Source: Symbiodinium sp. CCMP2592 (taxonomy: Eukaryota; Sar; Dinophyceae; Suessiales; Symbiodiniaceae). Taken from it: a stretch of DNA of 64,000 nucleotides. Under the pieces are notes generated by a model. That model saw only the letters and a list, made by a program, of their open reading frames with translations. It had not been told where the DNA came from and searched no databases. The stretch is from the NCBI GenBank assembly GCA_905221615.1, contig CAJNDT010000968.1, forward strand, positions 62,001 through 126,000, in the 5' to 3' direction. Positions 1-64,000 of this stretch are shown here, in pieces (within the stretch, counting starts at the first letter, position 1; each line of letters starts with the position of its first letter). Both the position numbers and the translations under genes were made by a program.

Positions 1-699
1 TTCCATTCCACTATTGTCCCCTCCCTAATTTATAGCCTAGACACGCTCACCCTCGAACTTAGGCACTTTAAAACCATAGACGGCTGGTACCATAAATACC
101 TTCGCCGCTGTATAGGTGTTAAAGCATCATACTTCTCGCATGTTAGTAATAGAAGAGTATGGGTTTTTGCTGGTCGACCGAAGTTGCCCTCCCAAATCCT
201 TCTCGAACAACAAATCCAAAGGCTCTGCAAGCTCCTGGCTACACCGCCCGATAACCCCCTACACCACGTAGTCTTCTCCCCCGGATATAAGGATAGAATC
301 AAGTTTACCAAGTCTGCCCGCAGAGGACACCCCCAGCGATACTGGCTAGAGCAAGTTGCGGAATGGACCCTACCAGTATTCCAAGCCCACCTCGACCACA
401 CCGCCCAAGACAGCAGAAGAGACTTATTAGGACTGAAACAGTACCTACAGCTACACCCCGAATACAGCCTACAATTGGAGACTGCGCCGACGCGCTCGCC
501 TGCTTTGTTCAAAAGACACGTTACCCTTGGATGCGCATGGCAACCGAAAAAAAAAAAAAGCCCTAAGCCTAAACCTTATGTGGATATCTTGCGGGACTTG
601 TCGCGGGATGTTCTTTGTTTTCAGTCTATGAGCCAGTGTATGCCCTTGCGGCGGGCTCGCCCTACTCTCGTGCGGAGCAGAAAGAGCCATTGCACTTAA
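1..699 (+). CDS. 3' end of a LINE-type (non-LTR) retrotransposon ORF2, 5'-truncated by the window
   Basis: The frame is open from base 1, so the apparent ATG at 184 is internal. The start reads like the distal part of a non-LTR reverse transcriptase: IVPSLIYSLDTLTL, then HFKTIDGWYHKYLRRCIGVK, then SNRRVW and AGRPKLPSQILLEQQIQRL. This is the pattern just after the RT palm in LINE ORF2 proteins, where a cysteine-poor region precedes the C-terminus. A run of 13 A at 547-559 looks like the poly(A) tail, so the true coding end probably lies before 547, and the ORF to 699 is read-through into flanking DNA. Frame 3 (from 363) also reads plausibly near the end (residues CADALACFVQKTRYPWMRM), so a frameshift near 450-480 is possible. 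Family assignment beyond LINE is not attempted. Confidence 0.6.
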   Translation, partial: FHSTIVPSLIYSLDTLTLELRHFKTIDGWYHKYLRRCIGVKASYFSHVSNRRVWVFAGRPKLPSQILLEQQIQRLCKLLATPPDNPLHHVVFSPGYKDRIKFTKSARRGHPQRYWLEQVAEWTLPVFQAHLDHTAQDSRRDLLGLKQYLQLHPEYSLQLETAPTRSPALFKRHVTLGCAWQPKKKKSPKPKPYVDILRDLSRDVLCFQSMSQCMPLRRARPTLVRSRKSHCT

Positions 700-745
700 A
701 ACAAAATAGCCCCTGAACCCTAAACCCTACCCTAAACCCTACCAA

Positions 746-815
746 GAGCCCGGAAGGACGTGGCCTTCAGGCCCGGGCATCCAGACTGCTGGCAGGAGGA
801 GGCCCGGCCCAGACC
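746..815 (+). repeat. Dispersed 70-bp repeat with an open frame
   Basis: The same stretch, including a CTGCTGGCAGGAGGAGGCCC core, recurs at about 37220-37300 and 60112-60180, and in shortened form at 43420-43456. One frame reads PEGRGLQARASRLLAGGGPA here and PEGCGVQAWPHRLLAGGGPA at 37230. It may be a copied exon or a plain dispersed repeat. Confidence 0.45.
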
Positions 816-1943
816 GCGGCTTGTAGACGTCGGGCTTAAAACTTCGGGTTTTGGAGCTTGGGGCTTAGGGCTTCGGGTTTTGGGGCTTGGGGTTTAGGGT
901 TTAGGGTAGAAGCTTGACGAACGACTTATGCTATTCCATCAATCAGGTTCCTCGTTGTCACCACACTATAGCATACATCGGAACCGTGTCCAAGCTAGAA
1001 GGCCTCGTCTACGGAAGGTTTAGGGCTTCAGCAAAGCTTAAGCTCAGGGCCTGGGGTTCCAGAGTTCAGGGTTTAGGGTTTAGGGGATAACTTTCGGTTT
1101 AGGGTTCCGGGGTTTAGGGCTGCAGGTTAGGTTGGCATCCAGGGCTGAGGGTTGGGCTGGGAACTCCTTAGAGTCCGAAGCACTAGCGCGGGGAGTCCGA
1201 AACACTTTCGGATTTTAGGGGTAAAGGGTTTGGGGTTTAGGGTTTAGGGTTCAGGGTCTAAGGTTTAGGGTTTCACCTCGGGATACATTGGTGCTGTATG
1301 TAGGGCTCAGGATTCAGGGCTCACTTGTTAGCCAAATGGCTCCCTAGCCTGTCAATTCCGAGTGTTGGACGACATCTTTGCAGTTGATGGACAAGCCCCA
1401 AGTCTGCGGTGCCTGAAGGATTCTTATCGATGGGATTATGGTATCATCCTCTATGGTGAATCACGCAGAGTTTCGACGACCGTCAGCGTATCAGTGATCC
1501 CCAGTGATCCCGTATCCGTATGCTCTTACGAAGCCGTGCGCCCTAAATACCTGAGTCCCTGCGGCCTGCACGCTCAAGCATAAGCCCCAAACCTAACCTC
1601 AGGGCTTCACCTTCAACCGCTGCTGCTTCGCTGTGGAGAACCAATCCTTGCGCGCTCGGCGCAAGGCGGGCCGTAGTGGCGGAGGGCTGTAACCCAAAAA
1701 AAGTATTTGGAACCGAACAATATATTGCAAGGTGCGTTTTCGATGTTTGTTTTTTTTGGGGTGTTTGCAGGTTTCAGAGGGCTTTGGGATGCTTGGTTTA
1801 GGTCAGGTCGAATTCGAAGTCTTGGAGCAAACCCAAAAATACTCCTTGAACCTTAGACTCCGAACCCCAAGCCCCAACCCATCAAGCTCTACCCTCCCCA
1901 GAACCCACACTCGACAGCCCCATGTATAACATTTTTTACAGCC

Positions 1944-2040
1944 ATATGGGAGTTTCCGAAAATAGAGGACCCTAATATAGTACCCTAAATAGTAGGATCC
2001 TTATTACAAGGACCCCCCCAATTTTCGGAAACTCCCATAT
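1944..2040. mobile_element. MITE-like foldback element with perfect 20-bp terminal inverted repeats
   Basis: The left arm 1944-1963 is the exact reverse complement of 2021-2040 and reads ATATGGGAGTTTCCGAAAAT. The 57-bp interior is AT-rich and non-coding. A degenerate copy in opposite orientation lies at about 42006-42122 and shares the interior word around GGATCC/ATTATT and the CTAAATAGT word. Confidence 0.6.
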
Positions 2041-2073
2041 AGAACCCTATTCCGGTGATTGGGCCCTTGTTTG

Positions 2074-2148
2074 ACCCTAAACCCTAAACCCTAAACCCGA
2101 AACCCGAAACCCTAAACCCTAAACCCTAAACCCTAAACCCGAAACCCA
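2074..2148. repeat. Interstitial telomere-type tandem array (CCCTAAA)n
   Basis: About ten near-perfect heptamers, some with the variant CCCGAAA. This is the plant/dinoflagellate-type telomere word, but unique sequence continues on both sides, so it is not a chromosome end. Confidence 0.8.
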
Positions 2149-2314
2149 AGGTCAGGCGGCGTGGAGAGCCCAGCTGCTGGCAGAATGGCGGTGCCTTCGG
2201 CAAGTGAGGGTTTAGGGCTCTTCGGCTCTCGGGCTCTTTAAAGGGAGCTCTCTATGGGGTTCCTAAAAAGGCCCCTTAAAGGGATCTATAGGGTTCCTTA
2301 AAGGGACATCGGCT

Positions 2315-2430
2315 CTACTTGGAGGATCATGGGACTTAGTAAGTAAGGTTATAAGTACCTTAATTGGGGTTATAAGCATAGTTACCCCAATTATAACCAT
2401 AGTTACTAAGTCCCATGATCCTTTAAGTAG
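2315..2430. mobile_element. Nested foldback element
   Basis: 2324-2342 and 2403-2421 form a perfect 19-bp inverted repeat (GGATCATGGGACTTAGTAA). The arms extend to 2315 and 2430 with two mismatches. An inner stem AATTGGGGT/ACCCCAATT sits inside. There is no coding capacity. Confidence 0.55.
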
Positions 2431-3299
2431 GGTTTTTTGGGCCATCGGTATATGTGTGATATTGGTTTAGGTTTTAATTTTAGGGCTCAAAGCTTTTGCA
2501 AGTTTCAGCTTACAGTGTAGGTACCGCATCCTCTTGGGAATAAATCCTGAACCCCCGAGGCTGCAGCCTGTCACCCAAGAAGCCAATCCTCTTGCGGCCC
2601 CAAACCCTTCCAAGCCCCTCAGCTGGTTTTCGGGTTTAGGAGTTTAGGGTTTAAGCCTTAATCCCGACGACATTCAACCTTGACCCTTTCCCCAACAAAA
2701 TCACTCTTGGCCTGTACCCTAAATCTACAAACCACTCAGCACTAAGCCCTCAGCTGCCTTAGCTCTTCTCCCTTCTTTCTCCTTAACCCTAAGCCATACC
2801 CTATAATCTATAACCCTAAAGCCTTAAAGCACTGAACCCTAAACCCTAAGCCCCAAACCCTAGACCCTAAACCCTAAGCCCTGAACCCTAGAAGCCCTAA
2901 ACCCTAAACCCTAACCCTAACAGCTACGTATTTTTCACGGCTCCCCCTTCCGGTCCGAGGCCGGACCTTTGACAGATGCTGCGGCTCGCAGGCGCTGGTT
3001 GCGCAGGCCCCCCGGGGACCCCAAAAGTGTCGGAGATCTTTAGGGTTTAGGGTTTGGGGTTGTAGGGGAGGATGTCGGAGATCTTTCGGGTTTAGGGTTA
3101 AGGTTTAGGGGAAGATGTCTGAGATCTTTGGGGTTCAGGATTAAGGGTTTAGGAGAGATGTCTGAGATCTGCGGGGGTTGGGTTTGCAACCGGGCTTGCA
3201 TTGTCATGGAAAGCTTGTTTCTGCAATGGTTTTGTTGGGCTTCGTGTTGCGGGTTTTGGCTTTTGGGGGTATTTGCAGGTTTTGTTATAGGGCTTACAT

Positions 3300-3450
3300 T
3301 GTAGTTTTGCATCGCAGCTTGCGTAGGAGTTTGTATGGTCGTGTACAGTCATCATGTTGTGTACTATATACCGCTGACTATTGTGCCCAAGCCCTCTGAG
3401 TAAAAGAGTCTTAGCTCGCTCATGGCTTAACGGTTTTGGTGTATTCTATA
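3300..3450 (+). repeat. 5' LTR
   Basis: Identical to 16514-16664. It begins TGTAGTTTTGCATCGCAGC and ends TGGTGTATTCTATA. A TATA-like word (ACTATATACC) at about 3363-3372 could place the transcription start. At 151 bp it is short even for copia elements. Confidence 0.92.
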
Positions 3451-3462
3451 GGTTATCAGCCG
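3451..3462 (+). promoter_or_regulatory. Candidate primer-binding site
   Basis: The sequence directly after the LTR, GGTTATCAGCCG, resembles TGGTATCAGAGC, the site complementary to the 3' end of initiator tRNA-Met used by many copia elements, with one inserted T and a diverged end. Position is right; the tRNA match is imperfect. Confidence 0.4.
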
Positions 3463-3515
3463 TATTCGCTGACTTTGTCTCCGTGGTATTCTTACACTGG
3501 TATTCGCATTGGTAC

Positions 3516-6500
3516 ATGAGCACTTCGCCCTCTCTGCTCACTACTGAGAAGGGAGAAACAACCGAAGTATCATCGGACGAGATGGACGACGAAACAAGAG
3601 ATCGACTGCTTGATGAACAACTTATAGCAGCTGGCGCGGGCCCTACGGCACCGAGCTCAGGATCCCAAGCACTCGATAGGATCTTCGGTCCAGTGGGTCC
3701 TACCCTATCTCCATTTGTCTCAAATCCAACGGTCGACATCTCAAACGTACAGTATACCTTGTACAATGTTGTGAACCAGGGTGAAACAGCTGAACAACAA
3801 AGAATGGCAATAGAGCGAACGGAGGCAGATGCTGAAAGAAGACACGCAAGCATTCTGAACCAACAATCGCATGATAATCTTGTGAGAATGGCTGGCATGG
3901 CTGAACAGGCCGAGCGCCTTCATGAGGTGAAGATGGCAGAATGCGAAGCACAGTTTGCGGAATTTGAGTTCAACGCATCCCAAAGGGAAAAGTTTTTGTT
4001 GAACGAAGTTGCAACATGCAGAAATGAAATGAACATTCTGGAATCAATTTTCCAACAACGACATCAGTCGGAAATCGCTAAGCTCAGAACTACTCTGATT
4101 GCTGAGAGCGAACGCAACAAAGCACAACATCTTGATTTTCTTGGAATGCGATTCAAACAAGTTCTTGAAGAAACCGAAGCGAGTATGGAACGACGTTTCA
4201 TTACTGAAATCGCTGAAATGAGTGCGCAAAACGACAGACTGCAGGATGAACTGGCTGCCGCAGAACGAGCCCTAAGAATGGAAGCCAATGCGGACGAAGC
4301 GGGCAAACAATATGCCACGCCGAAGCCAGGACCTAATCCTGCTGTCCCGTTCTCAAATCCATTTGAGATTCCCGAGAATATGAAGGACATCTTCGGAAGA
4401 ACGCCGCAAGCTCAGGAACCTCCGCAAGGAACTTCTGTACCACCTGGGTTTGAGAACAGAGAGCCACAAAAGGAAAAGTCTCCTAAAGCTGCCCAAGCGG
4501 GTAAGCCGGCGACTGTTGATCCAGAAGGGGTTCCAACTGTTGATTTCGGAGCTGAGGCATTGATTAGGGCAGCTCGCTTGCTTACCCCTAAGACCGAAGA
4601 TGAAGAGGGCAAACCAAAGGTGAAAGAAGCCGAAAGTATCAAGCTTCCCGATTACCCTAATCCAGAGACCTACCGATCATGGCGGATCTCGGTCCGCGAG
4701 ATTGTGCGGGCTGCGAGCGATCGCCCGGATGAGGCATTTCGCTGGGTGCAGGAAGTATATGATAAAGAGGCTACCCTCAAGTCCTTACACGACACTGGGA
4801 AATTCTTAACATTGGACACGAAGTTGTTGGCTGCACTTACCAGAGTCGCTAGAGGAGAGATTTCAAGGCAAGTTCTAAACTTCAAAGAAACAGAGGCCAC
4901 AGGAGGACGTGCCGTCAGGGGAAGACAAGTGTTGTGGATGTTTCATCAACACTTTAAGACTAATGAAGAAGTCGGAAGCCTCTATAGCGTAGAAGACCTT
5001 CTAAAAGTGAAGTTGGTTGGGGACGATTTGGCTACCTTCCTTTACAACTTCGAGTCGGTGATTGCTGGAATGAGTCATGTTCCGGATGAAGTTACCTTGA
5101 GGGACATTTTGCTGAGGGAAATTCGGAAATCCCACCACATCAAGTACGATCTTCAGTTGTACGACAGGGCAAAGGAAGGAAACCCCATACACACGTATGA
5201 ATTCCTTGTCAATGCCATTAGGGAGCATCTGACTAGAGAGCGTATGCGTAAGAATCGTGACCGCATCGCTAAGTCGCATGGCGATAGATACGGAGCCCCA
5301 GCGTACGGATCTGAACGTCGCCCCTCTTCACGAGGAGGCCGTGGAAGAAGCATGTCCCGAAGTAGCTCAAAATCCAGAACAAGCAGCAAAGGATCGAGCC
5401 AACGAACACCGCCTAGATCTCAGAGTCCCAAAACGCAACAGGTTTGTTACGACTTCCAGAAAGGAAAATGCACAAGAGGCGACAAGTGTAAGTTTCTCCA
5501 CAAACCAAAGTCAAGATCCCCAAGTCCTCATCGAACGCCTCAGAAGAAGATCAACGCGATTTGCACCTTTTGGAAGAAAGGCAAGTGCAACAAAGGCAAA
5601 GACTGTAGGTTCCTGCATCAAGATAAGCCCAATCCAACTGACGCCGCTCCTACCGAGCAGGCCGCCCCTGCGAAGAACGATGAAAAGCCTAGGAGCCCGA
5701 CCCCGGATCCTAAAGCAAAGAAGGAAAAGAAACAAAGGGGCAGGTCCAAGAGCAAGGAAAAGTCTGGCGGACGCACGGCAGCTTGTTGCATTTCGTATGC
5801 GCTGGCAGCTGTGCCCAATGGGCAAGGCGTTAAGGGTGATGCTCCAGGAACGTTCAAGAAATTAAGGTTCAAGGAGAAGCCAAGCATTCGGGAGATTCCA
5901 TTGGATGGTAAGGGTAAGAAGCATAGGACCAAACCGCGAACTTTCGAAGTTTGTTACTTGGATGCTGAAAGCTGCCCAAAGCCTCCAGTTCAGGACCTAA
6001 GCACGGCCATAAGAACAGCGAACGAGCTTGCCAGGATCATGTCCTGTATGCTCAATGGGATTGAAAGCCACTGTGAGTACGAGTGCACAGATGACTGCGA
6101 AGAGGGTGAGATCCCAGTTGCAGTGTTGAAGTGCGAGCTGTGTTCTAGCGTGGAAAGAACAGCATGCTCTAGCTTTAATGCGGGATTAGAATTCCTCGCC
6201 GATACTGGCAGTGAAGAAGATCTGATCAGTAGGCACGATCACTCTATCTACTACCCAGAAGCTCCCATCGAAAACGCTAGTAGGCCGGTCAACCTGATTA
6301 CAGCTAATGGTCCAGTTCAGGGAATCAAGTCAACCAACATCCCGATGCCTGAACTGAAGCAAAACATTGAGTGCTATCTACTGGAAAGCACGCCACCGGT
6401 TTGTTCTGTTGGGAGAAGATGCATGGACGATGGATATGATTTCCATTGGCCTGCGGGCAAGGTTCCATACTTTATAGCTCCCGATGGTAAAGTCATCAAG

Positions 6501-6668
6501 TGTAAGATGAAGGGTAGAGTCCCAGTGATCTCAAATGATGACTCGGTAGCGAGCCCAGCAAGCGCTGATGATTCCCAGAAATCTGCTGGAACTCAGGTGT
6601 TTAACGCCGGTACAGTCAAGGTTGAACTGGCGGCACCTGCGGAGGACGAGTCTTCGGGTTTCCAGTAG
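3516..6668 (+). CDS. gag-pr: Gag-protease polyprotein (ORF1) with two CCCH zinc fingers
   Basis: The frame opens inside the LTR (3381), but the first ATG outside it is 3516 (MSTSPSLL), giving about 1050 aa. Residues about 90-260 are charged, heptad-rich and probably coiled coil. A structured capsid-like part covers about 370-590. A Ser/Arg-rich basic stretch (about 595-640) precedes two zinc fingers at residues 644 and 683, each C-x7-C-x5-C-x3-H. This is the CCCH type and not the usual retroviral CCHC knuckle. The retropepsin motif FLADTGSEEDLIS has its catalytic Asp near residue 896. ORF1 therefore carries Gag plus protease, and the rest of pol lies in the -1 frame. The ORF ends TTC CAG TAG. 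It contains two dispersed hairpins (5320-5341 and 5643-5664) on either side of the zinc-finger block. Role: particle formation, RNA binding and polyprotein cleavage. Confidence 0.88.
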   Translation: MSTSPSLLTTEKGETTEVSSDEMDDETRDRLLDEQLIAAGAGPTAPSSGSQALDRIFGPVGPTLSPFVSNPTVDISNVQYTLYNVVNQGETAEQQRMAIERTEADAERRHASILNQQSHDNLVRMAGMAEQAERLHEVKMAECEAQFAEFEFNASQREKFLLNEVATCRNEMNILESIFQQRHQSEIAKLRTTLIAESERNKAQHLDFLGMRFKQVLEETEASMERRFITEIAEMSAQNDRLQDELAAAERALRMEANADEAGKQYATPKPGPNPAVPFSNPFEIPENMKDIFGRTPQAQEPPQGTSVPPGFENREPQKEKSPKAAQAGKPATVDPEGVPTVDFGAEALIRAARLLTPKTEDEEGKPKVKEAESIKLPDYPNPETYRSWRISVREIVRAASDRPDEAFRWVQEVYDKEATLKSLHDTGKFLTLDTKLLAALTRVARGEISRQVLNFKETEATGGRAVRGRQVLWMFHQHFKTNEEVGSLYSVEDLLKVKLVGDDLATFLYNFESVIAGMSHVPDEVTLRDILLREIRKSHHIKYDLQLYDRAKEGNPIHTYEFLVNAIREHLTRERMRKNRDRIAKSHGDRYGAPAYGSERRPSSRGGRGRSMSRSSSKSRTSSKGSSQRTPPRSQSPKTQQVCYDFQKGKCTRGDKCKFLHKPKSRSPSPHRTPQKKINAICTFWKKGKCNKGKDCRFLHQDKPNPTDAAPTEQAAPAKNDEKPRSPTPDPKAKKEKKQRGRSKSKEKSGGRTAACCISYALAAVPNGQGVKGDAPGTFKKLRFKEKPSIREIPLDGKGKKHRTKPRTFEVCYLDAESCPKPPVQDLSTAIRTANELARIMSCMLNGIESHCEYECTDDCEEGEIPVAVLKCELCSSVERTACSSFNAGLEFLADTGSEEDLISRHDHSIYYPEAPIENASRPVNLITANGPVQGIKSTNIPMPELKQNIECYLLESTPPVCSVGRRCMDDGYDFHWPAGKVPYFIAPDGKVIKCKMKGRVPVISNDDSVASPASADDSQKSAGTQVFNAGTVKVELAAPAEDESSGFQ

Positions 6669-6692
6669 AAAGCCGTCCGAGAGGACCGGCCG
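6656..6692 (+). promoter_or_regulatory. Predicted -1 ribosomal frameshift signal (slippery site plus hairpin)
   Basis: GGGTTTC at 6656-6662 fits X XXY YYZ exactly in the gag frame (G GGT TTC), two codons before the TAG at 6666. Slipping back one base enters the pol frame, which is open from 6626. Nine bases later, 6672-6692 can form a hairpin: stem GCCG-TCC pairing GGA-C-GGC, with one bulged C and a GAGA loop. The hairpin is one member of the family found 19 times in this element. Confidence 0.72.
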
Positions 6693-9600
6693 GGGATGAA
6701 AGAGTCGTCCACAGCGACTCCGAGATAGAAGAAGCAATCAATGCTGCACCGCCAATTGCAATCAAGCCTAAAGATTTAGCCAAGCCAGGTTGGATCACTA
6801 GCAGTGAAATTGCCGCATCAAAGATCATTATTGGTCATCGGCCAAAGGCTCTGCGAGTACCTGCACCTCGTCATCCAAGGTTCGTGCTAAGGACCACTTG
6901 GATCTACAAGGACTCTGCTTGGAGCAAGATTGAGGATTCTGTTGACATCAGAAGTCTAAGGGTTAAAAATCAAAAGATTGATGGATCGCCAATTCTGTCG
7001 ATTACTGCTTTCAAAAGACCCGAGGACGACCCCTTAATCGAGCCCGATAGTGACAAGGAAGAAGATGAGGGAAAGGAAATCTCGCAAGAAGCCCGGCTTC
7101 GCGCCGAGGCCGAAAGCATCCATCATCAATTCTGCCATCGTCCTAAGAACCCATTCTGCAAAGTGTGCCAAAAGGCGAAGATGCTATCTCCCCAAGCTCG
7201 AAGAAAGGGGGGGTCTTCGACCATACACAGTGAAAAGTATGGGGATCATGTTACCATTGATCATCTCGTGACAAGAGATCTGAGGGACTTTGGATTTCAG
7301 GATGAGAGGGTGGCGCTTGTTATCAAAGATGTGTTTTCGCAATTTAGGTATGTGTATCCTAGCGCAACAAAATCAACGGAACAAGTGCATGAGGACCTTC
7401 TGCACTTTTTCGGTACGCAAGACGAAGTTGGGGTTATTTACTCTGACAACGCGCCGGAGTTGGGAGCAGCTGTGAAGGAACTCCGATGTAGGCACAACAC
7501 CTCTAGAGAGTACGTGGATGAAACTAAGGCCGTCATCGAACGGGAAATCCGCACCGTACTAGAGGGTACGCGCTCGAACTTGGAGCAAGCCGGTCTTCCA
7601 GAACGGTTTTGGCCTTTAGCAGCTCAGCACCACTCCATTGCGCTCAATCTCACAAAACGAGTGGATACTGGTGAAATCCCATGGGAGGCACGCTTTGGGG
7701 AATCCTTTGCGGGATTGATTGTTCCTTTCGGAGCTAAGGTCTTGTATTGGCATAACCCTAAACAGAATGTTCCGGAGACTTCCAAGTTTTCGTCAACTGG
7801 GGTTGAAGGGATCTTCCTGGGATACCATATCCAACCAGGGTTTGTTTGGAAGAAGGAGTATTTGATTGCACCCGTGAAAGACGCACAGTTTGCCATTGAG
7901 GACGGAAACCTCAAGGTCATCAGGGCTAAGCGCGTTGAGTTGATTGAGGGGAGTTTTGAGTTCCCACTTCAATCGGGAAGGATCAAGGATCGCGAGGCAC
8001 ACGAGGTTCCACTGTTGGATGATCAGAACATTCATGCTTCAGATGAAGAAAAGGAACGGGGACTTCGTGAGGCAGGCGAACTCCTTGATGAAATCGGCTT
8101 ATCCGAACCCGAACCCGATGACGATCAAAGCCCACCGAAAGGTGAGGCCGCGCCTAGGCCCAGTGAGCCATCGTCTAGTTCCAAAGGTGATCTGTTTGAT
8201 CCCACGAAATATCCTGATGGTAGACCGGTTCCTGCTGGTTACAATTGGGATGGGGTTAGACTTGTGAGGAACAAGAAAGGCTCCAAAAGACCTCCTGATG
8301 TCCCGTCCGAATTCTGGCACATGTATTCCGCACAACAACGAAAAGAGGAAATCGAACGATGGGAGAAGAAGGTTGCGCGGGAGGAAGCTAGGTTAAAAGA
8401 AGAACGAGAGAAAGAAGCTCCCGCTATGCCTGTTCTCCTTGGACATCGAGAACCTCATCGACCGAGGACGCCTGAGGATGGGAAGAGGTTGCACGGTTTA
8501 TTTCTGGATAAGCTAGAGGAAACTTGCGAGGATCTTTTCGCTGTGGTTGCCAAGCTTATCAATCAGAATGATGTTGCCAGAAACCCTGAGGCTCAGGCTG
8601 CTATGGACAAAGAATGGAAGAAACTTCTTGATAAAGGGTGTTGGCTTGAGAAACAGGTTCGTGAGTACGACGACGTCTTGTCTGAAACCAAGGCAAAAGG
8701 CGAAAAGGCTCACTTCGGGAACGTGTTCGAGATTTGCAGCCTTAAGGGTTCCGAGTTGCAGGATGGCAACCCGCTTAAGTACTACAAGGGACGTTCTGTG
8801 TTCCAGGGGAACCAGGTTCGAGATGAAAATGCGGATCACGCGATCTTCGCCGAACTGGGTTCTAGCCCTGCAAGTATGGAAGCGGGTAAAATCATCGATG
8901 TGTTCGGAAGCCAACCAGGCTATGCAAAACAGCAAGCTGATGCTCGACAAGCGTATACTCAAGCTTTGTTCAAAGGGATTGCGACTTGGGTTCGACTTCC
9001 CAAGAATCGTCGACCGCCCGAGTGGCGCAACTTTCGCGACCCAGTTTGTCCTCTCAGACTCGCTTTGTATGGACATCCTGACAGCGGCGGCATCTGGGAA
9101 CGACACTGCACTGCTCAGTTGAAGAGCATAGGGTGGATCCCGGTTCTTCCAGATATATGGCAAAGTATCTTTTACCATCCGGAATTAGATCTCCTCCTCG
9201 TCGTCTACGTCGACGATTTCAAAATGGCAGGACCAAAGGACAATCTTGCTAAGGGATGGGAGGGGATTGGGAAGGTTTTGGATATGGATCCTTCGGAACC
9301 ATTTGGGAGATACTTTGGTTGCAATCATCGAGAGCAGAACGGTGTTATGCTTGACCGTAGCGCACATCCTTTTGCCTATGTCTTCGACAAGAAAATTGCA
9401 GCACCAGCAGCCGGAGGAAACTCCAGGCCGAGTAGAACAGAAGATTATTGGGAGGTTGATCCGGATGCTGCGCTTGCAATCAGACATCACAGGTACCCCA
9501 GAAAGCGTTTGTACGTACCAAGTGAAGACGACATGAGACAGTTTCCCACTCTGGGAACTGAACGCATAACAGAGTTTGAGAATGGAGATCAGATACAGGA

Positions 9601-12600
9601 TGATTCCAATCAGGGGGGCCCTGCTAGGCGAAACGAGTGGTGGACGGGCAAAACAATCTTCTCTATCATGCCAACGACGGCAGACGACTTTAAGCTCGCT
9701 GCTGCCGCCCGAAAGGGCAGGCCGATGAGAAGCAAATCAGACGCTAAGCGCGAAGCTAAGCAGTCTAGATTTAAGAGCACTGATACGATCATCAAGGAAC
9801 CCGTCCCCGCTATGACTAAGCCTGTCAACGTTGTGACGTATGACATGAAGGACTTCCTGGTCTCCTGTGTCGACAAGTACTGTGAATTAGCTAAAGTTTC
9901 ACGTGATTCCCTGAAGTTTGCAGCTACGCCGTTTCATGAGAACAGAGTAGCCAAACCTGCGGAAGGCAACGAACCCCAGGGGAGGTTGCAACCGATTGCC
10001 AGTCGGGTCCTCATGAAGGTATTGTTTGCAGCAAGGATGGCAAGGTGGGACTTACTTCGGTGTACCCAGTCGCTCGCTTCCAGGGTCACGAAGTGGTCAA
10101 GAGACTGCGATGTCGGTTTACATCGGCTGATCTGCTACATCAATTCGAGCTTGGACATCACGATGCAGGGTTTTATTGGCGATAAGATTTCGGACTGTAA
10201 GTTGTGGCTCTTCTGTGACGCTGATTGGGCAGGAGAATTTGATTCCAAATCCACATCAGGATGCGCACTGTTCTTGGTTGGGCCCAACACTTACTACCCG
10301 TTGAACGCTTTTTCAAAGAAACAAACCAGCATCACGACGTCTAGCACCGAAAGTGAAGTGGTTTCAGCGAATCACGGCATCAGAGCACAAGGCCTGCCTA
10401 GCTTAAGCTTGTGGTGTTACCTTTGGGGAGAGGTTACTGCTAATGCAGCCGGTCGAAAGACCAGGCCGCCGGCGGAATCACCTAAAGTCACGGAAACAAT
10501 CGTTGCAAGGATTGACCCGGAGCTTGATGCAATCAGGTATGGTGAACTCAGTCATGAAGGACGCTCTGTTGCGGATATAAATGGCTTGGATGTTCATCTT
10601 TCTGAAAAGTTTCAGGTTCAGTTCTTAGAAGATAACCAAGCTACAATCACCATCATTGCGAAAGGTGACAGTGAAAAGCTTCGTCATACCGATAGAACGC
10701 AACGACTTTCGTTTGCATGGATGAAGCAACAGTTCGAAAAGGGCCATTTCAACATGATCAATGTTGATACCAAAGAGCAGGTCGCAGACATCTTCACAAA
10801 ACCGTTTGCTGAACGTGGTAAGTGGGAACACGCGCTTAGGCTCATCAATCATGTACCTGATGCGCAGAATGCGAAGCCGGCTGAAAAGCCAGGCCGCTCT
10901 CCTACACCACACGAGGTTCAAGGCAAACGTGCTAAAGCAGCTGCTGCAATTCAGGAGGTTGAGATGGTTGCTTCAGAACTTTCCCGCCTGAAGGAGTACG
11001 GCTGTGATGCTTTGGAAAGGTTGTGTGAAGAGATTGCATCAAATCATACAGCTAGGAAATCCAAGCGACCTCGCATTGCATCAAAGAAACAAGGCTATTA
11101 TCAAGTGTACGGAACTTGGACACACGGTGGAATGCAAGGTGTTACCAGAAGCACTACTAGGTATCCCGCAGTTGCCAGGTACTTGAATGAGTTCGTGAAA
11201 GCTCATTCTCCCGACTCAGGTTTCACATGGACCTCAGTGGTGATTAGCAAGGACAACATGGCAAAAGTTCATGCTGATTCCCATAACTTAAAGGGTTCTA
11301 AGAACCTGATGGTTAGCTTTGGTGACCACAAAGGAGGTGGATTGTGGGTTGAAGATCAGACTGTTTCGGATACTAAGGCGCAGTTCCAGAAAGACGCTCA
11401 AGGACGTTTCATCAAAGGGGATGTGCATGACACCCATAGCAAACCCTTTGTCTTTGACCCAGCCAAGAAACACTGCGTGTTGCCTTATACCGGAAAACGT
11501 TTTTCTATCACCGCTTATACCTCTCGTGGTTTTCCCAAGCTTTCCACAACTGATCTTGAAACCCTCAACAAACACGGCTTTAGGCTCGGGTCTGCGGCGG
11601 CCGCTCCTGCAGACGCCCGGCTCGCGCCGAGGCCGATGGACTTTTGCAGGGTTTTGCTTGACTTTGGGAACGCTAGTGAAACCACCTTGTCAGGAAATGA
11701 TTCCTGTCGTGTTATCCCTGTCCCGAACAACCTTGAAACTATGAATCCGAAAGCTATGTCAAAAATCGCTAACAATCTTCGTGCCCTCTGCGACGAGGGG
11801 GGAAGCACTAAACCGATTCTCTACTTTGCATCGCTGCCGGACCACGAATGGAACAAATGTCTGAAATCGTTAATGTCGTTATGCCGATTAACCAAACGTC
11901 TTAGGCCCCACCTGCTGTTGGAAGCTTCAGCTAACAACGAGATGTGGTGTATGCCTGCTGTTGTGAAGTTGGCACACGATTTCGGTCTTGAGAAACACAA
12001 GAGCGGGTCGCTGATCTTTGCATCGTCTTTTCGATTGAAGCGGCTGCTGCTCGAAGCTACCCAGGACTGTGGACGACTAAGGACATCGAAAACCAAGGTT
12101 TCGGCATTGCATGCTGATTGGCAAGTGCATACCACTAAGGATAATGATGGACCTAAGGTACATGAAGGACTGGCATGCGCAGCTTTGTCATCGCTTTACT
12201 GTACAACTAAAGCCCAGCTAACGCTGAGGCCGGGTCCTAGTCCCGTGGTAGCAGCTGAGAGTAGAAGAGCGATGGCGACCTACGAAGAGCAGTTGGCCGA
12301 GTTTTGGGGCCGCCAGCTCTGGGCGGCCGTCATCAGTCACGAGTCGATAGGCTTCCAAGAGTCGATTGACGAAGGAGAGTTGCGAGCACTTTTTCAGTAC
12401 ATGCCGGTGCAAGTGGCTGCTCACAACTGCTTTGAAACGGATCGATATCCAGGGCTCAACCGAGTGGCAGCACTGACGCAGTCTGGCATGTCGCAGCCAA
12501 AGCCCGATGAAAATCGAGGCCGAAAGCGGGTGCTCATCCTCCTCTCCGACTCTACGACTGTTATCGTCGCTGGCAAGAGAACGAGGACAGACCTTTCCTC

Positions 12601-13369
12601 GGATTTGAAGGCAGCGAGCTCGGGGGTCTATCTGCAATACAGGGAGATAATTTACGAACCCCTGTGGGGCAAAACATTGTCCGAACTTCGGGAGAGGGCT
12701 CAGATCCTCTGTGACCAGACGGCTCTGCGCTACTCTGGCGACCCAGAGTTGCTGGTGGACGTGCAGATTGTCTGGATGGCGAATGAGATCGTCGGCAGAT
12801 ACGGGATATTTTGCAGCCCCGGCGTCCCGACGTGGTGGGACCATCAATCGCCCATAGAAGCCCGCGGAGATTGGCAAAAGATCTGTCGGAGAGTTTGCCA
12901 AAACCTTGAAGCGCTTGCAGACCTGCAGCGCCGTTCTCCATATGTGGGGTCCATTGTGATCTGCACAGGAATTCGCAGCTTCGTCTACGGGTTGCCAAAG
13001 CAGTTTGATGAATGCATTGCGCGATTCAAGGACGAAGCGGTCCGTAGAGGACTCGCCGCCTGTGACATCCACCCCTTCCTTGGAGATTTGGCGCTCTACA
13101 ACGACAACGTCCACTTCCGCGAAGACTCCGAGTCTCGCCGTCGCATGGTTTCCGGGCTGGCGCATATCATGCAAATTCAGATTGCTGAGAGGTATGCTGC
13201 CAGGGCCATCGCCAAGATGGGAGAGGATGCCTTCAAGTCGCTGCTCGCTGAGAATTATTTTGATTCTCGAGGACGCTACGCCATTGATAATCAGGTGTTA
13301 CAGATTACTCTGGCGAAGATGTCTAGGAGCAAACAAGTGAAGGCGGAGCCAACGGAGGAGGATCCGTGA
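6662..13369 (+). CDS. pol: Pol polyprotein: integrase, reverse transcriptase, RNase H, 2OG oxygenase-like and SGNH-like domains
   Basis: Residues are counted from the GTG at 6884. No good ATG exists, so expression by -1 frameshift from gag is preferred. Zinc-binding HH-CC region at about 75-100. Integrase core Asp126 (TIDHL), Asp188 (SDNAPEL) and Glu219. RT contains DARQAYTQALFKG and the catalytic YVDD at 775-778. RNase H has Asp1112 (FCDADWAGE), Glu1156 (TESE), Asp1250 (EDNQATI) and the copia signature ADIFTKPF near 1301. Beyond it, where copia proteins normally end, are about 850 more residues. One domain near 1400-1555 has His1463-x-Asp1465, GGGLWVED, His1530 and Arg1539, as in 2-oxoglutarate/Fe(II) oxygenases. 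One near 1880-2100 has LLSDST, WMANEI and DNVHF, as in SGNH hydrolases. The ORF ends at a TGA, after which the frame stays open. Catalytic copia residues are all present. Confidence 0.9.
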   Translation, partial: PVESRPRGPAGDERVVHSDSEIEEAINAAPPIAIKPKDLAKPGWITSSEIAASKIIIGHRPKALRVPAPRHPRFVLRTTWIYKDSAWSKIEDSVDIRSLRVKNQKIDGSPILSITAFKRPEDDPLIEPDSDKEEDEGKEISQEARLRAEAESIHHQFCHRPKNPFCKVCQKAKMLSPQARRKGGSSTIHSEKYGDHVTIDHLVTRDLRDFGFQDERVALVIKDVFSQFRYVYPSATKSTEQVHEDLLHFFGTQDEVGVIYSDNAPELGAAVKELRCRHNTSREYVDETKAVIEREIRTVLEGTRSNLEQAGLPERFWPLAAQHHSIALNLTKRVDTGEIPWEARFGESFAGLIVPFGAKVLYWHNPKQNVPETSKFSSTGVEGIFLGYHIQPGFVWKKEYLIAPVKDAQFAIEDGNLKVIRAKRVELIEGSFEFPLQSGRIKDREAHEVPLLDDQNIHASDEEKERGLREAGELLDEIGLSEPEPDDDQSPPKGEAAPRPSEPSSSSKGDLFDPTKYPDGRPVPAGYNWDGVRLVRNKKGSKRPPDVPSEFWHMYSAQQRKEEIERWEKKVAREEARLKEEREKEAPAMPVLLGHREPHRPRTPEDGKRLHGLFLDKLEETCEDLFAVVAKLINQNDVARNPEAQAAMDKEWKKLLDKGCWLEKQVREYDDVLSETKAKGEKAHFGNVFEICSLKGSELQDGNPLKYYKGRSVFQGNQVRDENADHAIFAELGSSPASMEAGKIIDVFGSQPGYAKQQADARQAYTQALFKGIATWVRLPKNRRPPEWRNFRDPVCPLRLALYGHPDSGGIWERHCTAQLKSIGWIPVLPDIWQSIFYHPELDLLLVVYVDDFKMAGPKDNLAKGWEGIGKVLDMDPSEPFGRYFGCNHREQNGVMLDRSAHPFAYVFDKKIAAPAAGGNSRPSRTEDYWEVDPDAALAIRHHRYPRKRLYVPSEDDMRQFPTLGTERITEFENGDQIQDDSNQGGPARRNEWWTGKTIFSIMPTTADDFKLAAAARKGRPMRSKSDAKREAKQSRFKSTDTIIKEPVPAMTKPVNVVTYDMKDFLVSCVDKYCELAKVSRDSLKFAATPFHENRVAKPAEGNEPQGRLQPIASRVLMKVLFAARMARWDLLRCTQSLASRVTKWSRDCDVGLHRLICYINSSLDITMQGFIGDKISDCKLWLFCDADWAGEFDSKSTSGCALFLVGPNTYYPLNAFSKKQTSITTSSTESEVVSANHGIRAQGLPSLSLWCYLWGEVTANAAGRKTRPPAESPKVTETIVARIDPELDAIRYGELSHEGRSVADINGLDVHLSEKFQVQFLEDNQATITIIAKGDSEKLRHTDRTQRLSFAWMKQQFEKGHFNMINVDTKEQVADIFTKPFAERGKWEHALRLINHVPDAQNAKPAEKPGRSPTPHEVQGKRAKAAAAIQEVEMVASELSRLKEYGCDALERLCEEIASNHTARKSKRPRIASKKQGYYQVYGTWTHGGMQGVTRSTTRYPAVARYLNEFVKAHSPDSGFTWTSVVISKDNMAKVHADSHNLKGSKNLMVSFGDHKGGGLWVEDQTVSDTKAQFQKDAQGRFIKGDVHDTHSKPFVFDPAKKHCVLPYTGKRFSITAYTSRGFPKLSTTDLETLNKHGFRLGSAAAAPADARLAPRPMDFCRVLLDFGNASETTLSGNDSCRVIPVPNNLETMNPKAMSKIANNLRALCDEGGSTKPILYFASLPDHEWNKCLKSLMSLCRLTKRLRPHLLLEASANNEMWCMPAVVKLAHDFGLEKHKSGSLIFASSFRLKRLLLEATQDCGRLRTSKTKVSALHADWQVHTTKDNDGPKVHEGLACAALSSLYCTTKAQLTLRPGPSPVVAAESRRAMATYEEQLAEFWGRQLWAAVISHESIGFQESIDEGELRALFQYMPVQVAAHNCFETDRYPGLNRVAALTQSGMSQPKPDENRGRKRVLILLSDSTTVIVAGKRTRTDLSSDLKAASSGVYLQYREIIYEPLWGKTLSELRERAQILCDQTALRYSGDPELLVDVQIVWMANEIVGRYGIFCSPGVPTWWDHQSPIEARGDWQKICRRVCQNLEALADLQRRSPYVGSIVICTGIRSFVYGLPKQFDECIARFKDEAVRRGLAACDIHPFLGDLALYNDNVHFREDSESRRRMVSGLAHIMQIQIAERYAARAIAKMGEDAFKSLLAENYFDSRGRYAIDNQVLQITLAKMSRSKQVKAEPTEEDP
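11090..11560 (+). other. 2-oxoglutarate/Fe(II) dioxygenase-like domain inside Pol
   Basis: The order is KVHADSHN (HxD metal ligands at 11270-11278), FGDHKGGGLWVED (the small-Gly-Gly-Leu strand common in this fold), and KKHCVLPYTGKRFSI (distal His at 11471, 2OG-binding Arg at 11498). Spacing of about 67 residues from first to last His fits the double-stranded beta helix. TET/JBP-like or prolyl-hydroxylase-like substrates are both possible; substrate is unknown. Confidence 0.5.
12520..13170 (+). other. SGNH/GDSL hydrolase-like domain inside Pol
   Basis: RVLILLSDSTT (about 12526) resembles block I with the nucleophile Ser. IVWMANEIVG (about 12770) sits where block III (GxND) is expected. SIVICTGI (about 12952) is a central strand. 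LYNDNVHF (about 13096-13116) matches block V with Asp-x-x-His. Similar esterase domains are known in ORF1 of some LINEs (CR1/L2 group). No activity can be claimed. Confidence 0.45.
13367..13369 (+). other. In-frame UGA between Pol and ORF3
   Basis: TGA (context CCG TGA GAC) is the only stop between 6626 and 15200 in this frame. The 27 codons after it (13370-13450) are open and protein-like (YWEEKRDESH, then PAPEVPDFLKE) and run straight into the ORF3 ATG. It could be a recent nonsense mutation or a read-through or recoding site. Confidence 0.65.
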
Positions 13370-13450
13370 GACGATGCATACTGGGAGGAGAAGCGTGACG
13401 AAAGTCACGCCGAGCTGCCTGCGCCTGAGGTCCCCGACTTCCTCAAGGAG

Positions 13451-15202
13451 ATGAAGATTCAGAATGTCATCAGCGTCGCACCTGGTGTTTTCGCAACAGA
13501 AGAGGAGATCAATTCGCCGGAATGGAACAAAGCCCCACCTAAGGTGGAGGCCGTTACCCCGGCGAGTACTGCAGCTTCGTCTTCTGGCGATATTCGACCA
13601 ATGCCGATCGACGCATCCATTTATGGTGGAGGCATTCTGTCTGGCGACTCTGGCACCGAGCACGCTGCAAAAAGAGCTCGCCTCGCAAAGGCTGAGGCCG
13701 ACAAGCAGCGATTGACCAAGCTCGCAGTGCAGGGATCGCGCGGAATGAGGTTCATGAATGACACCTACGACTTCGCCGAGATGACTGGCATTACCCTGTA
13801 CGATTACTGGAATGAATGCCCCTCGCAAGAGGAGGCCGTCCAGTACATCGAAGTGTTCCAAAAGGACATGACTCCTGGCCTGCATTACCCCCAGTGTGAC
13901 CACAAGATGGTCACGTTTGTCACTGGGCTGATCAGGGGCAACTTCGAGAACAAGGGTAATCAATTTAAAATGCAGTCGTGGGACGGGCCGTGGGTCCTAG
14001 CCATGGAAGTGCTTGAGGTTGCCAACAGATGCAGACCTGGAAGCAACATTGGTTTAGGAATTCTCCTCGACATGATCGCCACCGACAACAAACAGCGCCT
14101 TATGTTTCGCGGACCAATGGACAGTGCTGCCGATGCAATTGGCCAACCGGCTTTTCCGGTCTACGTCGGTAGTACGCAGGGCCACTCCAGCAATCTGCAG
14201 CTCGACAATGCCTCTATTGCAAAGGCATATCTTACACTGCAGCGTTCTGAAGAGCTGGCTAACGCCGCCCGAGAGGGCAGGCCGTTGATCCCGATTGACA
14301 AGGCGCCGCCCAGACTCTATCATCGCACAACACATGATGCGGCGTATGCGATTCTGGAAGATCGTTTGTTGCCTGGTTTTGGAGGTTCTGAGAAGGCGCA
14401 TTGTTATTTTGCGCCGCTGCCGCTCGAAGAGCAAAAGGTACGTTCAGGACTTCGTGCAAACGCACCGATTGAGATCGTCTTTGACACCCGGGAGGTCCTC
14501 GAAGCTGGCTGCGACCTATTCCTTACGGAGTCTGATGGCATACTGTGCTCCGAGGCAGTCCCCGGCTCGACCATCTTGTTCATCAATGACACGCAACGCG
14601 ATGTCACACTTTGGTCCCGTGCGGGAGGCGCTGTCCCTCCTGATGAGGCGGAACAAGGTGAAAGCCCAGCTAACGCTGAGGCCGGCATCGATATCGTTCT
14701 TGATGAACCCGAGGCTGAGGAGACGACTCAGGACAATTTCGCACCGCCTATTGATGAAGAACATGGTACCCTTCCAGCTGAGGAAACATCCCTACCGCCC
14801 ATTCCAGATGTCGCTGATGTACTTGAGGGATCGTTGGCTATCACCGATGCCCCTGCAAAGGCTGACGACGATGAAGCTCCTGATGATGAGCAAATGCCCT
14901 CCGTAGAGGAGAGGCCGCTTGTTGAACCAGGCACCATCATTGCACAGCCGGGTCCTCCAATCAGGACTGTGTACATTGGTGACGGAATGGCGACAACGGT
15001 GACGCTGGATGCTGAGGGTACACCAGTTGAAGCAATCCAGGAGCCGGTGGGAAGACCAGAACCAGTACTTTATGCTGGTAGTGAGACCAAGCCATCCGCC
15101 CGTTTTTGGAGAAAATCAAATGCTACCACTGCAAAGCTGAGTGTCTTCAAGGCCAAAGGATTTGCTCTCAATGCGGAGGGCCAGTTCGACCAGGTCAATT
15201 GA
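13451..15202 (+). CDS. ORF3: protein with KptA/Tpt1-like RNA 2'-phosphotransferase (ART-fold) domain
   Basis: 583 aa from the ATG at 13451; the same frame is open back to the TGA of pol, so it may be the C-terminus of one polyprotein. Residues 1-100 are a low-complexity, basic/acidic linker. Residues 100-270 form a globular part I do not recognise. Residues about 288-388 read LYHRTTHDAAYAIL, then HCYFAPLPLEEQKV, then EIVFDTREVLEAGCDLF, SDGILCSEAVPGSTILFI. This matches the C-terminal catalytic half of KptA/Tpt1 enzymes (LYHGT, H-x-S, D-x-G-x-x-F, NGV-L-x-x-x-VP), which remove a 2'-phosphate from RNA through ADP-ribosylation. The usual N-terminal winged helix is not evident. Residues 390-583 are acidic and disordered. 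Four dispersed hairpins fall in or beside linkers. Confidence 0.75.
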   Translation: MKIQNVISVAPGVFATEEEINSPEWNKAPPKVEAVTPASTAASSSGDIRPMPIDASIYGGGILSGDSGTEHAAKRARLAKAEADKQRLTKLAVQGSRGMRFMNDTYDFAEMTGITLYDYWNECPSQEEAVQYIEVFQKDMTPGLHYPQCDHKMVTFVTGLIRGNFENKGNQFKMQSWDGPWVLAMEVLEVANRCRPGSNIGLGILLDMIATDNKQRLMFRGPMDSAADAIGQPAFPVYVGSTQGHSSNLQLDNASIAKAYLTLQRSEELANAAREGRPLIPIDKAPPRLYHRTTHDAAYAILEDRLLPGFGGSEKAHCYFAPLPLEEQKVRSGLRANAPIEIVFDTREVLEAGCDLFLTESDGILCSEAVPGSTILFINDTQRDVTLWSRAGGAVPPDEAEQGESPANAEAGIDIVLDEPEAEETTQDNFAPPIDEEHGTLPAEETSLPPIPDVADVLEGSLAITDAPAKADDDEAPDDEQMPSVEERPLVEPGTIIAQPGPPIRTVYIGDGMATTVTLDAEGTPVEAIQEPVGRPEPVLYAGSETKPSARFWRKSNATTAKLSVFKAKGFALNAEGQFDQVN

Positions 15203-16191
15203 AGGCACAGGGCAGACGGACGCTGTTGGCACGTGGGCGTGAAGCTCTGCTTCAGGAGATGGGTGATGCCGCTGAACGAGTGGGAGTGAGGCCAAGCCTT
15301 CAAAGCGCATCGAAAGATGTCGCCGGCCGTGGCATGAACTCCTTAGAAGGCGAGGTTATTCGGAAAGCCAAAGTGGCAAAGCAGAGAGCCGTGAAAAAGG
15401 GCTACACTGATTGCGTAGCGAGGTTCAATCATGACAATGAATACGCAATTTCAATGGCCAAAGAGGGATACACACGCAGAACGATCCGTGCCCTCGACTG
15501 CCTCTGCTTCGCCTACCTTCCGAACCCTGGCCGCACTCGATCGCAACGCATGCTGGCTATTGGATCCTCCAGAGCGGCGAGTTCCACGCACCAGACCCGC
15601 ACGGACGAGGTTCCAGAGTGTCGTATCGTTTTCTTTACCGGAGACGATGGCATTGGCGGTAAGTTGTGCGCAGCGGGACTAACGTCCACGCCGGAGGATA
15701 CGCCAGTAGCATTTACATGGTACGGAGCCATCCTTTCGTTCCAAGATTTCGCTCACAACATCGCCAAGCAAAAGGGGGGCATCCGTCTACAGACTTTTGG
15801 CCACAGCAAGGTGGATTTCCTCAACTACGATCCCGCTGCAGTGGGTACGGACCTACAGACCGTTTTGGCAAAGGACCTACCCTTCATGGTGGAGACGGTT
15901 GAGGAAACCATCAAGAAGGCCAATCAAAGTCGTGCTGCCCAGCCGAAGTATGCCCAGCAGCATCCGCCAGGTGGTGGCAAGGGCTCTACATATGCCCGAG
16001 CAGCAGAGAAGGGAAAAGGCAAAAGCCCGGCTAACGCCGAGGCCGCCGATCGCACCAACCGCGACTGGGACTGGGATAATCAATCCTGGTGGCAGAACTG
16101 GTCTTCGTCATCCTGGGGAACATGGAGCGGCCAGAACTGGGACAACCAGGACTGGCGTGAGTGGCGCAATCGCGGATGGCGTTGGAACTAA
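15106..16191 (+). CDS. ORF4: zinc-ribbon protein with Trp-rich tail
   Basis: The frame is open from 15085 and lies -1 relative to ORF3, overlapping it by about 100 bp. There is no ATG at the start (TTG at 15106; the next ATG is far inside), which suggests a frameshift fusion or an indel. The N-terminus CYHCKAECLQGQRICSQCGG is a clear C-x2-C...C-x2-C zinc ribbon. The middle (residues about 60-270) is unrecognised, with IVFFTGDDGIGG and VAFTWYGAILSFQDF. The last 45 residues contain 12 Trp among Asn, Asp, Gln and Arg (WDWDNQSWWQNW onward). A dispersed hairpin lies at 16025-16045 just before the tail. Function unknown; nucleic-acid binding is a guess from zinc ribbon plus aromatic tail. Confidence 0.7.
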   Translation: MEKIKCYHCKAECLQGQRICSQCGGPVRPGQLKAQGRRTLLARGREALLQEMGDAAERVGVRPSLQSASKDVAGRGMNSLEGEVIRKAKVAKQRAVKKGYTDCVARFNHDNEYAISMAKEGYTRRTIRALDCLCFAYLPNPGRTRSQRMLAIGSSRAASSTHQTRTDEVPECRIVFFTGDDGIGGKLCAAGLTSTPEDTPVAFTWYGAILSFQDFAHNIAKQKGGIRLQTFGHSKVDFLNYDPAAVGTDLQTVLAKDLPFMVETVEETIKKANQSRAAQPKYAQQHPPGGGKGSTYARAAEKGKGKSPANAEAADRTNRDWDWDNQSWWQNWSSSSWGTWSGQNWDNQDWREWRNRGWRWN

Positions 16192-16505
16192 TAAGCCGAC
16201 CCAGTAGTCTGATTCTTTCGAGCAAGAGGGACGTTCACCCGGCCTGTGATATTTTTCAAGTGGCTGTGCGGCGAACTCCTATCATCCTTGCTCCACGCTG
16301 AAACCAGCGTCTTGCATTTGAAGAAAAGCTTGCATGCAGTTTTTCGCACCCTTCCTCGAGGCACACGATAGTCACATGTACTTTTGCTGAACTGATGACG
16401 CGGGAGGCAACTCCACGCCGATCGTCAAACTCCGAGCCGAAGCGCTCTTCCACCTGCAGGCGAAGGTATGCTGTGTTTTTGGATGCAGTGACCGTGCCTT
16501 TAGGT
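16192..16505 (+). other. 3' untranslated region of the retrotransposon
   Basis: Between the ORF4 stop and the purine tract. No motif or conserved ORF was seen. The short antisense ORF at 16256-16453 has no recognisable features. Confidence 0.6.
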
Positions 16506-16513
16506 GAGGGGGG
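16506..16513 (+). promoter_or_regulatory. Polypurine tract
   Basis: GAGGGGGG lies directly against the 3' LTR, the expected primer for plus-strand DNA synthesis. Confidence 0.75.
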
Positions 16514-16664
16514 TGTAGTTTTGCATCGCAGCTTGCGTAGGAGTTTGTATGGTCGTGTACAGTCATCATGTTGTGTACTATATACCGCTGACTATTGTGC
16601 CCAAGCCCTCTGAGTAAAAGAGTCTTAGCTCGCTCATGGCTTAACGGTTTTGGTGTATTCTATA
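16514..16664 (+). repeat. 3' LTR
   Basis: Identical copy of 3300-3450, followed by the TACAT target duplication at 16665-16669. Confidence 0.92.
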
Positions 16665-16741
16665 TACATGTCCTTAGTGGCGCTTTGCAAGGAAGAACCC
16701 GCTCACGGTGGATGGGTGTTCTGAAGGCCATTTCCGGGTAT

Positions 16742-16850
16742 ACGGTTTGGTGTTCGGGATTTTGGCCCGAAACGAAAGCCCCAAGGTCCCAGGATCGGAA
16801 CTCCAAGTCCCGACCTCCCGGAAAGCACCCGGCCCCAAAGCCCAAACCGT
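16742..16850. repeat. Imperfect foldback sequence
   Basis: ACGGTTTGG at the left end pairs with CCAAACCGT at the right end, with further partial pairing inside. No coding content. Confidence 0.4.
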
Positions 16851-16864
16851 TTGTGCAAGTTTAA

Positions 16865-16944
16865 ACTTACCTTTGGGGTACAACTATAACTGATATAACT
16901 ACTAGTACTACCATTCTTCCATTCCCTACTAACCAAAGGTAAGT
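16865..16944. mobile_element. Small foldback element
   Basis: ACTTACCTTTGG (16865-16876) and CCAAAGGTAAGT (16933-16944) are a perfect 12-bp inverted repeat around an AT-rich 56-bp core. Confidence 0.5.
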
Positions 16945-17132
16945 AAAGCACAAGAACATCTTTGGACCCCAAGGGCTGAACTGTTTTTAGTTCAAAGCCC
17001 TGTTCTTATCGTGAGGCCGTTGCACTAAATCCTGATCGAACCCTAATAGTAATAGAAACCTGCAGCGAAATTCTGAAATCCCGAAGCTTTCTAGAAGTCT
17101 CGAGATCCCGGCCAGGCCAGCCCCCCGCCTTC

Positions 17133-17185
17133 GCAGTATGGCTTCCGGGCGGTGGTGGCTGTGACCACGATGCCGCAGAGGCCGG
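17133..17185 (+). other. Possible N-terminal exon of a glycosyltransferase-like gene
   Basis: After a TTCGCAG acceptor the frame reads QYGFRAVVAVTTMPQRPG. The VVxVTTxPxR pattern opens many DxD glycosyltransferases and is what would be expected upstream of the exons at 19002 and 19539. The link is weak, because the next 1.8 kb contains no clear connecting exon. The ORF at 17301-17519 may be another piece. Confidence 0.3.
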
Positions 17186-17976
17186 GCTGCTGGTTGTGGG
17201 GATGCTCTCCGGCTTTAAAGGGCAGTGTTTGGGTGTGTGAACGGGTCTTGAGCGTCGCTGTATGTTTCGGTCCTCTGGGAGGCTCTGAATCCCAAACTCC
17301 ATGATCTCTTTGGTACTCAGACAACTTGCACGCTCAGCCGCGGCCATGGTGCAGTTTGTCGTCGCCCGGCACTCGCTACTCGTTTCGCGCACTGGGGGCT
17401 CCTCAGAGTCTGCTGTCCTCAACCCCATTACTCCTTCAACAAAACAGCAAGCCTTCAGCCCACAGCTGCAGGTGCAGTGCTCCTTAATTCCTTTTTGTAA
17501 GCCCGGCATCCGCCTTTGAGCGTCCCTCCACGGCTTGTTTGCCAGGGTCCACGACCTGAAGGAGGTGGGAGGAGCAAACAGTCAGAGGGATGCAGGGTCT
17601 TCAAGCTTGAAGTTCGGGGCCTGTGGGCGTTTCATGTTCGAGGCAATTAGGGTTTAGGGTTTAGGGCCGTTTCGGGTGAATGTTTGCCGAGGTCTTTGTA
17701 TGTTTGCGGAGTCAAAGATTGGGGTAACGATGTGGGAGCTGTGCAGAAAGAAGGCTTTATGGCCATAGCTTCAAAGTTCTTCAAACGCAGCCCGGCAGCC
17801 TTCGACCCTAAACCTTACACGAATCCCTAACACCTAAACCCTTAATCCCTAAACCCTAACTGAAGGAATGTTCTTTCTCACGGAACCCAGGCTCAACCAC
17901 AAGGGTTTGAGTAGAAGACTTCGAGTTAGACTTTGCTGTTGGTGTTTAGTTTGGGTTCTTGTTAAGGAATCTCATC

Positions 17977-18035
17977 TAAGTTACCATCTTACGGATCTAT
18001 CGTAAGTAATATGGTTTCCTGATTTTGGTAACTTA
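17977..18035. repeat. Small nested foldback
   Basis: TAAGTTACCA and TGGTAACTTA form the outer stem, CTTACG and CGTAAG the inner one. This is the same nested design as at 2315-2430. Confidence 0.45.
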
Positions 18036-18162
18036 AACTAAATCCCTGGTTTTGTTTGGTGGGGCAGTGTGGGCCGTCTTGGCAGGTGCTGAAGTCCTTG
18101 GTCCGTCAGTCGAGGAAGCCCGATGCAGTGCCAACTTGCTTCCGTTTGGAGAGTATTTGTTA

Positions 18163-18267
18163 GGTACGGCCCCCACTCAGTAATAGTTGAATAATATTCA
18201 TAATATAGATGTATTAGGACCTTAATAGTAGCCCTATTATAGACTCTTACCGTATGGGGGCCGTACC
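18163..18267. mobile_element. Foldback element with 13-bp inverted repeats
   Basis: GGTACGGCCCCCA (18163-18175) is the exact reverse complement of 18255-18267. The core is AT-rich with TAATAG/CTATTA words. Confidence 0.5.
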
Positions 18268-19001
18268 CAAAGTATTTGGGTTATGGGGGTCCGGGGGCTT
18301 TCGCGGGGTTCAGACAGTTTTTCGACTTCAGGACTGATATGGATTGAGTTTCAGGCCGTCGGATCTAGAGGAGATCGGGTTTCGGGCCTCTTGAGGCTTT
18401 CGTCAGCTTCCACTACGATTGCTGAAGGTTCAGGCGGGTTGCCGAAGGCTTCCTGAAGGATCGGGCCAGTCGCTTTTGCTGCAGGTGTTGAGGGGCTCTT
18501 CCTTGATCCTAAACACCAAACCTGACTAAACCCTAATCTCTCGACTATTGAACCACCCCATCCCCCACCCCAAAAGACAGAGAAGCGGCCTCTAACCCCC
18601 CAGCCAGCCTTTTTTTGCAAACCTTTGATCTGCGAGATCCGACGCCCTGTTGAAGATTGAAAGTCCAATGCGGAAGCCTTCATACCCTCTGGGCCCTTAG
18701 GATTTTGCGGTTCAAGGCTTCCTTCCTAGACAGTTGGACCCTTGGGTCTAACCCTAAACCCTAAACCCCTAGTCCCCTCCCCGGGCTATCTGAGGTACCT
18801 CTCGGTGCCTTACTTCTTCGCGCGCAGCTGGTCCTCGTGGCTCGGGCTGAGGGCTCTGTTCTACAATTCAATTTCGAAAGCTTCGAGACCCTTCGAGACC
18901 CTTCAAACCTATCCTAAACCCGAAAGGCTCTAGGCTCCCCAGAGGCCTTAAAGCCTCAAGCTTCATGAAACTGTAAGCTCAGAATCTGGAAGATGCCAAG
19001 G

Positions 19002-19125
19002 TACAATCATCCCTGGTGGTACGAGTTTCTGGATCCCATCGTGCACGTGCTGCGCTGCGAGCAAGACTTCCGCAGTAACACGGGCTTGCTTTGCATCCTG
19101 CAGTACGAGCTGGACCCAGACACCC
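19002..19125 (+). CDS. Glycosyltransferase-like exon (upstream of the DxD motif)
   Basis: Acceptor CCAAG|GTAC, then the frame reads NHPWWYEFLDPIVHVLRC and GLLCILQYELDPDT. A GC donor (ACCC|GCGCCT) at 19126 would join in phase to the exon at 19539, producing DPDT-R-ILMVDDD. The combination 'KL...L..E.DPDT.I..VDDD' is the hallmark of a family of protist/bacterial DxD glycosyltransferases. The ORF continues to 19358 in genomic DNA, but the continuation is not protein-like. Possibly a pseudogene, since flanking exons were not convincingly found. Confidence 0.5.
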
Positions 19126-19538
19126 GCGCCTTGGGCCAGATTGACAAGTTCCAAAAGGGTTCTATACGGGCTACCAAAAGGGATATATCTCCGAAACCCG
19201 AAAGCCAGAGCACCATCTGTCCAAAGCTGGCCGGGAAATGCTGCGAGAGAATAGCTCAAGCAAGAGGCAGCAGTAGCCATCCGGGTATGGCTATTGAAGG
19301 CTCGGTGCAGCTCCGCACTGCTGTGGTGAACGAGCTTTCGAAACATGTTGGGGCTTGAAAGTCGAGAGCAGCACGACCGAGTGTCATGTTCTCCGGTGCA
19401 GATGCTACAGAAATGCCTTTGGTAGTATACCAAAGACAGATCCAGATATGTGTGTGAAACAACTTGGCGAACAGTAGGAGTGGCAGTGTGCCCTGCAAGG
19501 GCTCAGATCGTTTCATATCCTCTAGCCTCTGGGCTTAG

Positions 19539-19690
19539 GTATTCTCATGGTGGATGACGATCAGATCTACCATCCACTGCTGCTCCAACAGCTGCTGTCC
19601 ATCAGCGCCGATATACCAGGATCCATGATGCTCAGCTGCATGAAGCCGAAGGGAGTGAAAGAAAGCCAGGGAGACTCTTTTGTCGGATAG
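19539..19690 (+). CDS. Glycosyltransferase-like exon carrying the DDD motif
   Basis: After the acceptor GGCTTAG|GTATTC, the frame reads ILMVDDDQIYHPLLLQQLL, then SISADIPGSMMLSC. The Asp triad would bind the metal and nucleotide sugar. The frame ends at a TAG at 19688. Join to 19002-19125 removes a 413-bp intron (GC...AG|G). Confidence 0.5.
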
Positions 19691-19699
19691 TGGGATCCG

Positions 19700-21634
19700 T
19701 GTTGCAATTCCCCTCAAAAGGTTTCCCTATCCTTCGGCACCCTGAAAGCTGATTATGATTCTTACCAGGCTCTGCCTTAAGCAAGCACCATGCGCAGCAT
19801 GTTCTCGTTAGGGTTACGGCCGAGCTCGGGAGACGGAGCTGTAGGGGGAAAAGTAGATTCTAGCACGTTCAGGTGCAGTTGAGGAGTTGAGGAGTTGAGG
19901 GTTCATGAGTTCGGGCTCTGCGTGGCAGGGCAAAGGCAGCTGCTTCAAGCTTTCGAAAACCTCTCTCGTGGTCTGCAGTGCAGAAGTTGGTTCAGCGGGC
20001 TGCTGGTAGATGGCCGAAGCCCTTCAATAGAAAGACACAGCACTCAAAATGCCTGCATAATCTTCAGCCTCAGTCGTGCAGCAGGAAAGCTTCGGTTCCG
20101 AGGATTGGGGCGGGCAGCTACCACCGGCCCGGCATCGCCTGCTTCAAGTGCGCGGGGGTGGGTTTAGGGTTTAGGGTGGCTCCCCAAACTGCAGAACCTG
20201 GAGACGTGCCCACACCTTCAACCCTGAACTTGTACTGGCCCTAAACCCTTTAACATAGGGGCCCAAAACCGTATTCTAGTTATGAAGGCCCCTATAGTAG
20301 CTCCTTATGCTATTTAATGACACCCAAAACCCACAGCACCTTTTCATGTCCTTTAGATTTCGGGCTCCTCTCCAGGCACAACAGCCGTGGCATGTGCGCC
20401 GTTCCGAACCTGCACCTTGGGCTAAGGTAGGGTAGGGTTGGGTAAGGTAAGGTCTAGAGGTGGGGGATTTCCTTGGCAGATGGGTTTCAGGGTGTCGTAT
20501 CTATGGCGCAAGTGCTGGCGTGACTTCGGGGAAGTTTGTGATAGTGAACACCCGAAAGTTACAACTTTGTTCCCAAAGTGCCCCGAAACCAATGCTGTTA
20601 CAAACCCTGCAATCATCCAAACCGCAACTGCCAAACCCTAACCTGCGAACCCTACACCCGGGAATCCCTGTGTCCTCGTCCTGGAGGTCCGTTCAGCCTT
20701 AGAACAGACCCCTGAAGTGAAGAATCACCAAAAGTGGATGTTTGAACCTTCAAAGCACCAAAGTCTGAGTCTACACAGGCACAAAGCTGCAAAGCCATAC
20801 AACATCGCAAGGTCCATAAGGCTTTCGTTCCGGGGCTGAGGACTTTGGCAAACCTGCAAAACCCCAAAAGCCCCCGCAACACGGCCGAACACATCCTGCC
20901 TAGGATCCATACGACCTATGGCATCCTGTACCAACGTCGTTTTTTCGATCATGGGAGACTCGGCCATCGAACATGAAAGGTTTTCTGCGTTTTTTCATGG
21001 CGGTTAGTAGTTTTGGAGTTTCGGTTTATGCTTTGTCAATGTGGAGGGTCTACAGGACTTGGCTTTCAGGATGTCGGGTCAGAGTATGGGGTCGTTAGGG
21101 GCTCTAAAGAAAAGGGATTTTCTCATTCAGGATTCAGGGTTTACACGAATGCCGAAGTCTGGATAGCCAGCGATGTGAAAGCTCCAGAATCTCAGTCCAA
21201 AGCCATCCAAAGCCTTCTGACTATTAAGCCTCCAATATCATAGACCTCTTACAGTAAGACCTAGTCTAGAACCCCTAAAGGAACTCTTTAAAGGAAGACC
21301 AATCAAATCCTGTGCGCAGTTAAGTTTTCACAACGCATCCGGACTTGGGGGATTTACCTTAACCCCAAACGACCTACCTTTTAAGGTTTTATTTCAGGAA
21401 ATCAGATCAAAGAGCCTGAAGAGGTAGGTTTCTTAGGGTGCAGGTAGCGTCTAGGGCCTAGGGGTTTAACGTTGAGGGGCTTGTTTTTTTAGGGTTTAGG
21501 GAACCGATACACCCCTGCCCCTAAAACCTGAAACCGTGATGGTTAGGAATGTTGAGCAGGTTCGGTCTCAGTACCAAGATTTCTCCTGTAGCCCCTCATG
21601 CGCCCCAAACTCCTAATAGGCTGCGCTCCCTCAG
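19700..21634. other. Intergenic DNA upstream of FNIP gene A
   Basis: No gene recognised. The part from about 20360 matches 44030-45360 upstream of gene C (shared stretches at 20565-20690 with 44147-44270, and 20840-20970 with 44470-44610). A small foldback, ATAGGGGCC/GGCCCCTAT, lies at 20255-20295. Telomere-like words are scattered. Confidence 0.55.
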
Positions 21635-21690
21635 GATTTTCAACTTCGCAGCGGCCGTGCGTGCGCTGCAACGTGCGCTGCCATCCAAAG
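21635..21690 (+). CDS. 56-bp candidate first exon of FNIP gene A
   Basis: Bounded by TCAG|GATTTTC and CCAAAG|GCG. It reads FNFAAAVRALQRALPSK. Copies of exactly 56 bp with the same AG|G acceptor and AAG|GC donor precede genes B, C and D, and differ mainly at third codon positions (GCT/GCA, CAA/CAG, CGC/CGT/CGG). How it joins the next exon is unclear. Confidence 0.5.
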
Positions 21691-21955
21691 GCGTCGTCAT
21701 CTTTGATGTAATTGAGAGACTTCCTACTATCCTATATGTTTCCTTGTTTCATGTATGATATTGCTTTAGTCGCTGCATCTTGGGCACATTTGGTGAGGGT
21801 TTCGGAAGTTTAGCGTCGAAGTCATCTTTGTTCAGCTCCCAGCATTGAGCCCCAAACCCTGACTTTGACAGCTTGATGCAAGTTCGCCACACAGAGCTGT
21901 TTCTGATCACAGCCAGAGAGAGTCCGGGAAGTTCTTTGGCTCCGCTGCAAACGCC

Positions 21956-24900
21956 ATGGCTGCAGCATCTGCAGCAGAGGAGCCGAGCTACAACTTGTCG
22001 ACGCCCGAATCTTTACTCTGCTTCCTCGAAGATGCCGGCATCCGCCTGGTGCGCCTCGACTACCTGATCGAGCTCTCTGCATCCGGAAGGCCTTTGCCAC
22101 GCCGGCAAGAGGCGGAAATGGAGAAGACGAGCTCAGGGGCGCCGGCGCTCGTAGAGAGCAGCGAGCTCAAAGAAGTGAGGATTGACCCCAATACGGCCCA
22201 CATGTCTGTGATGCTCCGGCACCCAGTGCCCAGACGGGTCCAAGTCCACGTCGTCTCCATCAGCCACATGTGGGAGACCATGCAGCATCCGGATCCGTGG
22301 AGGTTCGCGCTTCGGGTGGGATAATTCTGGGACTGTGTTGTAGGGGGTAGATCTGCGCATCGCAGTGTGTTTTATGTCGCACCACCTTGTCTTGCTGCCC
22401 TTGCTGCGAGGTTCCAGCTGGATGCCATCGTGGAGGAGTTCCGTCCCCGACTCCTGGATTCAGTAGTTTGGATCTTCTACGACTTCGTTTCCTTGCACCA
22501 ATACACTAGAAACGAAGAACAAGAGATGCTTTTCCGACGGGCGCTCCGCGACATATTTGTCATGTACTCCCACGATGCCATGGAAGTCCATCGGATCGAG
22601 ATGCTGACTCCGGAGAACGTGCGACAAAGGTGTGTGGCAGCTCACGGACCCAAGATTTGCGTGTATTGGGAGGAGGAGCAGAAGATGACGGATGTGCTTA
22701 TCACTAAACTCAAGCGAAACGAGACGCCCTACGAGCACCGGGGCTGGTGCCGGTCCGAGAAGGAGTGGTCAGCCTTGCGGACATGGATGAAGGGCGAAAA
22801 TCCGGTGCCCCTTCCGCCAGACATGTTCCGGGCACGGATGCAGCAGATGAAGTTTACACACAGGGAGGACTCGGAGGAGGTTTTCATGCTCCAGGCGAAG
22901 GTCTTCGTCCAGAAGGCCACGTCCACCACCAAACTCCTCATCGAAAACCTGGATGAGGACAAGATCGCCGTTCTATCTGCAGCTCTGCCTTTCTACACCA
23001 AGCTCAAAGAGCTCGTGATCATGGGAAGCCCGGAGAATGCTTGGAAAGCGGTTTTGGGAGTGGTGGAATCCGGGGCCTGCAACGTCGAGATTGCGTGCGA
23101 GAATGTGCGGGACGAAGATGCGATACCTGTTGCGGCCGACTTGTCCAAGGAGAAGTGCAATCACTTGGAGCGGCTGCACCTCAAGTGTGAGACGATTGGT
23201 GAACTGGGTAGGCAAGCCCTGGAGCAGATGATGACGGGCCGCAGGGCCAGTCTGCTGATTAGCATTCCAGACCGCAGTCGGCACTGTGTCGGGCAGGGGA
23301 TGGAGCCAGCGGTAGCCTCGGAGACTTTCGTGACGCTGCACATCCTCATCTCCAAACGTAGACAACCCCCGAGGCCTGCAGAAGCCCCCGCGCAGGCTGG
23401 GGACAGCAGTGCGAGCGGTCCGTTGGAGCCGCATGCCTCCGGAGGCGCTGTGGAGCAGACCTTGAGCGTCCCGCAGCACGCAGAGGCAGGTCCGGACATG
23501 GCCAAGCAGATCGTGAGCGTCCATTGCCTGGCAGGGTCCAGCTTTGAGCTGGAGGTCAACTCTGCCCAAACGGGGTGGGATGTGGCGGTACACATCGCAA
23601 GCCGAAGTGGCCATACCGCAGAGACACTTGTGCTGACATCCGGTGGTTGTGTCATCGATCAGTGCGAGCCGCTGCTGCATCAAGTCCAGCTCGGAGAGAT
23701 CACGTACGTGGTGCAGAAGCTTGGCGCCGGTCGTGCTGCGAGGAGTTGGGCGAACCTTCTCGCGGAGAAGACTCTGTCTGACACAGATGTAGTTGCCCTG
23801 AACGAAACAGTGTCACTCACATGGAACGTCAACCAGAGCTTGGAGGGCATCCCACTACCCAGCCGCCTGCAGAGTTTAACGTTTGGCGACTGGTTCAACC
23901 AAAGCTTGGAGGGCATCCAGCTACCCAGCAGCCTGCAGAGTTTGACTTTTGGGTACCACTTCAGCCAGAGCTTGAAGGGCATCCAACTACCCAGCAGCCT
24001 GCAAAGTTTGACGCTTGGCGGAGAGTTCAACCAGAATTTGGATGGCATACACCTGCCCTGTATCCTGCAGAGTTTAACGTTTGGTAGTATGTTCAACCAG
24101 AGCGTCGAGGGCATCCAACTACCCAGCAGCCTGCAGAGTTTGGAGTTTGGCTACTACTTCAACCAAAGCTTGGAGGGCATCCAACTACCTAGCAACCTGC
24201 AGAGTTTGACGTTTGGCAGAAACTTCGACCAGAGCTTGGAGAGCATCCAACTACCCAGCAGCCTGCAAAGTTTGACGTTTGGTGCTATCTTCCACCAGAG
24301 CTTGGAGGGCATCCAACTACCCAGCAACCTGCAGAGTTTGACGTTTGGCAGAGACTTCAACCAAAGCTTGGAAGGCATCCAGCTACCCAGCAGCTTGCAG
24401 AGATTGACGTTTGGTGCTCTCTTTAACCAGAGCTTGGAGGGCATCCAGCTACCAGGCAGCCTGCAAAGTTTGACGTTTGGCAGAGACTTCAACCAGAGCT
24501 TGGAGGGCATCCAACTTCCCGGCAGCCTGCAGAGTTTGACGCTTGGCGGAGACTTCAACCAGAGCTTGGAGGGCTTGCAACTACCCAGCAGCCTGCAGAG
24601 TTTGACGTTTGGTACTACGTTCAACCAGAGCTTGGAGGGCATCCAACTACCCAGCAGCCTGCAGAGTTTGACGTTCGGCTACTACTTCAACCAAAGCTTG
24701 GAGGGCATTCAGCTACCCAGCAGCCTGCAAAGTTTGGCGTTTGGCAGAAACTTCGACCAGAGCTTGAAGAACATCCAACTACCCAGCAGCCTGCAAAGTT
24801 TGACGTTTGGTGCTATCTTTCACAAGAGCTTGGAGGGCATCCAACTACCCAGCAGCCTGCAGAGTCTGACGTTTGGCAGAGACTTCAACCAGAGCTTGGA

Positions 24901-25297
24901 GGGTATCCAACTACCCAGCAGCCTGCAGAGTTTGACGTTTGACGATAAGTTCGACCAGAGCTTGGATGGCATCCAGCTGCCTAGCAGGCTGCGGAGTTTG
25001 ACGTTTGGTACTATGTTCAACCAGAGCTTGGTGGGCATCCAGCTACCCTGCGCTCTGCAAAGTTTGACGTTTGGCAGAGACTTTAACCAGAGCTTGGTGG
25101 GCATCCAACTACCCAGCAGCCTCCAGAGTTTGACGTTTGGCAGAGACTTCAACCAGAGCTTGGAGAGCATTCAACTACCCAGCGGCCTGCAGAGTTTGAC
25201 GTTTGGTGCTATGTTTAACCAGAGCTTGGAGGGCATCCAACTACCCCGCAGTTTGAAGACTTTCACTTCATACTCGTTTTCCGTAGGCAGCTTGTGA
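21956..25297 (+). CDS. FNIP-repeat protein A with ubiquitin-like domain (two exons, apparently intact)
   Basis: Exon 21956-22315 (ATG, MAAASAAEEPSY), 96-bp intron 22316-22411, exon 22412-25297; about 1080 aa. The intron starts CGG|GTGGGATAATTC and ends GCGAG|G; the donor/acceptor register is ambiguous by one G. Residues about 130-260 hold a domain with WIFYDFVSLHQY and ETPYEHRGWCRSEKEW, a pattern seen in many algal proteins but of unknown function to me. Residues about 485-560 (SVHCLAGSSFELEV to EITYVVQKLG) look ubiquitin-like. Then come 22 copies of a 22-residue FNIP-type repeat (FNQSLEGIQLPSSLQSLTFG-xx) and a tail ending FSVGSL. FNIP repeats are LRR-like solenoids, abundant in Dictyostelium and some protists. 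Likely a scaffold or recognition protein; substrate unknown. Confidence 0.85.
23823..25260 (+). repeat. 66-bp tandem repeat array of gene A (22 units)
   Basis: Each unit encodes 22 residues. Variable pairs after TFG show a higher-order repeat: units 5-8 (YY, RN, AI, RD) recur as units 13-16 in the same order, indicating a block duplication of about 528 bp period. Confidence 0.9.
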
Positions 25298-25883
25298 GCC
25301 TTGATGCTTTAGACAGAAAGCAGCTGATGTCATGTGCAGAAGTGCTTCCCTGCACCTGTTGGCATCCAGTACTGGCGTTTCGTTCTTTTGCATCCTTGAT
25401 GTCAACCCAACAGTTTATACTCCAGCGAAGCCCAAAGCATCGTGGGAGGCCCTTCTGCCGACTACGTCCTCGCATCGTGCATGATCGAGGATGCCCGGCC
25501 TCCTTTCCAGGGGCTGCATGGTGCGCAACGGGTTTTGTATATTTGTCAACCCTCGCCCTCGCTTGCAGCCCCTCAGGCCTGAAACCCGAAGATCCGAAAA
25601 CCCCAGGCCCAAGCTGGAGATCTCAGCCTGTCGACTAACACGTGCTACCCCCGTCAGTTCGACAGATCCATCAGGCTGTTGAGGCTTTGGGTATTTAAGA
25701 TTGGTGCAAGGAGGAGAGGATGCAGGACGCCGGATTTGCGAGTCATCCAGGAGTCCCTTCATCAAAGTGGCTGAAGCAATGCACCTTCCGTAAGGGCCAC
25801 CGAACGGCAACCTCGTTGACGCCAGTTCTTGTATGTAAGCCCCTCAATTGAATCCGGAACTTGAAACCTATGCCCCCGACCAC
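25298..25883 (+). other. 3' flank of gene A
   Basis: Similar sequence follows gene B (from 41322) and gene C (from 49285), starting near GACAGAAAGCAG. It is probably the 3' UTR and terminator region. No polyadenylation signal is obvious. Confidence 0.5.
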
Positions 25884-25976
25884 TGTGTTCGGGGGCTCCA
25901 GGACAATGTCTGGTGGGAGTCACATTTGGCTCGCAAAGGCATCCCACGAGTGTTCCTGCGCCATGGTCGCAACTGG
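25884..25976 (+). other. Exon-like island a of a putative split gene
   Basis: Reads CVRGLQDNVWWESHLARKG, then IPRVFLRHGRNW. Copies at 41577-41669 (CVQELEDNVWWESHLARKG) and 49828-49917 keep the frame, with several silent third-position changes (CAT/CAC, AAA/AAG, GGC/GGA), a sign of past coding constraint. The third copy ends with TGA. Protein family not recognised. Confidence 0.5.
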
Positions 25977-26590
25977 TCCACCCTCGGCCGTGGAAAGTCC
26001 AGGGCATGCCTGTAGAAAGGAGCACCAGAGAAACCCTAAGGCCTAAAACCAAACCGACCTCAACTAAAACCCTAAAACCCTAAGCGTTACCTCTGAAGCC
26101 TAAATCCATTCACAATCAACCGCCCGATGTCTACCATCTCGACCCCGTCACCTAGGAATCTCAAAGTTATTTGTCCGCCAACCAATCCAACACTCGACAG
26201 GGCTTTGTTTTCGGTTCTGAAGACCCCTGCAGTCTAGAGTTTGGGGTCAGGGCTTTGGTGGGCTTCACGAGGCCGAAAGCCTACATGACCCACCAAAAGC
26301 CTTCACACAAAGATGCTTGTAAAGCCCTAGAGAAGCCACAGTTTAAGTAATAAAACGCCACACGGAGCTCTCCGTGGAGCCGTTGAACAAACGCGTACAG
26401 AAACCCCGAAACCCAAATTGATGACTTTCAACTCTTGAGCCCAAATCCCTTAAGCACTTAGGATATGGACCCATAAATCCCAAACCCTCAAAGAACCCTT
26501 CACAGCTCTCCAGGGAGACCCTTGAAAGGAACCCTTAAAGTACCTTCAAGGTACTCTTAACGGGAACCCTATGAACCTCCGAGGGAGACG
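25977..26590. other. Probable intron with telomere-like words
   Basis: No coding island seen. Related sequence occurs after gene B (41670-42300), and is absent after gene C. Confidence 0.45.
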
Positions 26591-26641
26591 CAGCTGGGTG
26601 CGAAGACCGTGGCGGACCTGGCCTTCGGGGCTGGAGCGCTC
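26591..26641 (+). other. Exon-like island b
   Basis: Reads QLGAKTVADLAFGAGAL. The copy at 42301-42351 reads QLESKTVADLAFGAGAL with three silent changes (GCG/GCA, CTG/TTG, GGA/GGG). The family is unknown. Confidence 0.45.
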
Positions 26642-26940
26642 ACAAGCTCCGAGGAGACATGAGGGGGCCTGCAAATTTGAGTTCCGTTTAGGGTTTAGGG
26701 AATCTTTTTCGGAGTTCTTCTAGGATTCCTTGACTTTCTTTTCAGGGTTCCTTCATGGAAATGGGTCACTGAATCATTCGTCACAGACTTCTTGAAGTTT
26801 AGAGTAGTTTAGGGTTCGGGGTCAACAGTATTCAGTAGATAGTCCTTACGTTGCTAATCCAGTTTGCGTCAAGAGTACTAGTCTAAAAATACCGAGCATT
26901 CGAAGTGCCAAGGCGAACAAGAACGGGACAACACAGCTTC

Positions 26941-27005
26941 CTCCGCCGCCTCCTCCTCCTCCTCTTAATGAAACGATCATTATCATCAGCATCATCATCA
27001 TCGAT
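26941..27005. repeat. Microsatellites (CTC)n and (ATC)n
   Basis: Triplet runs TCCTCCTCC and ATCATCATC within otherwise anonymous DNA between 26642 and 27132. Confidence 0.7.
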
Positions 27006-27132
27006 GATTCTTGAAGATAAAATCAAGGACTCCAACATCCCACAACTCCAAGAGTCCGAAGACGAAGCAAGCGATGGGCAGCTCAGATCGCTACCACCCC
27101 CATGCTGCACCCAAGGGCCCTTTCATGTCCAG

Positions 27133-27237
27133 GACAAGACTGGATTCCACTACTACCACTTCGACCGCCAGGATCCGCACAGCACCGCCTGCCGGCCCTG
27201 TGATTCAGCCTCTTCTTTCATGGGGATCTCTTTGTAG
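27133..27237 (+). other. Exon-like island c
   Basis: After CCAG|GACAAG the frame reads DKTGFHYYHFDRQDPHS and ACRPCDSASSFMGISL. The copy at 49947-50050 is similar but its acceptor is changed to CG, and in unit 2 it lies fused close to island a after a 1.1-kb deletion. Confidence 0.45.
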
Positions 27238-27512
27238 CGGAAGCTCGTTCATGATATACGAACATCTGAGCATCCTGTTGCATCAAAGGATGAGTTCCGG
27301 CCCTTTCAGGACACCATCCTGCTCTCCACGGTCCGAACTAAGCCAGGTTCTGGATTCGTGTGCCCTCAAGTTTTCAAAATCCAAAGATGCTCACTCACTT
27401 TAATCTACAACCCTGAACCCCTTAATCGTTAGCCCCTCAAAGCCGAAACTCTACACCCCCCGTTCAACCCTTAAGCCCTAAGTCCTCGTACACAACCCAT
27501 AAGCCCTTCACC

Positions 27513-27610
27513 GAGTACACCAAAAAGGCGGCGGCCCTGGACACGTGCACCGATGCCCTGGCGGCCCTTTGGGGTCCCTCGCTCTGGCCAGCAAGGCCCA
27601 GGCTGGGTTC
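27513..27610 (+). other. Exon-like island d
   Basis: Reads EYTKKAAALDTCTDALAALW, followed by a GT donor (GGCTGG|GTTCCC). Copy at 50234-50330. Confidence 0.4.
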
Positions 27611-27878
27611 CCACCTTCTTTTTTGAGATCTTAGAGTTTAGGGTTTAGGGTTGAGGTGGGTTTAGGGTTTTTAGGGGTTTCGGGGATCTTAGGGGCTTGG
27701 GATCGTAGGGGCTTAGGATCTTAGGGCTGAGGGTTTGGGCTCTCTTTGTGTGGGTTAGTATAGGAGTTCGAAAAACTCGACCAGTGTTCCCTTTTACAGC
27801 ACAATATATGCCGCAATCTTATTCTGACAGTTGAGGGAGGCACCATAAAGCATGTAAGTTCATCGAAGGGCATGCTGC

Positions 27879-27977
27879 ATGGCCAGGAGGGTTCGGGCGG
27901 CACTGGTCGGCAATGCGGTGTTGGAGGAGGGGTTTCCTCAGCCTTTGGGGTCCAAGGCACAGGCTCTTCTTGAATTT
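27879..27977 (+). other. Exon-like island e
   Basis: Reads MARRVRAALVGNAVLEEGF, then PQPLGSKAQALLEF, with donor |GTAGGC. The copy at 50538-50640 reads MARRVRAALVGNAALEEGF with donor |GTAGGG. Confidence 0.4.
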
Positions 27978-28195
27978 TGTTGGGTAGGCTTTAGAGTATA
28001 GAGTTCCTTGGAGGGCCTGGGTTTTTGGAACAATCGTTCTTTGTCTGGGGTCAGGGCACGGTGCAGGCAAGGGCACGCGATGTCCGGCCATGTTGCAGTG
28101 TGCGGTGCATTGCGACTTCGGGACATGGCAGGGCCTCCGGGGTGGGGCGCTGCAGAAGAAGTATCAGTGCCATTCAATACGGGTCCTTGTTGTGG

Positions 28196-28232
28196 CTATG
28201 CTATACTATACTATGCTATACTATACTATACC
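28196..28232. repeat. CTATA pentanucleotide microsatellite
   Basis: Seven imperfect CTATA units; the copy near 50868-50900 is shorter. Confidence 0.75.
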
Positions 28233-28719
28233 ATCCAAGCTGCAATAATCCCCACAACCCCATTATTTTTGTTCGACGTCTATATTATATGATACATTAC
28301 TATCCAAATCTGGCGGGCTGGGCACTAGGGCCCGTGGAGTGTGGGGTTTGGGATCCCTGAAAAAGGGGAAACCTGCTACAAAGTATGACAAGCTTGCCGT
28401 GGACGGGCACGCGGAAGGGACACCTGAAAGCAGCCTCCAGTCTTTGTCGTGAGGAGCTCAGCCGCCATGTCGCGCTTGTGAGTTGGTGGGCACCTTGGCC
28501 TTGAATCATGTTCGCTTCGGGTTCCTTGCAGGGGTTCTCCGGAGATTCTAGGGGGATCTATAAGGAACCCATACTGCAAGGAATCTCTTCAAGATCTATA
28601 ACCAGGCGATCATAAAGGGAATTGAGGTGACGTTGGATCTACGAAACACAGCAACATCGCTACGAGACGCTTCAAAACCTTGACAGAAATCTTATACCGT
28701 TGTAGAAGCCTTTCTTACC

Positions 28720-28930
28720 CCAAGAGGAGGCGGACAACCAAAATCATCCTATAGATTCCTTGCAAAATCCTTCTGAATCGTTCTTGGACTCCTTTCAAAA
28801 AATCCCCCTATAGTTCCCCCAGAAGGAGGCCGACCACCAAAAACCACCTTAAAGATTCCTTTCACATTCCTTTTGAATCTTTTTGTGGGAATCCTTTCAA
28901 AAAACCTTAACGTTACCAAGGAGGCGGACC
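28720..28930. repeat. Degenerate 100-bp tandem repeat leading into exon island f
   Basis: GGAGGCGGACAACCA, GGAGGCCGACCACCA and GGAGGCGGACCACTA occur at about 100-bp spacing, each followed by a similar CCTT/TTCAAAAAA stretch. The last copy is the start of the exon-like island. Copy at 51394-51600. Confidence 0.6.
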
Positions 28931-29013
28931 ACTACTACCTCTTCGCCTGCACCGGCCGAGCCTTTCAGCACTGGCGCCGAGACCTGCGCCGCCACGGCGG
29001 GCTCGAGGCCAGC
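28921..29013 (+). other. Exon-like island f
   Basis: Acceptor ACCAAG|GAGG, frame EADHYYLFACTGRAFQHWRR, then DLRRHGGLEAS, donor |GTGTCC. AG|G acceptor and 31 whole codons. Copy at 51586-51678. Confidence 0.45.
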
Positions 29014-29432
29014 GTGTCCTGATGACTCTGACAAAGGGAGGCTTTTAGGGTTTTATGGTGTGGTCGTTACGGTTTTTTAAAGTCGAGGGCTTTGTGGTGG
29101 GTCTCCAATTTTTGTGAAGGTTGCTGCGAATTGGTGATCCTTTGGGGGTCCTTTGCAATCTGTTTTCGGGATCCCGTCATGTAAGTCATGTAAGTTTTGC
29201 TACTGTCGTTCCTTCGTGTTGTATTGTAGCTACAAATTGGGGGCCCTGCAGAGGATACTGCTACCACTACTGCGCAGAATGATTGTCATATCCTGTCAGC
29301 AGCATCATCATACTGCCCGGTACAACAGAACAAAGTAACTGGTATTCCACTCCGACCCGACGGCCAAAGACCCCACCAAACAAGAAACAGCATGACCCTA
29401 ACTCCTAAACCCTAAACCCTAAAACCCTAAAG

Positions 29433-29551
29433 CTCTCTGCATGGTTTGTTTGATCGGCCAGTACGAAGAGGTGCAGTTGCACTACCTGCACGCGCTGTCG
29501 CCTCAGATGGTCGACCTCGAGCCCAGGCAGGAAATTGTTGGCCCTTTCTTT
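29433..29551 (+). other. Exon-like island g
   Basis: After CTAAAG| the frame reads MVCLIGQYEEVQLHYLHAL, then SPQMVDLEPRQEIVGPFF. Copy at 52098-52216. Possible donor within CAGGCAG|GA. Unknown family. Confidence 0.45.
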
Positions 29552-30192
29552 CTCGGGATGACGGGATTGGTGGGTTCAGGACTTGGGGTTGTGGGTTTAG
29601 GGTCGATTAGAGCTTTAGGATAGGAGTTTAGGAGTTGTGGTTTTCGGGTGTAGGATTGGGCATCTCAGGTGGATGGTTTAGGACTTCGCTTGTAGAGTTT
29701 AGGATGTGGGGTTAACATTCTGGGTTTTCAGGATTTGGGCATGTGGTTTCAGGTGGTTCTGGGTTTGGAGGTTAGGTTACCTGAGACCCGCTTCAAGCCG
29801 CAAGCGCTCCAGCTTCAATTCTACCCCTACGCTTTTTCAGCCATAAGCCCCGGAGTCTGACGCTTGAATCATTGAAAGAATTGCTTTAGAGCCCATTATG
29901 AATCCTACGAGGCAGTAGGTGGCAGAACTTCTGTGTTGTTTGTCAGCATCCCAGGGCACGAGCCACAGAAGCCCGGCCGGATGTCCAGCCCGACACCCAA
30001 CCACTCCCAGAGATCCCCAGGCCGACAAAATCCCGAGCCCACCACCCCAAATCCTTAAACCCTTTTCCCTCAAAATCTGAAACCCGAGAGCCCTAAACCC
30101 CTATCTAGATCCCTGAAATATCCCCTATAGATCCCCGATAGACCCCGTCTAAGCCCTTCAACCGTAACCCTTTGACCCTAAATAGCCCTAAG
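29552..30192. other. Telomere-word-rich intron-like DNA
   Basis: No coding content recognised. The copy is at 52217-52860. Confidence 0.45.
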
Positions 30193-30279
30193 TTCACTGA
30201 GGATGCGGAGCGCTCCGCAAATTTTTCGTCCGAGCCCTTCGACCACGAGGCCTTCCTCCCAGCTCCTTTGAGCTTCAAG
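30193..30279 (+). other. Exon-like island h
   Basis: After CCTAAG| the frame reads FTEDAERSANFSSEPFDHEA, then FLPAPLSFK. Copy at 52861-52950. Confidence 0.4.
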
Positions 30280-32468
30280 GCCGGGTGCTTCGAAAAGTTT
30301 GGGGCTTTGGGCTTTGAGGGTTTAGGGTTTACCCTAAACCCTAAACCTGAACCGTTTTAGGGTTTCTGCTTCGAAGATTTGGGGTCTGTAGAGCTTTGTC
30401 TTTCAGGATGTTTGCAGTGTTCTGGGCTCTATAGGGGTTAGTGAGGGTTGGGTTTGAGGATTTCTTCGGTGCAATGGGCTCTATAGGTTTTTTGCTGGTC
30501 TTTTCCTCCAGGATTTTTCTTCAGGGTGTTATAGGCTTTCTTCTTCGATGTTTGGGTTTCCCAGGCTTTTGAAGTGGGGTTCAGCAAGGGGTTATCAAGG
30601 GTTTAATAAGGGTGTCATAAGGACTTCCAGCAACACCGTACTTCTCATATTTGGAGATCCCATTTTCTGAAGCCAACAATCTCGAGAGCCCTAAACCCCG
30701 CTTCTCAAAACCTCTCGGAAACTCGAAGATGCCAGGCTTCTGCAAACGAACTTCCTCACAATGCCATCCTCCACGCGCCTCCGCATGCTCCGGGTCGGCC
30801 CGCTGCGGGCAGCAGGCGGAATAAGTTGGAAGAAGCGTGTATGTAGGCGTGGAATGAAATCACCTTCTTGCGGCGTTGACGAAGTGTACGAATCAAGTTT
30901 GGATGCAGCCGTGTCTTTTGATGCTCGGGGGTTTCGAGAGGTGACAGAGACCGTGTTGATTGCACGGTATCGGGTTGCTGTCAGGGTTTCCGGCGTTCTG
31001 GGGTTTCGAATTGTTTGGAGTTGTTACCTTCAATAATCACTACAACCCAAAGCCCTGAAACCCTTAGCTTAAAACCTTAAGACTTGAAACAATGCTTGGA
31101 AGCTTCTTCGAGGTTTCGAGGTTTGCGAGGCTATGTCCTAGAATCCCTAGAAACTGTCAGTTGTGGATTAAGATTTTGAGCTCCTGCATCCAGGCGCCCG
31201 CTGGTTGATGTCGTGGAGCTTCTTGGTCTGACCTTCGAGGACTGACATGGAAGGCCCACAGCTACCACAAGCCCTTTCAAGTTGCATCGCTTAAGCCCTA
31301 AACGCTGACTAAACCCTGTTTGCAGCGTACCACGTTTAACGGCCTTTAGGCCAAAGGGCTGTTTTCATGCTATGTTCTCAGGGTCTCCTTAGTTAGGATT
31401 GGTGAAGGAGCCCGAATCTCCTAAAACCCCAATCCTCAGGTTCTGTGCGGCGTCTGCGGCGGCGCCGGCGAAGAGAGCACCGGAGCTTCCGCCCTGCGGG
31501 AACTTCCAGGCTCCCTTGTGAAGAGAGTTGTTCTAGAGTGCTTTTACCACGATTTCCATTGGCGTCGTGTAGTTGTATTCGGGCATCACAAGCCTCTATA
31601 GGATCTTACAGAGTTTCGAGGTCTTTCGGTCTTTTTCAATCTTCGGCATTTTGGGGCTTAGGGTCCTTAAGGCGTGGCATTCGAGTCTAGCGCTTTGGGT
31701 GTAGGGCGTAGGGTGCAGGCCTTAGACCCAAAGCCGCCAAGCCCCAAACCGTAAACTCGAACCGTAAAGCCTATCCATCAGCCCTGGAAACGAAACCGAG
31801 ACTGGGAACTCCAAGCCAGAAGCCCCAAACCCGAAGATGTCAGCCATCGATCCCGTGAGCCCAGCAACCCCCAATGCCTGCATCGAATGACTCCCAACTG
31901 TGTCCTCCACCCCGAGCAGTACATCTACAAACTCGATCCCTAAACCGTCGAACCCTGCAAGCCTAGACCCCTGAACCCCTGAAACCTAAAACAAAAGCCC
32001 CAAACCCTAACCCCCAAACCCGAAACTCTAAGCCTTGAACTCCCCCAAACGACGGCCCCTGGAGGCGTGGATCCTGAAGGCGACCTGCTGGGGAGGAGGC
32101 CCAGATCCGTTATTCTCAGAGAGCCAGGATCCCTGATTTCAGGAAGGTAGCTTGCGCTATCAGGGGCTTATGATCTAAAGTATACCCCTGAATTGAGGAG
32201 TGTTGGAGTGTATCTTAAAACTGTAAGGGGCTTAGTTTCATGATCGAAGTAATAGGAATGTAGCACTATGATTTAAAGAATCCTTGTTGAAGTTGTATTG
32301 GGTTCCCTGAGTCTTTGCCAAACGGGGTTTAGGGGTTTGGGGCACAGTTCTCTTTGTTTGTTGTTTTTGTTGAGGGGGGGGTGGGAGGGGCGGGGTTAGG
32401 GTTCGGGGAGTTGTTCAGATTCGTCGGAACTCATGGTCTGCTGCTTAGGGCTCATGCTTCCAAACTCT
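30280..32468. other. Intron-like DNA between islands h and i
   Basis: Mostly T/G-rich telomere-like words. Weak islands at 30761-30830 (MPSSTRLRMLRVGPLRAAGG) and 31440-31530, where two frames are equally plausible. Copies at 52951-55135. Confidence 0.4.
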
Positions 32469-32588
32469 CATGCTGCGCTGCCACACGCTGTTCTGTTGGA
32501 AGCTGTAGGCGACCCGCGCGAGCGAACGGAGCTGATCGGGGCAGACGGCTATGCCGGCGTGGCATGCGACCTGATCGCAACTGGCTTG
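32469..32588 (+). other. Exon-like island i
   Basis: Reads HAALPHAVLLEAVGDPRERT, then ELIGADGYAGVACDLIATGL. Identical copy at 55136-55255. Strongly protein-like composition; unknown family. Confidence 0.45.
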
Positions 32589-33964
32589 CGGTTGAGGGTT
32601 TAGACTTTCGGCCTTTCGGCTCGTCTTCAAAACGCATTTTCAACACCGTATAAGCACCCTTGGAAACAAGCCTATTCTAACTAAAAAGGAGGAAGAAGCT
32701 TCAGAGCAATAGCTTCATTCTGATTCTGAAGAGCTAGATATATTATCCCCATAACGTGGCACAAGAAGGAGCAAGCGGGAGCTAGCCCGCAGGAATTCCC
32801 TTCACCCGAAATCACACAAGTTGCATGCCGCAGCAAAGATCCTTTTACAAGGGCTCCGGCCACCCCGGTATCCTTAAACCGAAACACTGAATCCCAAGTG
32901 GAAGGGCCAAATATCTCTATCCTAATCAAATCTGTACCTGTACAGTACATCCTAAGCCTTTGTAAGCCCAAAGTGGTGTTCGTTTTCCCGTCGAGTTTGA
33001 CCGCGATCCCTTCCCCGAACCGTCAAACCGTAAAGCCTAAACCTGAGAGCTTGAAAAGCGGAAGTCCTATATTCCTGAACTAAGGAATACGCCTTAACTC
33101 CAGAGATGCAGAGGATGTCTAGGGGATTTTGAAGTCATCGGGCTGACAGGCAGAACACCAAACCCCTAAAGCCTTGCAAACCACCGAAACGCCTTAAAGA
33201 CTCCTTTAATGGTGCAAGTCAGGCTGGAGCCCTGCACACAACTTCTGCTTCTCTGCATTGCTGCCGAGGTCTGCCATCCGAATGTTTAGAGCTGTTGGCG
33301 TGTTAGGGTTGTTAGAGCTTCAGGGGTTTGAGGTTTTGGTAGGATCCGCCGTTGGGTTTCCCTACATGTTTGGGGCTTCGTCTAGGAAGTTCCTCAAAGG
33401 TTATCACACGAAGGTAGCTTTTCTGGGCTGCATGCATTGGGATTGAGGGCGTCCGGTTGTTGGATTTAAGGTTTATGCGGCTGAACTGAAGAAGCTGCAG
33501 GTCGATTCGGGTAGTTCTCTAAGTTAGGGCGCTTTGGCAGGGCCAAGTTTCATACAGAAGCCGATCAATCGGTCAGTAGGCCCTGCCAGGGGGGCTAGAG
33601 ATTTAACGCTTTGTTCCATGATCTTCATGGCAGCAGGCATGCTGTGGCACAAGGGACTCCTCAAGACTTGTTGCGCATTCTTTCGCACTTCGCTAAACCC
33701 ATGGCAGTGTTCTTGCCGTCTCAATCAAGGACTCCAAGCCCCTAATCCAGAAACTCTAAAAAACAACCCGAACCCTAAGGCAAAGAGGGCATAAAAGCAA
33801 CGAGCAAAAACCAGGACCCCAAGTGCCCAACCCATCCGAAGCAACCACGCCAATCTCTAAAGCCCTAAACTCTCAACTTTCCTGAACCCTGGACCTTGAA
33901 CCCTAAACTCCCCTAAATCCGAAGCTCAAACCCCTAACCCTAAAAGTCACAAGCCATAAACCCG
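32589..33964. other. Intron-like DNA between islands i and j
   Basis: No coding content recognised; copy at 55256-56618. Confidence 0.4.
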
Positions 33965-34048
33965 GATGCGAAGGAACCGCACCTGGCAGTTGCGCGGCCA
34001 GACCATCGGCAACTGCTTCTCGAGCTCGGCGACCTTCTACCATGCAAG
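33965..34048 (+). other. Exon-like island j
   Basis: Reads DAKEPHLAVARPDHRQLLLE, then LGDLLPCK. A second frame (RNRTWQLRGQTIGNCF) is also open, so the frame is uncertain. Copy at 56619-56702. Confidence 0.35.
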
Positions 34049-35199
34049 GCCTGTGCACCTTCAAAGGGGACCTCTAAGGGCTTCATGAAGTTTCTTTAAG
34101 GGTTCGCCTAAAGTGGCCTGTAAAGGGACCGGCCAGTAAAAAGGATTCCGTTTGGGGTTTAGGACTCAGGGTCCGGATTTGCAGTTTTAGGCTTTTGGGG
34201 TTTGGGGTAGGCAAGCCCACGGTCGGCCTCTTGGCGACGGTCCGGTTCTCCCGATGTGCGCTTGGCCTTAACAGCCCTGGTCCAAGCCAGGCAAGCAAAG
34301 CCACTTCATCGGATTCTACAGGGCCTAGGGTGTTTACAAGATTTCATGGGGTCTTGGTGGGGTTCTTAAGAGCTTCAGGTGCCCAGTTTACCAGTGTCCA
34401 GCAGCTCCAGCAATGTGGCGTGACCTAAAGCCGTCAGTGAGCACTGGCATTCATTAAATCAGGGCCCCCTTCAGTGTTCCCATGATGAGAGCGACATACT
34501 CTCTTCGAGGTTCAGAATTGACCCTAACTTCACGAGTATAGTATCTTAGAGTACCTTATACTGTTTTACTCTATAGCAAGATAGTATAGCTGATCGGATC
34601 AACTATGGTACTAGAGTACGGTGCCTTATGCTATGGTGATGCTGCGCAGCTCCCAGGCACATCTGTCAAGCGCTCAACGCCACGCTGCCGACGCCGCCAG
34701 TCTGTTCAACACCATAAGCCGCAAACCATAAACCCTAAACCCCAAATCGTAACCCCCAAAAGCCCTAAACTAAAAGGTTGCACGCTTGACAGGGTGTTGA
34801 CGCCTAAGAACAAATTGGCCACCCTTTGGCACCAGTGCCGTAGAAAACACGGAAGCGAGGCATACATGTCATTCGACATCATGTTTTGGTGTACCAGAGT
34901 GCATTTCTCATTACTACGATGATCGAGTCTCCTTTCGTCAACTGTTCAGCATGCAGGCATGGAGATCTGGATCAATTCGGGTCATGTACAATGACAGGCT
35001 TTAAAACGCAGGTATGGACTGTGACTGTTCTCGCCGACTCTGTACCTCTAGAGTTCGCCCTGCGGGTTCTCCAGTTTCCTGCTCCAACCCTTATAGAAGA
35101 ACTCATGCAGGAATCCCTGAAGCCTGATAAACAAGGACGCGTGCGGGGTGTCCTTGCGGGTTCCAAGGTCCCAGCAGATCGTTGGCTGCTGCTCCATCG
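34049..35199. other. Intron-like DNA with a palindromic AT-rich patch
   Basis: At 34540-34625 repeated GTAC/TATA words form partial inverted repeats (copy 57155-57250). Nothing else recognised. Confidence 0.4.
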
Positions 35200-35290
35200 G
35201 CTGCTACGGTCTGTCTCGCGTTTGGCTGAACTCCGAGGTGCCGGAGTGCTACCAGGAGACCGCCGGGGCCTGCTTTTGCAATAAGGGGCT
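35200..35290 (+). other. Exon-like island k
   Basis: Reads GCYGLSRVWLNSEVPECYQE, then TAGACFCNKGL. Cys-rich. Copy at about 57948-58040. Confidence 0.4.
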
Positions 35291-35570
35291 TGGAACTATC
35301 AGTGGTAGTATTCCCGGACAGCCATCAAATACTTCTCGGAATAGTTAGTAATGATTTGTGGGTTTGTACTGCAGCAGATACCCCCCAAAACCCAATTTCG
35401 AAATGTTTGGAAGGCCACAATATTAGGTGCAAAGGAAGGGGGAACTATGGGGGAACCAGGGGCATCCTAGGCTTTTTCTTGTTTACAAAGCGCACGGGGC
35501 TCCCCTCCTCGCAACCTGAGGCTCCCCGAGCACCGAAGAAAGCCAGAAAGCCCTGAAGTCCAAGAGCCCG

Positions 35571-35712
35571 TTTTAGGGGTTTAGGGTTTAGGGGTTTAGG
35601 GTTTGGGGGTTTAGGGGCTTAGGGGTTCAGGGTGTAGGGGTTTAGAGTTTAGGGGTTTGGGGGTTAGGGGTTTGGGGTTTAGGGGTTTATGGTTTAGGGG
35701 TTTAGGCGGTTA
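35571..35712 (+). repeat. TTTAGGGG minisatellite
   Basis: Seven- to nine-base telomere-like units (GGGTTTAGGGGTTTAGGG) in near-perfect tandem; a shorter copy lies at 58321-58411. Confidence 0.8.
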
Positions 35713-35880
35713 CCTCAGCGGCCCCAAGCTCTGAACGCTGAAGCCGGGAGGAATATGACTCTCCTCCGCCAGTGCTGCCGCATCTCACACCGCATTCATA
35801 TTCTTATGGGGCTGAGCCGTGAGCTGCAGCGTGTTCGCCTCAACCCTATAGTTGTCCCTTTAAACCCCAATCCGCCTTTT

Positions 35881-35973
35881 CCTGTCGACCAGCCCAGGTT
35901 TGCGCCGGAGGAGGAGCCCATCGGCGTCCCGACGAAGGTGCCCGACCGGCGAGCTCAAGAGGACCGTGGATAG
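35881..35973 (+). other. Exon-like island l
   Basis: Reads PVDQPRFAPEEEPIGVPTK, then VPDRRAQEDRG and TAG. Copy at 58732-58824 is unchanged. Confidence 0.4.
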
Positions 35974-36421
35974 GGGTTTAGAATTGAAGGGTTTCAGGGT
36001 TTTGGGGGTTCAGGGTTTGAGGGTTCAGGGTTGTAGGGCTTTCAGGGTTGCAGGGTGTTTAGCGTTGCACGGTTTCTAGGGTTTGGGATTTAGGGTCTTG
36101 GGTTTAGGGCTTTTAGGGTTTGAGGTTTTATTTGGGTTTAGGGTTTAAGGTACAAATCAACAGCATAATAATGGTCGCGGTCTGGGGGGAAGCAGGATTC
36201 CCAGAAAACGCCAGAAAAGTGCCGAGCCCCAGACCTTCAACTCCCAAGCTTTGACGCCGCTGGCCCTGATCTCCGAGCCCTAAACCGTAAACCCTAAACC
36301 ATGAACTCTTAAACCACCCGAAAGCAAATGACATTTTAAAGGCCAACCCCTGAGTTAAAGCCCTAAAGCACCCGAAACCCTGGAAGCTATTGAACTCCTA
36401 AAGCCAAGAAGCCCCCAAAAG

Positions 36422-36526
36422 CTCAGCCGGAACTGCAAGGAGCTCGCCCGGGCTTTCCTTCGGAAGCACGAGGAAGCGCAAAGCACCGAGATCGACTGGG
36501 ATCCCCCTCTGCAGGTGCCGGAAGAC
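36422..36526 (+). other. Exon-like island m
   Basis: Reads LSRNCKELARAFLRKHEEAQ, then STEIDWDPPLQVPED. Copy at 59269-59373 has one residue change. Confidence 0.45.
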
Positions 36527-36899
36527 AATGGAAAAAGACCAGCAGTTTGCGGGAGCGTTTGCTCGATGCGGCGGTTTAGGGCCGTAGTGATTTGTGCTTT
36601 TGGGTTTGTGGATTTAGTTCGTGGAGCTTTCCCGCTTGGTGTTTTAGGCTTTCGGGGTTAGTGGGTTTAGGGGCTTGGTGTTTCAATTTGGAGATTTAAT
36701 GTGGTCCTGTCCTGGGACTTCAGGTTTGGTATGCCGGGCTGGTTTTGGGGTTTAGGTCTTGGGATTGCACATGCTACGTGTATCCTTTTCCATTGCGGTG
36801 TTGGGTATTATCATCCGGTGTTCGAAAAGGTTTTCGGACTTACTGCTTCCTAGTAAACCCAATAAAACAACACCATCTACTTAAATAGCGTCTTCGAGC

Positions 36900-37037
36900 G
36901 AGCCAACGGCGACTTCGTCTTGTTGCGGACGGCGTACGAGGACAGACGGGCCAACAGGGAGGGAGCTTTGGTAGAGCACTTTGGGTGGTATTACGATTCC
37001 TTTACCAAGCCAGTGACCTTTCCGTTTTGTGCTTAGG
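36900..37037 (+). other. Exon-like island n, possible last exon
   Basis: After AATAG| the frame reads VFERANGDFVLLRTAYEDRR, then ANREGALVEHFGWYYDSF, ending at TAG. The copy at 59768-59905 has several amino-acid changes and a lost acceptor, so that copy is probably decaying. Confidence 0.45.
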
Positions 37038-38039
37038 GGTTAGGCGTTCGGGTTTTAAGCTCAGGGTTTGGCATTAAGAGGCTCATGGTTTGGATGTTGG
37101 GGTTTGGGTTTCAAGCTTAGGTTCGTTTCTGTTTGCTGTATCAGCTTTGGGTGCAAGAAGACACCCTTCAACCCTCAGAAAGACAGAATCAAATGCTAGG
37201 GCCATCTAGTGAGGTTATGTTGCTTACCACAAGCCCAGAAGGATGTGGCGTTCAGGCCTGGCCACACAGACTGCTGGCAGGAGGAGGCCCAGCCGGGCTT
37301 GAGATGATTATATGGGGGCCTTAATCATTAGAGTCGGGTTACTCTAAGGGTCTTTCTAGAGGGTTCATAAGTGCTTCTACAAGCCCGTAACGTAGGGGCC
37401 TGAATAATTGGAGCAGGTTTCGGTGGTATGCCAGACATTCCAAGGCCTAGGCCCTAAACCACAGACCGCAAAGCCGCCTAGGCCCTAAATCCTAAACCCA
37501 GACCTAAACCCTATAGGGCCTACATCCTGAGCCCTAAACCACAGGAAGGAAGCCCTTTAAAGTACGAGGCGTCATGGATGTCCTTGAATCGTAAGCCCTA
37601 TAAGCCCCAACCCTGAAGAAAAACCCTTCAAAGTACTGGACGTAAATGGATTTTCACAGTGGTTCTTGGACGCTCGGTCTTCCATCCAGGACTTGCGGGG
37701 TTTTTGGAGCTTAAGAAGTCATGGGAGGGAGCACTTAGGTTTCAGGGGTTCAGCTGTGGGGAGAAATTAGGATCGATGGGCCCCTCGGCCCCAAGACCGT
37801 GAACCCTGAAAGATGACTACCTTGTTGATTTCTCCTGCAGGCCCCGATGTACCCCAAACTTGGCCTCTGCCCCGAGACCCAAACAGACCGGAAGCGTCAA
37901 AACGACTGAGAGCTTGCACGGCCTGAAGCCAAAACGACCAGCCCCCTAACACTTAAACCCTAAACCCTAAACCGTAGCCAAAAGTCTCAGCCCCGGTTCT
38001 CCCCGGATCCTCCACAACCAGCCAGCGGCGTGCCCTCAG
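37038..38039. other. Spacer upstream of gene B
   Basis: Contains the dispersed repeat at 37220-37300 and a stretch shared with 60100-61210 (before D) and in part with 42960-43560 (before C). Confidence 0.5.
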
Positions 38040-38095
38040 GATTTTCAGCTTAGCTGCGGTCGTGCGTGCGCTGCAGCGCGCGCTGCCATCCAAAG
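38040..38095 (+). CDS. 56-bp candidate first exon of FNIP gene B
   Basis: CTCAG|GATTTTC to CCAAAG|GCCCC; reads FSLAAVVRALQRALPSK. See the copy before gene A. Confidence 0.45.
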
Positions 38096-38351
38096 GCCCC
38101 ACAATCATTGCTAGAATGAAGAGAGTGTCTACCATGTATAATGTTTCTTTCTTCTCTTTAAAAATTTATCCTGTCCAATATTGCGGTTCTCCCAGCATCG
38201 TGGAGCCAGTTGAGTTTGACAGTCTGCAGTTGCCGGGCATTGAGCATTAAAGACGATTTTGCCAGCATGATGCATGTTCGCCGCACAGAGCTGTTTGTGC
38301 TCACAGCCAGAGAGGCAGTCCGGCAAGTTCTTTAGATCCGCCACAAAGGCC

Positions 38352-41321
38352 ATGGCTGCAGCATCCGCAGCACAGGAGCCGAGCTACGACTTGTCAAAGC
38401 CCGAATCTTTACTCTGCTTCCTCGAAGATGCCTGCATCCGCCTGGTGCGCCTCGAGTACCTGATCGAGCTCTCTGCCTCCGGGAGGCCGTTACCTCGCCG
38501 TCAAGAGGCAGAAAAGGAGACGACAAGCTCAGGGGCGCCGGCGCTGGTAGAGAGCAGCGAGCTCAAAGAAGTGGGGATTGACCCCCATACAGGCCACGTG
38601 TCTGTGATGCTCCGGCACCCAGAGCCCAGACGGGTCAAAGTCCACCTCGTCTCCATCAGCCACGTGTGGGAGAGCATGCAGCATCCGGATCCGTGGAGGT
38701 TCGGGGCTCGGGTGGGATAATTCTGGGACTGTGTTGTAGGGGGTAGATCTGCGCATCGCAGTGTGTTTAATGTCGCACCACCTTGTCTTGCTGCCCTTGC
38801 TGCGAGGTTCCAGCTGGATGCCATCGTGGAGGAGTTCCGTCCCCGACTGCTGGATTCAGTAGTTTGGATCTTCTACAACTTCGTTTCCTTGCACCAATAC
38901 ACCAGAAACGAAGAACAAGAGATGGTTTTCCGACGGGCGCTCCGCGACATTTTTGTCATGTACTCCCACGATGCCATGGAAGTTCATCGCATTGAGACGT
39001 TGACTCACCTAAAATGCGAGACGATGGGTGAGCTGGGCAGGCAAGCCCTCGAGCAGATGATGCAGCGCCACAGGGCGAGTCTGGTGATTTCCATTCCAGA
39101 CCGCAGTCGGGGCTACGTCGAGCAGGGGATCGAGCCAGCGGCGGCTTCGGAGACTTGCGTGACGCTGCGCATCCTTGTCTTCAAGCGCAGCCAACCCCGA
39201 ATACTTGCAGAAGCCACGGCTGCCGGTCCCGCGCACGCCGGGAATAAAACCAGTGCGAGTGGTCCGTTGGAGCCGCATGCGTCCGGAGGTGGCATGATCT
39301 CGAGCTTCCCACAGCCCATAGAGGCAGGTTCGGACCAGGTCAAGCAGGCCGTGAGCGTCCATTGCCTGGCAGGGTCCAGCTTTGAGCTGGAGGTCAACTC
39401 TGCCCAAACGGGGTGGGATGTGGCGGAACACATCGCAAGCAGAAGTGGCCGTCCTGCAGAGACACTCGTGCTGACATCCGGTGGTTGCGTCATCGATCAA
39501 CGCGAGCCGCTGCTGCGTCAAGTGCAGCACGGAGAGATCACGTACGTGGTGCAGAAGCTTGGCGCGGGTCGAGCCGCAAGAAGTTGGCAGCGCCTTCTCG
39601 ACGAGAAGACGTTGTCCGACACAGATGTTGCTGCCCTAAACGAAACCGTGTCATTCACGTGGAGCGTCAAGCAGAGCTTGAAGGGCATCCAACTACCCAG
39701 CAGCCTGCAGAGTTTGACCTTTGGCTACGAGTTCAACCGGACCTTGAAAGGCATCCAACTACCCAGCAGCCTGCAGACTTTGACGTTTGGTGACAGGTTC
39801 AACCAGAGCTTCGAGGGCATCCAACTACCCAGCAGCCTGCAGAGATTGACGTTTGGTGACAGGTTCAACCACAGCTTGCAGGGCATCCAACTGCCCAGCA
39901 GCCTGCAGACTTTAACGTTTGGTCAGGACTTCAACCAGAGCTTCGAGGGCATCCAGCTACCCAGCAGCCTGCAGAGCTTGACGTTTGGCAACGAGTTCAA
40001 CCAGAGCTTGGAGGGCATCCAACTACCCAGCAGCCTGCAGAGTTTGACGTTTGGCTACTACTTCAACCAGAGCCTGGAGGGCATCCAACTACCCAGCAGC
40101 CTGCAGAGTTTGACGGTTGGGTACTACTTCAACCAGAGCCTGGAGGGCATCCAACTACCCAGCAGCCTGCAGAGTTTGACGTTTGGCTACTACTTCAACC
40201 AGAGCTTCGAGGGCATCCAACTACCCAGCAGCTTGCAGAGTTTGAAGTTTGGTGCTAAGTTCAACCAGAGTTTGGAGGGCATCCAACTACCCAGCAACCT
40301 GCAGAGTTTGACGATTGGCGAGATCCTGGAGGGCGTCCAACTACCCAGCAGCCTGCAGAGTTTGACGTTTGGCTACAATTTCAACCGGATCTTGGAGGGC
40401 ATCCAGCTACCCAGCCGCCTGCAGAGTTTGACGTTTGGCCACTACTTCAACCAGAGCCTGGAGGACATCCAACTACCCAGCAGCCTGCAGAGTTTGACGT
40501 TTGGCTACGAGTTCAACCAGAGTTTGGAGGGCATCCAACTACCCAGCAGCCTGCAGAGTTTGACGTTTGGTGCTATGTTCAACCAGAGTTTGGAGGGCAT
40601 CCAGCTACCCAGCAGCCTGCAGAGTTTGACGTTCGACGCCATGTTCGACCAGAGCCTGGAGGGCATCCAGCTACCCAGCAGTCTGCAGAGGTTGACGTTT
40701 GGCAGCAAGTTCAACCAGAGATTGGAGGGCTTCCAACTACCCAGCAGCCTGCAGAGTTTGACGTTCGGCAACAGCTTCAACCAGAGATTTCAGGGCATCT
40801 AGCTACCCAGCCGCCTGCAGAGATTGACATTGGGCAGAGACTTCAATCAGAGCTTGGATGGCATCCAACTACCCAGCAGCCTGCAGAGTTTGACGTTTGG
40901 GCACAACTTCAACCAGAGCCTGGAGGACATCCAACTACCCAGCAGCCTGCAAAGTTTGACGTTTGGCTAGGACTTCAACCAGAGTTTGGAGGGCATCCAA
41001 CTACCCAGAAGCCTTCAGAGTTTGACGTTTGGTGGCAGGTTCAACCAGATCCTGGAGGGCATCCAACTACCCAGCAGCCTGCAGAGTTTGATTTTTGGCT
41101 ACTTCTTCAAGCAGAGCCTGGAGGGCATCCAACTACCCAGCAGCCTGCAGAGTTTGACGTTTGGCAGAGACTTCAACCAGAGCTTGGATGGCACCCACCT
41201 ACCCAGCAGCCTGCAGAGTTTGACGTTTGGCGAGGACTTCAATCAGAGCTTGGAGGGCATCCAACTACCCAGCAGTTTGAAGACTTTGACTTCACGCATG
41301 TTCTCCGTAGGCAGCTTGTGA
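38352..41321 (+). pseudogene. FNIP-repeat gene B, decayed copy
   Basis: Exon 38352-38711, 96-bp intron 38712-38807 (GTGGGATAATTC donor), exon from 38808. Compared with C it lacks 567 bp (189 codons, in frame) at 39005, removing the PYxxRGWC part. The ubiquitin-like domain is kept. The FNIP array has 25 units, unit 10 being shortened, and is interrupted by in-frame TAG codons at 40800 and 40968. After them the same frame continues to the normal C-terminus FSVGSL at 41321. Either a pseudogene or a truncated 18-repeat protein. The part from 39006 to about 39660 is almost identical to gene C 46935-47590, while other parts differ more, suggesting gene conversion. Confidence 0.8.
39663..41285 (+). 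repeat. 66-bp FNIP array of gene B (25 units)
   Basis: Units share the FNQSLEGIQLPSSLQSLTFG core. Three successive units end in GYY, so local homogenisation is visible. Confidence 0.88.
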
Positions 41322-42300
41322 GCCATGATGTGTTGAGCAGAAAGCAGTAGATGTCATGCACAGAAGTGCTTTTCTGCACCTGTTGGTGTCCAGTACTTGC
41401 GTTTCGTTCTTGTGCTTCCTTGCTGCCATCCCAGCATTTCCACCAACAGGTGGCGGGAAAAGGACTCAAACCCCTTTTAGAACTCTGGACCTTCAGCGAA
41501 GCTCAAAGCCTTGCGGAAGGCCCTTCTGCCGACAACGTCCTGGCATCGAACCTTGACCCTCCGAAAGCCCGACTACTGTGTTCAGGAGCTCGAGGACAAT
41601 GTCTGGTGGGAGTCACACTTGGCTCGCAAAGGAATCCCACTTGTGTCCCTGCGCCGTGGTCGCAACTGGTCACTCAGCACTCAACCCCAACCACCACAAC
41701 CCTAAGCTTTAACCCCCAACTCAACCCAAGTTAAAGTGTTAAACCCTCAAGACCTAAACCTGAGCCCCTTAATCTAAAACCCTAAACCTCGAAGCCTTCA
41801 ACCGTTGACCCTAAACCCCAAAATCCCAAAGCCCAAAAGCCTAACCCAAAACTACCGTAAAGCCACACAAGTCCCGAAGCCAACACCTGGGAATCTTGAA
41901 GTTACTGCTCCGCCGGGCAATCCAAGACCAAACCCGGGGGGGTCTCCGAGGACCTCTCTGAGTGTTTGGGGTTTGGGGCTTCGTGGGGGTCTTTATGGGC
42001 CATGTCAGTTTTCGAAAATTACGGGGTACCGTATTTTGGGGCCCTGGTATATAATAAGGATCCCACTAACTATTTAGGGGACCCTATTTTTTGGGTCCCT
42101 GATCTTCGGAACCTCCCTACTTATGAGTCATAAGTATGAGGGCGACAAGCCTAAAAAGACTCACCAAGACAAGGTCTTTCAAAGCTGCTTGTACGAAAAA
42201 AGCTTTGTGAAAGATCTCCACGCCGACTTAGCCAAGCCAGGCAAACCCTTAGCCCACAACCCCAAAGCCTGAACTCTGCAGAGCTCCCCAGAAAAAGGCG
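41322..42300. other. 3' flank of gene B with island a copy and foldback
   Basis: Homologous to 25298-26590. Holds the island a copy 41577-41669 and an inverted, degenerate copy (about 42006-42122) of the foldback element at 1944-2040. Confidence 0.55.
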
Positions 42301-45300
42301 CAGCTGGAATCGAAGACCGTGGCAGACTTGGCCTTCGGGGCTGGGGCGCTCAGGCGCTCAGACGGAGTTTTCGGGTGCAGACTTGGGGCCGCGTGCTTCG
42401 AGTTTTTTGAAGGGTCTTAGGGCTCAGGGTTTCGGGTGCATTCGGGTTCAGAGTTTGCGATTTAGGGTTGAAGGTTTGGGTCCTATAGGGTTACAGGTTT
42501 GGGTTTAGTTTGTCGTATGGTTTGCGACATGTCCTCATAACAGCTGTACGGCGGCTCTACACGGTTTTACAAGGTTTGTTTTCATAATGGTTCTGATGAG
42601 GGTGTTCTGCGTTTTTTCAGGCTTGTATAAGGGTTATCCAACATAGATTCTTTGAAGGGTCGTACAAGGTTTTTCTTTTTGTCGTAGCGGTTCTGTGAGG
42701 GTTTTATTGGCGGTACACAGTGTTGCACATTTTCGTGATGTTTGGTGATGGTTCTGGAGGGGTCTTTCATAAGGGTTCTGGAAGCGTTTTGAGTTCATAG
42801 TCGGGCAACTTCCAAGGACCTCCGAGTCGTAGGAGGGCTGAGCCACATCACACGAATGCAAACTGAAGATGCAGCAAGGGACAGCTCGGTGCCCTGGTCT
42901 CTAACGCACGATTGAAAGGGGTTTGGGGTTTAGGGTTCAGGGGTTCAGGGGCTTGGTGTTTTCAGGGTTTGCGGGTGCTGGGACTTCAGGGTTTGGTGTT
43001 CGGGGGGTTGGTTTCGAGTTTATAGATCTTGGGATTGCACATGCTACGTGTATGCGTTTCTCTTGCGGTGGTAAACCTAATCACACAACACCATGGTAAA
43101 CTTAAGCGGATGATAGCTCAAAGTGGTACACTATTGTGATTTAAGAAGGCTTTGGGTAATCAAGATCTCAAGAAGGCTTTAGGGTATGTTCGACCATGGT
43201 GGAACACTGATGTATTGGGAGGAGTTTCTGGGGCTTTCGGTGAGTCTGTCAGCATGGCTCTTGTGGGTGAGTCGTTTTTGAAGACGGATAACTCAAGACC
43301 CCGGAGGGACGCAACCTCCGAGCCAAAGCCTCGAAGCCGAGTTTCTAAACTTCTTGAAGTGTCAAGTTCCAACGCATGACCGGAGATCGCAAGAGGCGGC
43401 CTGGTTGCGTCGCTTCACCACGAGCCCAGAAGGATGTGGCGTGAGGAGGCCCAGCCGGGCTTAAGGCTAGTAGAGGGGCCTTGATCATGAGACTCCGGTT
43501 CCCTTGAAGGTCCTTTTAGAGGATTCAGAAGTGCTTCATGCAGGTTCTTGCCACCCATCAGCCGCATCAATGAGCCCAATGAACCCGTCATCATGAAGCC
43601 TTGCACCCCAAACCTTGCACCTTCATCCCTGCACCCTCAACCCTACACCCCTTACACTCTCATCCATGAGCCCTGTAAGCCCTAACAACAAGTACAAGCA
43701 AAAAAGGCATAAGCCTTAAACAGGAGGAACAAGGTGTTATCAAAAGGCCAGAATTCTAAGCCCTAAACCCCAACGCCCAAGCCCTCAACCCTAAACCTAG
43801 GACCGGACCAAGGGTTTACATCTTAAACCTAAACCTATGGCCTACATCCTGAGCCCTAAAGCATAAGCCGTAAAGCCCAAGTCCTAAACTTAATCTCAGG
43901 GCGTCACCTTCAACCCGCTGCTGCTTCGCTGCGGAGAGCCAATCCCTCCGGGCTACCCCAAACACAAACGTTGAACCCGCCCTGACACTCGAAGCTTGCG
44001 AAGGCCCGAAGCTCTGAACCCCCGCAGCCTGGGGCTCCAGGCACGACCGCCGGGGCATGTGTGCCGTTGCGAATCTGCACCTTGGGCTGCGAGTCTTTGC
44101 TGCCTAAGTTTTCTCCGGTTATAGGAAGCCTTAGTCTGAAAAGTTTCGATCTTGTTCCCAAGCTCTCAGAGCCATCGCTATTGATTCCAACCCTGTCGCA
44201 CCATCCAAACTGCGACCGCCTGCGAACCCTACACCCTGGAATCCGAGTGTCCTTGTTCGGAAGGCCGCAAAGCCCAACGCCCTGAAGCCAAGAAACACCG
44301 GAAGATGATGTTTATATCATCAAAGCACCCCAGAGCCTGAATCTACTCGGGCACGACGCTGCAAAGCCCTACAGCATCCCAAAATTTAAAAGCCAACATG
44401 CACAAGCAATGGGAAATTAGAGGGATGGGGGTCGAAGGAAGGTAGACAAACCCCTCCCCCTCCTGATCCACCCTCCAAAGTCCGCAAAGCCTCTTAAGCG
44501 CCCGAATACCAAACCCGACATCCGAAAAACCTCCTGCCCCAGGATTCGACAACCTTGTGGAATCCTGGGCCATCGTCGTTTTATTGACCAATGGAGACTC
44601 GGAGATCGAATCGAAGGAGGGAAGGGTTTTGTGGGGGGTTTACGGTTTTGGGGTTTACGGTTTAGGGCTTAAGGTGAAGGGTTAACGCCCACGGCCTGAA
44701 ACGGGTGCAGTCCGAAGATTCGAAATTTAATCCCTGAACCCCGGTTTCGGACTACGGTTTGGGATTTAGGGCTTGGAGCTTAGGGTTTTAAGGCAAAGGT
44801 TGTGGCTATAAGTTGTCATGCATATTTTGGACCGCTGATAACTAAAGCCTGTCGCCTTGAATGCAAGTTGTACTGGGGATTCTAAAATCAGGGCCTTTAT
44901 GGAAAGGGCATTGTGTCCTATTCGCGGGATAGAGCAGTCCGAACCCACCGTGTTTCGGTCATGAAGCCTCCCATCTGAAAGGAAGGAACCCCCTTAAGCA
45001 CTAGGCCTGCTCAGATGTTGCCCTGAACCCCCTATAAACCCTGAACCCAAGCCCTAAGCAATCAACCCGTTAAAGACCGATTTCACTTACGTATAGGTCT
45101 TCCATCCAGGACCTGCGGGCTTTCGGAGCTTAGGAAGCTGAAGCAGATGGGAGAGAACACTTTGGGTTTAGGGGTTTGGCATCGGTCCCACTACGACGAC
45201 TTCTCCCGTAGCCCTTGATGTGCTTCAAACTCCTAATCGGCCTGCGCGCGAATACTCAAACAGGCTAGAATCCTTTACAAAGGTTGAGAGCCTGCACGGC

Positions 45301-45367
45301 CTAAAGCCAAGACTCTCACCCCTAGTTCCCCCGGATCCTCCACAACCAGCCAACGGCGTGCCCGCAG
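42301..45367. other. Spacer between genes B and C
   Basis: Begins with the island b copy (42301-42351). Islands c-n are missing here, so this spacer is a shortened version of the 11-kb blocks. 42960-43560 resembles 36700-37400, and from 44030 it matches the DNA upstream of gene A. No intact gene seen. Confidence 0.5.
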
Positions 45368-45423
45368 GATGTTCGACTTCGCTGCGGCCGTGCGTGCGCT
45401 GCAACGGGCGCTGCCATCCCAAG
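45368..45423 (+). CDS. 56-bp candidate first exon of FNIP gene C
   Basis: GCAG|GATGTTC to CCCAAG|GCCTC; reads MFDFAAAVRALQRALPSQ. See the copy before gene A. Confidence 0.45.
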
Positions 45424-45712
45424 GCCTCATCATCATTGCTACGATTAAGAGAATTCCTCCTATGAAAAGAATATTGCTTCTTCTTACCATGTCTACTATT
45501 GCGTTATTCCGAGCATTTTCTACAGCGGCTGAGGCTGAGGGTTACGGAAGTTCAGGTTCGAAATGATGTTTCTTCAGCTCCGAATCTGGAGGTGCAAGCA
45601 TTGAGCCTTACACCCTGACTTAATTTGACATGATGCACGTTTTTCACGCAGATGTTTCTGATCCAGCCAGAAAGACAGTCCAGCCAAGTTCTTTAGATTC
45701 GCCGCAAACGCC

Positions 45713-48700
45713 ATGGCTTCATCATCCGCAGCCGAGGAGACGAGCTACGACTTGTCTGTGCCGGAAGCTCTACTCAGCTTCCTCGAAGATGCCGGCATCC
45801 GCCTGGTGCGCCTCGAGTACCTGGTCGAGCTCTCTGCCTCCGGCAGGCCTTTGCCGCGCCGTCAAGAGGCGGAGAAGGAGAAGACGAGCTCAGGGGCGCC
45901 GGCGCTGGTAGAGAGCAGCGAGCTCAAAGAAGTGAGGATTGACCCCAACACAGCCCACATGTCTGTGATGCTCCGGCACCCAGTTCCCAGACGGGTGCAA
46001 GTCCACCTCGTCTCCATCAGCCACATGTGGGAGAGCATGCAGCATCCGGATCCGTGGAGGTTCGGGGTTCGGGTGGGATAATTCCGGGACTGTGTTGTAG
46101 GGGGTAGATCTGCTCATCGCAGTGTGTTTCATGTCGCACCACCTTGTCTTGCTGCCCTTGCTGCGAGGTTCCAGCTGGATGCCATCGTGGAGGAGTTCCG
46201 TCCCCGACTCCTGGATTCAGTAGTTTGGATCTTCTACGACTTCGTTTCCTTGCACCAATACACCAGAAACGAAGAACAAGAGATGCTTTTCCGACGGGCG
46301 CTCCGCGACATTTTTGTCATGTACTCCCACGATGCCATGGAAGTTCATCGCATTGAGACATTGACTCCGGAGAGCGTGCGAGAAAGGTGCGCGGCAGCGC
46401 ACGGATCCAAGATCTTCGTTTACTGGAAGGAGGAGCAGAAGATGATGGATGTACACATCTCTCAGCTCAAGTGGAACGAGACGCCCTACGAGGAACGGGG
46501 CTGGTGCCGGTCCGAGAAGGAGTGGTCTGCGTTGCGGACTTGGATGAAGGGCGAGAATCCGGTGCCGCTCCCACCATCCATGTTCCGTGCACGGATGCAG
46601 CAGCTGAAGTTTACACACAGGGAGGACTCGGAGAAGGTCTTCAAGCTCCAGGCGAAGGTCTTCCACCAGAAGGCCGAGTCCACCACCAATCTCCTCATCG
46701 AAAACCTGGATGACGACAAGATCGCCGTTCTGGCTGCAGCTCTGCCTTTCTACACCAAGCTCAAAGAGCTCGTGGTCATGGGAAGCCCGAAGAATGCTTG
46801 GAAGGCGGCTTTGGGAGTGGTGGAATCCGGTGCCTGCAGTATCGAGATCGCTTGCGAGAATGTGCGAGACGAAGATGCGATAGCTTTTGCGGCCGACTTG
46901 TCCAAGGAGAACTGCAATCACTTAGAACAGCTGCACCTAAAATGCGAGACGATGGGTGAGCTGGGCAGGCAAGCCCTCGAGCAGATGATGCAGCGCCACA
47001 GGGCGAGTCTGGTGATTTCCATTCCAGACCGCAGTCGGGGCTACGTCGAGCAGGGGATCGAGCCAGCGGCGGCTTCGGAGACTTGCGTGACGCTGCGCAT
47101 CCTTGTCTTCAAGCGCAGCCAACCCCGAATACTTGCAGAAGCCACGGCTGCCGGTCCCGCGCACGCCGGGAATAAAACCAGTGCGAGTGGTCCGTTGGAG
47201 CCGCATGCGTCCGGAGGTGGCATGATCTCGAGCTTCCCACAGCCCATAGAGGCAGGTTCGGACCAGGTCAAGCAGGCCGTGAGCGTCCATTGCCTGGCAG
47301 GGTCCAGCTTTGAGCTGGAGGTCAACTCTGCCCAAACGGGGTGGGATGTGGCGGAACACATCGCAAGCAGAAGTGGCCGTCCTGCAGAGACACTCGTGCT
47401 GACATCCGGTGGTTGCGTCATCGATCAACGCGAGCCGCTGCTGCGTCAAGTGCAGCACGGCGAGATCACGTACGTGGTGCAGAAGCTTGGCGCGGGTCGA
47501 GCCGCAAGAAGTTGGCAGCGCCTTCTCGACGAGAAGACATTGTCCGACACAGATGTTGCTGCCCTAAACGAAACCGTGTCACTCACGTGGAGCGTCAAGC
47601 AGAGCTTGAAGGGCATCCAACTTCCCAGCAGCCTGCAGAGTTTGACGTTTGGCAAGGAGTTCAACCAGAGCCTTGAGGGCATCCAACTACCCAGCAGCCT
47701 ACAGAGTTTGACGTTTGGTGAATGGTTCAACCAGAGCCTGGATGGCATCCAACTACCCAGCAGCCTGCAGAGTTTGACGTTTGGCTTGAATTTCAATCAG
47801 AGCCTGGAGGGCATCCAACTACCCAGCAGCCTGCAGAGCTTGACGTTTGGCCAAAAGTTCAACCAGAGCCTGGAGGGCATCCAACTACCCAGCAGCCTGC
47901 AGAGCTTGACGTTTGGCAACCAGTTCAACCAAAGCATGGAGGGCATCCAACTACCCAGCAGCCTGCAGAGTTTGACGTTCGGCGACAGGTTCAACCAGAG
48001 ATTGCAGCGCATCCAACTACCTAGCAGCCTGCAGAGTTTGAGGTTTGGCTACAGCTTCAACCGGAGCCTGGAGGGCATCCAACTTCCCAGCAGCCTGCAG
48101 AGTTTGACGTTTGGCAGCGAGTTCAACCAGAGCCCTGAGGGCATCCAACTACCCAGCAGCCTGCAGAGTTTGACGTTTGGCTTCATGTTCAACCACAGCT
48201 TGGAGGGCATCCAACTACCCAGCAACCTTCAGAGTGTAACGTTTGGTGGCCAGTTCATCCAGAGCCTGGAGGGCATCCAACTACCCAGCAGCCTGCAGAG
48301 TTTGACGTTTGGCGACAGGTTCAACCAGAGCTTGGCGGGTATTCAGCTACCCGGCAGCCTTCAGAGTGTAACGTTTGGTGGCCAGTTCAACCAGAGCCTG
48401 GCGGGCATCCAACTACCCACCAGCCTGCAGAGTTTGAGGTTTGGCTACAGCTTCAACCGGAGCCTGGAGGGCATCCAACTTCCCAGCAGCCTGCAGAGTT
48501 TGACGTTTGGCGACGAGTTCAACCAGAGCTTGGATGGCATCCAACTACCCAGCAGCCTGCAGAGTTTGACGTTTGGCTTGAATTTCAATCAGAGCCTGGA
48601 GGGCATCCAACTACCCAGCAGCCTGCAGAGCTTGACGTTTGCAGCCTGCAGAGCTTGACGTTTGGCCAAAAGTTCAACCAGAGCCTGGAGGGCATCCAAC

Positions 48701-49284
48701 TACCCAGCAGCCTGCAGAGCTTGACGTTTGGCTTCATGTTCAACCACAGCTTGGAGGGCATCCAACTACCCAGCAGCCTGCAGAGTTTGAGGTTTGGCTA
48801 CAGCTTCAACCGGAGCCTGGAGGGCATCCAACTTCCCAGCAGCCTGCAGAGTTTGACGTTTGGCAGCGAGTTCAACCAGAGCCCTGAGGGCATCCAACTT
48901 CCCAGCAGCCTGCAGAGTTTGACGTTTGGCAAGGAGTTCAACCAGAGCCTTGAGGGCATCCAACTACCCAGCAGCCTACAGAGTTTGACGTTTGGTGAAT
49001 GGTTTAACCAGAGCCTGGAGGGCATCCAACTACCCAGCAGCCTGCAGAGTTTGACGTTTGGCGACAGGTTCAACCAGAGCTTGGCGGGTATTCAGCTACC
49101 CGGCAGCCTTCAGAGTGTAACGTTTGGTGGCCAGTTCAACCAGAGCCTGGAGGGCATCCAACTTTCCAGCAGCCTGCAGAGTTTGACGTTCGGCAAGGAG
49201 TTCAACCAGAGTTTGGAGGGCATCCAACTTCCCTACAATTTGAAGAGTTTCACTTCACATGAGTTGTGCGTAGGCAGCTGGTGA
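45713..49284 (+). pseudogene. FNIP-repeat gene C, frameshifted in the repeat array
   Basis: Exon 45713-46072, 96-bp intron 46073-46168, exon from 46169. The WIFYDFVSLHQY/PYEERGWC domain and ubiquitin-like domain are intact. A perfect 23-bp tandem duplication (48619-48641 and 48642-48664) shifts the frame, so the ORF stops at 48658 after about 16 repeats. The remaining nine repeats continue in another frame to 49284 and keep the conserved tail. It may still give a shortened protein. Higher-order repeats are clear: the unit order FM, YS, SE, KE, EW, DR, GQ reuses units from the first half. Confidence 0.8.
47586..49245 (+). repeat. 66-bp FNIP array of gene C (about 25 units)
   Basis: Contains copied multi-unit blocks (e.g. 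LN followed by QK, occurring twice) and the 23-bp slip duplication. Confidence 0.88.
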
Positions 49285-50233
49285 TCCATAATGTGTTAGA
49301 CAGAAAGCAGCTGATGTCATCCGCAGAAGTGCTTTCCTGCACCTGTTGGTATCAAGCACACCCTAAACCCCCAGAGAGCTCTGGACCTCCAGCGAAGCCC
49401 GAAGCCTCGCGGGAGGTCCTTCTGCTGACTACATCCTCGCATCGTGCATGATCGAGGATGCTCGGCCTCCCCATCGGGTTTGTATATTTCAGCCTTGGCC
49501 CTAGCCCAAGCCCAAGATCTCAGACTATCGATGAGCATCGTCAATACTTTAGAAAGTGCAGTATCGCCTGTAGTTCTACGGTTCCATCAGGCCGTTGAGG
49601 CTTGGGTATTGAAGATTGGTGCCAGGAAGATGCAGGATGCTGGATCTCCGAGTGAACTAGGATTATCCCTTCATCAAAGTCGCCGAATCGAGGCACCTTC
49701 CGTAATGGCCACTGTATGGCAACCTCGTTTACACCACTTCCCTCTTGACTGTGAGCCCAATTAGTTGAATTCTGATCTTGAAACCTTAATTCCAACCCTA
49801 GAAACTTGACCCTCTAAACCCGGCCATTGTGTTCGGGAGTTCGAGGACAATGTCTGGTGGGACTCCCACTTGGCTCGCAAGGGCGTCCCATGCGTGTTCC
49901 TGCGCCATGATCGCAACTGATCCTCTCTCGGCCGTGAAACGTCCCGGACAAGACCGGATTCCACTACTACCACTTCGACCACCACGATCCGCGCAGCACC
50001 GCCTGCCGGCCCTCTGATTCAGCCTCTTCTTTCATGGGGATCTCTTTGTATCGGAAGCTCGTTCATGATATAATTTCAGATTCTACTCCGGCAGCTCTCC
50101 CCAAACCCCAAAGCCTCAAAAATCCAAAGATGCTCACGCACCTAAATCCGAAGCCCTGAACCCCTAAATCTTTAGCCCTTAAACCCAAAGCCGAAACTCT
50201 ACACCCCCTTCAACCCATAAGCCCTTCAATATC
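49285..50233. other. 3' flank of gene C with islands a and c
   Basis: Homologous to 25298-25980, then joined directly to island c (49947). Island b is lost by deletion. Confidence 0.5.
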
Positions 50234-53200
50234 CGAGTACACCAAAAAGGCGGCGGCCCTGGACACGTGCACCGATGCCCTGGCGGCCCTTTGGGGTCCC
50301 TCGCTCTGGCCAGCACGGCCGAGGCTGGGGGGTTCCCACCTTCTTTTTTGAGATCTTAGAGTTTAGGGTTTAGGGTTGAGGTGGGTTTAGGGTTTTTAGG
50401 AGTTTCGGGGATCTTAGGGGCTTGGGATCGTAGGGGCTTAGGATCTTAGGGCTGAGGGTTTGGGCTTTCTTTGTGTGGGTTAGTATAGGAGTTCGAAAAA
50501 CTCGACCAGTGTTCCCTTTTACAGCACAGTATGCTGCATGGCGAGGAGGGTTCGGGCGGCGCTGGTCGGCAATGCGGCGTTGGAGGAGGGGTTTCCTCAA
50601 CCTTCGGGGTCAAAGGTACAGGCTCTTCTTGACATTCTTGGTAGGGTTTAGAGTTTTGAGTTCCTTGTAGGGCCTGGGTGTTGGAGCAGTCGTTCTTGAA
50701 AGTCTGGGGTCAGGGCATGGTGCAGGCAAGGGAGCGCGATGTTTGGCCATGGTGCAGTGTGTGGTGCATTGCAGTGCGACTTCGGGACATGGCAGGGCCT
50801 CTGGCATCTCCAGGGTGGGGCGCTGCAGAAGAAGTATCAGTAGCATTCCTTACGGGTCCTTGTTGTGGCTATACTCTACTATACTATACCATACCATACC
50901 AAGCCGCAGTAATCCCCACAACCCCATTATTTTTGTTCGAGGTCTGTATTATATGATGCATCACTATCCAAATCTGGCGGGCTGGGCACTAGGCCCGCGG
51001 AGTGTGGGGTTTGGGATCCCTGAAAAAAGGGGAAACCCTGCTACAAAGTATGACAAGCTTGCCGTGGACGGGCGCGCGAAAGGGACACCTGAAAGCAGCC
51101 TCCAGTCTTTGTCGTGAGGAGCTCAGCCGCCATGTCGCGCTTGTGAGTTGGTGGGCACCTTGGCCTTGAATCATGTTCGCTTCGGGTTCCTTGCAGGGGT
51201 TCTCCGGAGATTCTAGGGGGATCTATAAGGAACCCATACTGCAAGGAATCTCTTCAAGATCTATAACCAGGCGATCATAAAGGGAATTGAGGTGACGTTG
51301 GATCTACGGAACACAGCAACATCGCTACGAGACGCTTCAAAACCTTGACAGAAATCTTATACCGTTGTAGAAGCCTTTCTTACCCCAAGAGGAGGCGGAC
51401 AACCAAAATCATCCTATAGATTCCTTGCAAAATCCTTCTGAATCGTTCTTGGACTCCTTTCAAAAAATCCCCCTATAGTTCCCCCAGAAGGAGGCCGACC
51501 ACCAAAAACCACCTTAAAGATTCCTTTCACATTCCTTTTGAATCTTTTTTTGGGAATCCTTTCAAAAAACCTTAACGTTACCAAGGAGGCGGACCACTAC
51601 TACCTCTTCGCCTGCACCGGCCGAGCCTTTCAGCACTGGCGCCGAGACCTGCGCCGCCACGGCGGGCTCGAGGCCAGCGTGTCCTGATGACTCTGACAAA
51701 GGGAGGCTTTTAGGGTTTTATGGTGTGGTCGTTACGGTTTTTTAAAGTCGAGGGCTTTGTGGTGGGTCTCCAATTTTTGTGAAGGTTGCTGCGAATTGGT
51801 GATCCTTTGGGGGTCCTTTGCAATCTGTTTTCGGGATCCCGTCATGTAAGTCATGTAAGTTTTGCTACTGTCGTTCCTTCGTGTTGTATTGTAGCTACAA
51901 ATTGGGGGCCCTGCAGAGGATACTGCTACCACTACTGCGCAGAATGATTGTCATATCCTGTCAGCAGCATCATCATACTGCCCGGTACAACAGAACAAAG
52001 TAACTGGTATTCCACTCCGACCCGACGGCCAAAGACCCCACCAAACAAGAAACAGCATGACCCTAACTCCTAAACCCTAAACCCTAAAACCCTAAAGCTC
52101 TCTGCATGGTTTGTTTGATCGGCCAGTACGAAGAGGTGCAGTTGCACTACCTGCACGCGCTGTCGCCTCAGATGGTCGACCTCGAGCCCAGGCAGGAAAT
52201 TGTTGGCCCTTTCTTTCTCTAGATGTCGGGATTGGTGGGTTCAGGACTTGGGGTTGTGGGTTTAGGGTCGATTAGAGCTTTAGGATAGGAGTTTAGGAGT
52301 TGTGGTTTTGGGGTGTAGGATTGGGCATCTCAGGTGGATGGTTTAGGACTTCGCTTGTGTAGAGTTTAGGATGTGGGGTTAACATTCTGGGTTTTCAGGA
52401 TTTGGGCATGTGGTTTCAGGTGGTTCTGGGTTTGGAGGTTAGGTTACCTGAGACCCGCTTCAAGCCACAAGCACCCCAGCTTCAATTCTAGCCCTACGCT
52501 ATTTCAGCCATAAGCCCCGGAGTCTGACGCTTGAATCATTGAAAGAATTGCTTTAAAGCCCATTATGAATCCTACGAGGCAGTAGGTGGCAGAACTTCTG
52601 TGTTCTTTGTCAGCATCCCAGGGCACGAGACACAGAAGCCCGGCCGGATGTCCAGCCCGACACGCAACCACTCCCAGAGATCCCCAGGCCCACAAAATCC
52701 CGAGCCCACCACCCCAAATCCTTAAACCCTTTTCCCTCAAAATCTGAAACCCGAGAGCCCTAAAACCCTATCTAGATCCCGGAAATTATCCCCTATAGAT
52801 CCCCGATAGACCCCGTCTAAGCCGTTCAACCGTAACCCTTTGACCCTAAATAGCCCTAAGTTCACTGAGGATGCGGAGCGCTCCGCAAATTTTTCGTCCG
52901 AGCCCTTCGACCACGAGGCCTTCCTCCCAGCTCCTTTGAGCTTCAAGGCCGGGTGCTTCGAAAAGTTTGGGGCTTTGGGCTTTGAGGGTTTAGGGTTTAC
53001 CCTAAACCCTAAACCCTGAACCGATTCCGGGTTTCTGCTTCGAAGATTTGGGGTCTGTAGAGCTTTGTTGTTTCAGGATGTTTGCAGTGTTCTGGGCTCT
53101 ATAGGGGTTTGTAAGGGTTTGGTTTGAGGATTTCTTCGGTGCAATGGGCTCTATAGGTTTTTTGCTGGTCTTTTCCTCCAGTATTTTTCTTCAGGGTGTT

Positions 53201-56200
53201 ATAGGCTTTTTTCTTCGATGTTTGGGTTTCCCAGGCTTTTGAAGTGGGGTTCAGCAAGGGGTTATCAAGGGTTTAATAAGGGTGTCATAAGGACTTCCAG
53301 CAACACCGTACTTCTCATATTTAGAGATCCCATTTCTGAAGCCAACAATCTCGAGAGCCCTAAACCCCGCTTCTCAAAACCTCTCTGAAACTCGAAGATG
53401 CCAGGCTTCTGCAAACGAACTTCCTCACAATGCCATCCTCCACGCGCCTCCGCATGCTCCGGGTCGGCCCGCTGCGGGCAGCAGGCGGAATAAGTTGGAA
53501 GAAGCGTGTATGTAGGCGTGGAATGAAATCACCTTCTTGCGGCGTTGACGAAGTGTACGAATCAAGTTTGGATGCAGCCGTGTCTTTTGATGCTCGGGGG
53601 TTTCGAGAGGTGACAGAGACCGTGTTGATCGCACGGTATCGGGTTGCTGTCAGGGTTTCCGGCGTTGTGGGGTTTCGCAGTGTTTGGAGTTGTTACCATA
53701 ATCACCACAACCCAAAGCCCTGAAACCCTTAGCTTAAAGCCTTAAAACTTGAAACAATGCTTGGAAGCTTCTTCGAGGTTTGCGAGGCTATGCTCTAGAA
53801 TCCCTAGAAACTGTCAGTTGTGGATTAAGATTTTGAGCTCCTGCATCCAGGCGCCCGCTGGTTGATGTCGTGGAGCTCCTTGGTCTGACCTTCGAGGACT
53901 GACATGGAAAGCCCACAGCTACCACAAGCCCTTTCAAGTTGCATCGCTTAAGCCCTAAACGCTGACTAAACCCTGTTTGCAGCGTACCACTTTTAAAGGC
54001 CTAGGCCAAAGGGCTGTTTTCATGATATGTTCTCAGGGTCTCCTAAATTAGGATTTGTGAAGGAGCCCGAATCTCCTAAAACCCAAATCCTCAGGTTCTG
54101 TGCGGCGTCTGCGGCGGCGCCGGCGAAAAGAGCACCGGAGCTTCCGCCCTGCGGGAACTTCCAGGCTCTCTTGTGAAGAGAGTTGTTCTAGAGTGCTTTT
54201 GCCACGATTTCCATTGGCGTCGTGTCGTTGTATTCGGGCATCACAAGCCTCTATAGGATCTTACAGAGTTTCGAGGTCTTTCGGTCTTTTTCAATCTTCG
54301 GCATTTTGGGGCTTAGGGTCCTTAAGGCGTGGCATTCGAGTCTAGCGCTTTGGGTGTTGGGCGTAGGGTGCAGGCCTTAGACCCAAAGCCGCCAAGCCCC
54401 AAACCGTAAACTCGAACCGTGGAGCCTATCCATCAGCCCTGGAAACGAAACCGAGACTGGGAACTCCAAGCCAGAAGCCCCAAACCTAGAAGATGTCAGC
54501 CATCGATCCCGTGAGCCCAGCAACCCGCAATGCCTGCATCGAATGACTCCCAACTGTGTCCTCCACCCCGAGCAGTACATCTACAAACTCGATCCCTAAA
54601 CCGTCGAACCCTGCAAGCCTAGACCCCTGAACCCCTGAAACCTAAAACAAAAGCCCCAAACCCTAATCAGGCCCTAATCCCCAAACCCTAAACTCTAAGC
54701 CTTGAACTCCCCCAAACGACGGCCCCTGGAGGCGTGGATCCTGAAGGCGACCTGCTGGGGAGGAGGCCCGGATCCGTTATTCTCAGAGAGCCAGCATCCC
54801 TGATTTCAGGAAGGTAGCTTGCGCTATCAGGGGCTTATGATCTAAAGTATACCCCTGAATTGAGGAGTGTTGGAGTGTATCTTAAAACTGTAAGGGGCTT
54901 AGTTTCATGATCGAAGTAATAGGAATGTAGCACTATGATTTAAAGAATCCTTGTTGAAGTTGTATTGGGTTCCCTGAGTCTTTGCCAAACGGGGTTTAGG
55001 GGTTTGGGGCACAGTTCTCTTTGTTTGTTGTTTTTGTTGAGGGGGGGGTGGGAGGGGCGGGGTTAGGGTTCGGGGAGTTGTTCAGATTCGTCGGAACTCA
55101 TGGTCTGCTGCTTAGGGCTCATGCTTCCAAACTCTCATGCTGCGCTGCCACACGCTGTTCTGTTGGAAGCTGTAGGCGACCCGCGCGAGCGAACGGAGCT
55201 GATCGGGGCAGACGGCTATGCCGGCGTGGCATGCGACCTGATCGCAACTGGCTTGCGGTTGAGGGTTTAGACTTTCGGCCTTTCGGCTCGTCTTCAAAAC
55301 GCATTTTCAACACCGTATAAGCACCCTTGGAAACAAGCCTATTCTAACTAAAAAGGAGGAAGAAGCTTCAGAGCAATAGCTTCATTCTGATTCTGAAGAG
55401 CTAGATATATTATCCCCATAAAGTGGCACAGGAAGGAGTAAGCGGGAGCTAGCCCGCAGGAATTCCCTCCACCCGAAATCACACAAGTTGCATGCCGCAG
55501 CAAAGATCCTTTTACAAGGGCTCCGGCCACCCCGGTATCCTTAAACCGAAACACTGAATCCCAAGTGGAAGGGCCAAATATCTCTATCCTAATCAAATCT
55601 GTACCTGTACATCCTAAGCCTATGTAAGCCCAAAGTGGTGTTCGTTTTCCCGTCGAGTTTGACCGCGATCCCTTCCCCGAACCGCCAAACCCGAAAGCCT
55701 AAACCTGAGAGCTTGAAAAGCGGAAGTCCTACGCCTTAACTCCAGAAATGCAGAGGATGTCTAGGGGATTCTGGAGTCATCGGGCTGACAGGCAGAACAC
55801 CAAACCCCTAAAGCCTTGCAAACCAGCGAAACGCCTCAAAGACTCCTTTAATGGTGCAAGTCAGGCTGGAGCCCTGCACACAACTTCTGCTTCTCTGCAT
55901 TGCTGCCGAGGTCTGCCATCCGAATGTTTAGAGCTGTTGGCGTGTTAGGGTTGTTAGAGCTTCAGGGGTTTGAGGTTTTGGTAGGATCCGCCGTTGGGTT
56001 TCCCCACATGTTTGGGGCTTCTTCTTTAGGAAGTTCCTCAAAGGTTATCACACGAAGGTAGTGTTTCTGGGCCGCATGCGGTTTGATTGGGATTCCGGGC
56101 GTCCGGTTGTTGGATTTGGCATTTAGGGCTGAACTGAAGAAGCTGCAAGTCGATTTGGGTAGTTCTCTAAGTTAGGGCCCTTTGGCAGGGCCAAGGTTCA

Positions 56201-59200
56201 TACAGGAGCCGATCAATTGGTATCTAGGCCCTGCTTTGGGCTGAAGGTTTAAGCTTCATTCCATGATCTTCATGGCAGCAGGCATGCTGTGCACAAGGGA
56301 ATCCTCAAGACTTGTTGCGCAGTCTGTCGCACTTCGCTAAACCCATGGCGGTGTTCTAGCCCTCTCAATCAAGGACTCTCAGCCCCTAGCCCACAAACTC
56401 TTTCCAAAAATCCAAACCCTAAGGCAAAGAGTGCATAACAGCAACAAGCAAAAGCCAACGTTCACAAAAACCAGGAGTGCCCAATCCATCCGAAGCAACC
56501 ACACCAATCTCTAAAGCCCTAAACTCTCAACTTTCCTGAACCCTGGACCTTGAACCCTAAACTCCCCTAAATCCGAAGCTCAAAGCCCCAACCCTAAAAG
56601 TCACAAGCCATAAACCCGGATGCGAAGGAACCGCACCTGGCAGTTGCGCGGCCAGACCATCGGCAACTGCTTCTCGAGCTCGGCGACCTTCTACCATGCG
56701 AGGCCGGGGACCTTGAAAGGGGACTTTTCAGGGCTTCATGAAGGTTCCTTTCAAGGCTTCTTTAAGGGTTCGCCTAAAGTGGTCTTTAAAGGGACCGGCC
56801 AGTAAAAAGGCTTCCGTTTGGGGTTTACGACTCAGGGTCCGGATTTGAAGTTTTAGGCTTTTGGGGTTTGGGGTCGGCAGAATCTTACGGTAGGCCTCTT
56901 GGCGACGGCTTCATCGGATTCTACAGGGCCTGGGGTATGAGGTTTCATGGGGCTTTGGTGAGGTTCTCAAGAGCTTCAGGTGCGGAGTTTACCAGTGTCC
57001 AGCAGCTCCAGCAAAGTAGCGTGACCTAAAGCCGTCAGTGAGCACGTGCCAGTGACAATTGCGGCATTCATTAAATCAGGGCCCCCTTCAGTGTTCCCAT
57101 GATAAGAGCGACATACTCTCTTCGGGGTTCAGAAAGGGACCCTAACTGAAAGAGTATAGTCTCTTAGAGTACCTTATACTATTTTACTCTACAGCAAGAT
57201 AGTATAGCTGATCGTATCAACTATGGTACTAGAGTACAGTGTACAGTGTCTTATGCTCTGGTGATGCTGCGCAGCTCCCAGGCACATCTGTCAGGCGCTC
57301 AACGCCACGCTGCCGACGCCGCCAGTCTGTTCAACACCCTAAACCCTAAACCCCCAAACCATAAACCCTAAACCCCGAACCATAGACCCTAAACCCCAAA
57401 TCGTAACCCCCAAAAGCCCTAAACGAAAAGGTTGCAGGCTTGGCAGGGTGTTGACGCCTAAGAACAGATTGGCCGCCCTTTGGCACCAGTGCCTTAGACA
57501 ACACGGTAGCGAGGCATAGATGTCATTGGACATCATGTTTTGGTGCCGGAATGCGCTTCTCATTACTACGATGATCGAGACCGCTTTTGTCAACTGTTCA
57601 GCATGCCTCAACCCTAAACCCTAAACCCTGTGTCGCGGTGACTGTGGAGGCCCTTCAACTCCCACTCGAACCGTAGCTGCTCCCAACGCAGGAGATGGCA
57701 TGGAGATCTGGATCTTTTCGGGTCATGTACAATGACAGGCTGTAAAACGTAGGTACAGACATCGGTGTGACTGTTCTCGCCGAAAGGCTCTGTACCTCCA
57801 GAGTTCGCCTTGCGGGTTCCCCAGTTTCCTGCTCCAACCCTTATAGAAGAACTCATACAGGAATCCCTGAAACCCTGCAAAAAAGGACCCATATGGGGTG
57901 TCCTTGGGGGTTCCAAGGTCCCAGCAGATGGTTGGCTGCTGCTCCATCGGCTGCTACGGTCTGTCTCGCGTTTGGCTGAACTCCGAGGTGCCGGAGTGCT
58001 ACCAGGAGACCACCGGGGCCTGCTTTTGCAATAAGGGGCTTGGAACTATCAGTGGTAGTATTCCCGGACAGCCATCAAATACTTTTCGGAACAGCCAGTA
58101 ATGATTTGTGGGTTTGTACTGCAGCAGATACCACCCAAAACCCAATTCGAAATATTCTGAAAGCCACAGTATTCGGTGCAAAGGAAGGGGATATGGGGGG
58201 AACCAAGGGGCATCCTAGGCCTTTGCTTGTTTGCAAAGTGCACTGGGCTCCGCCCTCGCGCTGCTCCGGAGCACCGAAGCCCTGAAACTCTAAAGCCAGA
58301 AAGCCCTGAAGTCGAAAAGCTCGGTTTAGGGGTTTAGGGTCTAGGGGTTTAGGGTTTAGGGGTTTAGAGTTTGGGGGTTTGGGGTTTTGGGTTTAGGGGT
58401 TTAGGGTTTGCCCCAAGCTCTGAACGCTGAAGCCTGAAGGACTATGACTCTCCTCCGCCAGTGCTGCCGCATCTCACACCGCATTTCTATTCTTATGGGG
58501 CTGAGCCGTGAGCTGCAGGGTGATCGTCTCAACCCTATAGTCCCTAAAGTTCCAAATCCTAATCCTGCCCTAAACCCTAAACCCCTAAAGCCAAACCATA
58601 AAGCCTCAAACCCTAAAGCCCTAAAGCTCTTAGCCCTAAGCCTCAAACCTTAGAAACTCCTCAAAGCCCTTAACCCCAAACGCCTGCCTCAAACCCTGAA
58701 GTCCTTAACCTTAAACCCGAATCCGCCTTTTCCTGTCGACCAGCCCAGGTTTGCGCCGGAGGAGGAGCCCATCGGCGTCCCGACGAAGGTGCCCGACCGG
58801 CGAGCTCAAGAGGACCGTGGATAGGGGTTTAGAATTTAAGGGTTTCAGGGTTTTGGGGGTTCAGGGTTTGAGGGTTCAGAGTTGTAGGGCTTTTAGGGTT
58901 GCAGGGTGTTTAGCGTTGCAGGGTTTTTAGGGTTTAGGATTTAGGGTCTTGGGTTCAGGGCTTTTAGGGTTTGAGGTTTTTAATTGGGGATTAGGGTTTA
59001 AGGCATAAATTAGCGGTATAAACATGGTTGAGGTTTGGGGGGAAGCAGGATTCCCAGAAAACGCCAGACATGCCGAGCCCCAAACCTTCACCTCCCAAGC
59101 TTTGACGCCGCTGGCCCTGATCTCCGAGCCCAACCCTAAACCCTAAACCCTAAACTCCTAAACCCTAAACTCCTACACGCAACACCCTAAACCCTAAATC

Positions 59201-61215
59201 GTTAACCTTAAACTTTAAACCCTACACCCTAAACTCTTAAACCCTACAGCCAAGAAGCCCCCAAAAGGCTCAGCCGGAACTGCAAGGAGCTCGCCCGGGC
59301 TTTCCTTCGGAAGCACGAGGAAGCGCGCAGCACCGAGATCGACTGGGATCCCCCTCTGCAGGTGCCGGAAGACAAAGGAAAAAGACCAGCAGATTGCGGG
59401 AGCGTTTGTTCGATGCGGCGGTTTAGGGCCGTAGCGATTTGCGCTTTTGGGTTTGTGGGTTTAGTTCGTGGAGCTTTCCCGCTTGGTGTTTTAGGCTTTC
59501 GGGGTTAGTGGTTTTAGGGGCTTGGTGTTTCAATTTGGGGATTTAATGTGGTCCTGTCCTGCGACTTCAGGTTTGGTATGTTGGCCTGGTTTTGGGGTTT
59601 AGGTCTTGGGATTGCGCATGCTACGTGTATGCTTTTCTATTGCGGTGTTGGGTCTTATCATCCCATGGCTTGACTCTTTCGATAAGGTCTTTCGATAAGG
59701 TTTTCGGGCTTATTACTGTACTGTTTCCTAGTAAACCCAAAAATACAGCACCCTCTGCTTAAATGGTGTCTTCGAGCGAGCCAACGGCGACATCGTCTTG
59801 TCGCGGACGGCGTACGAGGACGGACGGGCCAACAGGGAGGGAGCTTTGGTAGAGCACTTTGGGTGGTATTGCGATTCCTTAATCAAGCCAGTGACCTTTC
59901 CGTGTTTTGGGGCGTAGGGGTTAGGCGTTTAGGTTTTGAGTTCAGGGTTTGGCGTTAAGAGGCTCATGGTTTGGATGTTGGGGTTTGGGTTTTAAGCTTA
60001 GGTTCGTTTCTGTTTGCTGTATCAGCTTTGGGTGCAAGAAGACACCCTTCAACCCTCAGAAAGATAGAATCAAATGCTAGGGCCATCTAGTGAGGTTATG
60101 TTGCTTACCACAAGCCCAGAAGGATGTGGCGTTCAGGCCTGGCCACGCAAAATGCTGGCAGGAGGAGGCCCAGCCGGGCTTGAGATGATTATGGGGGCCT
60201 GAATCATTAGAGTCGGGTTACTCTAAGGGTCTTTCTAGAGGGTTCAGAAGTGCTTCTACAAGCCCGTAACGTAGGGGCCTGAATAATTGGAGCAGGTTTC
60301 GGTGGTATGCCAGACATACCAAACTGCAGTGATTTTAATGAACCCTCAGGAATTCTATGGACGGTTATTCACAGGCCCTGTGGGTCATGCAGGATCTTGC
60401 CGCCCATCAGCCACATCAATGAACCCGTCATCATGAAGCCTTACACCCTAAACCTTGCGCCTTCATCCCTGCACCCTAAACCCTACATCCCTTACACTCC
60501 CATCCATAAGCCCTGGAAGCGCTGACGAGTATAAGCTCTAAAGCGTAAGACTTAAACAGGAGGAAAAAGGCGTTATGAAAAAGCCAGAGCCCTAAGCCCT
60601 ACATTCCAAGGCCTAGGCCCTGAACCCTAAACCACAGACCGCAAAGCCGCCTAGGCCCTAAATCCTAAACCTAGACCTAAACCCTATGGCCTACATCCTG
60701 AACCCTAAACCACAGGAAGGAAGCCCTTTAAAGTACGAGGCGATAGATATCCTTGAATCGTAAACCCTAAGCCCCAACCCTGAAGAGAACCCTTCAAAGT
60801 ACTGGACGTACATAGTTTTTCACAGTGGTTCTTGGACGCTCGGTCCTCCATCCAGGACTTGCGGGTTTTTTGGAGCTTAGGAAGTCATGGGAGGGAGCAC
60901 TTAGGCTTCAGAGGCTTAGCTGGGGAGTAATTAGGATCGATGGCCCCTTGGCCCCAAGACCGTGAACCCTGAATGATGACTACCTTGTTGATTTCTCCCG
61001 CAGCCCCTGATGTACCCCAAACTTGGCCTCTGCCCCGAGATCCAAACAGACCGGAAGCGTCAAAACGACCGAGAGCTTGCACGGCCTGAAGTCAAAACGC
61101 CCGGCCTGAAGCCAAAACGCCCAGCCCCCTAACACCTAAACCCTAAACCGTAGTCAAAAGTCTCAGCCCCGGTTCTCCCCGGATCCTCCACAACCAGCCA
61201 GCGGCATGCCCTCAG
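50234..61215 (+). other. Second copy of the exon-island block
   Basis: Near-identical to 27513-38039, with islands d (50234), e (50538), f (51586), g (52098), h (52861), i (55136), j (56619), k (57948), l (58732), m (59269) and n (59768). Telomere-type tandem runs lie at 57332-57400, 57610-57632 and 59134-59250. Some islands have changed splice sites, so this copy may be decaying. Confidence 0.55.
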
Positions 61216-61271
61216 GATTTTCAGCTTCGCTGCGGCCGTGCATGCGCTGCAGCGCGCGCTGCCATCCAAAG
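61216..61271 (+). CDS. 56-bp candidate first exon of FNIP gene D
   Basis: CTCAG|GATTTTC to CCAAAG|GCCCC; reads FSFAAAVHALQRALPSK. See the copy before gene A. Confidence 0.45.
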
Positions 61272-61516
61272 GCCCCACAATCCTTGCTGGACTGAAGAGA
61301 GTGTCTACCATGTAGAATGTTTCTTTCTTCTCTTTCTCCTGTCTAATAGTGCGTTTTCGCAGCATCGTGGAGCCAGTTGCATTTGACTGTCTGCAGTGGC
61401 CGGGCATTGAGCGTTAAACGCTATTTTGACAGCATGATGCATGTTCGCCACACACAGCTGTTTGTGATCACAGCCAGAGACAGTCCGGCAAGTTCTTTAG
61501 ATCCGCCGCAAAAGCC

Positions 61517-64000
61517 ATGGCTGCAGCATCCGCAGCAGAGGAGCCGAGCTACGACTTGTCAAAACCCGAATCTTTCCTCGACTTCCTCGAAGATGCCGGC
61601 ATCTGCCTGGTGCGCCTTGAGTACCTGATGGAGCTCTCTGCGTCCGGGAGGCCTCTGCCGCGCCGGCAAGAGGCAGAAACGGAGAAGACGAGCTCCGGGG
61701 CGCCGGCGCTCGTAGAGAGCAGCGAGCTCAAAGAAGTGAGCATTGACCCCAATACAGCCCACATGTCTGTGATGCTCCGGCACCCAGTGCCCAGACGGGT
61801 CCAAGTCCACCTCGTCTCCATCAGCCACATGTGGGAGAGCATGCAGCATCCGGATCCGTGGAGGTCCGGGGCTCGGGCGGGATAATTCTGAGACTGTGCT
61901 GTAGGAGTAGATCTGCAAATCGCAGTGCGATGAATGTCGACACAAATTGTCCAAATTGTCCTGCTGCCCCTTGCTTGCCAGGTTCCAGCTGGAGGCCATC
62001 GTGGAGGAGTTCCGTCCCCGACTGCTGGATTCCGTAGTTTGGATCTTCTACGACTTCGTGTCCCTGCATCAATACATCAGAAACGATGATCAGGAGCGGC
62101 TCTTCCGGCGTGCGCTTCGCGACATTTTTGTCATGTACTCCCACGATGCCGTGGAAGTCCATCGGATCGAGATGCTGACTCCGGAGAGCGTGCGAGAAAG
62201 GTGCGTGGCAGCGCACGGACCCAAGATCTGCGTTTATTGGGAGGAAGAGCAGAAGATGACGGACGTGCTTATCACCAAACTCAAGCGAAACGAGACGCCC
62301 TACGAGGAACGGGGCTGGTGCCGGTCCGAGAAGGAGTGGTCTGCCCTTCGGACTTGGATGAAGGGCGAAAATCCGGTGCCGCTTCCGCCAGACATGTTCC
62401 GGGCACGGATGCAGCAGATGAAGTTTACACACAGGGAGGACTCGGAGGAGGTCTTCAATCTCCAGGCGAAGGTATTCCTCCAGAAGGCCGCGTCCACGAC
62501 CAGGCTCCTCATCGAGAACTTGGATGAGGACAAGATCGCCGTTCTGTTAGCAGCTCTGCCTTTCTACACCAAGCTGAAAGAGCTCGTGGTCGCGGGCAGC
62601 CCCAAGACTGCTTGGAAGGTGTCCTTGGCCGTGGTGGAATCCGGCGCCTGCAACGTCGAGATCGCGTGCGAGAATGTGCGGGACGAAGATGCGATAGCTT
62701 TTGCGGCCGACTTGGCCAAGAAGAAGTGCCGTCACCTGCAACGGCTGCAACTCAAGTGCGAGACGATTGGTGAGCTGGGTAGGCAAGCTCTCGAGCAGAC
62801 GATGACGCGCCGCAGGGCGAGTCTGGTGATCAGCATTCCAGACGGCAGTCGGGGCTATGACGGGCAGGGGATGGAGCCAGCGGTGGCCTCGGAGGCTTGC
62901 GTGACGCTGCGCATCCTTCCTGTGGATGTCAGTGCAGCCGATTCGTTGAAATTGCATGCAGCCGCCATGACGCAGATCTTGAGCGTCCTGTGCTGTAGAC
63001 GCAGACGGACCGAGCCGACGCTGCATCCCGCAGGGTCAGAGGCTGGTCCGGACAGGGCGGTTCCATTGCGTATCTTTGGAGTTCCATTGCACATCTTTGG
63101 AGGAACCAAGAAGCAGACGGTGAGAGTCCATTGCCTGGCAGGGTCCGGCTTTGAGCTGGAGGTGAACTCTTCCCAAGCGGGGTGGTATGTGACGGCACAC
63201 ATCGCAAGCAGAAGTGGCCATTCTGCAGAGACACTCGTGCTGACATCTGGTGGTTGCGTCATCAATCAGCGCGAGGCGCTGCTGCATCAAGTCCAGCACG
63301 GAGAGATCGCCTACTTGGTGCAGAAGCTTGGGGCGGGTCTTGCCGCGAGAAGTTGGCAGCGCCTGCTCGCGAAGAAGACTCTGTTTGACGCAGATGTAGT
63401 TGCTATGAACGAAACCGTGTCGCTCACGTGGAATGTCAACCAGACCTTGAAGGGCATCCAAGTACCCAGCAGCCTGCAGAGTTTGACGTTTGGCCACGTG
63501 TTCAACCAGAGCTTGAAGGGCATCCAACTACCCAGCAGCCTGCAGAGTTTGACGTTTGGCAGAGACTTCAACCAGAGTTTGAAGGGCATCCAGCTACCCA
63601 GCAGCCTGCAGAGTTTGACGTTTGGCCACGCGTTCAACTATAGCCTGGAGGGCATCCAGCTACCCAGCAGCCTGCAGAGTTTGACGTTCGGCGACAGCTT
63701 CAACCAGAGTTTGGAGGGCATCCAACTTCCCAGCAGCCTGCAGAGTCTGACGTTTGGTGCTTCATTCAACCAGAGTTTGGAGGGCATCCAACTACCCAGC
63801 AGCCTGCAGAGTCTGACGTTTGGCTTTAAGTTCAACCATAGCTTGGAGGGCGTCCAACTACCCAGCAGCCTGCAGAGTCTGACGTTTGGCAGGACCTTCA
63901 ACCAGAGCTTGGATGGCATCCACCTACCCAGCAGCCTGCAGAGTTTGACGTTTGGCTTCGAGTTCAACCGGAGCTTGAAGGGCATCCAACTGCCCAGCAG
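61517..64000 (+). CDS. FNIP-repeat protein D, open to the window edge (partial)
   Basis: Exon 61517-61876, intron 61877-61982 with a GC donor (CGG|GCGGGATAATTC) and acceptor TTGCCAG|G, then an exon from 61983 in frame with no stop to base 64000. The translation carries VVWIFYDFVSLHQY, PYEERGWCRSEKEW, a diverged linker, a ubiquitin-like domain (VHCLAGSGFELEV to AYLVQKLG) and the first nine FNIP repeats. The long second exon has no stop within the window, so simple ORF finding misses it. With A it is the best candidate for a functional copy. Confidence 0.82.
63426..64000 (+). repeat. 66-bp FNIP array of gene D (nine units, cut by window end)
   Basis: Same 22-residue unit; several units begin FNQSLKG instead of FNQSLEG. 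Confidence 0.88.

Follow-up and report, generated by a model that had tools for sequence, protein, structure and literature searches.

Can the coding sequence of a retrotransposon also carry a code that is kept as RNA? This question is raised by a locus of Symbiodinium sp. CCMP2592 (contig CAJNDT010000968.1), for which a preliminary description had noted 19 similar hairpin-like sites within a retrotransposon, and had proposed that they are preserved or spread at the RNA or DNA rather than the peptide level, either as a multi-copy binding site or as a hairpin able to multiply within the element. All coordinates given here are positions in the window, i.e. the whole 64-kb stretch of DNA that was analysed.

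A single hairpin architecture is repeated along a copia-type element

The sites belong to a complete copia-type LTR element on the forward strand (3300-16664) with the target duplication TACAT. Its parts are as follows:

3300..3450, +, 5′ LTR, 151 bp, preceded by TACAT
3378..6668, +, gag open frame with two CCCH fingers
6626..13369, +, open frame containing the integrase/RT/RNase H region plus two domains of no known family (Pfam RVT_2 scores only below its cut-off)
13370..15202, +, open frame with a Tpt1/KptA domain (PF01885)
15085..16191, +, open frame, Cys-rich at its start and Trp-rich at its end
16514..16664, +, 3′ LTR, 151 bp, without differences from the 5′ LTR, followed by TACAT

We found 23 hairpins of one architecture on the sense strand. 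The first lies in gag at 4488, and the last, at 16400, lies in the 3′ untranslated end, past the last stop codon and so outside the coding sequence. Their consensus, RAA-GCS-NNNN-loop-N'N'N'N'-(bulge, mostly A)-S'GC-CG, describes an outer stem of 3 bp (GCS:S'GC), a single bulged nucleotide on the 3′ side and an inner stem of 4 bp whose sequence is free. The outer stem occurs as GCC:GGC, GCG:CGC or GCT:AGC, and the loop is GNRA or UAAC in 15 of the 23. The neighbouring nucleotides are conserved as well, namely purine-A-A upstream (position -3 is a purine in 23/23) and CG downstream. Judged by eye, many hairpins lie in variable linkers. The individual sites, including two of uncertain membership, are listed below:

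4488..4508, +, hairpin, outer stem GCT:AGC, loop AAGC, one G-U pair; covariance model E only 1.4
5320..5341, +, hairpin, loop TTCAC
5643..5664, +, hairpin, loop CTACC
6672..6692, +, hairpin, loop GAGA, bulge C
7091..7112, +, hairpin, loop TTCGC; disfavoured in 161-nt context
8130..8150, +, hairpin, loop GAAA
9410..9430, +, hairpin, loop GAAA; disfavoured in 161-nt context
9704..9724, +, hairpin, loop GAAA; outer stem disfavoured in context
10448..10468, +, hairpin, loop GAAA; clearest covariation among relatives
10876..10896, +, hairpin, loop GAAA
11615..11635, +, hairpin, loop TCGC; disfavoured in 161-nt context
12212..12232, +, hairpin, loop TAAC
12502..12522, +, hairpin, loop GAAA
13037..13058, +, hairpin, outer stem GCG:CGC, loop GTAGA, bulge T
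13393..13412, +, possible member, bulge-less variant (GCG TGAC GAAA GTCA CGC CG)
13532..13553, +, hairpin, loop CTAAG (alternatively a 5-bp stem with loop TAA)
13680..13700, +, doubtful member; flanks fit, inner stem imperfect
13818..13838, +, hairpin, loop GCAA
14264..14284, +, hairpin, loop GAGA; disfavoured in 161-nt context
14664..14684, +, hairpin, loop TAAC
14896..14917, +, hairpin, loop GTAGA
15305..15325, +, hairpin, outer stem GCG:CGC, loop GAAA, bulge T
15673..15693, +, hairpin, outer stem GCG:CGC, loop TAAC
16025..16045, +, hairpin, loop TAAC
16400..16420, +, hairpin in the 3′ untranslated end, outer stem GCG:CGC, loop GCAA

All 19 sites noted earlier were present, and on the sense strand as described; the array is larger because variants of the outer stem add 13037, 15305, 15673 and 16400, and acceptance of one G-U pair adds 4488. 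The earlier counts of 9, 7 and 3 sites in the three coding phases and of a bulged A in 17/19 were reproduced, the exceptions being 6672, which has C, and 13680, which forms no perfect 4-bp inner stem. The claim that the inner stem always stays complementary held for 18 of the 19 and failed at 13680; its variation with pairing kept was likewise recovered, but its length is 4 bp rather than 3 bp once S is counted. GNRA loops, put at about half, were found at nine of the 18 strict sites, with UAAC at three more. The two copies at 12212 and 14664 are identical over as many as 25 nt while encoding AQLTLRP and SPANAEA respectively. This is weak evidence for copying, because the stems are drawn from a small GC-rich set and arms recur at other sites (CGGC at 7091, 11615 and 16025; GCCC at 9704 and 14264; CCTC at 5320 and 13818), and we set the identity aside as proof.

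The array is strand-specific and far beyond chance

A search for the flanks alone (GCCN12AGGCCG) returned 13 matches against 0.76 expected, and 12 of these 13 had a perfect 4-bp inner stem even though the pattern had left that stem free. When the four frames were subjected to 400 synonymous-codon shuffles with the protein held fixed, the shuffled sequences contained a mean of 0.055 and a maximum of 2 strict hairpins, as compared with the 18 observed. Strict hairpins were absent from the antisense strand of the element and from the rest of the 64-kb window. Likewise, a scan by geometry plus GC...GCCG ends detected 22 Watson-Crick sites (23 with G-U) on the sense strand of the element, none on its antisense strand and one in the rest of the 64 kb, and control geometries with other bulge placements gave 0-2 per strand and region. 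The array is far beyond chance, specific to one strand and independent of reading phase. In 161-nt context, 4 of the 23 inner stems were not favoured.

Searches for the motif elsewhere were less productive. Rfam yielded no match at gathering score in the 64 kb, and a covariance model gave 12 matches of ≥ 27 bits in the window, every one a member of its training set. Motif scans of viral contigs picked out 112 and 25 stretches; in 100 viral-contig loci preselected for the flanks (0.89 Mb), four covariance-model matches reached ≥ 27 bits, and 1.23 Mb of viral-contig loci held three full hairpins, two of them at preselected places, which is about chance level. Related loci were found neither in viral contigs, queried with the pol frame or a 22-row alignment, nor in genome contigs, queried with P0001.

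Related elements appear to share sites and preserve pairing

The relatives that could be compared are Symbiodinium-type elements, compared as proteins only, so that a compatible peptide is one for which pairing codons are possible rather than observed. On this measure, 71 of 143 covered cells were hairpin-compatible at shared sites, as compared with 105/3276 elsewhere. The relative P0127 was compatible at 18/18 covered sites, with changed stem-coding residues at nine. GNRA-capable loops were possible in 32 of 99 stem-compatible peptides vs 2 of 109. Of 73 peptides, 47 allowed reverse-complement codons vs 23.3, with flat controls. Unconditioned covariation was significant at 10448 and 9410 and not significant at 9704, 11615 and 12212; 14264 had too few sequences. 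Within element lineages, the R/K/E codon beside the bulge tended to agree (0.749 vs 0.417), as expected of a co-evolving reader.

Phase independence was less uniform among the relatives. In 18 long relatives, phases 1 and 2 exceeded the shuffles (14 and 7 vs 0 and 1.0), and in the RT-RNase H protein set, where 2 and 10 were observed, they did not rise above the shuffles. In phase 0, the scrambled-tail control was itself raised (13 vs 2.3 in shuffles). Three CCCH-bearing relatives (P0149, P0151 and P0153) had no strict hairpins.

Fixed sites with ordinary codon-level conservation had been named beforehand as an outcome that would speak against an RNA-level unit. The sites are indeed largely shared, but what is conserved at them is complementarity and not peptide. 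Conservation of the hairpin structure is well supported: the three phases, the excess over synonymous shuffles, the restriction to the sense strand, the constraints on bulge and loop, and the compensating changes all fit preservation as RNA, and they also fit the proposal of multi-copy, putative binding sites. Peptide conservation as the cause was rejected on account of the three coding phases. Taken together, the hairpins form a conserved RNA element in many copies, whose sites are largely shared and show some turnover, and not mainly a jumping hairpin.

What might the hairpins do?

That relatives appear to retain hairpins at many common places despite changed protein letters is suggestive of a recurring landing site on the RNA, which may let the element recognise RNA of its own. 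At just short of an even chance, we favour the reading that the hairpins are dispersed recognition sites, similar to packaging signals, for an RNA-binding protein that the element itself encodes. At least 23 copies are present in the sense RNA, which is both mRNA and genome. The putative reader, Gag with its CCCH fingers or else one of the additional domains towards the C-terminal end, would sense the bulge, the loop shape and the flanks and be indifferent to the stem letters; many moderate sites along the RNA would then enable it to coat and condense that RNA and to choose the element's full-length copy for packaging. One candidate is domain X (10868-12208), although this is only a lead from sequence comparison: BLAST, whose detection of the domain weakens with distance, found it in every long relative with at least seven compatible segments, but also in P0134, P0136, P0139, P0141, P0146 and P0170 with 0-4, and P0161 has six such segments without it. 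Domains X and Y matched no Pfam family above cut-off and, by sequence, no credible solved structure.

A signal in cis for a host protein (export, stability, localisation or escape from silencing) would yield the same RNA-level conservation. We consider it rather unlikely, since strict hairpins are absent elsewhere in the 64-kb window, admittedly a small sample, with no host-gene use seen, and since, at several sites, the codon on the bulge side changes by lineage, which sits more naturally with an element protein that co-evolves. A role in translation, slowing ribosomes between polyprotein domains to let each fold, could draw on the location of most of the 23 within coding sequence and of many in those linkers; it is quite improbable, because 16400 follows the last stop codon and pausing needs no conserved bulge, loop class or flanks. 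The element's own PF01885 domain raises the idea that the hairpins are substrates for Tpt1/KptA-type RNA repair, which we regard as very improbable given that few compatible segments (1-4) occur in P0147, P0148, P0152, P0160, P0167 and P0168, all of which have the Tpt1 region.

The origin of the copies bears on the other half of the earlier proposal. If the hairpin were itself a tiny unit, mobile or copied, that spreads inside the element in the manner of bacterial mobile palindromes, with shared sites as old insertions, this would account for the gaps of 5-8 residues that face the hairpin peptides at 9410 and 9704 in relatives (protein level), for the AALAGRP peptide repeated three times in P0142 and present in P0145, and for codon 2 being more alike within lineages (0.273 vs 0.137). 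Yet the element holds no antisense copy, P0127 is compatible throughout its covered sites, and pairing is kept while arms differ. With many sites common to diverged relatives, despite some gains and losses, multiplication is improbable, and we set it aside as the main cause in view of the sense-only copies and shared sites. Template-switch repair keeps palindromes perfect and could maintain complementarity without selection, but it leaves the strand bias, bulge, loop class, constant ends and -3 purine unexplained; given the synonymous shuffles and the geometry scan it is disfavoured, and we find it hardly credible.

Returning to recognition by an element-encoded protein, its broader form is that a dinoflagellate copia clade carries more than 20 phase-independent, bulged GNRA-type hairpins in coding sequence as a dispersed packaging or self-recognition code, with a co-evolving reader and compensatory change across deep divergence. 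This we hold as a tentative proposal, somewhat short of an even chance. LTR elements are usually searched for packaging signals close to their 5′ end; if the proposal is true, a covarying array across most of the coding sequence would make dispersed self-recognition directly testable, with a consensus sharp enough to guide mutational, binding and chemical-probing work. The array also shows an RNA code superimposed on protein coding in each of the three phases, and its compensating changes modify the protein.

Comparison with known systems

In the open-access literature, of which we had a partial view, we found no report recognisable as such hairpins, and a prior description may exist. Rickettsia palindromic elements are longer, mobile hairpin-forming units within coding genes in several phases. 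Mobile palindromic elements are expected in either orientation; by contrast, the hairpins here are 19-20 nt long, lie in one orientation with no antisense copy in the element, and occupy shared sites. The boxB RNA is not known to have a comparable bulge architecture and is a few-copy anti-termination signal bound by the N peptide. In lambdoid phages, boxB is a small hairpin with a GNRA-type loop fold in GNRA-like and UMAC versions (PMC12550061), similar to the stems with GNRA or UAAC loops found here. The mitochondria of Nematomorpha also have perfect inverted repeats within translated genes, but these coding palindromes reach 284 bp, and the abstract describes no shared short motif (PMC6649704).

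There is also a likeness to MS2 and other single-stranded RNA viruses, in which dispersed packaging signals consist of many genome hairpins that share a pattern and not a sequence (PMC6281560). The MS2 pattern likewise includes a bulged A, but places it 5′ and has a loop of the form (x)xYA; neither that placement nor that loop characterises the present hairpins, which have a 3′-side bulge, GNRA/UAAC loops and a much tighter consensus, reside in a retrotransposon, and are putative protein-binding sites. What they have in common with dispersed packaging signals is a set of sense-only sites, 23 in number, that follow one pattern while the stem sequence varies.

The hairpins lie within a complete LTR retrotransposon

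The stretch for which the preliminary description had listed 19 hairpins (5320-16045) sits within a complete LTR retrotransposon (3300-16664), bounded as follows:

3300-3450: 5' LTR, 151 bp, identical to the 3' LTR, TACAT directly outside
16514-16664: 3' LTR, 151 bp, identical to the 5' LTR, TACAT directly outside

The gag part has two CCCH fingers; the frames further encode a segment similar to copia-type RT/RNase H proteins, a pair of long family-less domains, a Tpt1/KptA domain, and an end rich in Cys and Trp. Pfam RVT_2 matched the window only below cut-off; we call the element copia-type because its relatives have PF07727. All species-named relatives are from Symbiodinium (natans, pilosum, microadriaticum and sp. 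KB8). The two family-less domains, which follow RNase H at 10868-13366, gave no Pfam family above cut-off and, by sequence search, no credible match among solved structures. The Tpt1/KptA RNA 2'-phosphotransferase domain (PF01885, E 1.6e-9; 13370-15202) is also present in many long relatives. The last frame (15085-16191) has a zinc-ribbon-like, Cys-rich start, with Pfam DZR below cut-off only, and a Trp-rich C-terminal tail.

In the window copy the frames are split (6626-16191), first by the TGA at 13367-13369 and then by a change of frame near 15085-15202, and the related protein P0127 is a single 3155-aa frame spanning the same domains; together with the identical LTRs, the split could be recent decay or recoding. 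Further precomputed domains (PF00145, PF00692 and PF00658) among the relatives P0169, P0078 and P0164 point to gene capture by such elements. Elsewhere in the window the long frames encode FNIP-repeat proteins, among them those of three long genes with near-identical starts (22325-25297, 38721-41350 and 46082-49284), the last two with a second open frame across the repeats.

A sense-strand array with preserved pairing

The proposed hairpin family was confirmed: the element contains 18 strict hairpins, compared with a mean of 0.055 (maximum 2 in 400 runs) in synonymous-codon shuffles, and, as had been claimed, none is antisense. Scanning the window for GCC-arm-loop-arm-GGC gave 24 plus-strand and 7 minus-strand sites, and every site with an inner arm of at least 4 followed by AGGCCG was on the plus strand within the element. 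The flank pattern alone occurred 13 times (0.76 expected). Complementarity of the inner stem, described as invariable, held as a perfect 4-bp stem in 12 of these 13 sites and failed at 13680, which is imperfect. Their covariation score (12 distinct) was 0.671, versus 0.154 in shuffles and ≤ 0.115 with slid partners.

A geometry-only scan (stems of 3 bp and 4 bp, a loop of 4-5 and a single unpaired 3'-side base) found 25 sites on the element sense strand, where five alternative bulge geometries gave 1-5; in the window outside the element every geometry gave 66-80, without preference. With GC...GCCG ends added, the sense strand held 22 sites by Watson-Crick pairing and 23 when one G-U was allowed, the antisense strand of the element none, and the window outside the element no Watson-Crick site and one with G-U, on the minus strand. 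The 19 sites are present but too few, the relaxed outer stem giving 22-23. Those added, named like all hairpins by start coordinate, have GCG:CGC (13037, 15305, 15673 and 16400, the last located past the last stop codon) or GCT:AGC (4488) outer stems; thus the outer stem varies while pairing is kept. In the ranking by a covariance model built from the 13 flank-selected sites, the top 21 were all plus-strand sites of the element, including the 13 on which the model had been trained; an outside site outscored both 15305 and 4488, and 13037 was absent from the list. Rfam held no matching family.

Among the 23 hairpins, the bulge is A in 20, U in two and C in one, and the loop is GNRA in 11, UAAC in four and of other types in eight; PMC12550061 describes UMAC loops as GNRA-like and found in phage boxB RNAs. 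Upstream, at positions that played no part in selection, -3 is a purine in 23/23 (P ∼1e-6 versus other GC[CGT] of the element), -2 is A in 18/23 and -1 is A in 15/23. In 161-nt context, predicted inner stem probability exceeded 0.8 in 19/23 (not in 7091, 9410, 11615 and 14264), and 9704 lacked the outer stem.

Many peptides of related elements permit the hairpin

Relatives were compared as proteins (P-numbers), asking whether the peptide permits a hairpin. The phase-0 motif peptide is A-c2-c3-c4-c5-(R/K/E)-P, where c2 and c5 are reverse complements. Among the unique motif peptides of P0001-P0044, 47 of 73 were compatible, compared with 23.3 when c5 was permuted (P 0.0002), and in P0001-P0120, 54 of 101 compared with 27.7; four control patterns were flat in both sets. 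Under a strict count the 120 proteins yielded 32, versus 2-6 after shuffling and 0 after reversal. GNRA-capable loops occurred in 32/99 stem-compatible and 2/109 incompatible peptides (Fisher P 5e-10; 218 peptides in total, 10 of neither class omitted).

In 18 long relatives, a hand-chosen set including some close kin, the sense form scored 42, 14 and 7 in the three phases (versus 3.0, 0 and 1.0) and the antisense form 2, 1 and 2 (versus 1.3, 0 and 1.7). The scrambled-tail form scored 13, 0 and 0 (versus 2.3, 0.3 and 0.7), and this excess of 13 over 2.3 means that linker composition may account for part of the phase-0 signal.

Stem-coding residues change at shared sites, with some turnover

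Compatible peptides recur at shared sites:

10448: AGRKTRP, ADHKVRP, ASYQARP, ANHKVRP, AGRKAEP, ASRKARP; not flagged compatible in P0139, P0141, P0142, P0145, P0146, P0154
11615 (window ARLAPRP): ARQASRP, ARESSRP, AREYSRP, ARSLSRP, APLTRRP, ARLGTRP, ARDLSRP, ARPTPRP; not flagged in P0139
14264 (window AAREGRP): ALREERP, ATFAGRP, AAFAGRP, ATWEGRP; not flagged in P0137, P0141, P0146, P0159

Without conditioning on the motif, compatibility exceeded expectation at 10448 (21/31 versus 11.6, P 0.0005) and 9410 (14/28 versus 9.3, P 0.007) and was not significant at 9704 (11/21 versus 10.0), 11615 (8/8 versus 6.2) or 12212 (1/5 versus 1.0); 14264 had too few sequences. The sum was 55/93 versus 38.1. 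Across 19 sites and 13 relatives, 71/143 covered cells were compatible versus 105/3276 elsewhere. The search extended a few residues to either side of each site, and a few hits, e.g. ARSKTEA near 9704, are probably incidental. P0127 was compatible at 18/18 covered sites, nine of which (11615, 12212, 12502, 13037, 13532, 13818, 14264, 14664 and 16025) differ from the window in stem-coding residues; the other nine are identical in these residues and uninformative on compensation. Hairpin turnover was evident: 5-8-residue gaps lie opposite hairpin peptides, P0142 has no hairpin peptide at 10448, and P0146 and P0154 have a different one near 10876.

A candidate reader and known systems

Collectively, these data show a sense-strand hairpin array kept for its shape, irrespective of reading phase. 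A protein would recognise the bulge, the loop and the flanking bases at numerous positions along the RNA. Within element lineages, not all of them independent, the R/K/E codon agreed at 0.749 versus 0.417 (P 0.0005, 83 peptides), which suits a reader that co-evolves with its element. Gag packaging would be the simplest job for the array; strict hairpins are absent from the CCCH-bearing relatives P0149, P0151 and P0153, which leaves room for a reader other than Gag. Mobile palindromes were also considered, and leave the single orientation of the hairpins unexplained.

We found no description of such hairpins in the open-access papers searched; 'hairpin' and 'stem-loop' have 0 occurrences in the dinoflagellate genome and retrotransposon papers PMC11453091 and PMC5890265. 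The MS2 operator differs from the element hairpins in bulge side and loop. The array resembles dispersed packaging signals as PMC6281560 presents them, and we class the element hairpins with dispersed cis-acting RNA hairpins, their function being inferred.
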